Shown: piece by piece, positions 1 through 49,587 of the stretch
Numbering within the stretch: the first letter of the stretch is position 1
Layout: every line of letters starts with the position of its first letter
Assembly (NCBI RefSeq): GCF_000702065.1
Contig: NZ_JNKN01000014.1
Location: forward strand, 1 to 49,587
Direction: 5' to 3'
Source of the DNA: Kandleria vitulina DSM 20405
GTDB lineage: Bacteria; Bacillota_I; Bacilli_A; Erysipelotrichales; Coprobacillaceae
DNA: 49,587 nucleotides
Notes under the pieces: generated by a model
The model's input: the letters and a program-made list of their open reading frames with translations, nothing else
What the model was told of the DNA's origin: nothing
The model's database searches: none
Position numbers and translations under genes: made by a program

Positions 1-257
1 AAATCCACTTGTAAAGAACCTCTCTGTTAGAGAATGGGAGTGCCCTAAATGCCACACAAGGCACGATAGAGACACTAATGCGAGTATAAATATCTTGAAC
101 AAAGGGCTTTCGGTAGCCTAACATATAAAAATACCGTAGGACATACGGAAATTTACGCTTGTGGACATTGTGTAAGACGAGCCGACAAGGTGACTTGTTA
201 GGAACGCAGTAGTGGTTGAAGCAAGAATCCCACGACTTTAGTCGTGTGGAGTGTCAA
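1..257 (+). mobile_element. IS200/IS605 element, right end
   Basis: After the tnpB stop comes a non-coding right end that closes in a hairpin at 229-249 (arms CCCACGAC and GTCGTGTGG, loop TTTA). Pairing leaves one unpaired T at 247, the extrahelical T known from IS608-type ends. It is followed by TCAA at 254-257, the usual right cleavage tetranucleotide, so the host sequence should resume at 258. By analogy with studied TnpB systems this region would also be the scaffold of the guide RNA, with guide bases starting at 258 (inference). Confidence 0.85.
2..121 (+). CDS. tnpB: TnpB (IS605 OrfB) C-terminus, partial
   Basis: The first 39 codons of the window read as the end of an IS200/IS605-family TnpB, the RNA-guided nuclease of these elements; the 5' part lies outside the window. 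Visible are the second half of the zinc ribbon (CPKC) and the motif DRDTNASINIL, which carries the last catalytic Asp of the RuvC fold, followed by the usual short tail and a TAA stop. What remains matches the family, so the copy may be intact upstream. In known systems the guide RNA is made from the 3' end of tnpB and the element right end, which here is bases ~120-257. Confidence 0.9.
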   Translation, partial: NPLVKNLSVREWECPKCHTRHDRDTNASINILNKGLSVA

Positions 258-509
258 ATGTCATGTAATTTAGACCACGCTCTGTACAATAAGTTAAACT
301 CTACGGATGATGAAAAAGAAGAGGATGCTTATCAATTCGCAAAGAAGTATTCTAAGAATATTCCCGCATTTATAAAGTTTATACAAGAGTCAGATTTTGT
401 AGTGAAATCAGACTATAGAGAATCATGGGACTACATTCAGAAAGATTTACATTCATTAGAGAGACATACAAATTTTGGATTATGTTTTCCGGATGATTAT
501 CAAGACTAA
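258..509 (+). CDS. hypothetical protein, 83 aa, abutting IS right end
   Basis: I do not recognise this protein. The frame is open back to a TTG at 216 inside the IS end, but the best start is the ATG at 258, the first three bases after the inferred IS boundary. The IS end itself supplies a GGAG six bases upstream. The product is acidic and soluble, with no membrane segment (ends FGLCFPDDYQD). It may be an intact small gene or the 3' remainder of a longer gene cut by the IS; the sequence upstream of the element is not in the window. A terminator follows directly. Confidence 0.5.
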   Translation: MSCNLDHALYNKLNSTDDEKEEDAYQFAKKYSKNIPAFIKFIQESDFVVKSDYRESWDYIQKDLHSLERHTNFGLCFPDDYQD

Positions 510-515
510 TAAAGA

Positions 516-546
516 TATGACAGTCTAAGACTGCCATGTTTTTATT
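516..546 (+). terminator. intrinsic terminator
   Basis: Imperfect hairpin ATGACAGTC / GACTGCCAT followed by a T-rich run, just after the 258-509 gene. It shares the CAGTC/GACTG core with the terminators after the second and third VanZ copies and after the SWIM gene. Confidence 0.75.
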
Positions 547-624
547 TTTAATTCGATAAATATATTAAATTTCATAATAATTTATATTAAACTATATATA
601 ATAGAAAAATATTATGAAAGGATA

Positions 625-675
625 ATGTTACAAAGAGAAAGTCTTTTAGTTTTGTTGGCTATTTGTAACAACTAA
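625..675 (+). CDS. 16-aa leader mini-ORF upstream of VanZ copy 1
   Basis: An ATG with a good SD (GAAAGGAT, 616-623) opens a 16-codon frame, MLQRESLLVLLAICNN, ending at TAA 673-675, nine bases before the VanZ-like ATG and in the same frame. The VanZ start itself has no SD. An inverted repeat, GTTACAAA (627-634) and TTTGTAAC (662-669), encloses the mini-ORF. The same arrangement with MLQRES conserved precedes VanZ copy 2. It looks like a leader peptide or reinitiation device; function is inferred. Confidence 0.5.
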   Translation: MLQRESLLVLLAICNN

Positions 676-684
676 AAAAGTATA

Positions 685-1515
685 ATGCACATGTTAATTA
701 AAATCCCTATTGTGGATGTTTTCATCTATTTTATTTTCGTAATGATATTTGTTACTGCTATTCATTTCTATCGTAAGAAGAAAGGGAAAGCAAAGTATTC
801 ACTATTTACTAAAGCAATTCTGACTTTCTATTTTCTTTTATTGATTGATACCGCTATTCTTGGCTTTGAAGTTGCAACAGGAGAGATGTTACAAGAAATA
901 ATCAAAGAGAGTAGGGGATATTCATTTTTCCAATTCATACCTTTTTATTCAATCAAAACAGCATTTATTGAACCGCAATTGTGGGAATTTGCGGTTATTC
1001 AGAATGTTGGAAACATTCTTTTACTATTCCCGCTTGCCTATAGCATGAGAATATTAAAAGATATGTCCGCAAAAAAAGTATTTATAACTTGTCTTATTGT
1101 TGATATAGGAATAGAATTCATACAAATGATGACAAATATTATCACAAGAATACCAAGTCATATGGTAGACATTGATGATATCATCTTAAATATGACAGGT
1201 GTTGTATTGGCATTATTAGTAGCTAAAGTAACCTATAAATTTAAAGATTATTTCTTAGATATACTATTTGTTTATCCAGATCAAAGAAATACAACTCATG
1301 GAAAAATCAGCAAAAGATCTCAGATATTCTTAACAATGCTTATCATCTATTGTGGTTATCTTTTTATTGCGTGGGTTATAAGTATAATGGATTTTATATC
1401 TAAACCTTTCTTGTTGATGGTCTTATTAGCATTTACAATCATTATCATTCTTTATTTCTTGATATTTATTGCACCTCAATTTTTTTCTTCAAAACAAAAA
1501 ATTAAAGTGAAATAG
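685..1515 (+). CDS. VanZ-like membrane protein, copy 1
   Basis: 276-aa integral membrane protein with about six hydrophobic segments. The core around residues 112-170 (NILLLFPLAYSMR, then GIEFIQ, then DIDDIILNMTG) matches the VanZ-like family pattern of a Leu/Pro-rich helix, an IE-Q motif and a D-DD-ILN motif. Some VanZ-family members affect glycopeptide or lipoglycopeptide susceptibility; most have no known role. It belongs to a tandem pair: the next copy starts 989 bases later and shares about three quarters of its residues plus the upstream leader. The start at 685 has no SD and probably depends on the leader mini-ORF. Confidence 0.8.
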   Translation: MHMLIKIPIVDVFIYFIFVMIFVTAIHFYRKKKGKAKYSLFTKAILTFYFLLLIDTAILGFEVATGEMLQEIIKESRGYSFFQFIPFYSIKTAFIEPQLWEFAVIQNVGNILLLFPLAYSMRILKDMSAKKVFITCLIVDIGIEFIQMMTNIITRIPSHMVDIDDIILNMTGVVLALLVAKVTYKFKDYFLDILFVYPDQRNTTHGKISKRSQIFLTMLIIYCGYLFIAWVISIMDFISKPFLLMVLLAFTIIIILYFLIFIAPQFFSSKQKIKVK

Positions 1516-1609
1516 CACTATTTTTTATTTTCAATTCGATAAATATATCAAATTTTATAATTATATATTATAATAGATATATATAATAAAAAAATATTGG
1601 GAAAGGAGC

Positions 1610-1645
1610 ATGTTACAAAGAGAAAGTATTTTAGGTTTTTGTTAG
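1610..1645 (+). CDS. 11-aa leader mini-ORF upstream of VanZ copy 2
   Basis: Second copy of the VanZ leader: a strong SD (GAAAGGAG, 1601-1608), ATG at 1610 and the frame MLQRESILGFC ending at TAG. The inverted repeat GTTACAAA...TTTGTAAC seen in copy 1 is present. Small sequence differences move the stop codon earlier, so only MLQRES and the hairpin are shared. The VanZ ATG at 1674 again has no SD of its own. Confidence 0.45.
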   Translation: MLQRESILGFC

Positions 1646-1673
1646 CTATTTGTAACAACTAAGAAAAACTATT

Positions 1674-2507
1674 ATGTACAGATTAATTGGAATTTCATCG
1701 ATTGAAGGTATTTTTAACTGTTATGTTTTTTTGATGATAATCGTCACTGCTATTCATTTCTATCGCAAGAAGAAAGGAATAGCAAAGTATTCACTATTTA
1801 CTAAAGCAATTATGACTTATTATTTTCTTATCTTGTTTAATACTGCAATTTTTGGCTTTAAAGTTGCAACAGGAGAGATGTTACAAGATATAATCAAAGA
1901 GAGTAGGGGATATTCATTTTTTCAATTCATACCATTCTTTTCAATAAGATCAACGTATGAAGGAGCAGGGACATGGGAATATCCAACTATTCAGATTATA
2001 GGAAGTATTCTTTTATTATTCCCGCTTGCCTATAGCATGAGAATATTAAAAGATATGTCCGCAAAAAAAGTATTTATTACTTGTCTTATTATTAATGTAG
2101 GAATTGAATTCATACAAATGATGACAAATATTATCACAAGAATACCAAGTCATTGGGTAAACATTGATGATATCATCTTAAACATGACAGGCGTTGTATT
2201 GGCATTATTAGTAGCTAAAGTAACCTATAAATTTAAAGATTATTTCTTAGATATACTATTTGTTTATCCAGATCATCAAAATATAACTCATGGAAAAATT
2301 AGCAAAAGATCTCAGGAAATCCTAGCTATGCTTATTCTCTATTTTGGCTATATTCTTATTGCATGGGTTGTAAGTATAATGGAATTTAAATATGAATATT
2401 TCTTGAATATTTTATTGTTCGTATTTACGATCGGTATCGTTGTTTATTTCATGATATATATGGTACTTCCATTCATTTCTTCAAAACTAAAGATCAAACA
2501 CCAATAA
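1674..2507 (+). CDS. VanZ-like membrane protein, copy 2
   Basis: 277-aa tandem paralogue of the 685-1515 gene with the same VanZ core (LLLFPLAYSMR, GIEFIQ, NIDDIILNMTG) and about six membrane segments. It diverges from copy 1 mainly in the first 45 residues, around residues 88-105 and in the last 70 residues. From base 2286 to beyond the gene end the DNA is nearly identical to 7708-8092, downstream of the truncated third copy, which marks a recombination block. Ordinary terminator after the gene. Substrate or resistance role unknown. Confidence 0.8.
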   Translation: MYRLIGISSIEGIFNCYVFLMIIVTAIHFYRKKKGIAKYSLFTKAIMTYYFLILFNTAIFGFKVATGEMLQDIIKESRGYSFFQFIPFFSIRSTYEGAGTWEYPTIQIIGSILLLFPLAYSMRILKDMSAKKVFITCLIINVGIEFIQMMTNIITRIPSHWVNIDDIILNMTGVVLALLVAKVTYKFKDYFLDILFVYPDHQNITHGKISKRSQEILAMLILYFGYILIAWVVSIMEFKYEYFLNILLFVFTIGIVVYFMIYMVLPFISSKLKIKHQ

Positions 2508-2541
2508 GATGTGGCAGTCACAGACTGCTACATCTTTTATT
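2506..2541 (+). terminator. intrinsic terminator
   Basis: Hairpin AAGATGTGGCAGTC / GACTGCTACATCTT followed by TTAT, right after VanZ copy 2. The identical structure recurs at 7928-7963 in the other repeat copy. Confidence 0.8.
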
Positions 2542-2636
2542 GTATGAGACAATGATGTCTCATGCTATAATGCGTGTAATATGTCCTGTTTTTGTTATTG
2601 AGAAATAGATAAAGTATAAGCGAAAGGAGATAAACA

Positions 2637-2666
2637 ATGGATCAAAAAAAGATTGGTTTTTTTTAA
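2637..2666 (+). pseudogene. remnant of XRE regulator start
   Basis: With the same SD (GAAAGGAGA) as the intact XRE gene at 8059, this frame reads MDQKKIGFF and stops. It is the 5' stub of a duplicate of that regulator, cut off where the primase-helicase module begins. One base is missing in the T-run compared with the intact copy. Confidence 0.8.
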
Positions 2667-2698
2667 AGATATAATAAATAAAGAAGGAGATGAAATAG

Positions 2699-5386
2699 AT
2701 GAATCAGATAGAACGCTTGCAAGAAGAAAATAGAAAATTAAAAAGAGAAAATGAGAAATATAAAAGAATACTTATAGAACATAATCTTATTAATACAGAA
2801 GAAATTCCATTCTATCATAAAGAAGATAAACTAAGAATCTATAAAAATCTCTTTAAAGGAAGAGAAGATGTTTATGCTTTAAACTATAAAGAAACATTTT
2901 TTCCAGCCTGCAAAAATAGAATAAGCGGTAGATTATGTAAAAGAAAAAAGAATGGCAGCAAGTGGTGTCGTAAATGTAGTAATCAAAATTTTTCATCATT
3001 AACAGATTTCGTTCTATTGGATCATATATCAACATCTCATAAAAGAATAGGCTTGTATCCATTGTTGAAGGATAATACTTGTTTCCTCCTTGCCATTGAC
3101 TTTGATGAAGACGATTGGTTCAGTGCCATGCTTTCAGTCTATCGACTGGCCAAACGCTATGGTATCGATAGCGCCATGGAGCGTTCGTTTTCTGGTAATG
3201 GTGGGCATCTATGGTTTTTCTTTCAAGAACCGATCCCCGCATATATGGCTAGAATGTTTGGACGTACTCTTCTTAATGAAGCGATGAGGATTAATAAAGA
3301 TATCACTTATGAATCATATGATCGCTTATTTCCTGCTCAGGATACAATGCCCGAGGGAGGGTTTGGAAATCTTATTGCCTTGCCTTTTGCATTTGATGCT
3401 CTCATGAAAGGTAATGCTGTTTTTATTAACGAATATAATCAGAAGATTACTAAACAATTCTACTATTTAAGTACAATCAAAAAAATATTTACAAAGACTA
3501 TTGAGAACTATATTAATCAAAACAAAGAAATGACCTTAGAAAATCTTGATATCGATACAAATAATCTTAATACAATACATATCAAGAGAACAGGTATTCT
3601 CAAAATAGAAAAGAAAGGACTTAGTTCTCATACAATTCAATTTTTAAGAAAAATATCTTCTATGTGGAACCCTGAATACTTTAGAAAACAAAGAAATCAT
3701 GAACCTTTGTGGAAAGGAAATGGAGTTAGTGCCATTCTTAGTGAGTATGAAGAAACTGAAAATTATATTTATCTTCCAAGAGCGTTAGATGAAATTATAG
3801 AAGAACATACAAATATTATTTATGATGATCATATCTCTATAGGACATCCTATTGACGTTTCTTTTATTGGAAAACTTTATTCCTATCAACAAGAAGCCAT
3901 CACGAATGCTTTGAAGCATTCTATAGGCGTTATTAAAGCGCCTACTGGGTCTGGTAAGACCGTGATGGCATTAAACATCGTTGCTCAACTAAAAGTTTCT
4001 ACATTGATAATTTTAGGTAATACAGAACTTGCCAAACAATGGAAAAAGAGAATCAATGACTTCCTTGATTATCCTGATAAAGACAAAAAAAGAAATCAGT
4101 TTATTGGAGAATATTCCGGATCAAAAAAGAAAATGTTTGGCAATATTGATATTGCTTTAGTGCAATCATTAAGTCATTTAAAAGACAAAGAGATATTTGA
4201 AAGATATGGATTAGTCATAATTGATGAAGGACATCATAGTGCAAGTACGACATACAGAGAAACATTAAAGAATATTCCTGCAAAAAACATTTATTCCTTT
4301 ACCGCAACACCTGAAAGACAAGATGGACTAGATAAAATTGTAAGCATGTATCTAGGAAGAATCGTAAGCGAAGTACCGTTTGAAGTCATTAAAACATTAA
4401 GGCATTTCAAACAGATTCTCATTCCTAGATATACCACATTTACTTATCTCGATGAAGATCATGACTTTACTAATATTGTAAAAAAACTAGTAAACAATCA
4501 AAAAAGAAACAATGAAATTATTCAAGATGTTATCCATGAATACAATAAATCAAGAAATATCATTGTATTATCAGATCGTATTGAACACTTGGATTACCTT
4601 TATGAACGGATAAAACATATTACAATAAATTCATTCTTATTAACAGGTAAAACAAAAGTAAGAGAGAAAAATAGAATCATCGAAACAGTTAATCGATTAA
4701 AAGATGAAAACTATATTCTTCTTGCTTCCTACAAGTTGATAGGAGAAGGATTTGATCTACCAAGTCTAGAAACAATGTTCATGGCGTCTCCATTCTCATG
4801 GAAAGGGAGAACAAGTCAGTATATAGGTAGACTTCATCGTAATCATGAAGGAAAAGAAGTCATTAAAGTCTATGACTATGTAGATCGACATGTAGAAATG
4901 TTAAAACGAATGTATCAGAATAGATTAAAGGTCTATAGAAGTGAAGGATATGATATTCAAATTAACAATAATAAAATCATTTCACTTGAACGTTATCTTT
5001 ATGAATATGAAGAATATCAGAAAAACATGATCAATAATATATGTGCTGCTCATAATGAAATCGTCATTTCTTGTAATACTATCTATCTTTCCAGAATTAA
5101 ATCATACTATAAAATGATAGAAGGGTTGGTTATGAAAGGAATTCATGTTCACCTTTTTACTGATATAGAACTAACAAAAGAAATTATTTCATATTTACAC
5201 TCACTAGGAGTTCATTTAAGACATACATTACATCCATCCAATCTAGTCATTATAGATAAAAAGATAATTTGGCTAAGCAATAGTTCGTTCTTTGGATACC
5301 AGGATAAACTTGAACTTGCTTATAAACTTAACGATCCATCATTTGCGGAAGAACTACTAAGTAATTTGATTACATCAAATGTTTAG
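2699..5386 (+). CDS. AEP primase-SF2 helicase fusion (TOTE conflict-system type)
   Basis: 895-aa multidomain protein. Order: short N-terminal coiled coil (1-30); a Cys-rich knuckle (about 71-95, with CRKC); an archaeo-eukaryotic primase-like domain (about 100-260) with DFD at 134-136 and SGNGGH ending at His170; then an SF2 helicase with Walker A APTGSGKT (about 414-421), motif II DEGHH (509-513), motif III FTATP and motif VI QYIGRLHR; and a C-terminal ~110-residue segment resembling a degenerate phospholipase-D fold (VIIDKKIIWLSNSSFFG). This architecture is what Pfam groups as TOTE conflict-system primase-helicases, thought to act against invading DNA; the role here is inferred. Clear SD (AAGGAGATG). 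A SWIM-finger gene follows 107 bp downstream in the same direction. Confidence 0.85.
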   Translation: MNQIERLQEENRKLKRENEKYKRILIEHNLINTEEIPFYHKEDKLRIYKNLFKGREDVYALNYKETFFPACKNRISGRLCKRKKNGSKWCRKCSNQNFSSLTDFVLLDHISTSHKRIGLYPLLKDNTCFLLAIDFDEDDWFSAMLSVYRLAKRYGIDSAMERSFSGNGGHLWFFFQEPIPAYMARMFGRTLLNEAMRINKDITYESYDRLFPAQDTMPEGGFGNLIALPFAFDALMKGNAVFINEYNQKITKQFYYLSTIKKIFTKTIENYINQNKEMTLENLDIDTNNLNTIHIKRTGILKIEKKGLSSHTIQFLRKISSMWNPEYFRKQRNHEPLWKGNGVSAILSEYEETENYIYLPRALDEIIEEHTNIIYDDHISIGHPIDVSFIGKLYSYQQEAITNALKHSIGVIKAPTGSGKTVMALNIVAQLKVSTLIILGNTELAKQWKKRINDFLDYPDKDKKRNQFIGEYSGSKKKMFGNIDIALVQSLSHLKDKEIFERYGLVIIDEGHHSASTTYRETLKNIPAKNIYSFTATPERQDGLDKIVSMYLGRIVSEVPFEVIKTLRHFKQILIPRYTTFTYLDEDHDFTNIVKKLVNNQKRNNEIIQDVIHEYNKSRNIIVLSDRIEHLDYLYERIKHITINSFLLTGKTKVREKNRIIETVNRLKDENYILLASYKLIGEGFDLPSLETMFMASPFSWKGRTSQYIGRLHRNHEGKEVIKVYDYVDRHVEMLKRMYQNRLKVYRSEGYDIQINNNKIISLERYLYEYEEYQKNMINNICAAHNEIVISCNTIYLSRIKSYYKMIEGLVMKGIHVHLFTDIELTKEIISYLHSLGVHLRHTLHPSNLVIIDKKIIWLSNSSFFGYQDKLELAYKLNDPSFAEELLSNLITSNV

Positions 5387-5493
5387 AAAAATACTTTGAT
5401 TTCTATAAATAGTTATGAACTTAAATTATTAGCTTTATTAGACAATATTTACTCTCTCTAGTAAACTAATGTATAAGGCGAAAGGAGAAAAGT

Positions 5494-7125
5494 ATGGATT
5501 GGAAAAAACTATTTGCTCCTCAGATTCTAGGGAGAGGTTATGATTATTATTTAAAAGGTCGTGTAAATAATTTGGAAATATCTGATGATCAAATTTCTTC
5601 TACTGTTATAGGAGAAAATGTTTATAAAGTTAATATTTATTTAGATAATAATAAAATAAAAGATATGGAATGTAACTGTCCATATGCCAAAAGAGGTTAT
5701 AACTGTAAACACATGGCAGCAGTCTTATTTCACTATAGCAAAGGCCATTTGAAAGAAGACAATTATAATGATATACGCAAGTATCTTGATGAAGTAGATG
5801 ACCATACAATAAAAGATTACCTTGCACAAATACTACTAAATGATTCCAGACTACAAAATAATTTTTATATTCTAACAGGATATTATGAAAAACATATAAG
5901 TATAAAGCCATATATAGAACGCTTTAATGAAGTGTTTGAACATTATTCTAGTTATGATGATCAAATTCAAGATTATTACATGCCAGAATTCGTTGAGGAA
6001 ACAGAATTCACTGTTGATGATGCTTTCAAATTAATAGAGTATAAACATTATGATGAAGCTTTCTCTTTTATAAAATACATATATGAAAAAATATATGCGA
6101 TTATTTTTAGAGATGATACTGACTTCTTTATATATGATGAGTTATTAGAATATCTTGAAAAAATCATCGAAGTTGCGGATGAAGATCTAAAAGATAGTAT
6201 ATTTACATGGGCAATTCAAGAATTAGATGATGCACGTGATGAAGCAGAAGATTTTCTATATGATATAGTATTTAATAATTTCTATGAAGATGAATATCTT
6301 TATAGAAAAGCTGAATTTCTTAAACAAAAGGTCGCAACATTTCCACCAGCATTAAATCGTTTTCATTCTAACTTTTTATATTATCTTAAATGGACTATTA
6401 CCTATATACATATTATTGAAGAATGCCATGTCTCAATAGATGAGATTGAAAAGTTCTGTAGAACATATTGGGATATTAAGAAAATAAGAGATGAATTCCT
6501 TCACTATTGTAAAGAGTTAAAGGTTTATGACCATTTACTGCCATTATTAGATGAATGTATGAACTTAGAAAAAGATGATAAATTAAGTTTAATAGAATAT
6601 AGTGATATGAAAAAAGAAATCTTCTTATCACAATCTAACAAAGAAGCTTATAAGAAAGAATTATATGATCTTATTACGAAATATACTGCCGGAGATATTA
6701 GGTATTATAAGGAATTAAAGAATCAGTATTCTCCTGAAGAGTGGATAGATATAAGAGAAGATATATTCTTAGATCTTCATGATTATTCAGGAATAGCACA
6801 TCTATACGCAGAAGAGAAACTGTATGAACGTCTTATCAAGGTTATTAAAGATTCAGAAGATTTTTCTCTTATTAATGAATATGCATCAATCTTACAGAAG
6901 AATTATCATGATGAAGTTATGAACATATATGAAGATACATTAAACCGTATGGCTTATCTAGTACGAGGTAGAGATCGATATGTGGAATTAATAGAACAAC
7001 TTGAAAGACTAAAGACATTAGATCAAAGTGAAGATACAGTTATGAGAATTATTGCGAGCTGGAAACAGATGTACAAAAATAGAAAAGCTATGATGGAAGA
7101 ATTAAATAAATTCAGTATGAGATAA
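5494..7125 (+). CDS. SWIM zinc-finger protein
   Basis: 543-aa protein. The SWIM motif CxCx8CxH is intact at Cys60, Cys62, Cys71 and His73, within the usual N-terminal context (about 1-80; begins MDWKKLF, then GRGYDYYLKGRV). The remainder is an acidic, Tyr-rich, probably all-helical repeat region with no recognisable catalytic motif. In bacteria SWIM proteins often neighbour SNF2-type ATPases and are thought to bind DNA or protein; here the partner is the upstream primase-helicase (107-bp gap). Good SD (GAAAGGAG). I infer a two-gene module. Confidence 0.85.
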   Translation: MDWKKLFAPQILGRGYDYYLKGRVNNLEISDDQISSTVIGENVYKVNIYLDNNKIKDMECNCPYAKRGYNCKHMAAVLFHYSKGHLKEDNYNDIRKYLDEVDDHTIKDYLAQILLNDSRLQNNFYILTGYYEKHISIKPYIERFNEVFEHYSSYDDQIQDYYMPEFVEETEFTVDDAFKLIEYKHYDEAFSFIKYIYEKIYAIIFRDDTDFFIYDELLEYLEKIIEVADEDLKDSIFTWAIQELDDARDEAEDFLYDIVFNNFYEDEYLYRKAEFLKQKVATFPPALNRFHSNFLYYLKWTITYIHIIEECHVSIDEIEKFCRTYWDIKKIRDEFLHYCKELKVYDHLLPLLDECMNLEKDDKLSLIEYSDMKKEIFLSQSNKEAYKKELYDLITKYTAGDIRYYKELKNQYSPEEWIDIREDIFLDLHDYSGIAHLYAEEKLYERLIKVIKDSEDFSLINEYASILQKNYHDEVMNIYEDTLNRMAYLVRGRDRYVELIEQLERLKTLDQSEDTVMRIIASWKQMYKNRKAMMEELNKFSMR

Positions 7126-7158
7126 AACGTGACAGTCATAAGACTGTCACGTTTACTT
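7126..7158 (+). terminator. intrinsic terminator
   Basis: Perfect hairpin AAACGTGACAGTC / GACTGTCACGTTT with loop ATAA directly after the SWIM gene stop; marks the end of the two-gene module. Confidence 0.85.
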
Positions 7159-7411
7159 TAAATGGTACAAGAAGCATCAAATTGCTTATTATATAATTAG
7201 TAGAATAGAAAATAGAATGCAAGCCTATTAATCTATGACATATAAAACTCCTTTTTTGTAAAGTCTTTAATTATCTAAAGATAAAAACAGATGGTGTAAG
7301 GATGTGATAGTAGTTTCCATCGTATACAAGAATTATTTTTTATTGCTTTATAAATAAGCTTTCTTATTGTTTTAGATAACTATCCTTAGATCTTCTTGTA
7401 GTATCAAATCT
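7159..7411. other. intergenic junction, no gene seen
   Basis: AT-rich, without an open frame of note. The right boundary is where similarity to the VanZ genes starts (TTCAGAATG at 7412). I find no inverted repeats, integrase site or tRNA that would explain how the module entered. Confidence 0.5.
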
Positions 7412-7929
7412 TTCAGAATGTTGGAAACATTCTTTTTTTATTCCCGCTTGCCTATAGCATGAGAATATTAAAAGATATGTCCGTGAAAAAAGTATTTATA
7501 ACTTGTCTTATTATTGATATAGGAATAGAATTCACACAAATGATGACAAATATTATCACAAGAATACCAAGTCATATGGTAGACATTGATGATATCATCT
7601 TAAACATGACAGGCGTTTTATTGGCATTATTAGTAGCTAAAGTAACCTATAAATTTAAAGATTATTTTTTAGATATACTATTTGTTTATCCAGATCAAAG
7701 AAATACAACTCATGGAAAAATTAGCAAAAGATCTCAGGAAATCCTAGCTATGCTTATTCTCTATTTTGGCTATATTCTTATTGCATGGGTTGTAAGTATA
7801 ATGGAATTTAAATATGAATATTTCTTGAATATTTTATTGTTCGTATTTACGATCGGTATCGTTGTTTATTTCATGATATATATGGTACTTCCATTCATTT
7901 CTTCAAAACTAAAGATCAAACACCAATAA
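7412..7929 (+). pseudogene. VanZ-like gene copy 3, 5'-truncated
   Basis: Similarity to the other VanZ copies begins abruptly in codon ~111 of the family; the first ~110 residues, the leader mini-ORF and the promoter are absent, and an in-frame TAG lies just upstream. The rest is open to the normal stop; an internal ATG at 7459 could give a 156-aa product, but no SD is visible. It is a mosaic: up to about 7707 it follows copy 1 (HMVDIDD, DQRNTTHGK), after that it is identical to copy 2. Probably non-functional. Confidence 0.85.
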
Positions 7930-8092
7930 GATGTGGCAGTCACAGACTGCTACATCTTTTATTGTATGAGACAATGATGTCTCATGCTATAATGCGTGTA
8001 ATATGTCCTGTTATTGTTATTGAGAAATAGATAAAGTATAAGCGAAAGGAGATAAACAATGGATCAAAAAAAGATTGGGTTATTTTTAAAGA
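7708..8092 (+). repeat. ~385-bp direct repeat, right copy
   Basis: Partner of 2286-2669. In this copy the XRE gene continues intact beyond the repeat, so this is probably the original arrangement and the left copy the duplicate. Confidence 0.9.
7928..7963 (+). terminator. intrinsic terminator
   Basis: Same hairpin as at 2506-2541 (AAGATGTGGCAGTC stem), at the end of the truncated VanZ copy. Confidence 0.8.
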
Positions 8093-8577
8093 CTTTAAGA
8101 AAAGAAAAATCACTTACACAAGAAGAGCTTGCTTGTCAGGTAGGTGTTTCTCGTCGCAGTGTTTCTCGCTGGGAAACAGGAAACAATATGCCAGATTTAG
8201 ATATTCTTTTAGAGTTAGCTGATTTTTATGAAGTGGATATTCGTGAACTTTTGGATGGTGAAAGGAGAAGAGATCATATGAATAAAGAGACAGAGGAAAC
8301 TGTTTTAAAGGTTGCGGATTATATGAATGAAGAAACAATAAAAAATATGAGACGTATTCATGTGTGGTTTATTTTAGCGTTAATACTTGATGTGTTTTAT
8401 CTTATTTCACTATTTATTGAACCATCAGATCCAAGTCCAATATTTGAATTTGTTCAGGGATTTTGTGTAGGTGTCTCTATCGCCATGATTTTTATTGGTG
8501 TTCTTATTACCAACAATAAAGAAAATAAATTAATGAACTTCAAGAAACGTATTTTAATGAAATTGAAATCTCAATAA
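8059..8577 (+). CDS. XRE-family regulator with C-terminal membrane segments
   Basis: 172 aa. Residues 6-61 form a classic helix-turn-helix (LRKEKSLTQEELACQVGVSRRSVSRWE, interrupted here: the recognition helix is VSRRSVSRWETG). After a linker, residues ~96-145 contain two hydrophobic helices (WFILALILDVFYLISLFI and a second one near FCVGVSIAMIFIGVL), so the regulator is likely membrane-tethered, a common layout in Firmicutes. SD GAAAGGAGA at good spacing. It is the downstream neighbour of VanZ copy 3 and its own start region is duplicated at 2637. It may regulate the VanZ-like genes (inference). Confidence 0.85.
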   Translation: MDQKKIGLFLKTLRKEKSLTQEELACQVGVSRRSVSRWETGNNMPDLDILLELADFYEVDIRELLDGERRRDHMNKETEETVLKVADYMNEETIKNMRRIHVWFILALILDVFYLISLFIEPSDPSPIFEFVQGFCVGVSIAMIFIGVLITNNKENKLMNFKKRILMKLKSQ

Positions 8578-8603
8578 AGGACATGAAACATGTCCTTTTT
8601 TGC
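8576..8603 (+). terminator. intrinsic terminator
   Basis: Hairpin AAAGGACATG / CATGTCCTTT with a T6 tail, overlapping the XRE stop codon. Confidence 0.85.
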
Positions 8604-8684
8604 TTATTTGTATGTCATTAAAAACAATGAAATTAACGTGTAAATTACAATATTTATTTCTTTTTTAGATAAATTGAAATTACG

Positions 8685-8713
8685 TTGATATTCAAAGAAT
8701 ATTTTGTTATAGT
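8685..8713 (+). promoter_or_regulatory. sigma-A type promoter of OmpA-domain lipoprotein
   Basis: TTGATA (8685-8690) and TATAGT (8708-8713) separated by 17 bases, 30 bases upstream of the ATG at 8743. Confidence 0.65.
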
Positions 8714-8742
8714 GGGGACATTATGAAAAAGGAGAATGATCT

Positions 8743-9924
8743 ATGAATAAAAAAATGTTTTTAGTTGTAGTTAGTTGTCTTTTGTTTTTAACGGCTTGTG
8801 GAAGTTCTTCTAGTAATTCCAAGAAGAAAAGTTCAAGCAGTACGACTGCCTCTAAGAGTGCAGATGATAAGTTTATTGTCAGTGGTTATAAGTTAGGTGT
8901 GATTCCAGAAATCCCAATTCCTGAGATTAAGGGCTTAGGATTGGTTGAAAGTACTGATGCGAAGATTACTCTTGATATGACAAAGTCTCTTTCTTCTGTT
9001 GAAGGTATTACTGTAACACCTGTACGAATTAAGAATGGACAGGTGACTTCTGGTAGTGCCACAGTACAGACAGGAGAAGATGGTGAAGGCCAGTATAGTG
9101 ATGATGAGAAGTCAGTACAGACTGATGGCAGCGGTGCTGGTCAGTACACTGATGGAACAGTTACTATTCAAAGGGCACCAGATGGATCAGGTCAGTATTC
9201 TGATACAAAAAATAAAATCACTATGCAGGTGATCAGTGATGGTTCTGGCCAGTTCAATAATGAAAAAGATGGGATTTCTTTGCAGGTAACAAGTACTGGT
9301 GAGGGATCATACAAGAATGAAGAAAAGGATCAGTCAATTACAGTAGTAGGTGATAAGGCTATCTATAAGCATGGAGATATAGTTATCATGAATAATGGTG
9401 ATGGAACAGGTTCTTATACTGATTCAAGTAAATCATTAATCATTAAAAATGATGGACAAGGAATAGCTACTATCACATTAGGAAGTGAAACAAAGAAAGT
9501 GAAGGCGGATCCTTTAGATGCATATGGCAAGCTTCCTAAGTTAAAGGTTGTTCCAGCCATTCCTGCAGTAGAAGCAAATTCTATTAAGATCACATTGGAT
9601 GCAGGTGTACTTTTTGATGTAGATAAGTACAATATCCGCAAGGATGCTCAAAAAGTGCTGAATGATTTAGCTGGTATTTTAAAGAAGGCGGACATCAAAT
9701 CTTTCCAGATTGATGGCCACACGGATTCAGATGCGAGCGAAGCACACAACCAGACATTATCTGAAAATAGAGCAAATTCTGTTAAGAAGTATTTAGCATC
9801 TCAAGGAGTAAGTGCAACAATTACGACAAAGGGATATGGTGAAAGCAAACCAATTGCTACTAACAAGACCGCTGCAGGAAAGCAGAAAAACCGTCGTGTA
9901 GAAATCACGATTCCAACAGTTTAA
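8743..9924 (+). CDS. lipoprotein with DGSGQY repeats and OmpA-like domain
   Basis: 393 aa. Signal peptide with lipobox LTAC (Cys19), then a Ser/Lys-rich linker. Residues ~105-245 hold about seven degenerate repeats of 15-25 residues built on DGxGQYxD (GEGQYSD, GAGQYTD, GSGQYSD, GSGQFNN, GTGSYTD). The C-terminal ~110 residues are an OmpA/MotB-type peptidoglycan-binding domain (DGHTDSDA, LSENRANSVKKYL, KGYGESKPIA, NRRVEI). That domain is best known from Gram-negative envelopes; as a lipoprotein in a Gram-positive it would link membrane to wall peptidoglycan (inference). Clear SD (AAAGGAG) and own promoter and terminator, so monocistronic. Confidence 0.85.
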   Translation: MNKKMFLVVVSCLLFLTACGSSSSNSKKKSSSSTTASKSADDKFIVSGYKLGVIPEIPIPEIKGLGLVESTDAKITLDMTKSLSSVEGITVTPVRIKNGQVTSGSATVQTGEDGEGQYSDDEKSVQTDGSGAGQYTDGTVTIQRAPDGSGQYSDTKNKITMQVISDGSGQFNNEKDGISLQVTSTGEGSYKNEEKDQSITVVGDKAIYKHGDIVIMNNGDGTGSYTDSSKSLIIKNDGQGIATITLGSETKKVKADPLDAYGKLPKLKVVPAIPAVEANSIKITLDAGVLFDVDKYNIRKDAQKVLNDLAGILKKADIKSFQIDGHTDSDASEAHNQTLSENRANSVKKYLASQGVSATITTKGYGESKPIATNKTAAGKQKNRRVEITIPTV

Positions 9925-9931
9925 TAGGCAT

Positions 9932-9966
9932 TAAAAATACCAGCAAAATAATGCTGGTATTTTTAA
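9932..9966 (+). terminator. intrinsic terminator
   Basis: Perfect hairpin AAAAATACCAGCA / TGCTGGTATTTTT after the lipoprotein gene. Confidence 0.9.
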
Positions 9967-10067
9967 ATTCAAAGCTTATTTTTTAAGGTGCTCTGTTTTT
10001 TACGATAATACGACTTTCTGCATGTAAAATGGAAAATGATTGAAAAATCAGATATGGAGGAAAATGT

Positions 10068-11072
10068 ATGGATAACAATCAGTTTAACTCTAACAATAAT
10101 TCTAATGGTAGCTATAATGCTTCACAGGCAGGAAGCTACAATGCTAATTCTCAGCAGAACAATGCTTATCAGTATGATCAGCAGAATCCCTATAGCAATA
10201 ATGGGGGAAATATTCCACCACAAGGCAATATGCCATTTTATAAGACTACCAAAGGCATTATTGCGATTGCTCTTTCATTAGTTCTTATACTTGGTTTAGT
10301 CTATTGGGGATTTAACAACTTCATTGGATATACAAGAATTGATCTTGCCAAGAATGTTTCATTAAAGTTATCAGGTGAATCTGGAACGGCAACTTTAAGT
10401 AGTTCCAATGTAAGAAATAATGTAGACTACGATAAATCAAATGAGAAATTAAAGACATTTGTCAATAGCATCAGATATTCAGTAAGCAAAAATATGGCCA
10501 TTAAAAACGGTGATAAAGTCAAAGTCACAGTTGTATATAGTGAATCTCTTGCAAAAGAATGCAAAGTCAAAGTGACAAATGCAGAAAAAGAAATCACTAT
10601 ATCAGGCTTAGGTGAAAAATTTGAAGATGGCAGCAAGGTCTCTAGTACAATTGCGAATAAGATGAAAAGTGATGCGGATGAAAAAATGAAACAGATGGTC
10701 ACTTTGATTGATAGTACAACATGGCAGGTTACACCAACATATCATTCCATGTATCTTCTAAAATCATCTACAGATAAAGATTACGTTGTGGCAGTATATG
10801 ATTTAACATTATTGTATAAAGCTACAAACAGAAGTGTTCATTATTATGCCTATACCTACACTACAACAGGAGTGCATACAAACTATGAAAACACTTCAAA
10901 AGTATGGAATGGAAACACGTCAGTGCGTATTATTGGAAACAATCTTTATGGATATGGAAACTTCTTACAGACTACAGATCATATATTGATCTCTGATGCT
11001 TCTATGATTGAATCTAATATCACAAACTATTCACTCTTTAGAGGAAGAACAGTAAGTAAGATTAACGCTTAA
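10068..11072 (+). CDS. single-pass membrane protein with N/Q-rich tail and 'IDLAKN' ectodomain
   Basis: 334 aa. Residues 1-60 are low-complexity Asn/Gln/Ser/Tyr/Gly, predicted cytoplasmic. One membrane helix follows at about 65-87 (IIAIALSLVLILGLVYW). The ectodomain starts TRIDLAKNVSLKLSGESG and includes VDYDKSN and NGDKVKVTVVYS. A related ectodomain (NIDLAKNINLSYKGISG, VEYDKSN, NGDSVTVTTVYN) is found in the zinc-ribbon protein at 24361, so the domain is mobile between N-terminal modules. I know no function for it. Good SD (ATGGAGG). The gene stands alone between terminators. Confidence 0.75.
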   Translation: MDNNQFNSNNNSNGSYNASQAGSYNANSQQNNAYQYDQQNPYSNNGGNIPPQGNMPFYKTTKGIIAIALSLVLILGLVYWGFNNFIGYTRIDLAKNVSLKLSGESGTATLSSSNVRNNVDYDKSNEKLKTFVNSIRYSVSKNMAIKNGDKVKVTVVYSESLAKECKVKVTNAEKEITISGLGEKFEDGSKVSSTIANKMKSDADEKMKQMVTLIDSTTWQVTPTYHSMYLLKSSTDKDYVVAVYDLTLLYKATNRSVHYYAYTYTTTGVHTNYENTSKVWNGNTSVRIIGNNLYGYGNFLQTTDHILISDASMIESNITNYSLFRGRTVSKINA

Positions 11073-11074
11073 CG

Positions 11075-11108
11075 AAAAATACCGATTTATTCGGTATTTT
11101 TTTATTTA
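11075..11108 (+). terminator. intrinsic terminator
   Basis: Hairpin AAAAATACCGA / TCGGTATTTTT with continuing T-run after the 10068 gene. Confidence 0.85.
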
Positions 11109-11227
11109 TTTATATATTTTACTTGTATAAGACTGTCGCCATATAATGCCTTTTTATATTTTACTATTGTAAGACGTTAAGTATGTATAATATAGGTGAT
11201 GATATATTATAATAAAGGAGATCATAC

Positions 11228-11737
11228 ATGGGAGTGATAAGAGGCATAATCAATAAATATCAAATGAGAAAAAGACCAATATCGTATTTACGCTCATTAG
11301 GAGCTCACATAGGAGAAGGCTGTGAAATCTATCCTTCCGCAAACTTTATGGAACCCTATTTAATAAGTTTAGGAAACAATGTGAGAATCAATGAGGGTGT
11401 TCAGTTTGTTACTCATGATGGTGGCGTATGGGTCATCAGAAATAAATATAGAAAATATAAGAATGTCGATCTCTTTGGAAAAATTAAAGTAGGTGACAAT
11501 GTCCATATTGGTACCAATGCAGTTATTATGCCAGGGGTATCCATTGGAAACAACTGTATCATTGGTGTAGGATCCATTGTCACAAAAGACATTCCTGATG
11601 GCTCAATTGCAGTAGGCGTTCCTGCTCGTGTCATTGAAGATGTTAATGAATATCTAGATAAAAACAAAGAGAAATTCATTAATACAAAACAATTATCCAA
11701 TGAAGACAAGAAAGATTATCTGATGGAACATCTGTAG
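11228..11737 (+). CDS. hexapeptide-repeat acyltransferase
   Basis: 169 aa. It shows the left-handed beta-helix hexapeptide pattern (LISLGNNVRINEG, VGDNVHIGTNAVIMPGVSIGNN, then IGVGSIVTKDIPDGSIAVGVPARVI), typical of CoA-dependent O-acetyltransferases such as the maltose/WcaF/NodL-like group; the catalytic His is probably in FVTHDGGVW. Acceptor unknown; genes like this often modify surface polysaccharide. Strong SD (AAAGGAGATC). Monocistronic: its terminator overlaps the 3' end of the coding sequence. Confidence 0.88.
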   Translation: MGVIRGIINKYQMRKRPISYLRSLGAHIGEGCEIYPSANFMEPYLISLGNNVRINEGVQFVTHDGGVWVIRNKYRKYKNVDLFGKIKVGDNVHIGTNAVIMPGVSIGNNCIIGVGSIVTKDIPDGSIAVGVPARVIEDVNEYLDKNKEKFINTKQLSNEDKKDYLMEHL

Positions 11738-11754
11738 ATGTTCCATCTTTTTTA
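11721..11754 (+). terminator. intrinsic terminator overlapping CDS end
   Basis: Hairpin GATGGAACATCT / AGATGTTCCATC with T6 tail. The 5' arm encodes the last residues of the acyltransferase. Confidence 0.85.
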
Positions 11755-11867
11755 TGCAAAAGTCACATTTTGATACATAAATTTTTGCTTCAAAAATAGT
11801 TCGGTTATAAGAAAGTCAAACAGTTTTAATATCAAAATACTTGTGTTATATATAAGTAAGAAACAGC

Positions 11868-11972
11868 TTTCATGCGTTTTTTTCATTTATTGCATGAAAA
11901 TCTGGAAGGAGGAGTAAACAACTTAAAGATCATTCATCTGCAATATTAATAAAAAGAATAGGAGAAATATTT
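11868..11972 (+). promoter_or_regulatory. structured 5' UTR of adhesin with orphan SD
   Basis: A hairpin (TTTCATGC at 11868 pairing with GCATGAAA near 11900) is followed by GGAAGGAGGAG (11904-11914), a near-perfect anti-16S match with no start codon at translation distance. The real SD (AGGAG) and ATG of the adhesin are about 55 bases further on. Such orphan SDs are known as mRNA-stabilising sites (STAB-SD) in some Bacillus transcripts; the role here is inferred. Confidence 0.4.
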
Positions 11973-14477
11973 ATGAATAAGAAGCTGAAAATTATTTTTG
12001 TTTCACTTATTGCGATATTGATGACTATTGGAAATGTGACAGCTGCTAAGGCCGCTGATGCAACAGAAAAGACTGATATTAAGATTACTGATTTTACCAT
12101 TACAGATTACTATGAGAAAGAAAAAGATAGCTATGCCTACAATGAAACGCTAAGACTTCACTTGACTTGGGATGCAAGTGCTTATGGTGATGATCTCAAG
12201 GAAGGCGATTATTTTAATGTCACTCTTCCTGATAACTTCAAGTTCCCAGTAGGACATAGCGCTACACATTTTGATGTATTGTCACCAGATGGAGCAGTTG
12301 TCGCTAAGGCAGTTGTCAGTCCTGGAGAAAAGAATGGTGGAAGTGTGAAAGTGACTTTTACTGATTATGTAAATAATCATCAAAATATTAAAGGAACATT
12401 AAACCTTCAAGCGACTTTCTCTGATGTAACACATAATGAAGAAAACACATTTAAAGTATTGGTAGGTACTAACACTTATACAACCAATGTCAATGTCTCT
12501 GGACCAGTTGGTATTAATGATGAATTTGTAGCTAAATGGGGACAGGCCATCGATACAGATGAAAATGCAGTACAATGGATTGTGCGTATTAATCATATGA
12601 AAAACAATCTAGAAAATGTTGTTATTACAGATAGGCTGTCTGCAGATAATGATGATATCGGTAGTATGAAATACATACGAGATTCATTTAAGATGTGGGA
12701 AGTCACATACCATGAAAATGGTGGCGTTGTTGATTGGGGAGAGCCTATCTCATTAACCGATAGAGTTACATTTGAAAACAATGATACAGAGTTCACTATT
12801 AATCTAAAAGATCTCAACTTAGGAAACAAACAGTATCGTCTTGAATATAAGACAACTTATGAACCAGGTAAGAGACTTAGAAATAATGTGGAATTAGAAA
12901 CTACTGAAAAGACAAAACATACAACTAGCTCATACAAGGATGCTTCATCTTCAGGTACAGGTCAGGGAGATCTTAACAATAAGATCAAGATTGTAAAAGT
13001 AGATGCGGATGATAATGAATCAAAATTAGCAGGGGCAAAATTCAAGCTTACACGTGTATCAGATGGCAAAGAATACGAATTTACAACTGATGCACAAGGT
13101 GAAGCAGTCTCTGAAAAGCTTGTCGCTGGTGAATATAAGATTAAAGAAATAACTGCGCCGGTAGGCTATGAACTTGATTCAAAGGAGTATAGTGTCACAG
13201 TAAAAGATGGAGAAGCTACTATTCAAACTGTTACCAATGTACCATTGAAAATCAATATTCCAGTAGAAAAGAAATGGATAGGCAAACAGGCAGATTCAAT
13301 AACTGTACATTTGTATGCTGATGGAAAAGATACAGGAAAGACAGTCGTATTAAATGCGGATAATAACTGGAAAGATGAATTCAAGGATGTTCGTCAATAT
13401 GATACATCAGGCAATGAAATTGAATACACAGTCAAGGAAGATAAGCTTGAAAACTATTCTTCAAAGGTAACAAAGGACAGCAACGGTGGATTCATCATCA
13501 CGAACACAAACACTGAAACAATCGATATTCCAGTTACTAAGACATGGGTAGGAAAACCAACTGACTCTGTCACAGTGAAATTACTTGCAGATGGCAAGGA
13601 TAGTGGAAAGACTTTGACACTTACTGAATCAGATAACTGGAAAGGTACTTTTGAGAAACTCAATAAGTATGATGAAAAAGATGGTCATGAAGTCAACTAC
13701 ACTATTGAAGAAGTAGAAATCAATGGCTATACAACAGGTATTTCTGGCAGTGCTGAAAATGGATTTACAATTACCAACACAATCTCAGGAAAGGTATCCA
13801 TTCCAGTTACTAAGATATGGAAAGGTGAAGCAGCCAGTGAAGTACAGATTATACTTTATGCAAATGGAGAAGAAGTAGAAACTAAGACATTATCAAAAGA
13901 TAATGATTGGCAGTATACCTTCAAAGATCTTGAAAAATATCAGGATGGAAAAGAAATCACTTATACAGTAGAAGAAAAAGAAGTAGCAGGATATACTTCA
14001 TCAAAAACAGGAGATATTGAAAGTGGTATTATCTTCACTAATACAAAAACTGGAAAGACTATTGTAGAAGGTAAGAAAGTATGGAACGACAAAGATAACC
14101 AGAGCGGTAAACGACCAGAAGAAATTACGGTCAACTTACTCGCAAATGGAAAAGTTGTTCAAAGTGCAACTGTATCAGAAAAACTAAACTGGCAGTTCTC
14201 ATTTGAAAATCTTGATAAGTATGATGAAGAAGGACAAGAAATCACTTATTCAGTTAATGAAGAAGAAGTAGAAGACTATTCTTCTAGAATAACTGGAGAT
14301 ACAAAAAATGGATTTACAATCACTAATACTTATCAAGGAGAAGAAACACCTACAAAAACAATAAAAGTTGTAAAAACAGGTGATGAAACAAAACTAATGA
14401 AATTAACTCTATCAGCAGTTCTCTCATTAGCAGTATTAATATTTATTGTCTTAATGAAATACACAATGAAATTCTAA
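11973..14477 (+). CDS. Cna-B repeat surface adhesin with variant sorting signal
   Basis: 834 aa. Signal peptide to about residue 27 (TAAKA-ADA). Residues ~30-320 look like a collagen/fibrinogen-binding type adhesin head with Ig-like folds. Next is a SpaA/Cna-B type domain (~331-422, with KIVKVD and APVGYELD), then four Cna-B repeats (~424-800), each opening with a Lys-Trp stretch (VEKKWIGK, VTKTWVGK, VTKIWKGE, GKKVWNDK) and ending in TITNT-like strands, consistent with intramolecular isopeptide domains. The C-terminus has VVKTGDETKLMK, a hydrophobic helix and a basic tail: a cell-wall sorting signal in which VKTGD replaces LPxTG. SD AGGAG before the ATG. Ligand unknown. Confidence 0.85.
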   Translation: MNKKLKIIFVSLIAILMTIGNVTAAKAADATEKTDIKITDFTITDYYEKEKDSYAYNETLRLHLTWDASAYGDDLKEGDYFNVTLPDNFKFPVGHSATHFDVLSPDGAVVAKAVVSPGEKNGGSVKVTFTDYVNNHQNIKGTLNLQATFSDVTHNEENTFKVLVGTNTYTTNVNVSGPVGINDEFVAKWGQAIDTDENAVQWIVRINHMKNNLENVVITDRLSADNDDIGSMKYIRDSFKMWEVTYHENGGVVDWGEPISLTDRVTFENNDTEFTINLKDLNLGNKQYRLEYKTTYEPGKRLRNNVELETTEKTKHTTSSYKDASSSGTGQGDLNNKIKIVKVDADDNESKLAGAKFKLTRVSDGKEYEFTTDAQGEAVSEKLVAGEYKIKEITAPVGYELDSKEYSVTVKDGEATIQTVTNVPLKINIPVEKKWIGKQADSITVHLYADGKDTGKTVVLNADNNWKDEFKDVRQYDTSGNEIEYTVKEDKLENYSSKVTKDSNGGFIITNTNTETIDIPVTKTWVGKPTDSVTVKLLADGKDSGKTLTLTESDNWKGTFEKLNKYDEKDGHEVNYTIEEVEINGYTTGISGSAENGFTITNTISGKVSIPVTKIWKGEAASEVQIILYANGEEVETKTLSKDNDWQYTFKDLEKYQDGKEITYTVEEKEVAGYTSSKTGDIESGIIFTNTKTGKTIVEGKKVWNDKDNQSGKRPEEITVNLLANGKVVQSATVSEKLNWQFSFENLDKYDEEGQEITYSVNEEEVEDYSSRITGDTKNGFTITNTYQGEETPTKTIKVVKTGDETKLMKLTLSAVLSLAVLIFIVLMKYTMKF

Positions 14478-14516
14478 TCACATTAAGTAAAGTCCTTCAC
14501 GAAAAGGGGGCATTCA

Positions 14517-14894
14517 ATGCCAAAGGATTTAACCGGTGATCTTCTATTTCTACGTAGAAAATTACCAAATGAAAAAGAACTCATTGTCTTTTGCAAAATG
14601 CATGGTTTATCAACCATTGGTACAAAAGAAGATTTAGAAAAACGCATCGTCTATTATCTGAAGACAGGAAGACGTATAGATCCTATCATAGATGAAGAGC
14701 CAGATATAAGTGAAATCAACTTCAGTGAAAAGCTAGGAGAGAACTTTACACTAGAAGATAAGAACCGAGATTTCTTTAGAGAATATGTTGGTGAAAACTT
14801 TGATGAAGAGTTTATTAAATGGCTTGACGAAAATCCAGATAGTACCTATGAGGATGCATTGAATAAGTATTTAGAATTTAAGAAAAAACAATAA
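14517..14894 (+). CDS. SAP-domain protein, 125 aa
   Basis: The N-terminal half contains a SAP-like helix-loop-helix (LPNEKELIVFCKMHGLS, then GTKEDLEKRIVYYLKTG), a fold associated with DNA or RNA binding. The acidic C-terminal half (DEEFIKWLDENPDSTYEDAL) resembles the partner domain found with SAP in many small Firmicute proteins. Strong SD (AAGGGGGC). The gap to the adhesin stop is 39 bases with no terminator, so the two may be co-transcribed. Function unknown. Confidence 0.7.
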   Translation: MPKDLTGDLLFLRRKLPNEKELIVFCKMHGLSTIGTKEDLEKRIVYYLKTGRRIDPIIDEEPDISEINFSEKLGENFTLEDKNRDFFREYVGENFDEEFIKWLDENPDSTYEDALNKYLEFKKKQ

Positions 14895-14918
14895 TGTTTA
14901 TAACTTGTAATCCACTTT

Positions 14919-14948
14919 AAAGGGATCAGTTAAACCTGATCCCTTTTC
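14919..14948 (+). terminator. intrinsic terminator
   Basis: Hairpin AAAGGGATCAG / CTGATCCCTTT plus T-run after the SAP gene; works in either direction and overlaps the end of the IS30 remnant on the other strand. Confidence 0.8.
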
Positions 14949-15123
14949 TCATAAAGCTTCTGGGCTATGTATGGAAGATATTCTTCACCGATACTGTTTC
15001 TATGTAATTCACGTGATACGGTAGATTTATCTCTATTTAAAATATTGGCTATTTCAGTAACAGTAAGACCTAATACATTATACATTCACGTTCAATTAGT
15101 GTAAGATGTTTATAGTGGCTCAT
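14930..15123 (-). pseudogene. IS30-family transposase N-terminal remnant, frameshifted
   Basis: On the minus strand a good SD (AGGAGGA) and ATG at 15123 open MSHYKHLTLIERE, which breaks at a TAG after about 17 codons. A shifted frame continues GLTVTEIANILNRDKSTVSRE and ends IAQKLYEKRDQV-stop. This is the helix-turn-helix start of an IS30-type transposase; the catalytic DDE part is missing. The flanking GTTGCACTTAGATTATAAA-like bases at 15194-15212 may be the old terminal repeat. This remnant accounts for most of the 440-base gap between the SAP gene and the next gene. Confidence 0.8.
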
Positions 15124-15335
15124 AGAATAATCCTCCTTTATGATTTGTATTCCCAAGCACATTATAAAACGGATTTTCTATGAGTTACTTTTTTGTTGCA
15201 CTTAGATTATAAATTCAAGAATCAAAAAGTAATGAAAAAATATTTTTTAAAACGCTTTCATTTACTATTGAAAAAAATAGTAAAATAGAGGTAAAATAAA
15301 GATATATTGAAATAGTTACTAAGGGGGTCATAAAA

Positions 15336-15977
15336 ATGAAATATTTCAAAACAATTATATGTTTGTTTTTATCTCTTGCATTCCTAGCGACACCGGTAAC
15401 AGCTGCTAATAGTATTCAAAGACGAGGAAGAGTTATTTCTGCTTATTCAAGAGGAAAGAAAATTACCGGTGATACTATTAGATTGAAAAATACTTTTACT
15501 GGGGTAGGAAATAATCTCGCGACAATCAAGGATATCAATTCGGGTGTACCTTTAACTAAAGTATTCTCTTCAAAGAAAATTAATAATACGACAAAGTATT
15601 CATTAGGACAGTTTAAATTATTAACAAGATTACAGGAAATCAGATCTGATAGTGGTAAGTTCTACACTGACATGATGATAACTTGGGAAGTTAATAATCT
15701 TATGTCTAAGAATGTCTACCTTCTTGTTTATGATAAAGTGACAGAAGAGTGGTCAATTGTTAAACCTGAATCTGTTGATTTAGCAAATAAAACAATTACT
15801 GCAAAATTTGCTCATATGTCCGTTGTTGGTGTTCTTTATGTTTCTTCAAATAAATCTGTTAATAATAATGTAAAAACAGGAGATGATACAAATGTTGTTA
15901 TGTATATTCTCCTTGCTACTATTTCTCTTTTGGCTTTAATTTCCGTCTTTATCTTCCGTAAACATAGTAAACTTTAA
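15336..15977 (+). CDS. small anchored surface protein
   Basis: 213 aa. Signal peptide cleaved near AAN (about residue 24). The body is of unknown type, with a beta-rich segment (MMITWEVNNLMSKNVYLLVYD; TAKFAHMSVVGVLYV). The C-terminus has NVKTGDDTNVVMY, a hydrophobic helix (ILLATISLLALISVFIF) and RKHSKL, so it carries the same VKTGD-type anchor as the adhesin at 11973. SD AAGGGGGTC. Not recognised beyond the anchor; monocistronic with its own terminator. Confidence 0.75.
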   Translation: MKYFKTIICLFLSLAFLATPVTAANSIQRRGRVISAYSRGKKITGDTIRLKNTFTGVGNNLATIKDINSGVPLTKVFSSKKINNTTKYSLGQFKLLTRLQEIRSDSGKFYTDMMITWEVNNLMSKNVYLLVYDKVTEEWSIVKPESVDLANKTITAKFAHMSVVGVLYVSSNKSVNNNVKTGDDTNVVMYILLATISLLALISVFIFRKHSKL

Positions 15978-16004
15978 AAAGTGGTTGATAAACCACTTTT
16001 TTAG
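15976..16004 (+). terminator. intrinsic terminator
   Basis: Hairpin AAAAAGTGGTT / AACCACTTTTTT at the 15336 gene stop. Confidence 0.85.
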
Positions 16005-16171
16005 TAGCTTCTAATCTTTAAACTCATTCAAAAATATATTTTTAATATGTAATTTAAACAATAGAATAATTTTTTTAGAATATACTGAATTATTAGATAA
16101 AAATATGTAAGTTTAGTACAATATGATTAAGAAAGATCATTACATTTGAGTTTTAGGAGAGGAGAAGAATT

Positions 16172-16600
16172 ATGAAGAGATTGGTATCAATTGCAGTATG
16201 TTTTATTACAATAATATCTATAGCAATAACAAACATTAATGCAAAGACTACAACAGTATATTATGGATTCTATGGATCAGAAACGACTGTATTTAAGAAG
16301 AAAGGCAATAAGCTTACTGTAAAAGTCAGAAGTCCGATTGATTACTATAAGAAGAATCGTTTGTTTACAGGGAAGACTAAAGGTAAGAAAAAGACATTTA
16401 AGTTAAGTAAGAAAATCAAATATTATAGTGCTGAAGTAGATAATCATATGCGTCTATATAATCCAAAATCAGTAAAAAAAGGATCACTAAAAAAAATAAA
16501 AAACTCTATAAAAGATGCACAAAATGATTATGGTGAGTGCTATATCATTTTGGTTGTTAAGAACGGTGTAGCTACAAAAGTGGTTTGCTGTTTCTCATAA
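16172..16600 (+). CDS. small Lys/Tyr-rich secreted protein (family member A)
   Basis: 142 aa with signal peptide cleaved after NINA (about residue 24). The mature part is very basic with recurring blocks: FKKKGNKLTVKV, DYYKKN, FKLSKKIKYY and a C-terminal LVVKNGVATKVV. The same blocks in the same order occur in the genes at 18958 and 28234, in the pseudogene at 27629 and more weakly at 25898. I know no described family with this pattern. SD GGAGAGGAG. It converges on the hydrolase-like gene at 16648 across a shared terminator. Confidence 0.75.
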   Translation: MKRLVSIAVCFITIISIAITNINAKTTTVYYGFYGSETTVFKKKGNKLTVKVRSPIDYYKKNRLFTGKTKGKKKTFKLSKKIKYYSAEVDNHMRLYNPKSVKKGSLKKIKNSIKDAQNDYGECYIILVVKNGVATKVVCCFS

Positions 16601-16653
16601 AAAGATAACACAAAAAAGATATGGGGTGGGCCCATATCTTTTTCGTGTTATTT
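16601..16653. terminator. bidirectional terminator
   Basis: Long hairpin with arms AACACAAAAAAGATATGGG and CCCATATCTTTTTCGTGTT (a few unpaired bases), A-rich on one side and T-rich on the other, between convergent genes. Confidence 0.85.
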
Positions 16654-18678
16654 TACTTTAACTGTTTTTATAGTTGACCAGTTTCCATTTACTTTACCAT
16701 TAACACCACATACTTTAATCTGGTATTTCTTTTTTGATTTTAGTTTTTTGATAACCAATGATAATTTTTTAGTTGTTTTGTATTTCCAAGATTTTGATTT
16801 TTTTAGCTTATATGCAATTTTATATGTTTTTGCATTACTTGCTTTATTCCATGAAATAGTGATCTTCTTTTTACCGGCTGAAGTTTTTCTGATTGATATT
16901 TTTTCTACATGAATAGATGCTCTTTTTTTAGAAAATGAGATGACAGGAGAAGTTTTTAATTTAAATCTTACTTGAATTGCATTACTTGAATTAGATGACC
17001 AAGTTGTTGAATTAGTAAATTTATAATAATTAACAGCTTTCTTATTTTGATAAATATAACCAATGTACCATGCATAAGATCTAGGACTAGTATGGCTACT
17101 GTCACCACAACATTCATGAATACATTTTCCATAGTTCGTAGTACCAGGCCAATACAAATATACGTATTCGTGCCCATTATCTGTTCCTCTTTTAAAGACT
17201 GTCATGTTTGTAGAAATTTCATCACGATGATTAAATTTACTTGTTTTTTCATAGTTTGAATAAATTCCTTCAGTTGGCCCACACCAATGGAAATAATAAA
17301 ATCCTACCTGGACTCTTGTTTCAGATGTAGTTAGCTTATTATCGCTTCTATATGTTCCACCACTATTTACATATTCAGTTTTTACTAGACCAGCATTAGT
17401 CCAATTAGCCCCTGGAGAACTCGTCGAGATTTTTTCTTCTTTATTTAAATACTCAATGGTATATTGATTTTTATTTACATAAGTTGGTAATACTGGAGCA
17501 TATGTCCATCCATCAGATTTCTTTGTAGTTTTCGGATTAATGTATGTTGATGGAGCAGTAGCTGAGGTACAATTTCCCTGTTTATCATAGATGTAAATGT
17601 GAGTATTGTAGTTTCCATATTCATTTTTATGATCGGTAATATTTACTCTGTAACTGTATGTGTTGCCATTAACTGTTCCTCTTGCTGAAGTATTTGTCAT
17701 CCAATTTGGTTGAATATCATCCTGAAAATTATAGCTTGTCCAAGTAGGAAATTGTACTCGATCAATTCCACTTCTATCAGTAGCTGTACAACTTACTGTA
17801 TACCCTGATTCAGAAACATTACTTATTTTAATGTTTGATACCGTTGGATTTGTTCTATCAACATATGCAGATGGACTTCCTGGCTGATATGATGCAACAT
17901 TTCCTGCATTATCATAAGCATAAATATGTGTAGAATAATATCCTTCTTCATTATTATGATCAGACGCCTTTACACGGAAAGTCCAAGTATTTCCGCTTTG
18001 AGAACCTCTTATTGATGTATTTGTAGACCAGTTAGAAGCTAAATCATCTTGACCTTTATAAACAGTCCAAGTTGGAAACTGAACTCTATTAATTTTATTG
18101 CCGCCTGTAACGGTACATGAAACCGTGTATCCGTCTCTAGATATAGCAGTAACTTTTACATTTGTTATAGAAGGTTTAGCTGTTGATCCTGAAGAGAAGT
18201 TAGGACGGATGACACCCCAATAAGGTGTATAATTATTTATATAGCTCGGGCTATTATATGCAAAAGTCTTTTTTTGTACTATTTGCACATTATTATAGTT
18301 TTGATGATAACTGATATTTGCAGATTCAGCAATTGCAACATGACCATATGATCCGCCTGGACCTGCTGAATAAACTAATATATCTCCCTTTTGTGGAACA
18401 GCACCTTTTATTCTTGACCAACCACTAGGTAATGCATTTGTTGCATAATCTTTTGCATTACCAGGAACACGTGAAACACCTAGAAAATCATAATAGTAAC
18501 AAATTAAACTTACACATTGACCTGTGCCTACTTTTTGTCCAACCTTTGATTTCACCCAATTAATAGCCTCATCAGCAGTTTTAGAAGTTGCATGAACACT
18601 AATTATTTTTGAATTGAGAGTTATAGAGAATAACATCATTATAACTATAGATAATCTAAAAATCTTTCTTTTAATCAT
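16648..18678 (-). CDS. secreted CHAP-domain hydrolase with GBS-Bsp-like repeats and FN3
   Basis: 676 aa. Signal peptide 1-30. Residues ~35-160 form a CHAP amidase/endopeptidase domain with nucleophile Cys55 (GTGQCVSL) and His113 (YGHVAIAES). Two GBS-Bsp-like repeats follow (~170-275 and ~276-375: VQFPTW, QDD, HIYAYD / HIYIYD). Next is a unique Cys/Trp-rich segment (~395-570, with HECCGDSSH), then a C-terminal fibronectin-III-like domain (~580-676) that is Lys-rich. It is likely exported and acts on, or binds to, peptidoglycan. Preceded by a -35/-10 pair with an ACCATATGGT palindrome, as for the related gene at 21301. Confidence 0.85.
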   Translation of the reverse strand: MIKRKIFRLSIVIMMLFSITLNSKIISVHATSKTADEAINWVKSKVGQKVGTGQCVSLICYYYDFLGVSRVPGNAKDYATNALPSGWSRIKGAVPQKGDILVYSAGPGGSYGHVAIAESANISYHQNYNNVQIVQKKTFAYNSPSYINNYTPYWGVIRPNFSSGSTAKPSITNVKVTAISRDGYTVSCTVTGGNKINRVQFPTWTVYKGQDDLASNWSTNTSIRGSQSGNTWTFRVKASDHNNEEGYYSTHIYAYDNAGNVASYQPGSPSAYVDRTNPTVSNIKISNVSESGYTVSCTATDRSGIDRVQFPTWTSYNFQDDIQPNWMTNTSARGTVNGNTYSYRVNITDHKNEYGNYNTHIYIYDKQGNCTSATAPSTYINPKTTKKSDGWTYAPVLPTYVNKNQYTIEYLNKEEKISTSSPGANWTNAGLVKTEYVNSGGTYRSDNKLTTSETRVQVGFYYFHWCGPTEGIYSNYEKTSKFNHRDEISTNMTVFKRGTDNGHEYVYLYWPGTTNYGKCIHECCGDSSHTSPRSYAWYIGYIYQNKKAVNYYKFTNSTTWSSNSSNAIQVRFKLKTSPVISFSKKRASIHVEKISIRKTSAGKKKITISWNKASNAKTYKIAYKLKKSKSWKYKTTKKLSLVIKKLKSKKKYQIKVCGVNGKVNGNWSTIKTVKVK

Positions 18679-18701
18679 ATAAAATCATCCTTTCTATAGT
18701 T

Positions 18702-18746
18702 ATTATAACTATTAACAAAGTAGGGGAGCAAGAACTACCATATGGT
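18702..18746 (-). promoter_or_regulatory. promoter plus palindromic operator, CHAP gene
   Basis: Read on the minus strand: palindrome ACCATATGGT (18737-18746), five bases, TTGCTC (18726-18731), 18 bases, TATAAT (18702-18707). The spacing is identical upstream of the 21301 gene. Confidence 0.65.
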
Positions 18747-18957
18747 TGCATAAAATTATTTGACTATTTTTTGACAATCGATCTATGCGAGAATTTCGAA
18801 AATCATTTAACTTATTTTTTAACTTATGTAAAGTATTATTCAAAGATTATTTTTTTCTAAAACACAATTTTAATGGAAAGAAACGTCATATTTAAGTAAA
18901 ATAAAAATAGATAAGGGACATGGCATATTAAAAGATCAATAAGAAATGAGGGATAAT

Positions 18958-19401
18958 ATGAAAAGAAAACTATTAAAAGTAATGTCGGTTATTGTTTGTC
19001 TCTTTATGCTTTCAGTATGCGTTAATAATGTAGATGCTGCTTCTACAAGATATTATTCAGTATTGAATCAAGGTGTTAAGACATTTAAGAAGAGCGGACG
19101 CAAACTGACTGTTAAAACGAAAAAATATTATAAGATTGCCTACTATAAAAAAAATAATATGGCAAAAGTTAAATATGTCGGTTATTCAAAGAAGTTTAAG
19201 TTAAGTAAAAAGTGTAAGTATTATTGGGCTGCAATTGCAGGATATAATCGTTTATACGATAAGAAATACATGAAGAAGACGACTTTCTCAAATATTAAAT
19301 CATCTATTATTAAAGCTAGACAGTACGATTCTTGGGAATTCAGAATTGTATTTGTAGTAAAGAATGGTGTAGTTACTAAAGTACTTGCAGTATCTGCATA
19401 A
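18958..19401 (+). CDS. small Lys/Tyr-rich secreted protein (family member B)
   Basis: 147 aa from ATG 18958; the upstream in-frame ATG at 18946 precedes the SD (GAGGG) and is not used. Signal peptide cleaved after VDA. Same block order as the 16172 protein: FKKSGRKLTVKT, IAYYKKNN, FKLSKKCKYY, IKSSI and VVKNGVVTKVLAV. Monocistronic, followed by two hairpins. Function unknown. Confidence 0.75.
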   Translation: MKRKLLKVMSVIVCLFMLSVCVNNVDAASTRYYSVLNQGVKTFKKSGRKLTVKTKKYYKIAYYKKNNMAKVKYVGYSKKFKLSKKCKYYWAAIAGYNRLYDKKYMKKTTFSNIKSSIIKARQYDSWEFRIVFVVKNGVVTKVLAVSA

Positions 19402-19413
19402 ATTAAATTGCTT

Positions 19414-19491
19414 AAAACGGAGCTAATCCCCCCTTCCCAAGCTCTGTTTTAATATAATGATAAGCGGAACAGAAATGTTCTGCTTTTTTTT
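19414..19491 (+). terminator. two terminator-like hairpins
   Basis: The first (19414-19450, AAAACGGAGCT / AGCTCTGTTTT) and the second (19463-19491, AGCGGAACA / TGTTCTGCT plus T8) lie in tandem after the 18958 gene. Confidence 0.7.
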
Positions 19492-19500
19492 GGAAAAAAT

Positions 19501-19551
19501 CGCAACTGTTTGGTAGCATTGTCAAAAAATGGTAAACTTTTATTAAGGGTA
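19501..19551 (+). promoter_or_regulatory. 51-bp conserved promoter element, zinc-ribbon gene
   Basis: It contains ACTGTTTGGT (19505-19514), then TTGTCA (19519-19524), 16 bases and TATTAA (19541-19546). The whole block differs at only three positions from 22971-23021, upstream of a different gene. The first motif resembles the ACCATATGGT palindrome upstream of the two minus-strand hydrolase-like genes and sits at nearly the same distance from the -35 box. Confidence 0.65.
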
Positions 19552-19586
19552 ATAATTAAATTGATAATAAAAGGGAAGTGAATTAT

Positions 19587-21254
19587 ATGAAATGCTTAAA
19601 ATGTGGAAAGACGTATGATGACAAATTAAACTTCTGTCCATTTTGTGGAGAAAAGTCTCATGTAGTACAAGATAATATTGAGATGGATAATAATTATGGT
19701 GGTACACTTAACCGTATTCTCAATATTATTTGCAGTAAAACTGTATTATCTGCTATTTGCGTAGTAGCTGGTGGATTATTAGCGTTGTCATTTATCAAAG
19801 TATCATCATTTCAATCATATCTTGAAACAGAAGAAATCTCAGAACCATTTAAAGTGTTAAAGGCAGCATCCAATAGCATTAGCTCTATACCAAGATATTT
19901 TGATTGGTCAAAATATTTAAGCATATATGTTTTTGTTGTTTCACTAGTTAATGCAATTAGAAAAAAAGAAATAGATTATATTGTGTTATCATCTTTAAGT
20001 GCACTGAATGCTTTTGTATTGATCATTAATTCAAAAACAGTCAGTATATTAAAGCAGATTATGAATCTTGATTTATCATCATTATATAGTTCTTTCTATT
20101 TCTTTTCTTCTAATGAGTCTGCTTATAGACTTTTAAAAAATCCAGATCGATTAGTACAAGGTATTCAAGGAGAAGCAGGTTTTGGAATACTTTTTCTTAT
20201 TGCTGCTGTTCTTATGTTCATTTTCTATTTGAATCAGCCTCACAAGTATGAAAAGTTTAATTTTAAATATTTAGAGACTATTCAAAAGACAGTATCTAAT
20301 AAATACGAAGATTTAAAAAGCGAACAAGCAAAGCTGAATAGTAAAGCTAGCTGTGCAAAGTGTGGTCGAACATTAGATGTGGATATGAAATTTTGCCCTT
20401 CATGTGGAGAACCAGTAACAATTGAAGAGCATAAAAACTATTGCAAAAAATGTGGTAAAGAGTTTGCAAAAGATATGAATTTTTGCCCATATTGTGGGCA
20501 AAAGGCAGAGAGGGTAAAGAAACTTGTAGATACACAAGCTATGAGAGAAGAACTCTTAAGAAGAAATGGTAAAAAGCTTTGTAAAAAATGTGATAAAGCA
20601 TTTAATATAGAAATGAACTTTTGTCCATTTTGTGGTGAAAAGTATGAAATACAAAGTGAGAATAATACAATAAGGTTCGCTGGTGATAAGTTTAAGGAAA
20701 GTCCATTTTTTAAGAATTACTATGTGCAGTTATTTACTCAAGTTAAACTATTATCTAAAATCGGTATTATAGTAGGTGCACTATTATCGGGAACCCTTGT
20801 TTTGGTATTTGGAATCAGTAATGCTATGAGCACGGAATCTATTTCATCTACATTTGAAAGCATGAAAGCTTTTATTAATGTATGTAAGATTGTACCGGTT
20901 GTCTACTATATCTCTTTAATTGCATGTTGTTTTGTTTGTATTTTTGCGATTGTTAATTTACTTAAGGAAATAGAGATAAAGGTATTTATATTAGCTCTAG
21001 TGACAGGTATCAATTCACTGTTGCTTTTAGGAAGTATGAATACTATAAAATTAATATCAGGATTGTATTCATTAGATTTATCAGATGCAATGGAAGGTGA
21101 TATTTCTTCATCTTTAGTTAACAGTGCTGGTAGATTTATACAAGATCCAGAGCAAGCGATGAAAGATTTAACAATTGCTTTCGGTTTTGGATTCATTCTT
21201 TTAGGCTATTGCATTTATCTACATATTCAATGTAAAAAGAATAATTCCCAATAA
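19587..21254 (+). CDS. multi-pass membrane protein with four zinc ribbons
   Basis: 555 aa from ATG 19587 (SD AAGGGAAG; the GTG nine bases earlier lies too close to it). A CxxC-x10-14-CPFCG ribbon at the N-terminus is followed by about four membrane helices (~45-220). Three more ribbons come next (CAKCGR/CPSCGE, CKKCGK/CPYCGQ, CKKCDK/CPFCGE, ~250-360), then four more helices (~385-545). The second half is similar to the N-terminal membrane part of the 24361 protein (GIIVGALL, PxxYYISLIACCFVCIFAIVN, then SLDLSDxxxG), showing internal duplication. Cytoplasmic metal-ribbon sensors or scaffolds are plausible; no function known. Confidence 0.75.
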   Translation: MKCLKCGKTYDDKLNFCPFCGEKSHVVQDNIEMDNNYGGTLNRILNIICSKTVLSAICVVAGGLLALSFIKVSSFQSYLETEEISEPFKVLKAASNSISSIPRYFDWSKYLSIYVFVVSLVNAIRKKEIDYIVLSSLSALNAFVLIINSKTVSILKQIMNLDLSSLYSSFYFFSSNESAYRLLKNPDRLVQGIQGEAGFGILFLIAAVLMFIFYLNQPHKYEKFNFKYLETIQKTVSNKYEDLKSEQAKLNSKASCAKCGRTLDVDMKFCPSCGEPVTIEEHKNYCKKCGKEFAKDMNFCPYCGQKAERVKKLVDTQAMREELLRRNGKKLCKKCDKAFNIEMNFCPFCGEKYEIQSENNTIRFAGDKFKESPFFKNYYVQLFTQVKLLSKIGIIVGALLSGTLVLVFGISNAMSTESISSTFESMKAFINVCKIVPVVYYISLIACCFVCIFAIVNLLKEIEIKVFILALVTGINSLLLLGSMNTIKLISGLYSLDLSDAMEGDISSSLVNSAGRFIQDPEQAMKDLTIAFGFGFILLGYCIYLHIQCKKNNSQ

Positions 21255-21298
21255 AAAAAGATCAATCAGTAGTTACTTTACTGATTGATCTTTTATAG
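21253..21298. terminator. bidirectional terminator
   Basis: Hairpin AAAAGATCAATCAGTA / TACTGATTGATCTTTT between the convergent 19587 and 21301 genes. Confidence 0.9.
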
Positions 21299-21300
21299 TC

Positions 21301-22821
21301 TTATTTAGTCTTAACGGTCTTAGTTGAAGAGAATGCGCTACTACTCTTATTGTAGGCACGGATTTTTACTTGGTATTTCTTTTTCTTTTTTAAGTTTTTG
21401 ATAGTATAAGCTGTCTTAGAACAACGTTTCTTAGACCATTTTTTCTTTCCAGTTAGTTTATACCAGACTTCATATTTTGCATTAGTGACTTTGTTCCATC
21501 TTGTACTAATAGATTTTTTCTTACCTTTTGCAAAACGCCAAACTACAGAATTGATTGTATAAGTCTGTGGAGATACTTTTTTTGGAACAACCGGTTTTGG
21601 TTTAGGGACACCTTTGACAACAGTGAAGTTAACCCAATTGCCCATTGTAAAGTTTTCTCCATGTTCAAAATTCACAGAGCAAATAAAAGCAGAATATTGT
21701 CCTTCAGGTAATGTAATAGAATAGTTAGTACTCTTGATATGATGTTCATATTTATAAAGATTCTTACCTAGATAAATACGTAAATCATAATGACCGGTAT
21801 TCTTTGTAGCAGTCCAATTAAAGCGAGTTGGTTCATAACTTGTTCCTGCATTGACAGATAATGTCGATTTAGAAGGTGCTTCATGTAACGTTACAATAGG
21901 ACAACCATAAACTTGATAGTTTCCAGCTTTATCATAAGCATAAATATGAGTGTAATAATTTCCACGTTCATTGTTATGAGCAGAAATATAAACAGTGAAA
22001 CTATAAGTATTACCGTTCTTAGAACCACGTACACTTGTATTTGTCCACCAAGATGAAGCAAGATCATCCTGACCTTTATTTCCAGTCCAAGTAGGGAACT
22101 GTACGCGATCAATGCCTACGTTATCTGTTGCTGTACATGAAACAGTATAGCTTGAAGAAGTGATATTTGTAATTTTTACGTTAGAAATAACTGGCTTTGT
22201 AGTATCAGTATTATTGATAGAGTCATAATTGCTGGCACGTTTAAAATAGGAAATGTTAGCTTTATAATAATTTTTTTCAAATCCATTCCATCTTATTTCA
22301 CAGTTTCTATGTGCACCATATCCACTTAGATTACATTCTACAACTCTGATTGCATTACCATTAATAGAATACACAATTGCTGAATGTCCAAAATTAAATC
22401 TTACGAAATCACCTACTCTAAGATTAGCGGTATCCGTTCTTTTACCGAGTTGTGAAACTCTTTGACCAAATACTCTATTGAATATTCTCTTTGCAAAACC
22501 ATCACATTGCATACCACCATCAAAGTAGTTACAATCGTATTTTTGTGATGGGACATTGGACATCTTATGTGAATAGCAACAAGTTGTTGTAACAGAGTCT
22601 GCGTAGCTTTCATTCCTGTTTTTTACTAAAGCATCACCAGTATTGCTTGAGTTTGTAACCTTGTGATTCCAGAACCTTCCACTAGGATACGCTGATTTAA
22701 GACTTTCAAGTTTATTATAGACCCCCGAAGCAGCTTGAGAATTATTCACTTGATTCATTATTATTAGTGAGCATGTCATCACAATTGCTATAAAGAAGCT
22801 AAAAAATCTTCTTTTCATCAT
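21301..22821 (-). CDS. secreted cysteine-hydrolase-like protein with GBS-Bsp-like repeat and FN3
   Basis: 506 aa. Signal peptide about 1-31. Residues ~95-200 resemble a CHAP/NlpC-type papain fold, with a likely nucleophile Cys106 (MQCDGFAKRIF) and His146 (FGHSAIVYSI). One GBS-Bsp-like repeat follows (~208-310; VQFPTWTGNKGQDD, HIYAYD), then an Ig/FN3-like domain (~315-405) and a second Lys-rich FN3-like domain at the C-terminus (~420-506). It is a shorter relative of the protein at 16648, and both lie on the minus strand under matching promoters. Probably an exported wall-active enzyme; the substrate bond is not predictable from sequence. Confidence 0.8.
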   Translation of the reverse strand: MMKRRFFSFFIAIVMTCSLIIMNQVNNSQAASGVYNKLESLKSAYPSGRFWNHKVTNSSNTGDALVKNRNESYADSVTTTCCYSHKMSNVPSQKYDCNYFDGGMQCDGFAKRIFNRVFGQRVSQLGKRTDTANLRVGDFVRFNFGHSAIVYSINGNAIRVVECNLSGYGAHRNCEIRWNGFEKNYYKANISYFKRASNYDSINNTDTTKPVISNVKITNITSSSYTVSCTATDNVGIDRVQFPTWTGNKGQDDLASSWWTNTSVRGSKNGNTYSFTVYISAHNNERGNYYTHIYAYDKAGNYQVYGCPIVTLHEAPSKSTLSVNAGTSYEPTRFNWTATKNTGHYDLRIYLGKNLYKYEHHIKSTNYSITLPEGQYSAFICSVNFEHGENFTMGNWVNFTVVKGVPKPKPVVPKKVSPQTYTINSVVWRFAKGKKKSISTRWNKVTNAKYEVWYKLTGKKKWSKKRCSKTAYTIKNLKKKKKYQVKIRAYNKSSSAFSSTKTVKTK

Positions 22822-22854
22822 ATTAATTCATCCCTTTCATACTTTCCTAAAGTC

Positions 22855-22899
22855 ATTATAAACAAGAAAATCGCAGGTATTCAAGAACAACCATATGGT
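22855..22899 (-). promoter_or_regulatory. promoter plus palindromic operator, 21301 gene
   Basis: Minus strand: ACCATATGGT (22890-22899), five bases, TTGAAT (22879-22884), 18 bases, TATAAT (22855-22860). Geometry identical to the promoter at 18702-18746. Confidence 0.65.
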
Positions 22900-22970
22900 A
22901 GCAAAAAATATTTTGACTGTTTTTTGACAATGATAAAATATTTGAATTTCAATTATTTTTTTAAAAACAC

Positions 22971-23021
22971 CGCAACTATTTGGTAGCACTGTCAAAAAAT
23001 GGTAAACTTTTGTTAAGGGTA
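22971..23021 (+). promoter_or_regulatory. 51-bp conserved promoter element, second copy
   Basis: Same block as 19501-19551, with ACTATTTGGT (22975-22984), CTGTCA (22989-22994), 16 bases and TGTTAA (23011-23016). It lies 31 bases before the ATG at 23053 and back to back with the minus-strand promoter at 22855-22899. Confidence 0.65.
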
Positions 23022-23052
23022 CAAATATAAATTTAAGAAGGGAGAAATAATT

Positions 23053-23652
23053 ATGCTAAAAAGGATAATTATTTGTTTTGTCTGTATATTTATGATGGGA
23101 GTAAGTATGACTAGTGTTCAGGCAAAACGTAATCATTGGAAGACTGAGTATATCAAATTTATTAATAAGATTGAAAATGAAAAACGTAAGACACATGCAA
23201 CTGAAAAAATAAGATATTTATTATTAGATATTAATAAGGATTCAATCCCTGAATTATTTATCGAAAATGATGTTTGGCTTACAGATTATAGAAGAAGTGA
23301 TATTGTGGTAACGAGTAATAATAAAAAAATCGATACCCTATATTTTAATTTGTTAATAAGTGATCTTAGATATATTCCAGGTAAGAATAAAATCTATAAT
23401 CAATATTTTTATAAGTTCATTGGCTTTGATTACATTATTTCTGTAAAAAAAGGTAAGTTTAAAGTTACTGGCGGTATGTATCCATATAGTGAAGAAGCAA
23501 CTTTAAAACATTATGAATGGAATAATAAAAAGGTCTCTAAGAAAACATATAAAAAGAAATTAAAAGCTGCATTTAATAAGAAAAAGAGTAGAAAGATTAG
23601 AGGAAAATTTGTTTCAGCAGCAAAGATTAAGAAGCGTATTAGAGCATATTAA
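23053..23652 (+). CDS. secreted basic protein, 199 aa
   Basis: Signal peptide cleaved after VQA (about 24). Contains LLLDINKDSIPELFI (~56-70), which matches the D-x-N/D-x-D Ca-loop-like strand found in many secreted Firmicute proteins with an 'integrin-like' start. The C-terminal 60 residues are very Lys-rich. SD AAGGGAG. Probably first gene of a run 23053-27606 with only short gaps and no clear terminator. Function unknown. Confidence 0.7.
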   Translation: MLKRIIICFVCIFMMGVSMTSVQAKRNHWKTEYIKFINKIENEKRKTHATEKIRYLLLDINKDSIPELFIENDVWLTDYRRSDIVVTSNNKKIDTLYFNLLISDLRYIPGKNKIYNQYFYKFIGFDYIISVKKGKFKVTGGMYPYSEEATLKHYEWNNKKVSKKTYKKKLKAAFNKKKSRKIRGKFVSAAKIKKRIRAY

Positions 23653-23666
23653 GGAAGGTGTGTTTT

Positions 23667-24305
23667 ATGAAGAAATATTTAATTGTGATTTTATCTATGT
23701 TAATGATGACGTTATCTATGAATAACGTGAATGCATTATCTTATAAATATAAAAAGATAGATTATACGTATCATTATCGCGGAAGAACTTTTACAAAATA
23801 CTATACAAAAGTATTGGTAAAAGGACACTCAAAGAGAATTAAAAAGATCAGAGCATACTTAAAGAAAATTGATAAAAGAGATCAGACTAAAGTCAATAAA
23901 TCAATGAGCAATGCTGAATTTAGACAAGACTCGTATGACTGGTGGGATAAAAGCAATGTTAGAGTTACAAAGAATACAAAGTCTATTTTCAGTATTTGTC
24001 GAACAAATGATTCTCACTTTGGAGGAGTAGCCAATAGGTATTACTATGGATATACATTTAATAAGAAAGGAAAATTATTAAAGCTTTTTGATGTTACAAA
24101 AGGGAAAAAAGCGTGTGTTTTAGTAAGTATTAAAAATGCTCTTCTCAAAGAGGGAATAAATGGTTCAAGTATAAGAAACTATATTAGTCATCCTAATAAG
24201 ATTCAGTTTTATGTTAATGGTCATAAGGTTTATGTATGTATTGCATCATATGAAGTGGATCAGGGAACAAGACCAATCAAATTTGCTTTAAAGAGCAAGT
24301 ATTAA
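23667..24305 (+). CDS. secreted DUF3298/RsiV-like protein
   Basis: 212 aa from ATG 23667, chosen because SD AAGGAAGG (23651-23658) is correctly spaced; the GTG at 23658 overlaps it. Signal peptide cleaved after VNA. Residues ~105-205 (DSHFGGVANRYYYGYTFNKK, LFDVTKG, FYVNGHKVYVCIASYEVD) resemble the C-terminal domain of DUF3298 proteins, the group that includes lysozyme-binding RsiV and deacetylase PdaC. The SD overlaps the previous stop codon, so it is in an operon with 23053. The ligand-binding role is inferred. Confidence 0.6.
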   Translation: MKKYLIVILSMLMMTLSMNNVNALSYKYKKIDYTYHYRGRTFTKYYTKVLVKGHSKRIKKIRAYLKKIDKRDQTKVNKSMSNAEFRQDSYDWWDKSNVRVTKNTKSIFSICRTNDSHFGGVANRYYYGYTFNKKGKLLKLFDVTKGKKACVLVSIKNALLKEGINGSSIRNYISHPNKIQFYVNGHKVYVCIASYEVDQGTRPIKFALKSKY

Positions 24306-24360
24306 TTGTATATCAAGGAAATGAATATTATATTTTTTAATAAAAGAGAGGGTGATTTTT

Positions 24361-25878
24361 ATGAAATGTGCGAAGTGTGGAAAGGAGTTTAATGGGTCTA
24401 CTAATTTTTGCCCCTACTGCGGTAGTAAAGTAGAAAAGCAAAACAAGTCTATTAATAATGATCAGCAAAAGGAAACAAAAAAATTTTCGTTGGTGAGAGA
24501 GTTTAGCAATGTAAAGCAGCTATCAATATGTGGGATGATAGTAGGTGCTTTATTATTATTTATCATTGTCTATTTAAAAGGAATTAGTGGTTCCATTTCT
24601 TCTAACTCTCTTTCTGATAGTATGAGTAGTATTTCTTCAGCTATTCAATCATTAAAATTAATACCACCTTGTTATTACATAGCAATGGTACTTTGTCTTT
24701 ATGTTTGTTTTTTTTCAATTATTAATACGAGAAAACATAAAGATATCAAGACTACAATATTAGCAGGATTAAGCGGTATTAATGTTTTATTGCTTATTAT
24801 TAATTTTAAAACGATAAGCACAATTCAATCATTGCTATCGTTGGATTTATCAGATGTATTTAGTGGAAAAATATCATCAGGATTAGTCTCGGATGCCTAT
24901 AATATCTTAAAAAATCCGGAAGAAACTGTAAATTCTCTTATTTTAGCATTAGGGTTTGGGGCTGTTATTCTCGCTTACTCTATTTATCTATTTGTTACTT
25001 ATTATAAGAAAGAGCAACAAACATATGAGACTATTTCTTTGAATTCATTGAAGAAAACAAATGCCGCTAATAAAAAAGACACCCTTAGTTTTACAAGAAA
25101 ACAAAAAACAATTGGTTGCTTAGTTATAGGATTATTATTGGCAATGGGTATTGGTTATTACATATGGGATGATTATTTAAATTATACCAATATTGATCTA
25201 GCTAAGAATATCAACTTGTCATATAAAGGAATATCTGGAGAAGCTTATATTGATGATGTGACTAATAATGTTGAATATGATAAAAGCAATAAGGAAATTG
25301 CTGATTTTGTTAATAGTATCGAGTATAACTATTCAAAAGATGAGAACTTGGAAAACGGAGACAGTGTTACTGTTACTACTGTTTACAATAAAGATACTGC
25401 TGATAAATTAAAGTTACATGTCACAAGTGCTTCAAAAGTGATTAAAGTTGAAAATCTTATTCATAGATTCAAAGAAGCAAAAGAAGTTCCAAAGGATACT
25501 ATCGCACTAATTAAAGATAAGGCTTTAACATATCTAAAGAATGAGTATACAAATGATTACTATGAAACATATCGATTCTCATATTGTGGAACATACCTTG
25601 TGAAATATAACAAGAAAGATTCACTTGTAGCGGTATTTAAAGATAATCATACTTCAAAAGATTATTATGACACAGTAACGACTTCTACAGATTATTACTA
25701 CTATGAAATCACGAATGTAAATTCTGATTTAAATAATGAAACATTTGGTAACTATTCTACATATAAGTCAATGCTGAAAGATAATGAAGATGAATACATT
25801 AAAAGAGATGATGATATAGCATCTTCTTTACATAATATTAATTCAGAAATTACGGAAGATGTTATCGAAGTAGATTAA
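24361..25878 (+). CDS. zinc-ribbon membrane protein with 'IDLAKN' ectodomain
   Basis: 505 aa from ATG 24361 (SD GAGAGGGTG; the upstream GTG overlaps it). N-terminal zinc ribbon (CAKCGKEF...CPYCG), four hydrophobic helices (~45-215) like those of the 19587 protein, a linker, then a fifth helix (~250-272) and an ectodomain (NIDLAKNINLSYKGISG, VEYDKSNKEI, NGDSVTVTTVYN) shared with the 10068 protein. The tail is Tyr/Asp-rich. It is a fusion of modules found separately in two other genes of this window. Function unknown. Confidence 0.75.
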   Translation: MKCAKCGKEFNGSTNFCPYCGSKVEKQNKSINNDQQKETKKFSLVREFSNVKQLSICGMIVGALLLFIIVYLKGISGSISSNSLSDSMSSISSAIQSLKLIPPCYYIAMVLCLYVCFFSIINTRKHKDIKTTILAGLSGINVLLLIINFKTISTIQSLLSLDLSDVFSGKISSGLVSDAYNILKNPEETVNSLILALGFGAVILAYSIYLFVTYYKKEQQTYETISLNSLKKTNAANKKDTLSFTRKQKTIGCLVIGLLLAMGIGYYIWDDYLNYTNIDLAKNINLSYKGISGEAYIDDVTNNVEYDKSNKEIADFVNSIEYNYSKDENLENGDSVTVTTVYNKDTADKLKLHVTSASKVIKVENLIHRFKEAKEVPKDTIALIKDKALTYLKNEYTNDYYETYRFSYCGTYLVKYNKKDSLVAVFKDNHTSKDYYDTVTTSTDYYYYEITNVNSDLNNETFGNYSTYKSMLKDNEDEYIKRDDDIASSLHNINSEITEDVIEVD

Positions 25879-25897
25879 TAATAAAGGAGATGAAACA

Positions 25898-26365
25898 ATG
25901 AAAAGAGTATTAAAAGTATTTGTAGCTATTTTAATGATATTTACTGTTTTAGTAACACAACAAAAGAAAACGTATGCACGTACATTTTATAGGGATGTTG
26001 CTTTTGTAAGGATTAAAGGTAATCGATTGTATTATAGAAAACTTGCAGAGTGTGTTTTGGATGGTTATGACGATGCAGATCGTGTGGGAATTGGAAAGAC
26101 ATATAGTTATAAGATCAATAAGAAAACGAAGTATTATATGAAATGTTTTTATAAAGGCAAATTTATAGAACGAATCTCTAAGAAAAAATTTTTAAAAAAA
26201 GTTTCTTTATATTTTAAACATAAAAAGAAAATTGGGTATGTGTATTGGTTAGATGGACATGAATTAAAAAAACAATTAAAAAGAACTGTTTATATGGATG
26301 AAAAAATATCTGTATATGTCAAAAATAAAACAATTATGAAAATAGGAATACTTCAAGCTGATTAA
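25898..26365 (+). CDS. small Lys/Tyr-rich secreted protein (divergent family member)
   Basis: 155 aa. Signal peptide (LKVFVAILMIFTVLV) cleaved near TYA. The blocks VRIKGNRLYYRK, YKINKKTKYY and a C-terminal VYVKNKTIMKIGIL line up with FKKKGNKLTVK, FKLSKKIKYY and LVVKNGVATKV of the 16172 family, so it is probably a distant member. It starts 20 bases after the 24361 gene with SD AAAGGAGATG, so it is in the same transcript. Confidence 0.6.
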   Translation: MKRVLKVFVAILMIFTVLVTQQKKTYARTFYRDVAFVRIKGNRLYYRKLAECVLDGYDDADRVGIGKTYSYKINKKTKYYMKCFYKGKFIERISKKKFLKKVSLYFKHKKKIGYVYWLDGHELKKQLKRTVYMDEKISVYVKNKTIMKIGILQAD

Positions 26366-26391
26366 TATATTAAATGAAATGAGGAATTAAT

Positions 26392-27606
26392 ATGAGATTT
26401 TGTCCAAATTGTGGTAAACCATTAATGGAAGGGTCAGTATTTTGTGGCCATTGTGGTTACAAATTACCTGAAGATCTATTAAATGATGACGATAATCACA
26501 AATCAGAAGAAAGCGTTATTGATGATAATCAAGAGATGGAAAAGAATTCTATCGAGGATGAAGATCAAGTCGATTTAGATAGTGCTGCATTAAACGATAA
26601 AGTTGAGTTAGACGAAGATCAAAAAGAAGATAATGATCAAGAGATAATTGAAGAAAATGATTTATCAGAAGCTATAGATGATAATGTTCAAAATGAAGAT
26701 GAAAACTCAAATAAGAAATTTGAATTTGATGATACAAACGATTCAGTAGAGGAAGAAAATAAAGAAGAGACTATTTCTGAAGAGAATACTAATAATCATA
26801 GTTCTCCAGAAAGTTCTAAGCAAACGAAGAAAGCCTTACTGATAGCATTGTGCTTTGTATTAGCAGTAGGTGTATTTACAGGTGGCTTTTATTTTCTAAA
26901 TAAAAAGAGTGACACTACTAAAACTAAATCTTCATCTTTAACATCAACTGTAAAAACAAAGAGTGATGATAAAATTCATATTACTTTATCTGCTGTTGAA
27001 CCAGCATACACTGTAAATGAAAACAATGCTGATATTGATTATACAAAAACAAAATTTCATTGGCGTACGGATAGCGATGGTACAAAATCTCAAGAAATCA
27101 TAAATAATATTAAAAATGAATACTTTAAGTATAGTAAATCTACAGGATTGAAAAATGGTGAAGAAGTTACTGTTACAATAAATATTGATGAAGATGATTA
27201 TACTGTAACTGGACAAAAATCATTTGTAGTGAATTATGACACAAGTAAATATGAAGCAAGAGTGAATGGACAAACAGTAGATGAGAGAATTAGAGATGCT
27301 GATGGGTATGTATTTGAAAATAGTGATTCAGAATATTTAACTGCCTCACAGTTATCTTCAATTAAGACACCAACTCAATTAAGAATTGCTATTAATGAAA
27401 TCTATGCAAGACATGGTTATTCATTTATTAAGAATCCTTCTATTCAAAGATATTTTGATGCGAAGAATTGGTATTATAAAGATGAATATCTATATGAAGA
27501 TTCACAAATGGTATGGAATACATACGAAGATGCAAATTTGAAAACTTTAGCAAAATTGAGAAAAGGAAAGCTTAAGTATAATCCTTCTTCTGAGTTAAGT
27601 GTGTGA
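26392..27606 (+). CDS. zinc-ribbon, acidic linker, membrane protein with YARHG domain
   Basis: 404 aa. N-terminal zinc ribbon (CPNCGKPL...CGHCGYKL), a ~110-residue strongly acidic Asp/Glu/Asn linker, and one membrane helix (~146-168, ALLIALCFVLAVGVFTGGF). The ectodomain has NGEEVTVTINIDEDDY, like the NGDxVTVT segment of the 10068 and 24361 proteins, and ends in a YARHG domain (INEIYARHGYSF...FDAKNWY, ~335-375). YARHG occurs in bacterial extracellular proteins, role poorly known. SD GAGGAA. Last gene of the 23053 run. Confidence 0.8.
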   Translation: MRFCPNCGKPLMEGSVFCGHCGYKLPEDLLNDDDNHKSEESVIDDNQEMEKNSIEDEDQVDLDSAALNDKVELDEDQKEDNDQEIIEENDLSEAIDDNVQNEDENSNKKFEFDDTNDSVEEENKEETISEENTNNHSSPESSKQTKKALLIALCFVLAVGVFTGGFYFLNKKSDTTKTKSSSLTSTVKTKSDDKIHITLSAVEPAYTVNENNADIDYTKTKFHWRTDSDGTKSQEIINNIKNEYFKYSKSTGLKNGEEVTVTINIDEDDYTVTGQKSFVVNYDTSKYEARVNGQTVDERIRDADGYVFENSDSEYLTASQLSSIKTPTQLRIAINEIYARHGYSFIKNPSIQRYFDAKNWYYKDEYLYEDSQMVWNTYEDANLKTLAKLRKGKLKYNPSSELSV

Positions 27607-27628
27607 TTATATTAAAATAGTGATAATT

Positions 27629-28067
27629 ATGAAAAACATTTTGCAAAGCTAATGACGATAGTGTTAATCGTAATGCTTTTATTTGCATTGACATTAAGCA
27701 GTATTAATGCAAAAACAAAATCTGGTTATTATGTTGTTTATGTTTCTGCCTGTATGACCTTTAAGAAAAAGTTGTCTGTAAAAACAATAAAAGGATCTTC
27801 TATTGAATATTATAAGAAAAATAATCATCATACCATGAAATATATAGGTAGATTTAAAGTGTTTAAGATAAGTAAGAAGTGTAAGTATTATACAACTATT
27901 TCTGGGACTACTAAGCTTTATGATACAAAAAGGTTAGAAAAATTGACATTTACTGACATAAAAAATACTGTTTGATATGTGATAAAATATCTGGATTCTG
28001 GAGATTTTGTGGTTCTTTTCAAGGTAAAAAAGGATATGTTACAAAAATTATGATGGTTTATTCTTAA
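27629..28067 (+). pseudogene. degraded small Lys/Tyr-rich secreted protein gene
   Basis: A start MKNILQ runs into TAA, but a shifted frame continues with a normal signal peptide (IVMLLFALTLSSINA) and the family blocks YYKKNN, FKISKKCKYY. It stops after DIKNTV; further frame changes lead to the family C-terminus GYVTKIMMVYS with its stop at 28067. It aligns along its length with the intact gene at 28234, so it is a decayed copy with at least two frameshifts. Confidence 0.85.
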
Positions 28068-28089
28068 ACAAAATATTAATTAATATTTT

Positions 28090-28120
28090 AGTGGGACACT
28101 ATTAGTGTCTCACTATTTTA
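28090..28120 (+). terminator. intrinsic terminator
   Basis: Hairpin GTGGGACACT / AGTGTCTCAC with TATTTT tail after the pseudogene. Confidence 0.7.
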
Positions 28121-28233
28121 ATATGATGAGACTGTAGTAAACATAAGCAAACAACAGCTTGCTGGTGGGAGGGATGAAGAAAAATAAATCATAAGACTAT
28201 AAAACTACAATTATAAGAAAGGAAAATGGAAAT

Positions 28234-28686
28234 ATGAGAAAACTATCTTTAAAAATTGTCACAATGGCATTATGTATGATGATGTTATTTACATTAACTG
28301 CAAAAAACACAAATGCTAAAACAGCATCAGGATACTACTCCACTGATACTTCAGTTTGTACAACTTTCAAGAAAAAAGGAAGAAAGTTGTATGTTAAAAA
28401 CGTAAAAGGAAGATCGATTGAGTATTGTAAGACAAATAATATTAATAGAATGAAAAAAGTCGGTAGATACAAAGTGTTTAAAGTAAGCAAGAAATGTAAA
28501 TACTATTTAACATCAGTTTCTTCAGATGGAAGAAGATTATTTGATTCTACCTATACACAAAGAATCAAATATAAGAAGATCACAAGTACTATTAAAGATA
28601 TCCGTAAGTCTGGAGATTGGAATTGTGGATTGATCGTAGTCGTTAAAAAAGGTTATGTTACTAAGATTATGATGATCTACTCATAA
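28234..28686 (+). CDS. small Lys/Tyr-rich secreted protein (family member C)
   Basis: 150 aa. Signal peptide cleaved after TNA (about 28). Blocks: FKKKGRKLYVKN, IEYCKTNN, FKVSKKCKYY, ITSTIKDIR, LIVVVKKGYVTKIMMIYS. Closest relative is the degraded copy just upstream, so this pair arose by local duplication. SD AAAGGAAA. Own terminator. Function unknown. Confidence 0.75.
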   Translation: MRKLSLKIVTMALCMMMLFTLTAKNTNAKTASGYYSTDTSVCTTFKKKGRKLYVKNVKGRSIEYCKTNNINRMKKVGRYKVFKVSKKCKYYLTSVSSDGRRLFDSTYTQRIKYKKITSTIKDIRKSGDWNCGLIVVVKKGYVTKIMMIYS

Positions 28687-28713
28687 AAGAGCACTCAAAA
28701 GTGCTCTTTTATA
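28684..28713 (+). terminator. intrinsic terminator
   Basis: Hairpin AAAAGAGCACT / AGTGCTCTTTT at the end of the 28234 gene. Confidence 0.9.
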
Positions 28714-28844
28714 GTTTTTAATGAAACACAAATAACATTATTATTTCAATTACTAATTGAAATAAAATTAAACACGATAGGTATTTATAATGTACGACCT
28801 ATGAATCTTTTTCTATGATATAATTCTTACAAGGAAGTGAGATC

Positions 28845-29384
28845 ATGGATATCATCTTAACAAAACAACAACATCTCTCCACCATAACACTCGTTAAAGC
28901 CAGCGTTGTCGACATGCCTGTCGACGCTATCGTAAATGCGGCTAACAGCACGCTGTTAGGAGGCGGGGGCGTAGACGGCGCGATTCATCGCGCAGCAGGC
29001 CCTCAGCTCTTAAAAGAATGTCGCAGCCTTCATGGCTGTGAGTGCGGAGAGGCTAAGATTACTTTTGCTTATAATATTAAAAATGCACACTATATTATTC
29101 ATACTGTAGGTCCAATCTATTGTGGCAGTAGTGATGATGCACAGCTTTTAAGATCGTGCTATCTGAAAAGTTTAGATCTCGCCTTAGACAATAAATGTAA
29201 AAGCATTGCTTTTCCTGGCATTTCTACAGGTGTCTACGGCTATCCAATTGAAGAAGCTGCTCAGGTATCTTATCAAGCTGTCATGTCATGGATTGATGAA
29301 CATAAAGATACAAAAATGTATATCTATTTCTGTGGCTTCAGAGATAAAGAAGTAGAAGCTTACAAGAAAATAATGACAATTTAA
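28845..29384 (+). CDS. macro-domain protein (ADP-ribose-linked deacetylase type)
   Basis: 179 aa, almost entirely one macro domain. The ADP-ribose loop AIVNAANSTLLGGGGVDGAIHRAAG (split here as AIVNAANS, then GGGGVDGAIHRAAG) carries the Asn and Asp that in YmdB/TARG-like enzymes help hydrolyse O-acetyl-ADP-ribose or ADP-ribosyl esters; the second loop is GISTGVYGYP. The ordinary role is ADP-ribose metabolite clean-up or removal of ADP-ribose from proteins. SD AAGGAAGTG. The first third of the gene is clearly richer in G+C than the rest. Confidence 0.92.
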   Translation: MDIILTKQQHLSTITLVKASVVDMPVDAIVNAANSTLLGGGGVDGAIHRAAGPQLLKECRSLHGCECGEAKITFAYNIKNAHYIIHTVGPIYCGSSDDAQLLRSCYLKSLDLALDNKCKSIAFPGISTGVYGYPIEEAAQVSYQAVMSWIDEHKDTKMYIYFCGFRDKEVEAYKKIMTI

Positions 29385-29390
29385 TTTATG

Positions 29391-29424
29391 AAGGAGCACT
29401 CATGATTATGTGCTCCTTTAAAAT
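29391..29424 (+). terminator. intrinsic terminator
   Basis: Hairpin AAGGAGCA / TGCTCCTT with a longer loop and TTTAAAAT tail after the macro-domain gene. Confidence 0.75.
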
Positions 29425-29673
29425 AAAACTAGACATTTTTTATGCCTATATGAATAATAAAGCTTATTTTTTAGTATAGAGGTTCTATGGTTTCCTGTGA
29501 TATATGTTAATATACGAGTAGTGAGAAAGCTGAATTGCTTTTTGTTGTATTATAATATTTTCATTGCTGGAGATTAAATATATACATATAAGATTTAGAA
29601 AGAATATCTCTCGAATCAGCACTTACGGAATGTAACTAAGATAAATAAAATATCATAGAATAAGAGGATAAAT

Positions 29674-30162
29674 ATGAATTATAGAAAAGCAACAATACAG
29701 GATCTTCCTAGTATATGTATACTAATTGAAGATGCAAAAACATTAATGAGAAAACAGGGTATATATCAATGGAATGAGTATTATCCACATAAGAATGATT
29801 TTGAAGAAGACATAAAGAATAATAATCTCTATCTAGCAGAAGAAGATGAACTACTCGCAGTTTATTCAATCAATGAAGAATGTGACGAAGACTATAATCA
29901 ATTTAAATGGAGTACAGATCACTATTGTGTTCTTCATCGCTTATGTGTATCTCCTAATAGACAAGGAAAAGGGATTGGTAAAACAGTATTATCACAAATT
30001 GAAAAACAAGCAAAAGACATGGGCTATGATGCCATTAGATTAGATGTCTTTTCACTTAATCCTTATGCGAGACATCTTTATGAGAAGAACGGTTTTGTAA
30101 AAAGAGGTCATGCACATTGGCATATGGGTGAGTTTTATTTGATGGAGAAGATTTTGAAATAA
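29674..30162 (+). CDS. GNAT-family N-acetyltransferase
   Basis: 162 aa with the GNAT fold over the whole length: N-terminal YRKATIQDLPSI, CoA-binding motif A (LCVSPNRQGKGIGKTVLSQIE, i.e. V-x-P-x-x-Q-G-K-G-I-G, ~95-112) and motif B (NPYARHLYEKNGFVKRG). Acceptor not predictable. SD AAGAGGA. Alone between the macro gene and a decayed region. Confidence 0.88.
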   Translation: MNYRKATIQDLPSICILIEDAKTLMRKQGIYQWNEYYPHKNDFEEDIKNNNLYLAEEDELLAVYSINEECDEDYNQFKWSTDHYCVLHRLCVSPNRQGKGIGKTVLSQIEKQAKDMGYDAIRLDVFSLNPYARHLYEKNGFVKRGHAHWHMGEFYLMEKILK

Positions 30163-30237
30163 AGTTTTATGTAATTATTTGAAACGCGAGGTGCTCTATT
30201 AATATGAAATTTTTTTCTATAAGTTATTTATTTGTAC

Positions 30238-30275
30238 TTGACACTCCCCCTGCCTTCAGGCATGGGAAGTATCAA
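30238..30275 (+). mobile_element. solitary IS200/IS605-type terminal hairpin
   Basis: TTGAC (30238-30242) is followed by a hairpin at 30248-30266 (arms CCCTGCC and GGCATGGG, loop TTCA, one unpaired T at 30263) and TCAA at 30272-30275. Hairpin, T bulge and TCAA spacing match the right end at 229-257. No transposase is attached; the element is only 38 bases. Confidence 0.65.
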
Positions 30276-30403
30276 ATATTTCAAATAAAACTCTTATTAT
30301 TAAACTAAAAAAGCTTGAGCAATTAGGATATGTAGAATGTGATAAAAAAGGAAGAAGTTACCACTATAATGTGAATTTAGATGTTTTAGATGGATTAGCA
30401 TAA
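30276..30403 (+). pseudogene. winged-HTH regulator C-terminal fragment
   Basis: From 30278 an open frame reads ISNKTLIIKLKKLEQLGYVE, then CDKKGRSYHYNVNLDVLDGLA and a stop. This is the recognition-helix/wing end of a small winged-helix repressor (BlaI, HxlR or MarR-like). No N-terminal half is visible upstream: it begins exactly after the IS-type hairpin. Decayed. Confidence 0.65.
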
Positions 30404-30459
30404 TGATACAATTGGATTCATACTCACGTTTCTTTATAATAAAAGAAGAGGTGAACATT

Positions 30460-31095
30460 ATGCCATTTGACTATAAAAAAGAATATAAAGAATTCTACAT
30501 GCCACAAAAAAAGCCAAGTATTGTAGAAGTACCACCAATGAATTATATTGCCGTAAGAGGAAAAGGAGATCCCAATAAAGAAGATGGAGAATATAAACAG
30601 TCCATTACGCTTCTTTATGGTGTAGCTTATACTTTAAAGATGAGCAAGAAGACAGATCATCAAATAGAAGGCTACTTTGATTATGTTGTTCCACCATTAG
30701 AAGGATTTTGGTGGCAGGAAAATATAAAAGGCATGGATTACAATAAAAAAGATCAATTGCAGTGGATCTCAGTGATACGTCTACCAGACTTTATTACTAA
30801 AGAAGATGTAGAGTGGGCCAAAGAGAGTGCCACTAAAAAGAAGAAAATGGATTTCTCAAAGGTAGAATTCTTTCACTATGAAGAAGGACTATGTGTTCAG
30901 TGCATGCACATAGGTTCCTATGATGATGAAGTTGCGACCGTATCATTGATGCATGAATTCATCAAAGATGAATATGTTTTAGACATAAATGATCAACGCA
31001 GACATCATGAAATCTATTTAAGCGATGCAAGAAGAGTCGCTGAAGAAAAACGCAAGACGGTTGTACGTCATCCAATAAAAAAATTAGACCAGTGA
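30460..31095 (+). CDS. GyrI-like small-molecule-binding domain protein
   Basis: 211 aa from ATG 30460, chosen for its SD (AAGAGGTG); a longer frame from 30403 has none. The sequence (MPFDYKKEYKEFYMPQKKPS; VPPMNYIAVRGKGDPN; FDYVVPPLEGFWW; CVQCMHIGSYDDE) matches stand-alone GyrI-like/SOUL-fold proteins, relatives of the effector domain of AraC/MerR multidrug regulators, but without a DNA-binding part. Some such proteins bind or hydrolyse hydrophobic small molecules. Possibly functionally linked to the decayed regulator just upstream. Confidence 0.85.
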   Translation: MPFDYKKEYKEFYMPQKKPSIVEVPPMNYIAVRGKGDPNKEDGEYKQSITLLYGVAYTLKMSKKTDHQIEGYFDYVVPPLEGFWWQENIKGMDYNKKDQLQWISVIRLPDFITKEDVEWAKESATKKKKMDFSKVEFFHYEEGLCVQCMHIGSYDDEVATVSLMHEFIKDEYVLDINDQRRHHEIYLSDARRVAEEKRKTVVRHPIKKLDQ

Positions 31096-31112
31096 GAATC
31101 ACTGGCCTTTTC
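31089..31112 (+). terminator. intrinsic terminator
   Basis: Hairpin CCAGTGA / TCACTGG followed by CCTTTTCT at the 30460 gene stop; short tail, moderate strength. Confidence 0.7.
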
Positions 31113-31164
31113 TAAATATAAAAAGTATAATTAGTTATACAAATCATACTTTGGAGGGATAAAT

Positions 31165-31371
31165 ATGAAAAAGAATGGAAAATACGCATGGACTGCGACT
31201 GTAGGAGAAAAAGGACAGATTGTCATCCCTAAGCAGGCAAGAAATTTATTTCAGATTAAGCCAGGCGACACATTGTTGCTATTGGGAGATGAAGAGAAAG
31301 GCATTGCGATACCACCAAAAGGTGCTTTTGCGACACTGTTTGAAAAAGCATTTGAAGAAGGTGAAGGCTGA
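31165..31371 (+). CDS. AbrB/SpoVT-type transcription regulator
   Basis: 68 aa. The swapped-hairpin AbrB fold is visible as WTATVGEKGQIVIPKQARN, LFQIKPGDTLLLLGDEEKG. Such proteins bind DNA as dimers. SD TGGAGGGAT. Its TGA stop overlaps the ATG of the glycosyltransferase by one base (TGATG), so the two are translationally coupled; this suggests the regulator controls its own two-gene operon (inference). Confidence 0.88.
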   Translation: MKKNGKYAWTATVGEKGQIVIPKQARNLFQIKPGDTLLLLGDEEKGIAIPPKGAFATLFEKAFEEGEG

Positions 31372-32732
31372 TGAAGAACATTGCATTCTTCTGTATTCCA
31401 GCATTCGGACATACGAATCCCTTGTTGCCCATTGCTCGTGAACTTGTAGAACGTGGTCATCATGTAAGATTTTATTCATTTGATCTTTTTAAAGAAAAGA
31501 TAGAAAGTACAAAAGCTACCTATATTTCATGTGATAGATTTCTATCTTCACTTACTAATAAACAAGAAAAGAAGCTAAAGAATATCTCTACTACTGAGAT
31601 GACAATTCAATCTATTCATATCACAATAGAAATGGATTCTTTTCTAAATGAAGAATTCAAGAAAGAAAAGCCAGATCTGATCATAACCGATTCCGCATGT
31701 TTTTGGGGAAAGCTAAGTGCTATGAAATATAAGATCCCATACGTTGTTTCAACGACCACCTTTGCTTTCAATCAATTATCTAGCAGTTATATGAAACAAT
31801 CATTTAAAGAAGTTGCTGATATCATATTTGGTTTGCCAAAAGTATCAAAGGAACTAAAAAAGCTAGAGCAGTATGGATACCATGTCAAAAATGCAATTTC
31901 ATTAGTATCAAGTGATAATCATACAGATACCCTGGTCTATACTTCAAAATCATTTCAGCCATTTGCAGAAAGCTTTTCATCACATTATCAATTTGTAGGA
32001 CCATCCTTGTTTGATCATTATACATTAGACAAACATCATGAAAGAGCTCTGATCTATATTTCAATGGGAACAATCATTAATGAGCGATTAGATTTTTATC
32101 AGAAATGTATTGATTGTCTTCAAGATGAAGATGTAGACATTATCATCTCAGTAGGAAACAATGTTCCTATTGAACAATTACATTTCAATAAAGAAAAAGT
32201 ACATATTTATCCATCTGTTAATCAGTTGGAAGTCTTATCAAGAGCCAATCTGTTTATTACTCACTGTGGCATGAACAGTGTGTCTGAGAGTCTCTATATG
32301 GCAACACCGATGTTATTGTGTCCACAGACTGCAGAGCAGCGTGCTGTAGCAAGACGTACAAAAGAGATAGGAGCAGGCATTATGCTTGATGATGATATTC
32401 ATTCTTCAGCTATGAAGATTTTACATAACCCACAATTTGTATCTTCAGCCATGCAATATAGACAAGACTTCATATCCTCAGGAGGCGTAAAGAAAGCAGT
32501 AGATTATATTGAAGGAGCGCCTTACAAGAAAGATGAAGTGGATCTTATCGAAGAATTAAACAAGTATAATAGGAAGACAAAGCTTATCTACTGGATGATT
32601 ATTATTCTCTTGATTTTTCTTCTAAAAGGAAAATATGGCCTAATCATAGGCATTATTGCTTTTCTCTGTTCATTTCCAGTAAGAAAAAAGTTGCAAATGA
32701 GAAAATATGATAAAATGATAAAAAATTATTAA
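31371..32732 (+). CDS. MGT-type glycosyltransferase with C-terminal membrane helices
   Basis: 453 aa, GT1/GT-B fold. N-terminal acceptor side begins IAFFCIPAFGHTNPLLPIAREL (His in GHTNP is the usual catalytic base). The donor-binding motif is THCGMNSVSESLYMATPML and QTAEQRAVARRT (~295-325), close to macrolide glycosyltransferases such as YjiC. About 50 extra C-terminal residues form one or two membrane helices (YWMIIILLIFLLKGKYGLIIGIIAFLC, split: two segments), which is unusual for soluble MGTs and suggests a membrane-bound acceptor, for example a lipid. Coupled to the AbrB-like gene. Confidence 0.88.
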   Translation: MKNIAFFCIPAFGHTNPLLPIARELVERGHHVRFYSFDLFKEKIESTKATYISCDRFLSSLTNKQEKKLKNISTTEMTIQSIHITIEMDSFLNEEFKKEKPDLIITDSACFWGKLSAMKYKIPYVVSTTTFAFNQLSSSYMKQSFKEVADIIFGLPKVSKELKKLEQYGYHVKNAISLVSSDNHTDTLVYTSKSFQPFAESFSSHYQFVGPSLFDHYTLDKHHERALIYISMGTIINERLDFYQKCIDCLQDEDVDIIISVGNNVPIEQLHFNKEKVHIYPSVNQLEVLSRANLFITHCGMNSVSESLYMATPMLLCPQTAEQRAVARRTKEIGAGIMLDDDIHSSAMKILHNPQFVSSAMQYRQDFISSGGVKKAVDYIEGAPYKKDEVDLIEELNKYNRKTKLIYWMIIILLIFLLKGKYGLIIGIIAFLCSFPVRKKLQMRKYDKMIKNY

Positions 32733-32759
32733 AAAAGGACACCGAGTTAAAATAAGATG

Positions 32760-32798
32760 AAAAGATCTCCATTTTATAAAAGATGGAGGTCTTTTTGT
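32760..32798 (+). terminator. intrinsic terminator
   Basis: Hairpin AAGATCTCCAT / ATGGAGGTCTT with T5 tail, after the glycosyltransferase. Confidence 0.85.
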
Positions 32799-32868
32799 AT
32801 TATAAACAAGCAAATATTTATTTTTTTAGTAAATTCCAATATCGATGCACAAAAAACTCAATTTATAG

Positions 32869-32930
32869 TTGACAGGAGGTAGTATACAGGTATAATGAGA
32901 GAAAATTAATGAGTGATAAATACTTATCAC
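32869..32930 (+). promoter_or_regulatory. glnN promoter with GTGATAA palindrome
   Basis: A consensus TTGACA (32869-32874) and TATAAT (32891-32896), 16-base spacer. Downstream, in the untranslated leader, lies a perfect palindrome GTGATAA-ATAC-TTATCAC (32912-32929) ending just before the SD (AGGAGGGGG). It may be an operator or a small RNA hairpin. GTGATAA half-sites also occur upstream of amt (41084 region, and 41216-41222 between its -35 and -10). Confidence 0.65.
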
Positions 32931-32949
32931 TTTAGGAGGGGGCATAAGC

Positions 32950-35049
32950 ATGGACAAATCAATACCTGATATGTATGGAAGTCTCGTTTTCAACGACACG
33001 GTAATGAAGAAAAGATTACCAAGTGACGTTTACAAGGCTTTACATAAAACGACTAAGTATGGTGCATCTTTAGATATAGATGTTGCCAATACAGTAGCGG
33101 CAGCTATGAAGAACTGGGCTATTGAAAATGGGGCAACTCATTATACTCATTGGTTCCAGCCAATGACTGGTGTTACTGCTGAAAAACACGACTCATTTGT
33201 ATCGCCAAGATCAAATGGAGAAATCATTATGGAATTCTCTGGAAAAGAACTTGTGAAAGGTGAACCTGACGCATCTTCATTCCCAAGTGGTGGTTTAAGA
33301 GCAACATTTGAAGCGAGAGGATATACTGCATGGGATCCATCTTCTCCAGCATTTATTAAAGATAAGTCTCTTTATATTCCAACAGCATTCTGCTCATATA
33401 GTGGAGAAGCTTTGGATAAGAAGACACCATTACTAAGAAGTATGGATGCCTTAAATGAACAGGCTGTAAAAGTGCTGCATTTATTAGGAAAGAAGGATGT
33501 AACACATATCGATACAACTATTGGTAGTGAACAGGAATACTTCCTTATTGATAAAGATCTTTACAAGAAAAGAAAGGATTTATTATTAACAGGAAGAACA
33601 TTGCTTGGTGCACCTGCTCCTAAAGGACAGGAAATGGAAGATCATTACTTTGGTGTGTTAAAACCAAAAGTAGCAGCATTTATGCATGATCTTGATGAAG
33701 AGTTATGGAAACTTGGCGTACCAGCTAAAACAAAACACAACGAAGTGGCTCCCGCTCAGCATGAGCTAGCACCTGTGTTTGAAACAGCTAATATCGCCTG
33801 TGATCATAACCAGTTGACTATGGAAATCATGAAGAAAGTAGCAGATAAGCATCACTTCGCTTGCTTGTTACATGAAAAACCATTTGAAGGTGTCAATGGT
33901 TCAGGTAAACATGATAACTGGTCAATTGTAACGAACACAAAACTTAACTTGTTAGATCCAGGAGACGATCCATATCACAACATCACATTCCTAGTGTTCT
34001 TAATGGCTACAATTGCCGCTGTAGATAACTATCAGGATTTATTAAGAGTGTCTGTTGCCTCTGCTGGTAACGATCATCGTCTTGGTGCCAACGAAGCACC
34101 ACCAGCAGTTGTCTCAATTTATGTAGGTGATGAACTTGCTAAAGTTCTACATTCTATCGATACAGAAACATTTGAAGGAACTACTGAAAAGACTGAAATG
34201 TCAATTGGTGCTACTGTTCTTCCAAACTTCGTAAAAGATACTACAGATAGAAACAGAACTTCTCCATTCGCATTTACTGGAAACAAATTCGAATTCAGAA
34301 TGCCAGGTTCAGCATTATCAGTAGCTGATCCAAATATCATCTTAAACACTGCTGTTGCTTCAACTCTTGAAGATATCTATGAAACATTAAAAGATGTTAA
34401 AGAAGAAGATATGGAAGCAGAAATCTATAAGTTATTAAAGAAAACATTAGATGAACATAAACGTATCTTATTCAACGGTAACGGTTATACAGATGCATGG
34501 ATTGAAGAAGCTGAAAAGAGAGGCTTATATAACTTAAAATCATTGCCTGATGCTGTACCTCAGCTAAAAGATCCAAAGAACGTAGATTTATTTACTAAAT
34601 ATCACATCTTCACAAAAGAAGAAATTGATTCACGTTATGAAATCTATCTAGAAAACTACGCAAAAACAATTCATATCGAAGCATTAACTATGATCGATAT
34701 GGTAAAACGTGATTTCACTCCTTCATTATTTAAATACATGAAAGGTGTAGAAAAAGAATTATTACAGAAAAAAGAATTATTAGGCGCAGTTCATGGATAT
34801 GAATTACGTGTATTAAAAGAATTAGATGCTTGTTCAGTTGCAATTGATGAAGCTTTAGAAAAACTTGAAGCTGATGTCATCAAGGCTGAAAACACTGATG
34901 ATTCATTAGAAAAAGCAAGATTATATCACGATGTTATATTAGAAGATATGAATCTATTAAGAACACCAGTGGATACTGCTGAATCTAAGATTCCAAGTGA
35001 AGCATTAAATTACCCAACATATGATGAATTACTATTCTCATTAAGATAA
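32950..35049 (+). CDS. glnN: glutamine synthetase type III
   Basis: 699 aa, the usual length for GSIII (about 700), far longer than GSI. ATP-dependent formation of glutamine from glutamate and ammonium, cytoplasmic dodecamer. Recognisable parts: THWFQPMTG, the catalytic-core strand IGSEQEYFLID (metal-binding Glu), NEVAPAQHELAPVF (metal ligands Glu/His), GSGKHDNWS, and DRNRTSPFAFTGNKFEFR. First gene of glnN-gltB-gltD (19- and 8-base gaps), so ammonium assimilation is in a single transcript. Strong promoter and SD. Confidence 0.96.
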   Translation: MDKSIPDMYGSLVFNDTVMKKRLPSDVYKALHKTTKYGASLDIDVANTVAAAMKNWAIENGATHYTHWFQPMTGVTAEKHDSFVSPRSNGEIIMEFSGKELVKGEPDASSFPSGGLRATFEARGYTAWDPSSPAFIKDKSLYIPTAFCSYSGEALDKKTPLLRSMDALNEQAVKVLHLLGKKDVTHIDTTIGSEQEYFLIDKDLYKKRKDLLLTGRTLLGAPAPKGQEMEDHYFGVLKPKVAAFMHDLDEELWKLGVPAKTKHNEVAPAQHELAPVFETANIACDHNQLTMEIMKKVADKHHFACLLHEKPFEGVNGSGKHDNWSIVTNTKLNLLDPGDDPYHNITFLVFLMATIAAVDNYQDLLRVSVASAGNDHRLGANEAPPAVVSIYVGDELAKVLHSIDTETFEGTTEKTEMSIGATVLPNFVKDTTDRNRTSPFAFTGNKFEFRMPGSALSVADPNIILNTAVASTLEDIYETLKDVKEEDMEAEIYKLLKKTLDEHKRILFNGNGYTDAWIEEAEKRGLYNLKSLPDAVPQLKDPKNVDLFTKYHIFTKEEIDSRYEIYLENYAKTIHIEALTMIDMVKRDFTPSLFKYMKGVEKELLQKKELLGAVHGYELRVLKELDACSVAIDEALEKLEADVIKAENTDDSLEKARLYHDVILEDMNLLRTPVDTAESKIPSEALNYPTYDELLFSLR

Positions 35050-35068
35050 ATAGAAAGGAATACGAGAG

Positions 35069-38000
35069 ATGAATAGAAAGTATACATTACAAGATCACGA
35101 TGCCTGTGGTATTGGTGCTATCGTCAACATTGATGGTAAAAAAGACTATCAAGTATTGGATGATGCCTTACACATTGTAGAAAAGCTCGAACACAGAGCA
35201 GGTAAAGATGCGAGCGGAAAAGTAGGAGATGGCGTTGGTATATTGCTTCAGATTTCGCATTCCTTCTTCAAAAAAGCATTAAAGAAATCAACAATCACAA
35301 TTAAAGATGAAAGAGACTACGGTATTGGTATGTTCTTCCTTCCAGAAGATTCATTAGAAAATACCTTTGCTAAACGTAGATTCGAAGTCATTGTAGAAAA
35401 GAATGGTCTAAAATTCTTAGGATGGAGAAAAGTTCCTGTTCATCCTGAAATTTTAGGTGATCTTGCCTTAAACTGCATGCCATCTATTGAACAGGCATTC
35501 ATTGAACGTCCTAGCGATGTAGAACGTGGTGTTGCATTTGATCGTTTGCTTTATGTTGTACGAAGAGAATTTGAACAATCATCTGAAAATACTTATATCT
35601 GTTCTTTATCATCAAGAACAATCGTTTACAAGGGAATGTTCCTTGTTACCCAGCTAAGAGCCTTCTATGATGATTTAAGAGATCCATCTTACACAAGTGC
35701 TATCGCTGTAGTACATTCACGTTTCTCTACTAACACTGTTCCATCTTGGGAACGTGCCCATCCATATCGTATGATTGCCCACAATGGGGAAATCAATACA
35801 ATCAGAGGTAACGCTGATAGAATGTTAGCGAGAGAAGAAACTATGAGTTCTTCTTATCTTACTGAAGATATGGATAAGATTCTTCCAGTTATCCATAAGA
35901 CAGGTTCCGATTCTGCCATGTTGGATAACACATTAGAATTCTTATATATGAATGGCATGGACTTGCCATTAGCAATGATGACACTTATTCCAGAACCATG
36001 GAAACATAATAGATTCATGTCATCTAAGAAGAGAGATTTCTATCATTACTATGCAACAATGATGGAAGCATGGGATGGACCAGCTGCTATCCTTTATACA
36101 GATGGTGATATCTTAGGAGCAACTCTTGACCGTAACGGACTTCGTCCATCACGTTATTATTTAACAGATGATCACAGATTAATTCTTGCATCAGAAGTTG
36201 GTGTATTAGACATTGATCCAAAACATATCATCAAGAAATCAAGACTTGAACCAGGTAAGATGTTACTTGTTGATACAATGAAAAAACGTATCATCTCTGA
36301 TGATGAATTAAAGACAGCTTATGCTACACGTAAACCTTATGGTGAATGGCTAGATCGTCATCTTCTTCATTTAGGAGATCTTAAGATTCCTAATCAGAAG
36401 GTGCCATCACATACACAAAAAGAAAGAGATAAATTATATAAGGTCTTCGGTTGGGCTTATGAAGATGTCAAGAACGGCATTATCCCAATGGCTATGAATG
36501 GTAAAGAACCAACTGCTTCAATGGGACATGATATTCCATTAGCTATTCTTTCAAAGAAACATCAGCCATTGTTCTACTACTTCAAACAGCTCTTTGCACA
36601 GGTTACAAACCCACCAATTGACTCACTAAGAGAAAAGATTGTTACTGACACAACAGTCTATATCGGAAGTGATGGTAACCTTCTTCAGGAAAAGAGCGAC
36701 AACTGTCGTGTTCTTGAATTAAATAACCCAATCTTAACTGGTGTTGATCTATTAAAGATCAAGAAATTAAACCAGGAAGGTTTCAAGACTACAACTATTT
36801 CTTTACTTTACTATAAACACACTTCATTGAAGAAAGCTCTTGATGCATTAAATCTTAAGATTGATAAAGCCTACAATGAAGGCTTTAATATCATCATCTT
36901 AAGTGATAGAGGCATCGATGAAAACCATGTGGCTATTCCTTCATTATTAGCTGTATCTTCAGCAGAACAGCATTTAGTACGTACTAAGAAACGTACAGCT
37001 GTATCATTGATTCTTGAATCAGCAGAACCTAGAGATGTTCATCAGTTTGCAACATTATTAGGTTTCGGTGCTCGTGCTATTCATCCCTATTTAGCACATG
37101 AATGTATCGAAGAAGTAATCAAGCTTGGTACATTAGATAAAGATTACTATACTGCAGTTGCTGATTTTAATAATGCAATCTTAGGCGGTATCGTTAAAGT
37201 TATGGCTAAGATGGGTATTTCTACATTACAGTCATATCAGTCAGCACATATCTTTGAAGCAGTTGGCTTATCTCAAGAAGTCATCGATGAATACTTCACA
37301 GGTATCGTATCTAAAGTTGGCGGGATCCACTTAAAAGAAATCGAAGAAGATGTTGTTGAAAGACATGATCATGCCTTCGATCCAATGGGATTAGGTGTAG
37401 ATGCTTCACTTGATTCAATTGGTATGCATTCATTAAGAAGCGGTGACGATAAAGAAGATCATCTTTATACACCAGAAGCTATCACAACTTTACAGGAAGC
37501 TGTAAGAAATGGTGATTATAAGAAGTTCAAGGATTACACTAAGATGATTGATGATCCTGAACGTCCTCATACATTACGTTCTCAGCTTACATTCAAGAAA
37601 AATAGAAAACCTGTCCCAATTACAGAAGTAGAAAGTGCTAGTGAAATCGTTAAGAGATTTAAAACTGGTGCCATGAGTTATGGTTCACTTTCTAAAGAAG
37701 CGCATGAAACAATGGCTATTGCCATGAACAAGCTTCATGCAAAGAGCAACACTGGTGAAGGTGGAGAAGACGAAGATCGTTATGGAACACTTAGAAACAG
37801 TGCAATCAAACAGGTTGCATCAGGACGTTTCGGTGTTACTTCAGCTTACTTGAATAGTGCTTCTGAAATCCAGATCAAAATGGCTCAGGGTGCTAAGCCT
37901 GGTGAAGGTGGACACCTTCCAGGTAAGAAAGTTTATCCATGGGTTGCTAAGACAAGATGTTCAACTCCGGGTGTATCATTAATTTCACCACCACCACATC

Positions 38001-39574
38001 ATGATATTTACTCAATTGAAGATCTTGCACAGTTAATCTACGACTTAAAGAATGTCAATGAGAGAGCTAGAATCTCAGTTAAGCTTGTATCAGAAGCAGG
38101 TGTAGGAACTATCGCTTCTGGTGTTGCTAAAGCTGGTGCTCAGGTTATCCTTATCTCAGGTTACGATGGAGGTACTGGAGCTGCTCCAATCAGTTCTATC
38201 CACCATGCTGGTTTACCTTGGGAACAGGGTGTTGCGGAAGCACATAAGGCATTAGTAGAAAATGGCTTAAGAGATCATGTCATCGTTGAAACTGATGGTA
38301 AATTAATGAGTGGTCGTGACGTTGTGATCGCTGCATTATTAGGTGCAGAAGAATTCGGTTTCGCCACTACTGCATTAGTATCAATGGGATGTATGATGAT
38401 GAGAGTCTGCTCAAAAGATACATGTCCATTTGGGGTTGCGACTCAGAATGAAGAATTAAGAAAACGTTTCAAGGGTAAACCTGAACACGTTATGAACTTC
38501 ATGATGTTCATCGCAGAAGAAGTACGTGAAATCATGGCAGAATTAGGATTCAAGACTGTCGATGAAATGGTCGGTCATACTGATTTCTTAGAACCACGTT
38601 TCTCTAACGATGTAGCTGCTCAGATGAACTTTGAAGAATTATTGGATGATACATATGCATCATCTTCAATCAACCACTTCAATCCTAAATCTGCATACGA
38701 CTTCAAGCTTGAAACAACTGCAGATGAAAAAGTATTGATTCCAATGTTCAAGAACGCTGTTGAACGCAAGTCATCATTAACTATTGATGTAGACATTACA
38801 TCAACAGACCGTTCATTTGGTACTCATTTCGGTTCAGTGGTTGCTAATAAATACAAGAAATCATTACCAGAAGATTTCTATAAGATCAATGCCTACGGTG
38901 GAGCAGGTCAGTCACTTGGTGCCTTCTTGCCAAATGGTGTAACAATCAACTTACACGGTGATGCCAATGATGGCGTAGGTAAAGGATTATCAGGTGGTAA
39001 GATCGTTATCACACCTGATGAATCTTCAAGCTTTGAACCATCAGAAAACATCATTATCGGTAACGTTGCCTTATATGGTGCAACAAGCGGTAAAGCATAC
39101 TTTGAAGGGGTAGCTGGTGAACGTTTCTGTGTCAGAAACTCAGGTGCTATCGCTGTCAGCGAAGGATGCGGAGACCACGGTCTTGAATATATGACAGGTG
39201 GTAAAGCTGTTATCTTAGGTAATACAGGTAAGAACTTTGCAGCTGGTATGAGTGGCGGTATTGCTTATGTATTAGATCAAGATCATACACTTTACTTAAA
39301 ATTAAATAAAGATATGGTTACAATGTACGAAGTAACAGAAAAATATGATAAACAGGAATTACTTGATTTGATTAAGGACTACTATAAAGAAACAAATTCT
39401 CCAAAAGCAAAAGAAATTCTTGATCATTTCGATGACTATATTACTGACTTCAAGAAGATTGTGCCAAATGACTATGCCAAGGTCGTTAAATTAATTGGTC
39501 ATTTTGAAGAACAGGGTATTTCGCATGAAAATGCCTTAATGGAAGCTTACAAAAAAGTAAGCTTAGAAGGGTAG
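35069..39574 (+). CDS. gltB: glutamate synthase large subunit
   Basis: 1501 aa, standard length. Converts glutamine plus 2-oxoglutarate to two glutamates with GltD. The class II glutaminase domain begins at Cys13 after a 12-residue propeptide (DHDACGIG); then central, FMN-binding synthase (residues ~820-1200, e.g. GGTGAAPISSIHHAG) and the Fe-S cluster segment CSKDTCPFGVATQ. The C-terminal GXGXG-type beta-helix domain (~1240-1450, GGAGQSLGAFLPNG, GDANDGVGKGLSGG) is complete. SD GAAAGGAA. Second gene of the glnN operon. Confidence 0.97.
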   Translation: MNRKYTLQDHDACGIGAIVNIDGKKDYQVLDDALHIVEKLEHRAGKDASGKVGDGVGILLQISHSFFKKALKKSTITIKDERDYGIGMFFLPEDSLENTFAKRRFEVIVEKNGLKFLGWRKVPVHPEILGDLALNCMPSIEQAFIERPSDVERGVAFDRLLYVVRREFEQSSENTYICSLSSRTIVYKGMFLVTQLRAFYDDLRDPSYTSAIAVVHSRFSTNTVPSWERAHPYRMIAHNGEINTIRGNADRMLAREETMSSSYLTEDMDKILPVIHKTGSDSAMLDNTLEFLYMNGMDLPLAMMTLIPEPWKHNRFMSSKKRDFYHYYATMMEAWDGPAAILYTDGDILGATLDRNGLRPSRYYLTDDHRLILASEVGVLDIDPKHIIKKSRLEPGKMLLVDTMKKRIISDDELKTAYATRKPYGEWLDRHLLHLGDLKIPNQKVPSHTQKERDKLYKVFGWAYEDVKNGIIPMAMNGKEPTASMGHDIPLAILSKKHQPLFYYFKQLFAQVTNPPIDSLREKIVTDTTVYIGSDGNLLQEKSDNCRVLELNNPILTGVDLLKIKKLNQEGFKTTTISLLYYKHTSLKKALDALNLKIDKAYNEGFNIIILSDRGIDENHVAIPSLLAVSSAEQHLVRTKKRTAVSLILESAEPRDVHQFATLLGFGARAIHPYLAHECIEEVIKLGTLDKDYYTAVADFNNAILGGIVKVMAKMGISTLQSYQSAHIFEAVGLSQEVIDEYFTGIVSKVGGIHLKEIEEDVVERHDHAFDPMGLGVDASLDSIGMHSLRSGDDKEDHLYTPEAITTLQEAVRNGDYKKFKDYTKMIDDPERPHTLRSQLTFKKNRKPVPITEVESASEIVKRFKTGAMSYGSLSKEAHETMAIAMNKLHAKSNTGEGGEDEDRYGTLRNSAIKQVASGRFGVTSAYLNSASEIQIKMAQGAKPGEGGHLPGKKVYPWVAKTRCSTPGVSLISPPPHHDIYSIEDLAQLIYDLKNVNERARISVKLVSEAGVGTIASGVAKAGAQVILISGYDGGTGAAPISSIHHAGLPWEQGVAEAHKALVENGLRDHVIVETDGKLMSGRDVVIAALLGAEEFGFATTALVSMGCMMMRVCSKDTCPFGVATQNEELRKRFKGKPEHVMNFMMFIAEEVREIMAELGFKTVDEMVGHTDFLEPRFSNDVAAQMNFEELLDDTYASSSINHFNPKSAYDFKLETTADEKVLIPMFKNAVERKSSLTIDVDITSTDRSFGTHFGSVVANKYKKSLPEDFYKINAYGGAGQSLGAFLPNGVTINLHGDANDGVGKGLSGGKIVITPDESSSFEPSENIIIGNVALYGATSGKAYFEGVAGERFCVRNSGAIAVSEGCGDHGLEYMTGGKAVILGNTGKNFAAGMSGGIAYVLDQDHTLYLKLNKDMVTMYEVTEKYDKQELLDLIKDYYKETNSPKAKEILDHFDDYITDFKKIVPNDYAKVVKLIGHFEEQGISHENALMEAYKKVSLEG

Positions 39575-39582
39575 GTGTCAGT

Positions 39583-41034
39583 ATGGGAAAACCAACTGGT
39601 TTCTTAGAATACGAAAGATGTGCAAATCCTGAAAGGGATATTGATGAAAGAATCAAAGATTACTTTGAATTCCATTCAACTTTAAATAGTGAAGAAAGAA
39701 AGAACCAGGCGGCACGCTGTATGGACTGTGGGGTACCATATTGTCAGTCTGCCTTGTCAATAAAAAATAGAGTGGTCGGATGTCCATTACATAACCTCAT
39801 TCCAGAATGGAATGATGAAATCTATCATGGACATCTTGTCCATGCCTTATCTCGTCTGTTAAAGACAAACAATTTCCCAGAATTTACATCAAGAGTATGT
39901 CCTGCTCTATGTGAAAAAGCATGCTTAAACGGTGTTGATGGAGAAAGTGTCACTATTCATGATAACGAAAACTATATTATCGAATCAGCCTATGCAGCTG
40001 GGTTAATGAAACCAAGAATCCCTGCCAAGAGAAGCGGAAAGAAAGTCGCTGTGATCGGAAGTGGGCCTTCAGGTCTTGCCTGCGCTGATGAATTAAATCA
40101 TCGTGGACACAGTGTCGATGTCTATGAAAGAGAAGATCGTGTTGGGGGATTATTAATGTATGGTATTCCTAATATGAAACTTGATAAGTCTGTCATCGAC
40201 CGTCGTGTTAAGATCATGGAAGAAGAAGGCGTACATTTCATTACTTCAGCTAATGTTGGTAAAGATGTAAAGGTAAAAGCATTATTAGTTGATTATGATG
40301 CAGTCGTATTATGCGTAGGTGCAAAAGAACCACGTAAGCTTAAAGGTGTCTCTTTAAAGACAAAAGGTGTACATTACGCCGTAGACTATCTTACTGCCTC
40401 TACAAAGAACGTATTGGCTAAAAAAGATGACACAGAAGCAAAAGGTAAACATGTCGTTATCGTTGGTGGTGGGGATACAGGAAATGACTGTGTCGCTACA
40501 GCCATCCGTCAGCATGCCAAAAGCGTTGTACAGCTAGAAATGATGGGAGAACCACCACTAGAACGTACAGCAGATAATCCATGGCCAGAATGGCCAAATG
40601 TCAAGAAGACTGACTATGGGCAGAAAGAAGCAATTGCAGTCTTTGGACACGACCCTCGTGTCTATGAAACTACTGTTAAGGAAGTTATTGAAGAAAAAGG
40701 CGCAATCAAGAAAATCGTTACAGTACAGGTACGCTTTGAAGCAGGTAAGATTGTAGAAGTACCAGGCAGCGAAAAAACATTGGATTGTGATCTATTGATC
40801 ATTGCGGCTGGATTTGTCGGCATCAATGGCTATGTTTCAAAAGCTTTCAACTTAAATGTCACTAAACGTAATACAATTGACGCTAAAGATAACTATCAGT
40901 GCGGAGACACTAAAATCTTTGCGGCTGGAGATGGACGTCGTGGACAGTCTCTTGTCGTATGGGCAATTACAGAAGGTAGAGGCTGCGCTAAGAGCGTTGA
41001 TGACTATTTAATGGGTTATACTACAATGAGATAA
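39583..41034 (+). CDS. gltD: glutamate synthase small subunit
   Basis: 483 aa. The N-terminal Cys-rich region (CMDCGVPYC, VGCPLHNLIPEWND, CPALCEKACLNG) holds the 4Fe-4S clusters. FAD site GSGPSGLACADELNHRGH (~150-168) and NADPH site VGGGDTGNDCVATAIR follow, and near the C-terminus AAGDGRRGQSLVVWAI. It passes NADPH electrons to GltB. Eight bases separate it from gltB; a terminator follows, closing the operon. Confidence 0.97.
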   Translation: MGKPTGFLEYERCANPERDIDERIKDYFEFHSTLNSEERKNQAARCMDCGVPYCQSALSIKNRVVGCPLHNLIPEWNDEIYHGHLVHALSRLLKTNNFPEFTSRVCPALCEKACLNGVDGESVTIHDNENYIIESAYAAGLMKPRIPAKRSGKKVAVIGSGPSGLACADELNHRGHSVDVYEREDRVGGLLMYGIPNMKLDKSVIDRRVKIMEEEGVHFITSANVGKDVKVKALLVDYDAVVLCVGAKEPRKLKGVSLKTKGVHYAVDYLTASTKNVLAKKDDTEAKGKHVVIVGGGDTGNDCVATAIRQHAKSVVQLEMMGEPPLERTADNPWPEWPNVKKTDYGQKEAIAVFGHDPRVYETTVKEVIEEKGAIKKIVTVQVRFEAGKIVEVPGSEKTLDCDLLIIAAGFVGINGYVSKAFNLNVTKRNTIDAKDNYQCGDTKIFAAGDGRRGQSLVVWAITEGRGCAKSVDDYLMGYTTMR

Positions 41035-41041
41035 TTTTATT

Positions 41042-41073
41042 AAGCGAAGCATAATGCTTCGCTTTTTTTATTA
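41042..41073 (+). terminator. glnN-gltBD operon terminator
   Basis: Perfect hairpin AAGCGAAGC / GCTTCGCTT, loop ATAAT, then T7. Confidence 0.92.
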
Positions 41074-41207
41074 TAAGTGATAATTTTTTATTATATTACC
41101 AATAATATTTATTAAAATGATAAAAATTTATAATTAAAATATCCCCATTTTATCGGTAAAAATACAAATTATAATAGATAATTATTTATTGATATAATAA
41201 TTTATTA

Positions 41208-41235
41208 TTGCAAAGTGATAAAAAACTATTATAAT
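41208..41235 (+). promoter_or_regulatory. amt promoter
   Basis: TTGCAA (41208-41213), 16 bases, TATAAT (41230-41235). The spacer contains GTGATAA, the same half-site as in the palindrome upstream of glnN. Confidence 0.6.
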
Positions 41236-41266
41236 GTAGTCATACCAAGAGGGGGGGAAAGAAAAT

Positions 41267-42946
41267 ATGCTTAAAGAAATATTTGCGATTTGGTATTTGA
41301 TCGGTGCTGCATTGGTATTCTTCATGCAGGCTGGTTTCGCGATGGTAGAGGCAGGGTTCACTCGTGCGAAAAACGCGGGGAACATCATTATGAAAAACTT
41401 GATGGACTTCTGCTTAGGAACTGTCGCATTCTTATTTGTGGGGTATGCATTACTTTGTGGTAATGATGCCGGACATGGTTTAATTGGGTGGTTACCTATT
41501 TTAAAAGGTCCACTATTTGATTTTGCAAATACTGACTGGTCATTATTTGTATTCAACTTAGTGTTCTGTGCTACAGCTGCAACAATTGTTTCTGGAGCTA
41601 TGGCAGAAAGAACAAAATTCATTTCTTATTGTATTTACAGTTTCGTTATTAGTTTGGTTGTTTACCCAATCGAAGCGCATTGGGTATGGGGTCCAGATGG
41701 ATTCCTAACAGCATTAGGATTCCATGATTTTGCTGGTAGTGCAGTTATTCACTACGCTGGTGGTTTAACAGCTTTGATCGGTGCATCATTGCTTGGTCCT
41801 CGTATTGGAAAATTCAACAAAGACAAGACTCCAAATGGTATTCCTGGTCATAACTTAACAATTGGTGCATTAGGGGTATTCATTCTTTGGTTTGGATGGT
41901 ATGGATTCAACGGTGCCGCTGCTACAAATGGTCGTATGTTAGCGACAATCTTCTCAACTACAACTGTTGCTCCAGCAATTGCTACTGTAACAGTCATGAT
42001 CTTTACTTGGTTAAAGTATGGTAAACCAGATGTAGCTTTATCATTAAACGGTTCACTTGCTGGACTTGTTGCTATTACAGCTGGCTGTGATGTTGTTAAT
42101 GTCATGGGAGCATTCATCATTGGAATCCTTTCAGGATTCAACGTTTGCTTCTTTACTTGGTTCTTAGACTACAAATTACATATTGATGATCCAGTAGGTG
42201 CTGTACCAGTTCACTTTGCTAACGGTGCCTTAGGAACAATCTGTGTTGGATTATTTGGATGCAATACTGCTTCTAAAGTTGTTGGTCTCTTCTATGGAGG
42301 AGGTACAAGATTATTATTAGTTCAGATTCTTGGATTACTTGCTATTGGTGTATGGACAGCCATCACTATGACAATTACATTCGTTGCTATTAAAAAGACA
42401 ATTGGTTTACGTGTTACACCTGAAGAAGAAATCATTGGTCTTGATAAGTTAGAACATGGTCTAGAAAGTGCTTATGCTGGTTTTGCTTTTGAATCAGAAT
42501 TAAGTAATGGTGAAGTATACGATGAAAAAGATTATGCCCCTGTTAAATTAGATACTGTCCCAGTAACTGATTACTCTAAGAAAGATGGCAAGATCACAAA
42601 AGTTGTTATTGTTACTAAACCAGAACGTTTTGGTGCATTGAAAGATGAAATGAACAAGATCGGTGTTGCCGGCTTGACTGCTACACGAGTTTCTGGATGT
42701 GGTTTACAGAAAGGCTCAACTACATACTATCGTGGAGCTAAGGTAGATATGAAATTATTACCTAAACTTAAAGTTGAAGTTATCATTTCTAAGATCCCAA
42801 CAGAAACAGTTGTCAATGCGGCTAAGAAAGCTTTATACACTGGTGAAATGGGAGATGGAAAGATCTTCATCTACGATGTAGAAGATGTAGTTCGTATTTC
42901 ATCAAACACAACTGGTGTTGATGCATTAGATTACGATAAAGATTAA
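41267..42946 (+). CDS. amt: ammonium transporter fused to a PII (GlnK-like) domain
   Basis: 559 aa. Residues 1-~410 are an Amt/Rh channel with about 11 membrane helices; the twin-His pore is conserved (VIHYAGG and VPVHFANG), as is DFAGSAVIH. After a linker, residues ~440-555 form a full PII signal domain: ITKVVIVTKPERF, GVAGLTATRVSGCGLQKGS, T-loop YYRGAKVDMKLLPKLK, B-loop TGEMGDGKIFIYDVED with the C-loop end VVRISSNTTG. Normally GlnK is a separate protein that plugs Amt; here plug and channel are one chain. The Tyr that is uridylylated in proteobacterial PII (YRGAEY) is Val (GAKV). Own promoter and terminator. Confidence 0.95.
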   Translation: MLKEIFAIWYLIGAALVFFMQAGFAMVEAGFTRAKNAGNIIMKNLMDFCLGTVAFLFVGYALLCGNDAGHGLIGWLPILKGPLFDFANTDWSLFVFNLVFCATAATIVSGAMAERTKFISYCIYSFVISLVVYPIEAHWVWGPDGFLTALGFHDFAGSAVIHYAGGLTALIGASLLGPRIGKFNKDKTPNGIPGHNLTIGALGVFILWFGWYGFNGAAATNGRMLATIFSTTTVAPAIATVTVMIFTWLKYGKPDVALSLNGSLAGLVAITAGCDVVNVMGAFIIGILSGFNVCFFTWFLDYKLHIDDPVGAVPVHFANGALGTICVGLFGCNTASKVVGLFYGGGTRLLLVQILGLLAIGVWTAITMTITFVAIKKTIGLRVTPEEEIIGLDKLEHGLESAYAGFAFESELSNGEVYDEKDYAPVKLDTVPVTDYSKKDGKITKVVIVTKPERFGALKDEMNKIGVAGLTATRVSGCGLQKGSTTYYRGAKVDMKLLPKLKVEVIISKIPTETVVNAAKKALYTGEMGDGKIFIYDVEDVVRISSNTTGVDALDYDKD

Positions 42947-43013
42947 TAGCCATAAAAATTATATATCCGCAACAAAATATTCACACGCTTCATATAAATA
43001 TATTCTTCGTTTA

Positions 43014-43050
43014 AGTCCCAGGGTTATCCGCCCCTGGGACTATATTTTTT
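43014..43050 (+). terminator. intrinsic terminator after amt
   Basis: Hairpin GTCCCAGGG / CCCTGGGAC (loop TTATCCGCC) with T-rich tail. Confidence 0.9.
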
Positions 43051-43124
43051 GCCCTATTTATGGGTAATATTTCATTTCTACAATATAAAGAATTCTCATA
43101 TTGATAAAATACTTTTAAAAAGTC

Positions 43125-43154
43125 TTGTCGTGCATGTCTTTTACCCTATATAAT
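43125..43154 (+). promoter_or_regulatory. purF promoter
   Basis: TTGTCG (43125-43130), 18 bases, TATAAT (43149-43154). Lies 25 bases upstream of the chosen purF start. Confidence 0.55.
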
Positions 43155-43178
43155 GTATTCGTAAAACTGGGGGATATA

Positions 43179-44603
43179 ATGAAAATGAAAATAACTGATT
43201 TAGCTGAAATTCATGAAGAATGTGGCGTATTTGGAATTTATGGAGATCCGAACGCGGCGCGATTGACATATTATGGTTTACATGCTTTGCAGCATCGTGG
43301 ACAGGAAGCAGCAGGGATTCTTGTAAAAAGAAATCATCTTCACATTCATAAAGGAGAAGGACTAGTCACTGAAATTTTTGATGCTGATAAGATTGAAGCA
43401 TTAAGCGGTGATGCAGCCATTGGACATGTACGTTACTCTACAGCTGGTGGGGGAGGTATTCTTAATGTGCAGCCTTTCTTATTTAAGACATTGAGTGGAG
43501 AAATGGGAATCTGCCATAATGGGAACCTTGTTAATGCGAATGTATTAAAAAAAGAATTAGAAGATCGTGGATCAATCTTTAATTCATCAAGTGATACAGA
43601 AGTATTAGGACATTTGATTAAACGTCATCACGGGCGATTCATTGACCGTGTCTGCAAATCTTTGCAACATATCGATGGAGCTTTTGCCTTCTTGATTTTA
43701 TTGGATAGCGGATTATATGCCGCAAGAGACCGTTATGGTCTTAGACCATTATCTATTGGACAGATGCCAAGTGGAGCATATGTCTTTAGTTCTGAAACAT
43801 GTGCCTTTGATATTGTCGGGGCAAAATATATTAGGGATGTAAAGCCAGGAGAAGTGGTAAGAGTCAGAAATGGTGAACTTAAATCTTGTTTCTATATGAA
43901 TGAATATCAGGAAGCAAGCGACAATATCTGTGCTATGGAATATATTTACTTCTCAAGACCAGATTCTGATATTGAAGGAGTCAATGTTCATTCTGCAAGA
44001 AAACGCTGTGGTAAGATCTTATTTGAAGAATCACCAGCTGATGCGGATGTTGTAATCGGGGTGCCTGATTCATCACTTTCTGCCGCAACGGGTTACGCTG
44101 AAGCTAGTGGTATTCCATATGAAATGGGTCTTGTTAAAAACAAATATGTAGGTAGAACATTCATTCAGCCTACTCAGGAATTGCGTGAAATGGGTGTACG
44201 TATGAAGCTTTCAGCTGTACGTTCTATCGTGGCAGGAAAACGTGTTGTCATGATTGATGACTCAATTGTACGAGGAACAACTTCAAGACGTATTGTTTCT
44301 TTATTAAAAGAAGCAGGGGCAACTGAAGTCCATGTACGTATTGCTTCACCAGCCATCAAGTATCCATGTTTCTACGGTGTAGATACATCAACAGTAGAAG
44401 AATTGATTTCTCATCGTATGAATGTAGAAGAGTTAGGAGATTATATTAAAGCTGATTCATTAGCGTTCATTTCAGAAAAAGGACTAAAGAAAGCAGTCAG
44501 AGATAACGCTGAATGTGATTCATTATGTATGTCATGTTTCTCAGGAAACTATGTAACAAAACTTTATGATTCTTATAAAGCTGCTAATAAGGACCGTAAA
44601 TAA
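43179..44603 (+). CDS. purF: amidophosphoribosyltransferase
   Basis: 474 aa from ATG 43179, chosen for its SD (CTGGGGGAT); the longer frame from 43125 would start inside the promoter. First committed step of purine synthesis: glutamine plus PRPP to phosphoribosylamine. A 14-residue propeptide precedes the nucleophile Cys15 (EE-CGVFGIYG). Class II glutaminase, then the PRPP site VVMIDDSIVRGTTSRRI. A Cys-rich C-terminus (CDSLCMSC) fits the 4Fe-4S, Bacillus-type enzyme. It stands alone, not in a pur operon, next to carAB. Confidence 0.95.
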   Translation: MKMKITDLAEIHEECGVFGIYGDPNAARLTYYGLHALQHRGQEAAGILVKRNHLHIHKGEGLVTEIFDADKIEALSGDAAIGHVRYSTAGGGGILNVQPFLFKTLSGEMGICHNGNLVNANVLKKELEDRGSIFNSSSDTEVLGHLIKRHHGRFIDRVCKSLQHIDGAFAFLILLDSGLYAARDRYGLRPLSIGQMPSGAYVFSSETCAFDIVGAKYIRDVKPGEVVRVRNGELKSCFYMNEYQEASDNICAMEYIYFSRPDSDIEGVNVHSARKRCGKILFEESPADADVVIGVPDSSLSAATGYAEASGIPYEMGLVKNKYVGRTFIQPTQELREMGVRMKLSAVRSIVAGKRVVMIDDSIVRGTTSRRIVSLLKEAGATEVHVRIASPAIKYPCFYGVDTSTVEELISHRMNVEELGDYIKADSLAFISEKGLKKAVRDNAECDSLCMSCFSGNYVTKLYDSYKAANKDRK

Positions 44604-44643
44604 TAATTCAATGATAAAATTGCATAGAAGTAATAAAAAATCA

Positions 44644-44672
44644 TTGATTCTTAAGAGCAGTTCAAGTATACT
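44644..44672 (+). promoter_or_regulatory. promoter of carAB leader
   Basis: TTGATT (44644-44649), 17 bases, TATACT (44667-44672). Transcription would begin near 44679, right at the 5' arm of the leader hairpin. Confidence 0.65.
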
Positions 44673-44697
44673 ATGAAAAAAAGAAAGGGTGATGGCC

Positions 44698-44772
44698 ATG
44701 ACAACAACAATGATTACTTCATACACAATTGCACAGGCGTCCCTTTCTTTTGTTTTTAATATTTCATTTTAA
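44698..44772 (+). CDS. 24-aa leader peptide upstream of carA
   Basis: ATG 44698 (eight bases after SD AAAGGG; an in-frame ATG at 44692 is too close to the SD). The product begins MTTTMITSYTIAQAS and ends LSFVFNISF. The last eight or so codons are U-rich (Phe, Val, Asn, Ile). The stop codon abuts the terminator upstream of carA. No similarity to a known protein family recognised; most likely a regulatory leader. Confidence 0.55.
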   Translation: MTTTMITSYTIAQASLSFVFNISF

Positions 44773-44803
44773 GACATATCATTTATTGATGTGTCTTTTT
44801 TTG
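44771..44803 (+). terminator. attenuator terminator before carA
   Basis: AAGACATATC / GATGTGTCTT (one mismatch or wobble, loop ATTTATT) with T7. It ends two bases before the carA SD (AGGGGGG), so it must be read through for carAB to be expressed from the upstream promoter. Confidence 0.8.
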
Positions 44804-44817
44804 TAGGGGGGCATAAA

Positions 44818-45897
44818 ATGAAAGCTTATTTAATACTAGAAGATGGACATGTATTCGAAGGTGAAAGCTTTGGTGCAGTCAAGGAAGTCATCAGTGAATT
44901 TGTGTTCAACACATCTATGACAGGATATGTCGAAGTATTGACAGATCCATCTTATGCTGGTCAGAGTGTCGTTATGACTTATCCATTAATTGGAAACTAC
45001 GGTGTACCACTTGATGATCAGGAATCAGCACATCCATTCGTGGAAGGATTTGTGGTGAATGAACTTTCACGTTTAGGTTCAAACTTTAGAATGAATATGA
45101 GTCTTAATGACTACATGATAGAAAATAACATTCCAGGTATCCAAGGAGTAGATACACGTGCAATCACAAAGATCATTAGAAATAAAGGATGCATGAACGG
45201 AATGATCACAACTAAAAAATATGATATCGATGAAGTTATCGAAAAGCTTAAGGCATACAAGGTAACAGGTGTTGTATCAAGATGTAGCTGTGATGAACCA
45301 TACAGAGTAGGAGAAGTTGGCGGATACAAAGTGGCATTATATGACTTTGGTGCTAAGCGCAATATCGCACGTGAACTTGCAAATCGTGGATGTGATGTAA
45401 CAGTTGTACCAGCATCAACACCTGCAAGTGCTATCCTTGATGGAAAATATGATGGTATCCTATTATCAAATGGGCCAGGGGATCCAAGTGAATGTACAGA
45501 AATCATTGAAGAAATCAAGAAGCTTATCGATTCAAAAATGCCAATCTTTGCGATCTGTCTAGGGCATCAGTTAATGGCATTGGCACATGGCTTTACTACT
45601 GAAAAGATGGTTTATGGTCATCATGGGGCTAACCATCCAGTAAAAGACCTTCATACAAATCGTGTGTATATTTCAACACAGAACCACAACTATGTGATCA
45701 AGGAAGATTCAATTGATGCTTCTAAAGCAAAAGTATGGTTCAAGAATGTCAACGATGACACAATTGAAGGATTAGAATACTTAAATGAAAATATTAAGAC
45801 TGTACAGTTCCATCCAGAAGCTTGTGCAGGACCAGTGGACACAAACTACTTATTTGATACATTTATTGAAATGATGGGAGGATCTAAAAATGCCTAA
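44818..45897 (+). CDS. carA: carbamoyl-phosphate synthase small (glutaminase) subunit
   Basis: 359 aa from ATG 44818, placed after SD AGGGGGG; an in-frame GTG at 44791 lies inside the terminator and is rejected. Releases ammonia from glutamine for CarB. N-terminal CPSase domain (LILEDGHVFEGESFG, FNTSMTGYVEVLTDPSY), then class I glutaminase with Cys247 (AICLGHQ), and the His/Glu pair in FHPEACAGP. It overlaps carB by eight bases (translational coupling). Confidence 0.96.
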   Translation: MKAYLILEDGHVFEGESFGAVKEVISEFVFNTSMTGYVEVLTDPSYAGQSVVMTYPLIGNYGVPLDDQESAHPFVEGFVVNELSRLGSNFRMNMSLNDYMIENNIPGIQGVDTRAITKIIRNKGCMNGMITTKKYDIDEVIEKLKAYKVTGVVSRCSCDEPYRVGEVGGYKVALYDFGAKRNIARELANRGCDVTVVPASTPASAILDGKYDGILLSNGPGDPSECTEIIEEIKKLIDSKMPIFAICLGHQLMALAHGFTTEKMVYGHHGANHPVKDLHTNRVYISTQNHNYVIKEDSIDASKAKVWFKNVNDDTIEGLEYLNENIKTVQFHPEACAGPVDTNYLFDTFIEMMGGSKNA

Positions 45898-48800
45898 AAG
45901 AAATGATATAAAGAAAGTATTAGTTATCGGTTCAGGACCAATCATTATCGGACAGGCTGCCGAATTCGACTATGCAGGTACACAGGCGTGTCGTGCATTA
46001 AGAGAAGAAGGAGTGGAAGTTGTACTGATCAACTCCAATCCTGCCACAATCATGACTGATGGAGATATGGCTGATCATGTCTACATCGAACCATTAACTG
46101 TACCAGTAGTAAAACAGTTAATCCTAAAAGAAAAGCCAGACTGCATTCTTCCTACACTTGGAGGACAGAATGCCTTAAATATCGCAATGGCATTAGCAGA
46201 TGAAGGGTTCCTTGAAGAACATAATGTAGAAACAATCGGTACTGATACAGATACTATCAAGATGGCTGAAGATCGTCTTGAATTCAAGAATTTGATGGAA
46301 CGTATTCATGAGCCAATCGCACCTTCAACAGTTGTCAACTATGTGGATGACGCTATCGCATTTGCCAATAAAATCGGTTACCCAGTTGTTGTTAGACCAG
46401 CCTACACATTAGGTGGAACTGGGGGCGGAATCGCTCATAATGAAAAAGAACTTCACGATATCTGTTCAAATGGTTTAAGACTTTCACGAGTAACAGAATG
46501 TCTTATCGAAAAATCAATTGCCGGATGGAAAGAAGTAGAATACGAAGTTATGCGTGATGGTGCAGGAAACTGCATCACTGTATGTAACATGGAAAACCTT
46601 GATCCAGTTGGTGTACATACCGGAGATAGTATCGTCGTTGCGCCATCTCAGACTTTATCAGATAAAGACTACCAAATGTTAAGAACATCTGCCTTAAATA
46701 TCATTACAGCACTTAACATCAATGGTGGATGTAATGTACAGTTCGCCTTAAATCCAGATTCATTTGAATACTGTGTTATCGAAGTAAATCCTCGTGTATC
46801 ACGTTCAAGTGCCTTAGCTTCAAAAGCAACAGGATACCCAATCGCTAAATTAGCAGCTAAGATTGCCTTGGGATATACACTAGATGAAATCGTCAATGCG
46901 GTAACAGGAAAAACATACGCTTCTTACGAACCAACATTGGACTACATTGTATGTAAGATTCCAAAGTGGCCATTTGATAAATTCTATGATGCATCAAGAA
47001 ATCTTGGTACACAGATGAAAGCCACTGGGGAAGTTATGGCCATCTGCAATAACTTCGAAGGTTCACTTATGAAAGCATTGCGTTCGCTTGAACAGAATGT
47101 CTACTACTTATATCATGAAGAACTAGCCGAGTTAACTATTGAAGAGTTAAGAGCTGAACTTAAGAAAGTAGATGACAAACGTCTATTCGTTATCGCAGAA
47201 GCATTAAGAAAAGGCGTATCAATGCAGGAAATTCATTCAATCACAAAGATTGATATGTGGTTTATCGATAAGATCAAACACCTTATTGAAGTAGAAAACA
47301 AATTAAAAGAAGAAGAATTAACACCTGAATTATTAAAACAGGCAAAACGTCTAGAATTCCCGGATTTAGTTATCGCTGAATTAACAGGAAAAACAACAGA
47401 AGAAATCTACTACTTACGTAAAGGAAACAATATTACAGCAGCCTTCAAGACAGTAGATACATGTGCAGCCGAATTTGATGCTAAAACTCCATACTTCTAT
47501 AGTGTATATGGAGGAGAACATGAAATTCAGCCAACACATAATAAAAAGAAAATCATCGTCTTTGGTTCAGGTCCAATCCGTATTGGACAGGGTATCGAAT
47601 TTGATTACTGTTCAGTACATTGTGTATGGGCATTAAAGAAAGCTGGATATGAAACAATTATTGTAAACAATAACCCAGAAACAGTTTCAACTGACTTCGA
47701 TATCGCTGATAGATTATACTTTGAACCATTAACAGCTGAAGATGTTCAGTCAATCATTGAACTAGAAAAACCAGAAGGTGCCATTGTACAGTTTGGTGGA
47801 CAGACTGCCATCAAGCTTTCACAGGATCTATTATCAATGGGTGTTCCAATCTTAGGTACATCTGCTAATTCAGTTGATGCCGCAGAAGATAGAGAACGTT
47901 TTGATGAAATCCTTGAAAAATGTCATATCGATCGTCCAAAAGGAAGAACAGTCTTTACTGTAGAAGAAGCATTATCAGTCGCTAATGAATTAGGATATCC
48001 AGTCCTTGTAAGACCATCGTACGTACTAGGTGGATCAGGTATGGAAATTGCCTTAAATGATGCGGATGTAAAACGTTTCATCACACATATCACAGAAGAA
48101 TTTGATATCAAGGATCATCCAATCCTTATCGATAAATACTTAGCTGGAAAAGAATGTGAAGTAGATGCCATCTGCGATGATAACGGAATCCTTATTCCAG
48201 GTATCATGGAACACGTAGAAAGAGCAGGGGTTCACTCTGGAGACTCAATTTCAGTTTACCCACCTCAAAAAATCAGTGAAGCGATGAAAGAAAGAATCGT
48301 AGATTACTCAACACGTTTAGCTAAAGCATTAAAGGTTAAGGGATTAATGAACATCCAGTTCATTGTCTATGAAGATGAAGTCTACGTTATTGAAGTTAAC
48401 CCAAGATCATCACGTACAATTCCATATATCTCAAAAGTAACAGGTATTCCACTAGTAGATGTGGCAACACAGGTTATCATTGGACATACAATCAAGGAAT
48501 TAGGATATGATTATGGATTAGCTCCAGAAAAGAAGACAATCGCTGTAAAGATGCCAGTCTTCTCATTTGAAAAAATCACAGGTGCTGAAATCTCTCTTGG
48601 CCCTGAAATGAAATCTACAGGAGAAGTATTAGGTGTATCTGAAGACTTGGATGAAGCTATGTACAAAGCCTTCATTGGTACAGGTCTTGATCTTCCTAAG
48701 AAAAAGAATATCATCTGTACAATCAAAGATTCTTCAAAAGAAGAATTCTTGCCAATCGCAAAACAGTACTACATGTTCGGTTATGACTTATATGCGACAG

Positions 48801-49090
48801 AGGGAACATATAACTTCTTAAAAGAACATGATGTACCATGTCATAAGGTTAATCGCATTAATGATAAGAACAATACAATCTTCGACTTGATGCTTACTGA
48901 TACAGTGGACCTTGTCATTGATATCCCAACAAGAAATGACAACTTAAAAGATGGTTTCCGCATCCGTAGATTTGCGGTAGAAGCAGGTATTCCAATCTAT
49001 ACTTCATTAGATACTGCTCAAGCGTTAATCAATTCATTAGAAAGTAAACACAAAGGTGACGTTTCACTTGTAGATATCACTACTTTATAA
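45890..49090 (+). CDS. carB: carbamoyl-phosphate synthase large subunit
   Basis: 1066 aa, standard length. Two homologous synthetase halves, each with an ATP-grasp domain: first half from VLVIGSGPIIIGQAAEFDYAG-like P-loop region (split), with VVVRPAYTLGGTGGGIA; second half from IIVFGSGPIRIGQGIEFDY with VLVRPSYVLGGSGMEIA. Oligomerisation domain between, and the C-terminal MGS-type allosteric domain (~935-1066, LFATEGTYNFL-like DLYATEGTYNFLKEH). Makes carbamoyl phosphate for pyrimidines and arginine. Neither pyr nor arg genes adjoin it here. Confidence 0.97.
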   Translation: MPKRNDIKKVLVIGSGPIIIGQAAEFDYAGTQACRALREEGVEVVLINSNPATIMTDGDMADHVYIEPLTVPVVKQLILKEKPDCILPTLGGQNALNIAMALADEGFLEEHNVETIGTDTDTIKMAEDRLEFKNLMERIHEPIAPSTVVNYVDDAIAFANKIGYPVVVRPAYTLGGTGGGIAHNEKELHDICSNGLRLSRVTECLIEKSIAGWKEVEYEVMRDGAGNCITVCNMENLDPVGVHTGDSIVVAPSQTLSDKDYQMLRTSALNIITALNINGGCNVQFALNPDSFEYCVIEVNPRVSRSSALASKATGYPIAKLAAKIALGYTLDEIVNAVTGKTYASYEPTLDYIVCKIPKWPFDKFYDASRNLGTQMKATGEVMAICNNFEGSLMKALRSLEQNVYYLYHEELAELTIEELRAELKKVDDKRLFVIAEALRKGVSMQEIHSITKIDMWFIDKIKHLIEVENKLKEEELTPELLKQAKRLEFPDLVIAELTGKTTEEIYYLRKGNNITAAFKTVDTCAAEFDAKTPYFYSVYGGEHEIQPTHNKKKIIVFGSGPIRIGQGIEFDYCSVHCVWALKKAGYETIIVNNNPETVSTDFDIADRLYFEPLTAEDVQSIIELEKPEGAIVQFGGQTAIKLSQDLLSMGVPILGTSANSVDAAEDRERFDEILEKCHIDRPKGRTVFTVEEALSVANELGYPVLVRPSYVLGGSGMEIALNDADVKRFITHITEEFDIKDHPILIDKYLAGKECEVDAICDDNGILIPGIMEHVERAGVHSGDSISVYPPQKISEAMKERIVDYSTRLAKALKVKGLMNIQFIVYEDEVYVIEVNPRSSRTIPYISKVTGIPLVDVATQVIIGHTIKELGYDYGLAPEKKTIAVKMPVFSFEKITGAEISLGPEMKSTGEVLGVSEDLDEAMYKAFIGTGLDLPKKKNIICTIKDSSKEEFLPIAKQYYMFGYDLYATEGTYNFLKEHDVPCHKVNRINDKNNTIFDLMLTDTVDLVIDIPTRNDNLKDGFRIRRFAVEAGIPIYTSLDTAQALINSLESKHKGDVSLVDITTL

Positions 49091-49120
49091 AAGGAAAAGC
49101 AATGCGCTTTTCTTTTTTTC
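49091..49120 (+). terminator. carAB terminator
   Basis: Hairpin GAAAAGC / GCTTTTC with loop AATGC and T7 tail. Confidence 0.85.
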
Positions 49121-49155
49121 TTTAAAATAATAAAATAAAAAAAGGAGGTACATCA

Positions 49156-49184
49156 ATGAATAAAGAAAGACTCATTGCGTTCAC
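49156..49184 (+). pseudogene. 5' stub of a gene interrupted by an IS (TMEM175/DUF1211-like?)
   Basis: A strong SD (AAAGGAGG) and ATG open MNKERLIAF-T, which then runs into IS left-end sequence and a stop at 49213-49215. MNKERLxAF is a frequent start of DUF1211/TMEM175-type potassium channel proteins (next expected residues SDGVFAI-like); this identification rests on nine residues only. The break follows TTCAC (49180-49184), a plausible IS605 target pentanucleotide. Confidence 0.4.
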
Positions 49185-49587
49185 AAAAGACTGTGCGAAA
49201 AGCCCACTCCTTTAGGTGTGGGATGGATAGAATAAAATAAAAAAAGTGTATGTAGATAACGGAAGCGTACATATATTATGATATAGTATATGTATGGAAA
49301 ATAAATATAGACATACGAACACAACGGTATCTTTGATAAACTACCATTTTGTCTTTTGCCCAAGATACAGGCGTAAAATTTTTCTGATATCAAATGTAGA
49401 AAGACGCTTTAAAGAACTGGTCAAAATAAAATGTAAGGAGTTAGAAATTGAAATTATTGCAATCGAATGTGATAAGGACTATTCTTATATGTTCTTGAAT
49501 TGTCCTCCAACATTAAGTCCTTCAGGCATTATGCGACAAATAAAAGGATATACAAGTAAAATTCTTAGAGAAGAGTTTGTGGAACTA
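49185..49587 (+). mobile_element. IS200/IS605 element, left end (runs off window)
   Basis: Left end after TTCAC: hairpin at 49203-49222 (CCCACTCC / GGTGTGGG, loop TTTA, one T-T mismatch), then an AT-rich stretch and tnpA. The hairpin resembles, but is not identical to, those at 229-249 and 30248-30266, so different relatives of this group are present. Confidence 0.8.
49294..49587 (+). CDS. tnpA: IS200/IS605 TnpA-like Y1 transposase, 5' part
   Basis: First 98 codons, open to the window end. NYHFVFCPRYRRKIF (~16-30) and IMRQIKGYTSKILREEF (~78-94) are characteristic of the IS605-type TnpA fold. Where the family has the metal-binding HUH motif (usual D-H-V-H-L), this protein has DKDYSYMFL: both His are Tyr. 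The catalytic Tyr would lie beyond the window. No clear SD precedes the ATG, as is common for tnpA. May be inactive, or a variant subgroup. Confidence 0.8.
   Translation, partial: MENKYRHTNTTVSLINYHFVFCPRYRRKIFLISNVERRFKELVKIKCKELEIEIIAIECDKDYSYMFLNCPPTLSPSGIMRQIKGYTSKILREEFVEL

Follow-up and report, generated by a model that had tools for sequence, protein, structure and literature searches.

TOTE systems (for TPR, OB, TBP, Effector) are named as conflict systems in PMC12458937, with reference to Aravind, Iyer et al. 2022. The window (i.e. the whole 49,587-nt stretch of DNA that was analysed, constituting one entire contig of the 2.13-Mb genome of a gut bacterium) encodes a protein resembling the TOTE AEP-helicase effectors (PF22548), with an AEP-TOTE domain, an SF2 helicase, a PLD-like C-terminus and an accessory distribution; it differs from them in its degenerate PLD motif and in having a SWIM/solenoid neighbour. 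An active PLD (HxK) nuclease C-terminus is present in part of the TOTE family. TPR-OB and TBP partner genes were not recognised among the neighbours of the window helicase, which are VanZ, SWIM, XRE and OmpA-family genes.

The N-terminal region of the SWIM protein matches PDC-S62 (E 8.5e-16), a SWIM single-gene defence candidate of PADLOC-DB, although only ~150 residues align. At the locus L055 an SF2 helicase gene likewise adjoins a SWIM gene, but that helicase is of a different family (DUF3427), and the SWIM gene following it lies ~3 kb from the TOTE helicase of the locus.

Defence genes under the control of autoregulated HTH repressors are known. The window resembles these in that a gene for an XRE-type repressor with its own putative operator lies close to the cassette, but here the operator-promoter would derive from segmental duplication of an unrelated VanZ-XRE locus. 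Each part of the cassette is of a known kind, and the helicase and SWIM genes are not a conserved pair.

Architecture of the repeats and the cassette

The genes are arranged in the order VanZ1, VanZ2, XRE stub, helicase, SWIM, VanZ3 fragment and XRE. The features are as follows.

685..1515, + strand: VanZ1, intact VanZ-like gene, first in the tandem array (PF04892, E 2.6e-13)
1674..2507, + strand: VanZ2, intact VanZ-like gene with its 3′ end within the left repeat (PF04892, E 1.1e-11)
2019..2669, + strand: left direct repeat, 651 bp, 97% identical to the right copy; near-identical core at 2285-2656
2506..2536, + strand: terminator-like hairpin, left copy
2544..2571, + strand: promoter-like site with extended -10 (ATGAGA-16-TATAAT, TG before the -10) ahead of the helicase, a consensus match only
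2545..2562: operator-like palindrome TGAGACA-ATGA-TGTCTCA, left copy
2637..2666, + strand: XRE stub of nine codons (MDQKKIGFF, then stop), aligning in sequence with the start of XRE
2699..5386, + strand: TOTE-type AEP primase / XPB-like SF2 helicase with a degenerate PLD-like C-terminus, 895 aa
5494..7125, + strand: protein with SWIM zinc finger and TPR-like alpha-solenoid, 543 aa
about 7413..7929, + strand: VanZ3, 5′-truncated, a chimera of VanZ1-like and VanZ2-like parts
7441..8092, + strand: right direct repeat, 97% identical to the left copy; near-identical core at 7707-8078
7928..7958, + strand: terminator-like hairpin, right copy
7966-7993: putative XRE promoter, right copy of the promoter-like site
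7967..7984: operator-like palindrome, right copy, inside the XRE promoter
8059..8577, + strand: intact XRE-family regulator, 172 aa (HTH_3, E 8.7e-16)

The C-terminus of XRE contains hydrophobic segments, as judged from its sequence. The tandem paralogues VanZ1 and VanZ2 (685-2507) are ~990 bp apart. Elsewhere in the window (16648-27606) zinc-ribbon proteins (19578-21254, and 26392-27606 with a YARHG domain) are encoded near proteins with CHAP and GBS Bsp-like repeats. No RNA families or tRNAs were found in the window.

An earlier note on this DNA described a helicase and SWIM module bracketed by direct repeats of ~385 bp. The module is indeed so flanked; the length given corresponds to the near-identical core (372 bp with a single mismatch, at 2591), while the full repeat is longer, at 651 bp. 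The stub of XRE lies in the left repeat and the intact gene follows the right one, as that note had also stated. The copies are offset by 5422, the two longest stretches without a difference being 306 and 65 nt. The only further match of the repeat in the genome is VanZ1, and upstream of the core the repeat consists of homology between VanZ paralogues. On the left side there is a full VanZ2 and a truncated XRE, and on the right a truncated VanZ3 and a full XRE. Two aspects extend the earlier description: the array contains a 5′-truncated VanZ on the right and two intact paralogues ahead of the cassette, and what appear to be a terminator, a promoter and an operator-like palindrome are present in the repeat.

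From 7413 to 7706 the right copy is closer to VanZ1 (284/294 identical) than to VanZ2 (272/294), whereas every base between 7707 and the VanZ stop matches VanZ2 (223/223). VanZ3 is therefore a chimera of VanZ paralogues, and so conversion or recombination inside the array is part of its history.

When the two core copies are joined in silico, 5,422 bp are lost and VanZ2 and XRE come out intact, which bears out the excision geometry put forward earlier. RecA-type recombination between the 372-bp cores could thus delete the cassette; the geometry is observed, and the event itself we infer. We propose that the TOTE-type primase-helicase and SWIM/solenoid cassette was inserted into a tandem VanZ-XRE array, which would leave the end of VanZ, the terminator, the promoter/operator of XRE and the first XRE codons on both sides. 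The arrangement would fit either integration by a single crossover, or tandem duplication of VanZ-XRE with the middle replaced by the cassette, and to judge from the sequence gain and loss of the cassette is plausible.

Near-identical cores of this kind could in principle cause misassembly, with wrongly joined flanks and the cassette residing elsewhere or on a circle. The core exceeds the length of short reads and contains just one mismatch, and exchange of arms at the core would generate VanZ2-XRE plus a circle. However, the copies have distinct flanking differences, the helicase start has its own ribosome-binding site 33 bp past the stop codon of the stub, and the alternative arrangement would itself be the excised form. 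We consider such an artefact very improbable.

A putative operator-promoter ahead of the cassette

Within the repeat the terminator-like hairpin is followed by the promoter-like site, with the palindrome located in the spacer between the -35 and -10 elements. The promoter-like site and its copy are the two best-scoring sites of this type in the region. The only two mismatch-free occurrences of TGAGAC-N6-GTCTCA in the whole genome are those at 2545 and 7967. Relaxation to TGARACA-N4-TGTYTCA adds two sites, on contigs C4 and C6; both are within ORFs and were discarded as targets. If two mismatches are allowed, 1.4 palindrome sites are expected by chance in the window, so that the case for an operator rests on the exact match, its position in the promoter and its conservation.

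Corresponding motifs are found beside related regulators. Two other genera (L221 and L224) have an exact AGACA-N4-TGTCT 99-101 bp ahead of their XRE homologues, and in a third (L220) the motif is present at this distance with one mismatch; the homologues with the motif are 46-50% identical to the XRE of the window. Shuffling of the upstream regions (300 trials) gave motifs of the quality seen in L221, L224 and L220 in 0, 0 and 1% of cases. The motif was not found upstream of several other XRE homologues (those of genus g12, and L222, L223, L225 and L226). Pairing of VanZ with XRE was not found at the XRE homologues read in other genera.

We infer that the palindrome is the operator of XRE itself, a copy of which now lies ahead of the helicase. 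A duplicate of the operator-promoter of XRE apparently precedes the cassette, and this copied promoter is the most likely start of cassette transcription. Since it carries the putative XRE operator, XRE should control the cassette in trans in the same way as it controls itself, on the evidence of the sequence and the comparative motif. An XRE-regulated unit would have an operator-like site in the promoter of the genes under control, and one is present in the putative promoter of the cassette. Of the new points, this seemingly duplicated control region tells the most.

The helicase and SWIM proteins

The AEP-TOTE primase domain of the helicase is clear (PF22548, E 1.7e-72, 244 bits against a cut-off of 27), and the same protein contains an SF2 helicase (ResIII and Helicase_C domains) with an XPB-like fold. 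The AlphaFold model (pLDDT 84.0) agrees with an XPB-like core. The primase catalytic residues D134, D136 and H170 are invariant in 17 homologues, and the helicase motifs GSGKT and DE-HH are retained. Of the proteins with solved structures, XPB helicases are closest in sequence to the core and 7nqd, a CRISPR-associated primase-polymerase, to the AEP domain. The C-terminus matches PADLOC MkoB, a PLD protein. At the PLD-like site the window has HPSNLVIID, compared with HQKFAIID and HQKFAVID in the homologues L080 and L086. Because HxK is missing from this domain, as it is from that of the closest relatives, the PLD-like domain is probably not a nuclease. The helicase has an intact primase site and an XPB-type ATPase core, and its probable substrate is foreign or abnormal DNA.

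The SWIM protein comprises an N-terminal SWIM finger and a long alpha-solenoid (model pLDDT 85.8). Foldseek matches of the solenoid are TPR-like (E about 2e-4) with low TM-scores, so that the C-terminus is TPR-like by fold only. Homologues of the same length, 21-33% identical, are present in other genera of the organism's own family, two of these cases being tandem arrays with no helicase. Arrays of five copies or fragments of the SWIM/solenoid gene in tandem are found in two species belonging to one genus (L175:7067-13542 and L179:1433-8023), which suggests rapid diversification.

It had been suggested that the helicase and SWIM protein form an undescribed two-component system. In the window the genes are on the same strand, separated by 107 bp, with a probable shared promoter. 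The pair was sought in the organism's own family (43 genomes), the phylum (392 genomes), the family of genome G190 (273 genomes) and 80 named loci across bacteria, and 107 helicase loci, including a few duplicates between collections, were scanned with the SWIM-family profile. The contig positions of TOTE matches in 34 genomes (some of them in the first set) were additionally compared with SWIM matches in the same 273 genomes, and this revealed no further adjacency. Same-strand adjacency was found at only one other of ~125 TOTE loci, belonging to a different family (L174:9689-11388). There the SWIM gene, directly upstream of an intact TOTE helicase, is interrupted by an in-frame TGA and disrupted by a frameshift. 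At L115 the neighbouring 803-aa SWIM protein is on the opposite strand. No SWIM gene adjoins the closest homologues of the helicase (43-50%), and SWIM homologues are found without the helicase. One or two adjacencies is slightly above chance, an excess that the sharing of defence neighbourhoods by these genes would lead one to expect. The suggested system was thus not borne out, and we rejected a conserved pair, which over the own-family, phylum, G190-family and all-bacteria sets amounts to a single decayed case. The adjacency at L174 and a 321-aa gene family that adjoins both helicase and SWIM genes in relatives argue the other way, and a dedicated two-component defence system is in our view unlikely.

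Members of this 321-aa 'KELR' family and of a 264-aa family (L177:4873-8686, L178:3555-6674, L055:10360-12135, L059:5624-7287) accompany SWIM genes in some genomes, and a TOTE helicase with Wadjet in others. Neither has a match in Pfam or PADLOC. The 321-aa family, lying beside both types of gene, is a loose link between them.

In other bacteria it was not SWIM genes that recurred beside the helicase but AlbA_2-like and Fic-like ones, identified by their sequence. An AlbA_2-like gene lies directly 3′ of a shorter TOTE helicase at L123, L124, L126, L129, L134, L135, L137 and L140, mostly in Bacteroidota, and is a candidate for the real partner of that subfamily.

The SWIM protein of the window would then be co-transcribed cargo, not a conserved obligate partner, and is probably another nucleic-acid- or protein-binding gene of defence islands. 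Since SWIM genes also stand alone or in tandem away from helicases, a defence role for it is weakly supported.

Distribution and significance

Within the organism's own family, 12 of the 20 genera have matches to the protein, in some cases restricted to its helicase part, and the nearest relatives with the gene include Thomasclavelia and Stoquefichus. Relatives occur in 318 plasmid records, in 37 of which the match covers at least 80% of the protein. An E. coli homologue annotated as TOTE matches 1,714 of 5,426 E. coli genomes at any length, and 681 over at least 80% of its length. The helicase family is thus patchy and located on mobile or accessory DNA, fitting an accessory cassette of defence type. 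At L055 a relative of the helicase is in the same neighbourhood as Wadjet JetA, and at L176 a SWIM relative is close to SspB-, BrxP/SspD- and Mrr-like genes. Viral contigs gave remote helicase matches only, and carriage by a phage is therefore not indicated.

No integrase, transposase or terminal inverted repeats were recognised (genes of 0-11 kb scanned), and no other defence gene among the window genes scanned. For this reason the cassette does not conform to the usual type of defence island or mobile element; its flanking repeats are direct and composed of host genes, not those of a transposon or integrative element.

The lack of a second defence gene would also suit a more neutral origin, i.e. 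that the helicase and SWIM genes were trapped by tandem duplication of VanZ-XRE, without defence, regulation or a cycle of gain and loss; the genes may then serve DNA repair or be heading for loss. The existence of VanZ1 and VanZ2 indicates that tandem duplication takes place at the locus in any case, VanZ3 combines parts of different paralogues, and the helicase core resembles the repair helicases XPB and RadD. Against this, the two genes have long, uninterrupted reading frames and conserved motifs, and the helicase family has the behaviour of accessory or mobile genes, with defence genes nearby in relatives. We regard neutral carriage as a tangible possibility, if a doubtful one.

Our judgement is evenly balanced on whether this is an accessory, excisable, defence-type two-gene cassette under a captured XRE regulator, the reading we prefer. 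A fuller version, in which capture of the operator-promoter created an XRE-controlled, reversibly excisable defence unit and the SWIM/solenoid protein replaces the lost helicase nuclease as target-recognition or effector partner, seems to us distinctly unlikely.

The combination of helicase plus SWIM should not enter lists of defence systems on the strength of this locus. If the preferred reading is correct, an incoming gene of defence type would gain immediate control by a repressor through duplication of the repressor's own promoter, and the same duplication would provide a clean route to loss of the cassette.

Follow-up and report, generated by a model that had tools for sequence, protein, structure and literature searches.

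The window, which denotes the whole stretch of 49,587 nucleotides analysed here (Kandleria vitulina DSM 20405, contig NZ_JNKN01000014.1), contains the genes for both subunits of carbamoyl-phosphate synthase. Profile searches confirmed the identity of carA, carB, purF, gltB, gltD and of an ammonium transporter with a PII domain, and carAB follows the genes for glutamate synthase, the ammonium transporter/PII and PurF. The region next to carAB shows the order purF, promoter-like site, leader, carAB, with the following features:

44644–44672, + strand: candidate sigma-70-like promoter (TTGATT 44644–44649, 17 nt, TATACT 44667–44672), from the sequence, with boxes in relatives recognized by eye
44679–44689, + strand: 5' arm of helix P1, overlapping the Shine-Dalgarno (SD) region of the mini-ORF, from the MFE fold and pairing tests of own against swapped arms
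44698–44772, + strand: leader mini-ORF of 24 codons (ATG 44698–44700, stop TAA 44770–44772), its frame open in relatives
44740–44769, + strand: U-rich 3' part of the mini-ORF, 67% T, a proposed UTP-sensitive region in which RNA polymerase (RNAP) would pause, from base composition
44741–44751, + strand: 3' arm of helix P1, the anti-SD strand, from the MFE fold and the same arm-pairing tests
44771–44803, + strand: intrinsic terminator (stem-loop 44771–44797 and T-run), from the fold and from stem pairs changed on both sides in relatives
44818–45897, + strand: carA, carbamoyl-phosphate synthase small subunit (NF009475 and TIGR01368 over cut-off)
45890–49090, + strand: carB, carbamoyl-phosphate synthase large subunit (NF003671 and TIGR01369 over cut-off)

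An earlier sequence-only reading of this DNA had described an SD, a mini-ORF of 24 codons with a U-rich 3' half, a stop codon touching a terminator and carA right behind, an anatomy that we find confirmed in the sequence and retained in relatives. The helix proposed to sequester the SD, noted there as 10 bp, extends to 11 bp in the MFE fold (44679–44689 paired with 44741–44751), and an alternative in-frame ATG at 44692 would lengthen the mini-ORF to 26 codons. The terminator consists of an 11 bp stem with a loop of 5, which begins at the stop codon of the mini-ORF and is followed by the T-run, and the ATG of carA at 44818 is located 20 nt past the stem. Taken as a whole, the leader (44679–44803) folds 5.3 standard deviations below dinucleotide shuffles, none of 200 being as stable, and for its P1 helix the margin over shuffles is only moderate, 9 of 200 being as good. 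The T content of 0.67 in the 30 nt from 44740 to 44769 is reached by none of the 1,381 coding tiles of the same length in the window. The claimed promoter boxes are likewise present, with 9 of 12 matches. Since promoter-like matches in a stretch of 2 kb are not commoner than in shuffled sequence (4 compared to 7.9), the assignment is founded on relatives, where similar –35 and –10 boxes were found by eye at the equivalent position.

A search for carA in 148 genomes produced a match in 110 of them, with 43 of the genomes belonging to the family of the window. The closest CarA proteins among named records are from Sharpea, Massilimicrobiota, Thomasclavelia, Faecalibacillus, Longibaculum and Candidatus Stoquefichus. 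Sharpea is classified within the Coprobacillaceae, Erysipelotrichales, and the nearest named relatives thus place the DNA in the Bacillota, as expected from its earlier attribution to a Firmicute. Of 40 family regions read upstream of carA, 36 contain the leader (L001–L036), one (L038) has a diverged version with an ORF that extends into carA, and in three (L037, L039 and L040) it is absent; the leader of genome G039 was found by a covariance model alone. Among the 36 leaders, the stop codon precedes the first base of the terminator stem by 1–9 nt in 27 cases and is located inside or after the stem in 8. In L020 (genome G034), the mini-ORF has no stop before carA and continues in frame into the gene, so that a fused start with carA would be possible. 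The distance between the terminator stem and the start of carA amounts to 20–30 nt across all 36 leaders, which leaves no room for another promoter.

Comparison of these leaders indicates that it is the reading frame, the U-tract and the RNA helices, rather than the encoded peptide, which have been preserved. For the frame we used 22 representatives with less than 80% identity to each other, in all of which the mini-ORF is open up to the terminator, compared to 4.8 expected from shuffles, whereas the other two frames are open in 3 representatives each. As the starts for this count were picked with the position of the stop known, the test was also carried out blind to the stop, leaving 35 of 36 leaders open, with L034 lacking an SD by that rule. 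The fraction of T over consecutive thirds of the ORF is 0.29, 0.33 and 0.64, and the composition of the last third, with T at 0.65, C at 0.10 and A at 0.20, is as expected if the addition of U were the slow step. In the 30 nt before the terminator, the mean T content is 0.60 for the 22 carA leaders and 0.63 for 14 leaders of a second gene, carB2, described below, compared to 0.29 at 32 gene ends of the window. A U-rich motif, [CT]T[CT]ATTTT, is found in 16 representatives, where it is read in frame 2 in nine, in frame 1 in six and in frame 0 in one, indicating that conservation acts on the RNA and not on the peptide.

This distribution has consequences for the possibility that the leader senses an amino acid or its own nascent peptide, with a ribosome stalling either at particular codons, as in amino-acid attenuation of the trp and his type, or on an arrest peptide of the TnaC or SpeFL type. 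Such sensors would be in line with an open leader ORF whose 3' half contains codons for Phe, Ser and Leu and whose stop is at the base of a terminator. With the motif read in three frames, however, the peptide differs between representatives. Similarly, no run of arginine codons was detected in the same set, where arginine accounts for 3 of 519 codons, and an antiterminator, which would be manifested in co-variation between the 5' arm of the terminator and the body of the leader, was not found, 5,163 of 20,000 permutations being as good. A match over cut-off to argG is present in 36 of the 43 family genomes, and the two genomes G004 and G008, which have none, both retain the leader before carA, an observation against arginine as the only signal. 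Arginine-codon attenuation and an arrest peptide were thus rejected, and we regard this class of explanation as highly improbable.

Unlike the peptide, helix P1 is conserved. To quantify its conservation, we employed an alignment-free test, in which the SD region of each leader is paired either with the 3' part of the ORF it belongs to or with those swapped from other leaders in 20,000 permutations. The test replaced a conventional treatment, since the 3' arm of P1 is out of register in the MAFFT alignment A1 and RNAalifold consequently recovered the terminator alone. For carA, the summed energy of the own pairs is –329.5 compared to a permuted mean of –274.5 (sd 11.4), and for carB2 –213.7 compared to –174.9 (sd 9.7), with none of the 20,000 permutations being as good in either set, whereas in a control using the first 40 nt of the ORF 2,191 of 20,000 were. 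As judged from these pairings, the SD helix is co-varying, separately for carA and carB2. Shuffle tests of P1 in single leaders are often weak (as good in 145 shuffles for L008 and 124 for L034), because a purine-rich SD pairs with any pyrimidine tract. The terminator is also conserved by structure, with both sides changed in 5 of 10 consensus stem pairs. The comparative check proposed by the sequence-only reading, an inspection of relatives for the mini-ORF, U-tract and terminator, thus reveals all three to be conserved, with compensatory changes in the terminator and additionally in the SD helix. In line with a function of P1 in closing the SD, the computed accessibility of the latter is 0.65 before and 0.18 after the U-rich strand is included, the drop exceeding 0.2 in 29 of 36 representatives. 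Closure in the window is modest, from 0.51 to 0.36.

The contact between stop codon and terminator by itself proves nothing, since such terminators are ordinary in this genome: 15 of 32 ORF ends in the window carry a terminator, and 12 of these 15 are located within 7 nt of the stop codon. The mini-ORF could therefore be no more than a small gene followed by a terminator of the usual kind, with carA being expressed by constant read-through. This non-regulatory view is difficult to reconcile with a peptide that is not conserved, its U-rich motif being read in three frames, while the helix closing the SD co-varies, and with the recurrence of the device before carB2. It also conflicts with the results of a mechanical detector of ORF and terminator, which was applied to L001–L038 and identified 34 of these 38 carA regions (missing L020, L034, L037 and L038) compared to none of 59 control genes, 29 upstream of pyrB and 30 upstream of NCS2 transporters, for which gene starts were approximate and the pyrB locus L070 was left out. 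Given the conservation in relatives and the performance of the detector, the leader is not a chance arrangement, and we consider the non-regulatory explanation improbable. In the same window, three similar membrane-protein ORFs (685–1515, 1674–2507 and 7459–7929), which we take to be VanZ-like, were observed with near-identical terminators after two of them, and at about 49290–49587, after carB, we noticed by eye a fragment resembling an IS200-type transposase that is cut by the end of the window.

A covariance model constructed from the 22 leaders and searched in the 43 family genomes revealed a second location. Of 40 matches examined, with weaker ones taken in part, 31 precede carB2 in as many genomes, including that of the window (L217, E 0.2), whereas L210–L216, L218 and L219 do not, although L214 resembles a leader by eye. 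The carB2 gene itself is a stand-alone second carB (1072 aa; L220:6744–9962 in G000, and L180–L209) present in 31 family genomes, in which no second full-length carA match was found; its protein was profile-confirmed in L220, and its own frame appears disturbed in L184 and short in L194. The mini-ORFs before carB2 are open to the terminator in 31 of 31 leaders once the start is chosen, the automatic choice having failed in 6 of 31, mostly by taking an ATG inside GGAATGAG, and been revised with knowledge of the stop. A borderline match (E 0.04) was also obtained in G017 before an operon encoding a HAD hydrolase, an unknown ORF, pyrB and pyrI, and by eye a corresponding stretch is seen before the same operon in G026. 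At the equivalent site in G000, G014, G015 and G019 no leader was found by eye. Together with the detector results for the 29 pyrB and 30 NCS2 genes, none of which showed such a leader, this distribution suggests that it marks carbamoyl-phosphate synthase rather than pyrimidine genes in general.

The pyr operons of Bacillota are known for attenuation by the protein PyrR, which shares with the present case the phylum and the control of pyrimidine genes by transcription attenuation. In the leader studied here, a mini-ORF replaces the protein-binding loop, and PyrR was found over cut-off in a single one of the 43 family genomes (G008) and not in G000, with the other 42 showing weaker phosphoribosyltransferase-like matches alone. 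For comparison, it is over cut-off in 73 of about 105 genomes of the sister family, a count that appears to draw on the 148 genomes of the carA search. The PyrR-binding element RF00515 is over cut-off in none of the 43, its sole match, at 42.6 bits and below the gathering score, being located at pyrB of G008, a genome that retains the carA leader L017. The sequence-only reading had named relatives without the mini-ORF but with a PyrR-loop terminator as one observation that would speak against it; what we find is a family nearly devoid of PyrR with the one RF00515 match at pyrB and not at carA. A riboswitch or a protein-binding attenuator of the PyrR kind, for which two stable hairpins could be taken as an indication, is further contradicted by searches of Rfam, which returned no family in the window at gathering scores, RF00515 included, and nothing relevant for ten loci searched at E up to 1, and by the loop of P1, which is formed by the unconserved 5' half of the mini-ORF. 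We therefore rejected an Rfam riboswitch and the PyrR element, and find this alternative scarcely tenable.

In the absence of an antiterminator, a conserved loop, a run of codons and a conserved peptide, a ribosome residing near the stop codon is the remaining conserved way to block the terminator. We thus propose, with a probability of roughly 0.6, that the leader is a ribosome-dependent transcription attenuator, which would compare the speed of RNAP with the arrival of the first ribosome and use UTP as signal. When UTP is scarce, RNAP would be slowed within the U-rich part of the mini-ORF, providing time for a ribosome to load on the open SD before the anti-SD strand is made. The loaded ribosome would then move along behind RNAP until it reaches the stop codon, where it would cover the 5' arm of the adjoining terminator, allowing read-through into carAB. 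When UTP is plentiful, RNAP would move ahead, the U-rich strand would emerge and P1 would close the SD, leaving no ribosome in time, so that the terminator would fold and carAB would be off. A late ribosome would be locked out by the P1 gate. Comparison of sequences supports the anatomy of this device, its uninterrupted frame, an SD helix that co-varies, the scarcity of PyrR in the family and the reappearance of the leader before carB2. What we infer is that UTP is the signal, that RNAP pauses, that a ribosome masks the terminator and that events follow this order, with the U-tract as obvious candidate for holding RNAP back and UTP as obvious signal for carbamoyl-phosphate synthase. As material for experiments, 36 distinct natural variants, less than 80% identical, of one proposed race between RNAP and ribosome are available.

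A translation-coupled attenuator could also respond to a different signal, be it pausing set by NusG, the general capacity for translation or the status of nitrogen and glutamine. The location of carAB next to glutamine and ammonium genes makes a signal other than pyrimidine possible, and the lack of the leader at family pyrB and NCS2 genes would fit the same view. NusG-dependent pausing at TTNTTT has been described for vmlR of B. subtilis (PMC9226507), but in the leaders this motif is not enriched beyond base composition (1.53 compared to 1.66 in shuffles), and NusG-site enrichment was accordingly discarded. With the bias towards T in the last third of the ORF and the near-absence of PyrR from the family also standing against it, we judge a signal other than UTP to be unlikely.

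The proposed UTP-dependent attenuator resembles the pyrBI operon of E. coli, where RNAP pauses in a UTP-sensitive manner. The likeness extends to a leader ORF (pyrL) with U-rich 3' part, an intrinsic terminator and downstream genes of the pyrimidine pathway (PMC5021804 and PMC4824070). In pyrBI, translation close behind RNAP prevents the terminator and tight coupling is needed across the leader (PMC5021804), and a terminator located several bp past a gene was found in E. coli to be almost fully repressed by translation (PMC4824070). In contrast to pyrBI, whose terminator lies within a leader gene of 135 bp (PMC4824070), the device described here is found in Bacillota, has its stop mostly at the base of the terminator, contains a co-varying helix that closes the SD of its own mini-ORF, and precedes carAB and carB2. 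By its anatomy, the leader is a candidate member of this type and looks as if it works in a similar way. Of the assignment made by the sequence-only reading, the pyrBI-type build is thus well supported, whereas its suggestion of a peptide-sensing variant found no support given a U-rich motif in three frames, and a pyrBI-like logic with an added lock on the SD appears most likely from the sequences compared.

Leader-ORF attenuators described in Bacillota are few, among them antibiotic-induced ones (PMC9226507) and a histidine leader. Of these, vmlR and bmrCD of B. subtilis (PMC9226507) and the hisS/hisZ leader of bacilli share with our case a leader ORF whose translation decides on termination, but the former sense antibiotic-stalled ribosomes and the latter histidine codons, whereas the family leader has no codon run and no conserved peptide. 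Upstream of carA, a leader peptide is reportedly made from the promoter region of Pseudomonas aeruginosa, a member of a different phylum (PMC4997734), and the carA motif RNA (SRC-12-1) of Polynucleobacter occupies a similar position, but is an extended imperfect hairpin just before the RBS of a betaproteobacterial carA and a riboswitch candidate (PMC8632094). A search of open-licence papers provided no description of the present carA leader.

Control by a coupled ribosome is unexpected where RNAP outruns ribosomes, as described for B. subtilis, with terminators near stop codons as signature of runaway transcription (PMC9226507 and PMC7858274). Under such conditions termination would be the default, and masking by a ribosome would need real pausing of RNAP. 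A conserved and probably UTP-reading leader would show that a local delay of RNAP suffices to bring about coupling at that site, and would offer an explanation for how gut bacteria of a family mostly without PyrR control their pyrimidine genes. More tentatively, and at rather less than even odds, the leader might be a kinetic gauge of RNAP speed for bacteria whose RNAP normally outruns ribosomes, standing in for PyrR in the control of carbamoyl phosphate in two separate transcription units. Since the strand that requires UTP for its synthesis is the anti-SD strand itself, the ribosome would then have a single chance to load before it appears, and a delay of RNAP would be converted into a nearly all-or-none choice between loading and locking.

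Outside the family, the covariance model with strict filters was searched in 395 genomes of the class, where it matched 16 family genomes and two others (G458 and G356), which by eye were spurious. Reading of 22 of the 48 non-family loci L118–L165 by eye revealed no such leader. At nine family loci upstream of pyrB (L071–L073, L075–L079 and L082), we observed a short leader directly after the promoter, without mini-ORF and by eye apparently with two mutually exclusive hairpins and a T-run, at a place equivalent to that of the RF00515 match in G008; these are possibly attenuators independent of PyrR. In the sister family, 50 carA regions were read by eye and most are inside operons. Three of them have a leader ORF that stops at a terminator, and the genomes concerned (G070, G095 and G101) are without a PyrR match. 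Leader ORFs of this kind before carA are seen at L260, L044, L047 and L275, the last located on a truncated contig, in sister-family genomes that are not on the PyrR list. No sequence likeness to the family leader was noted, and they are perhaps convergent devices.
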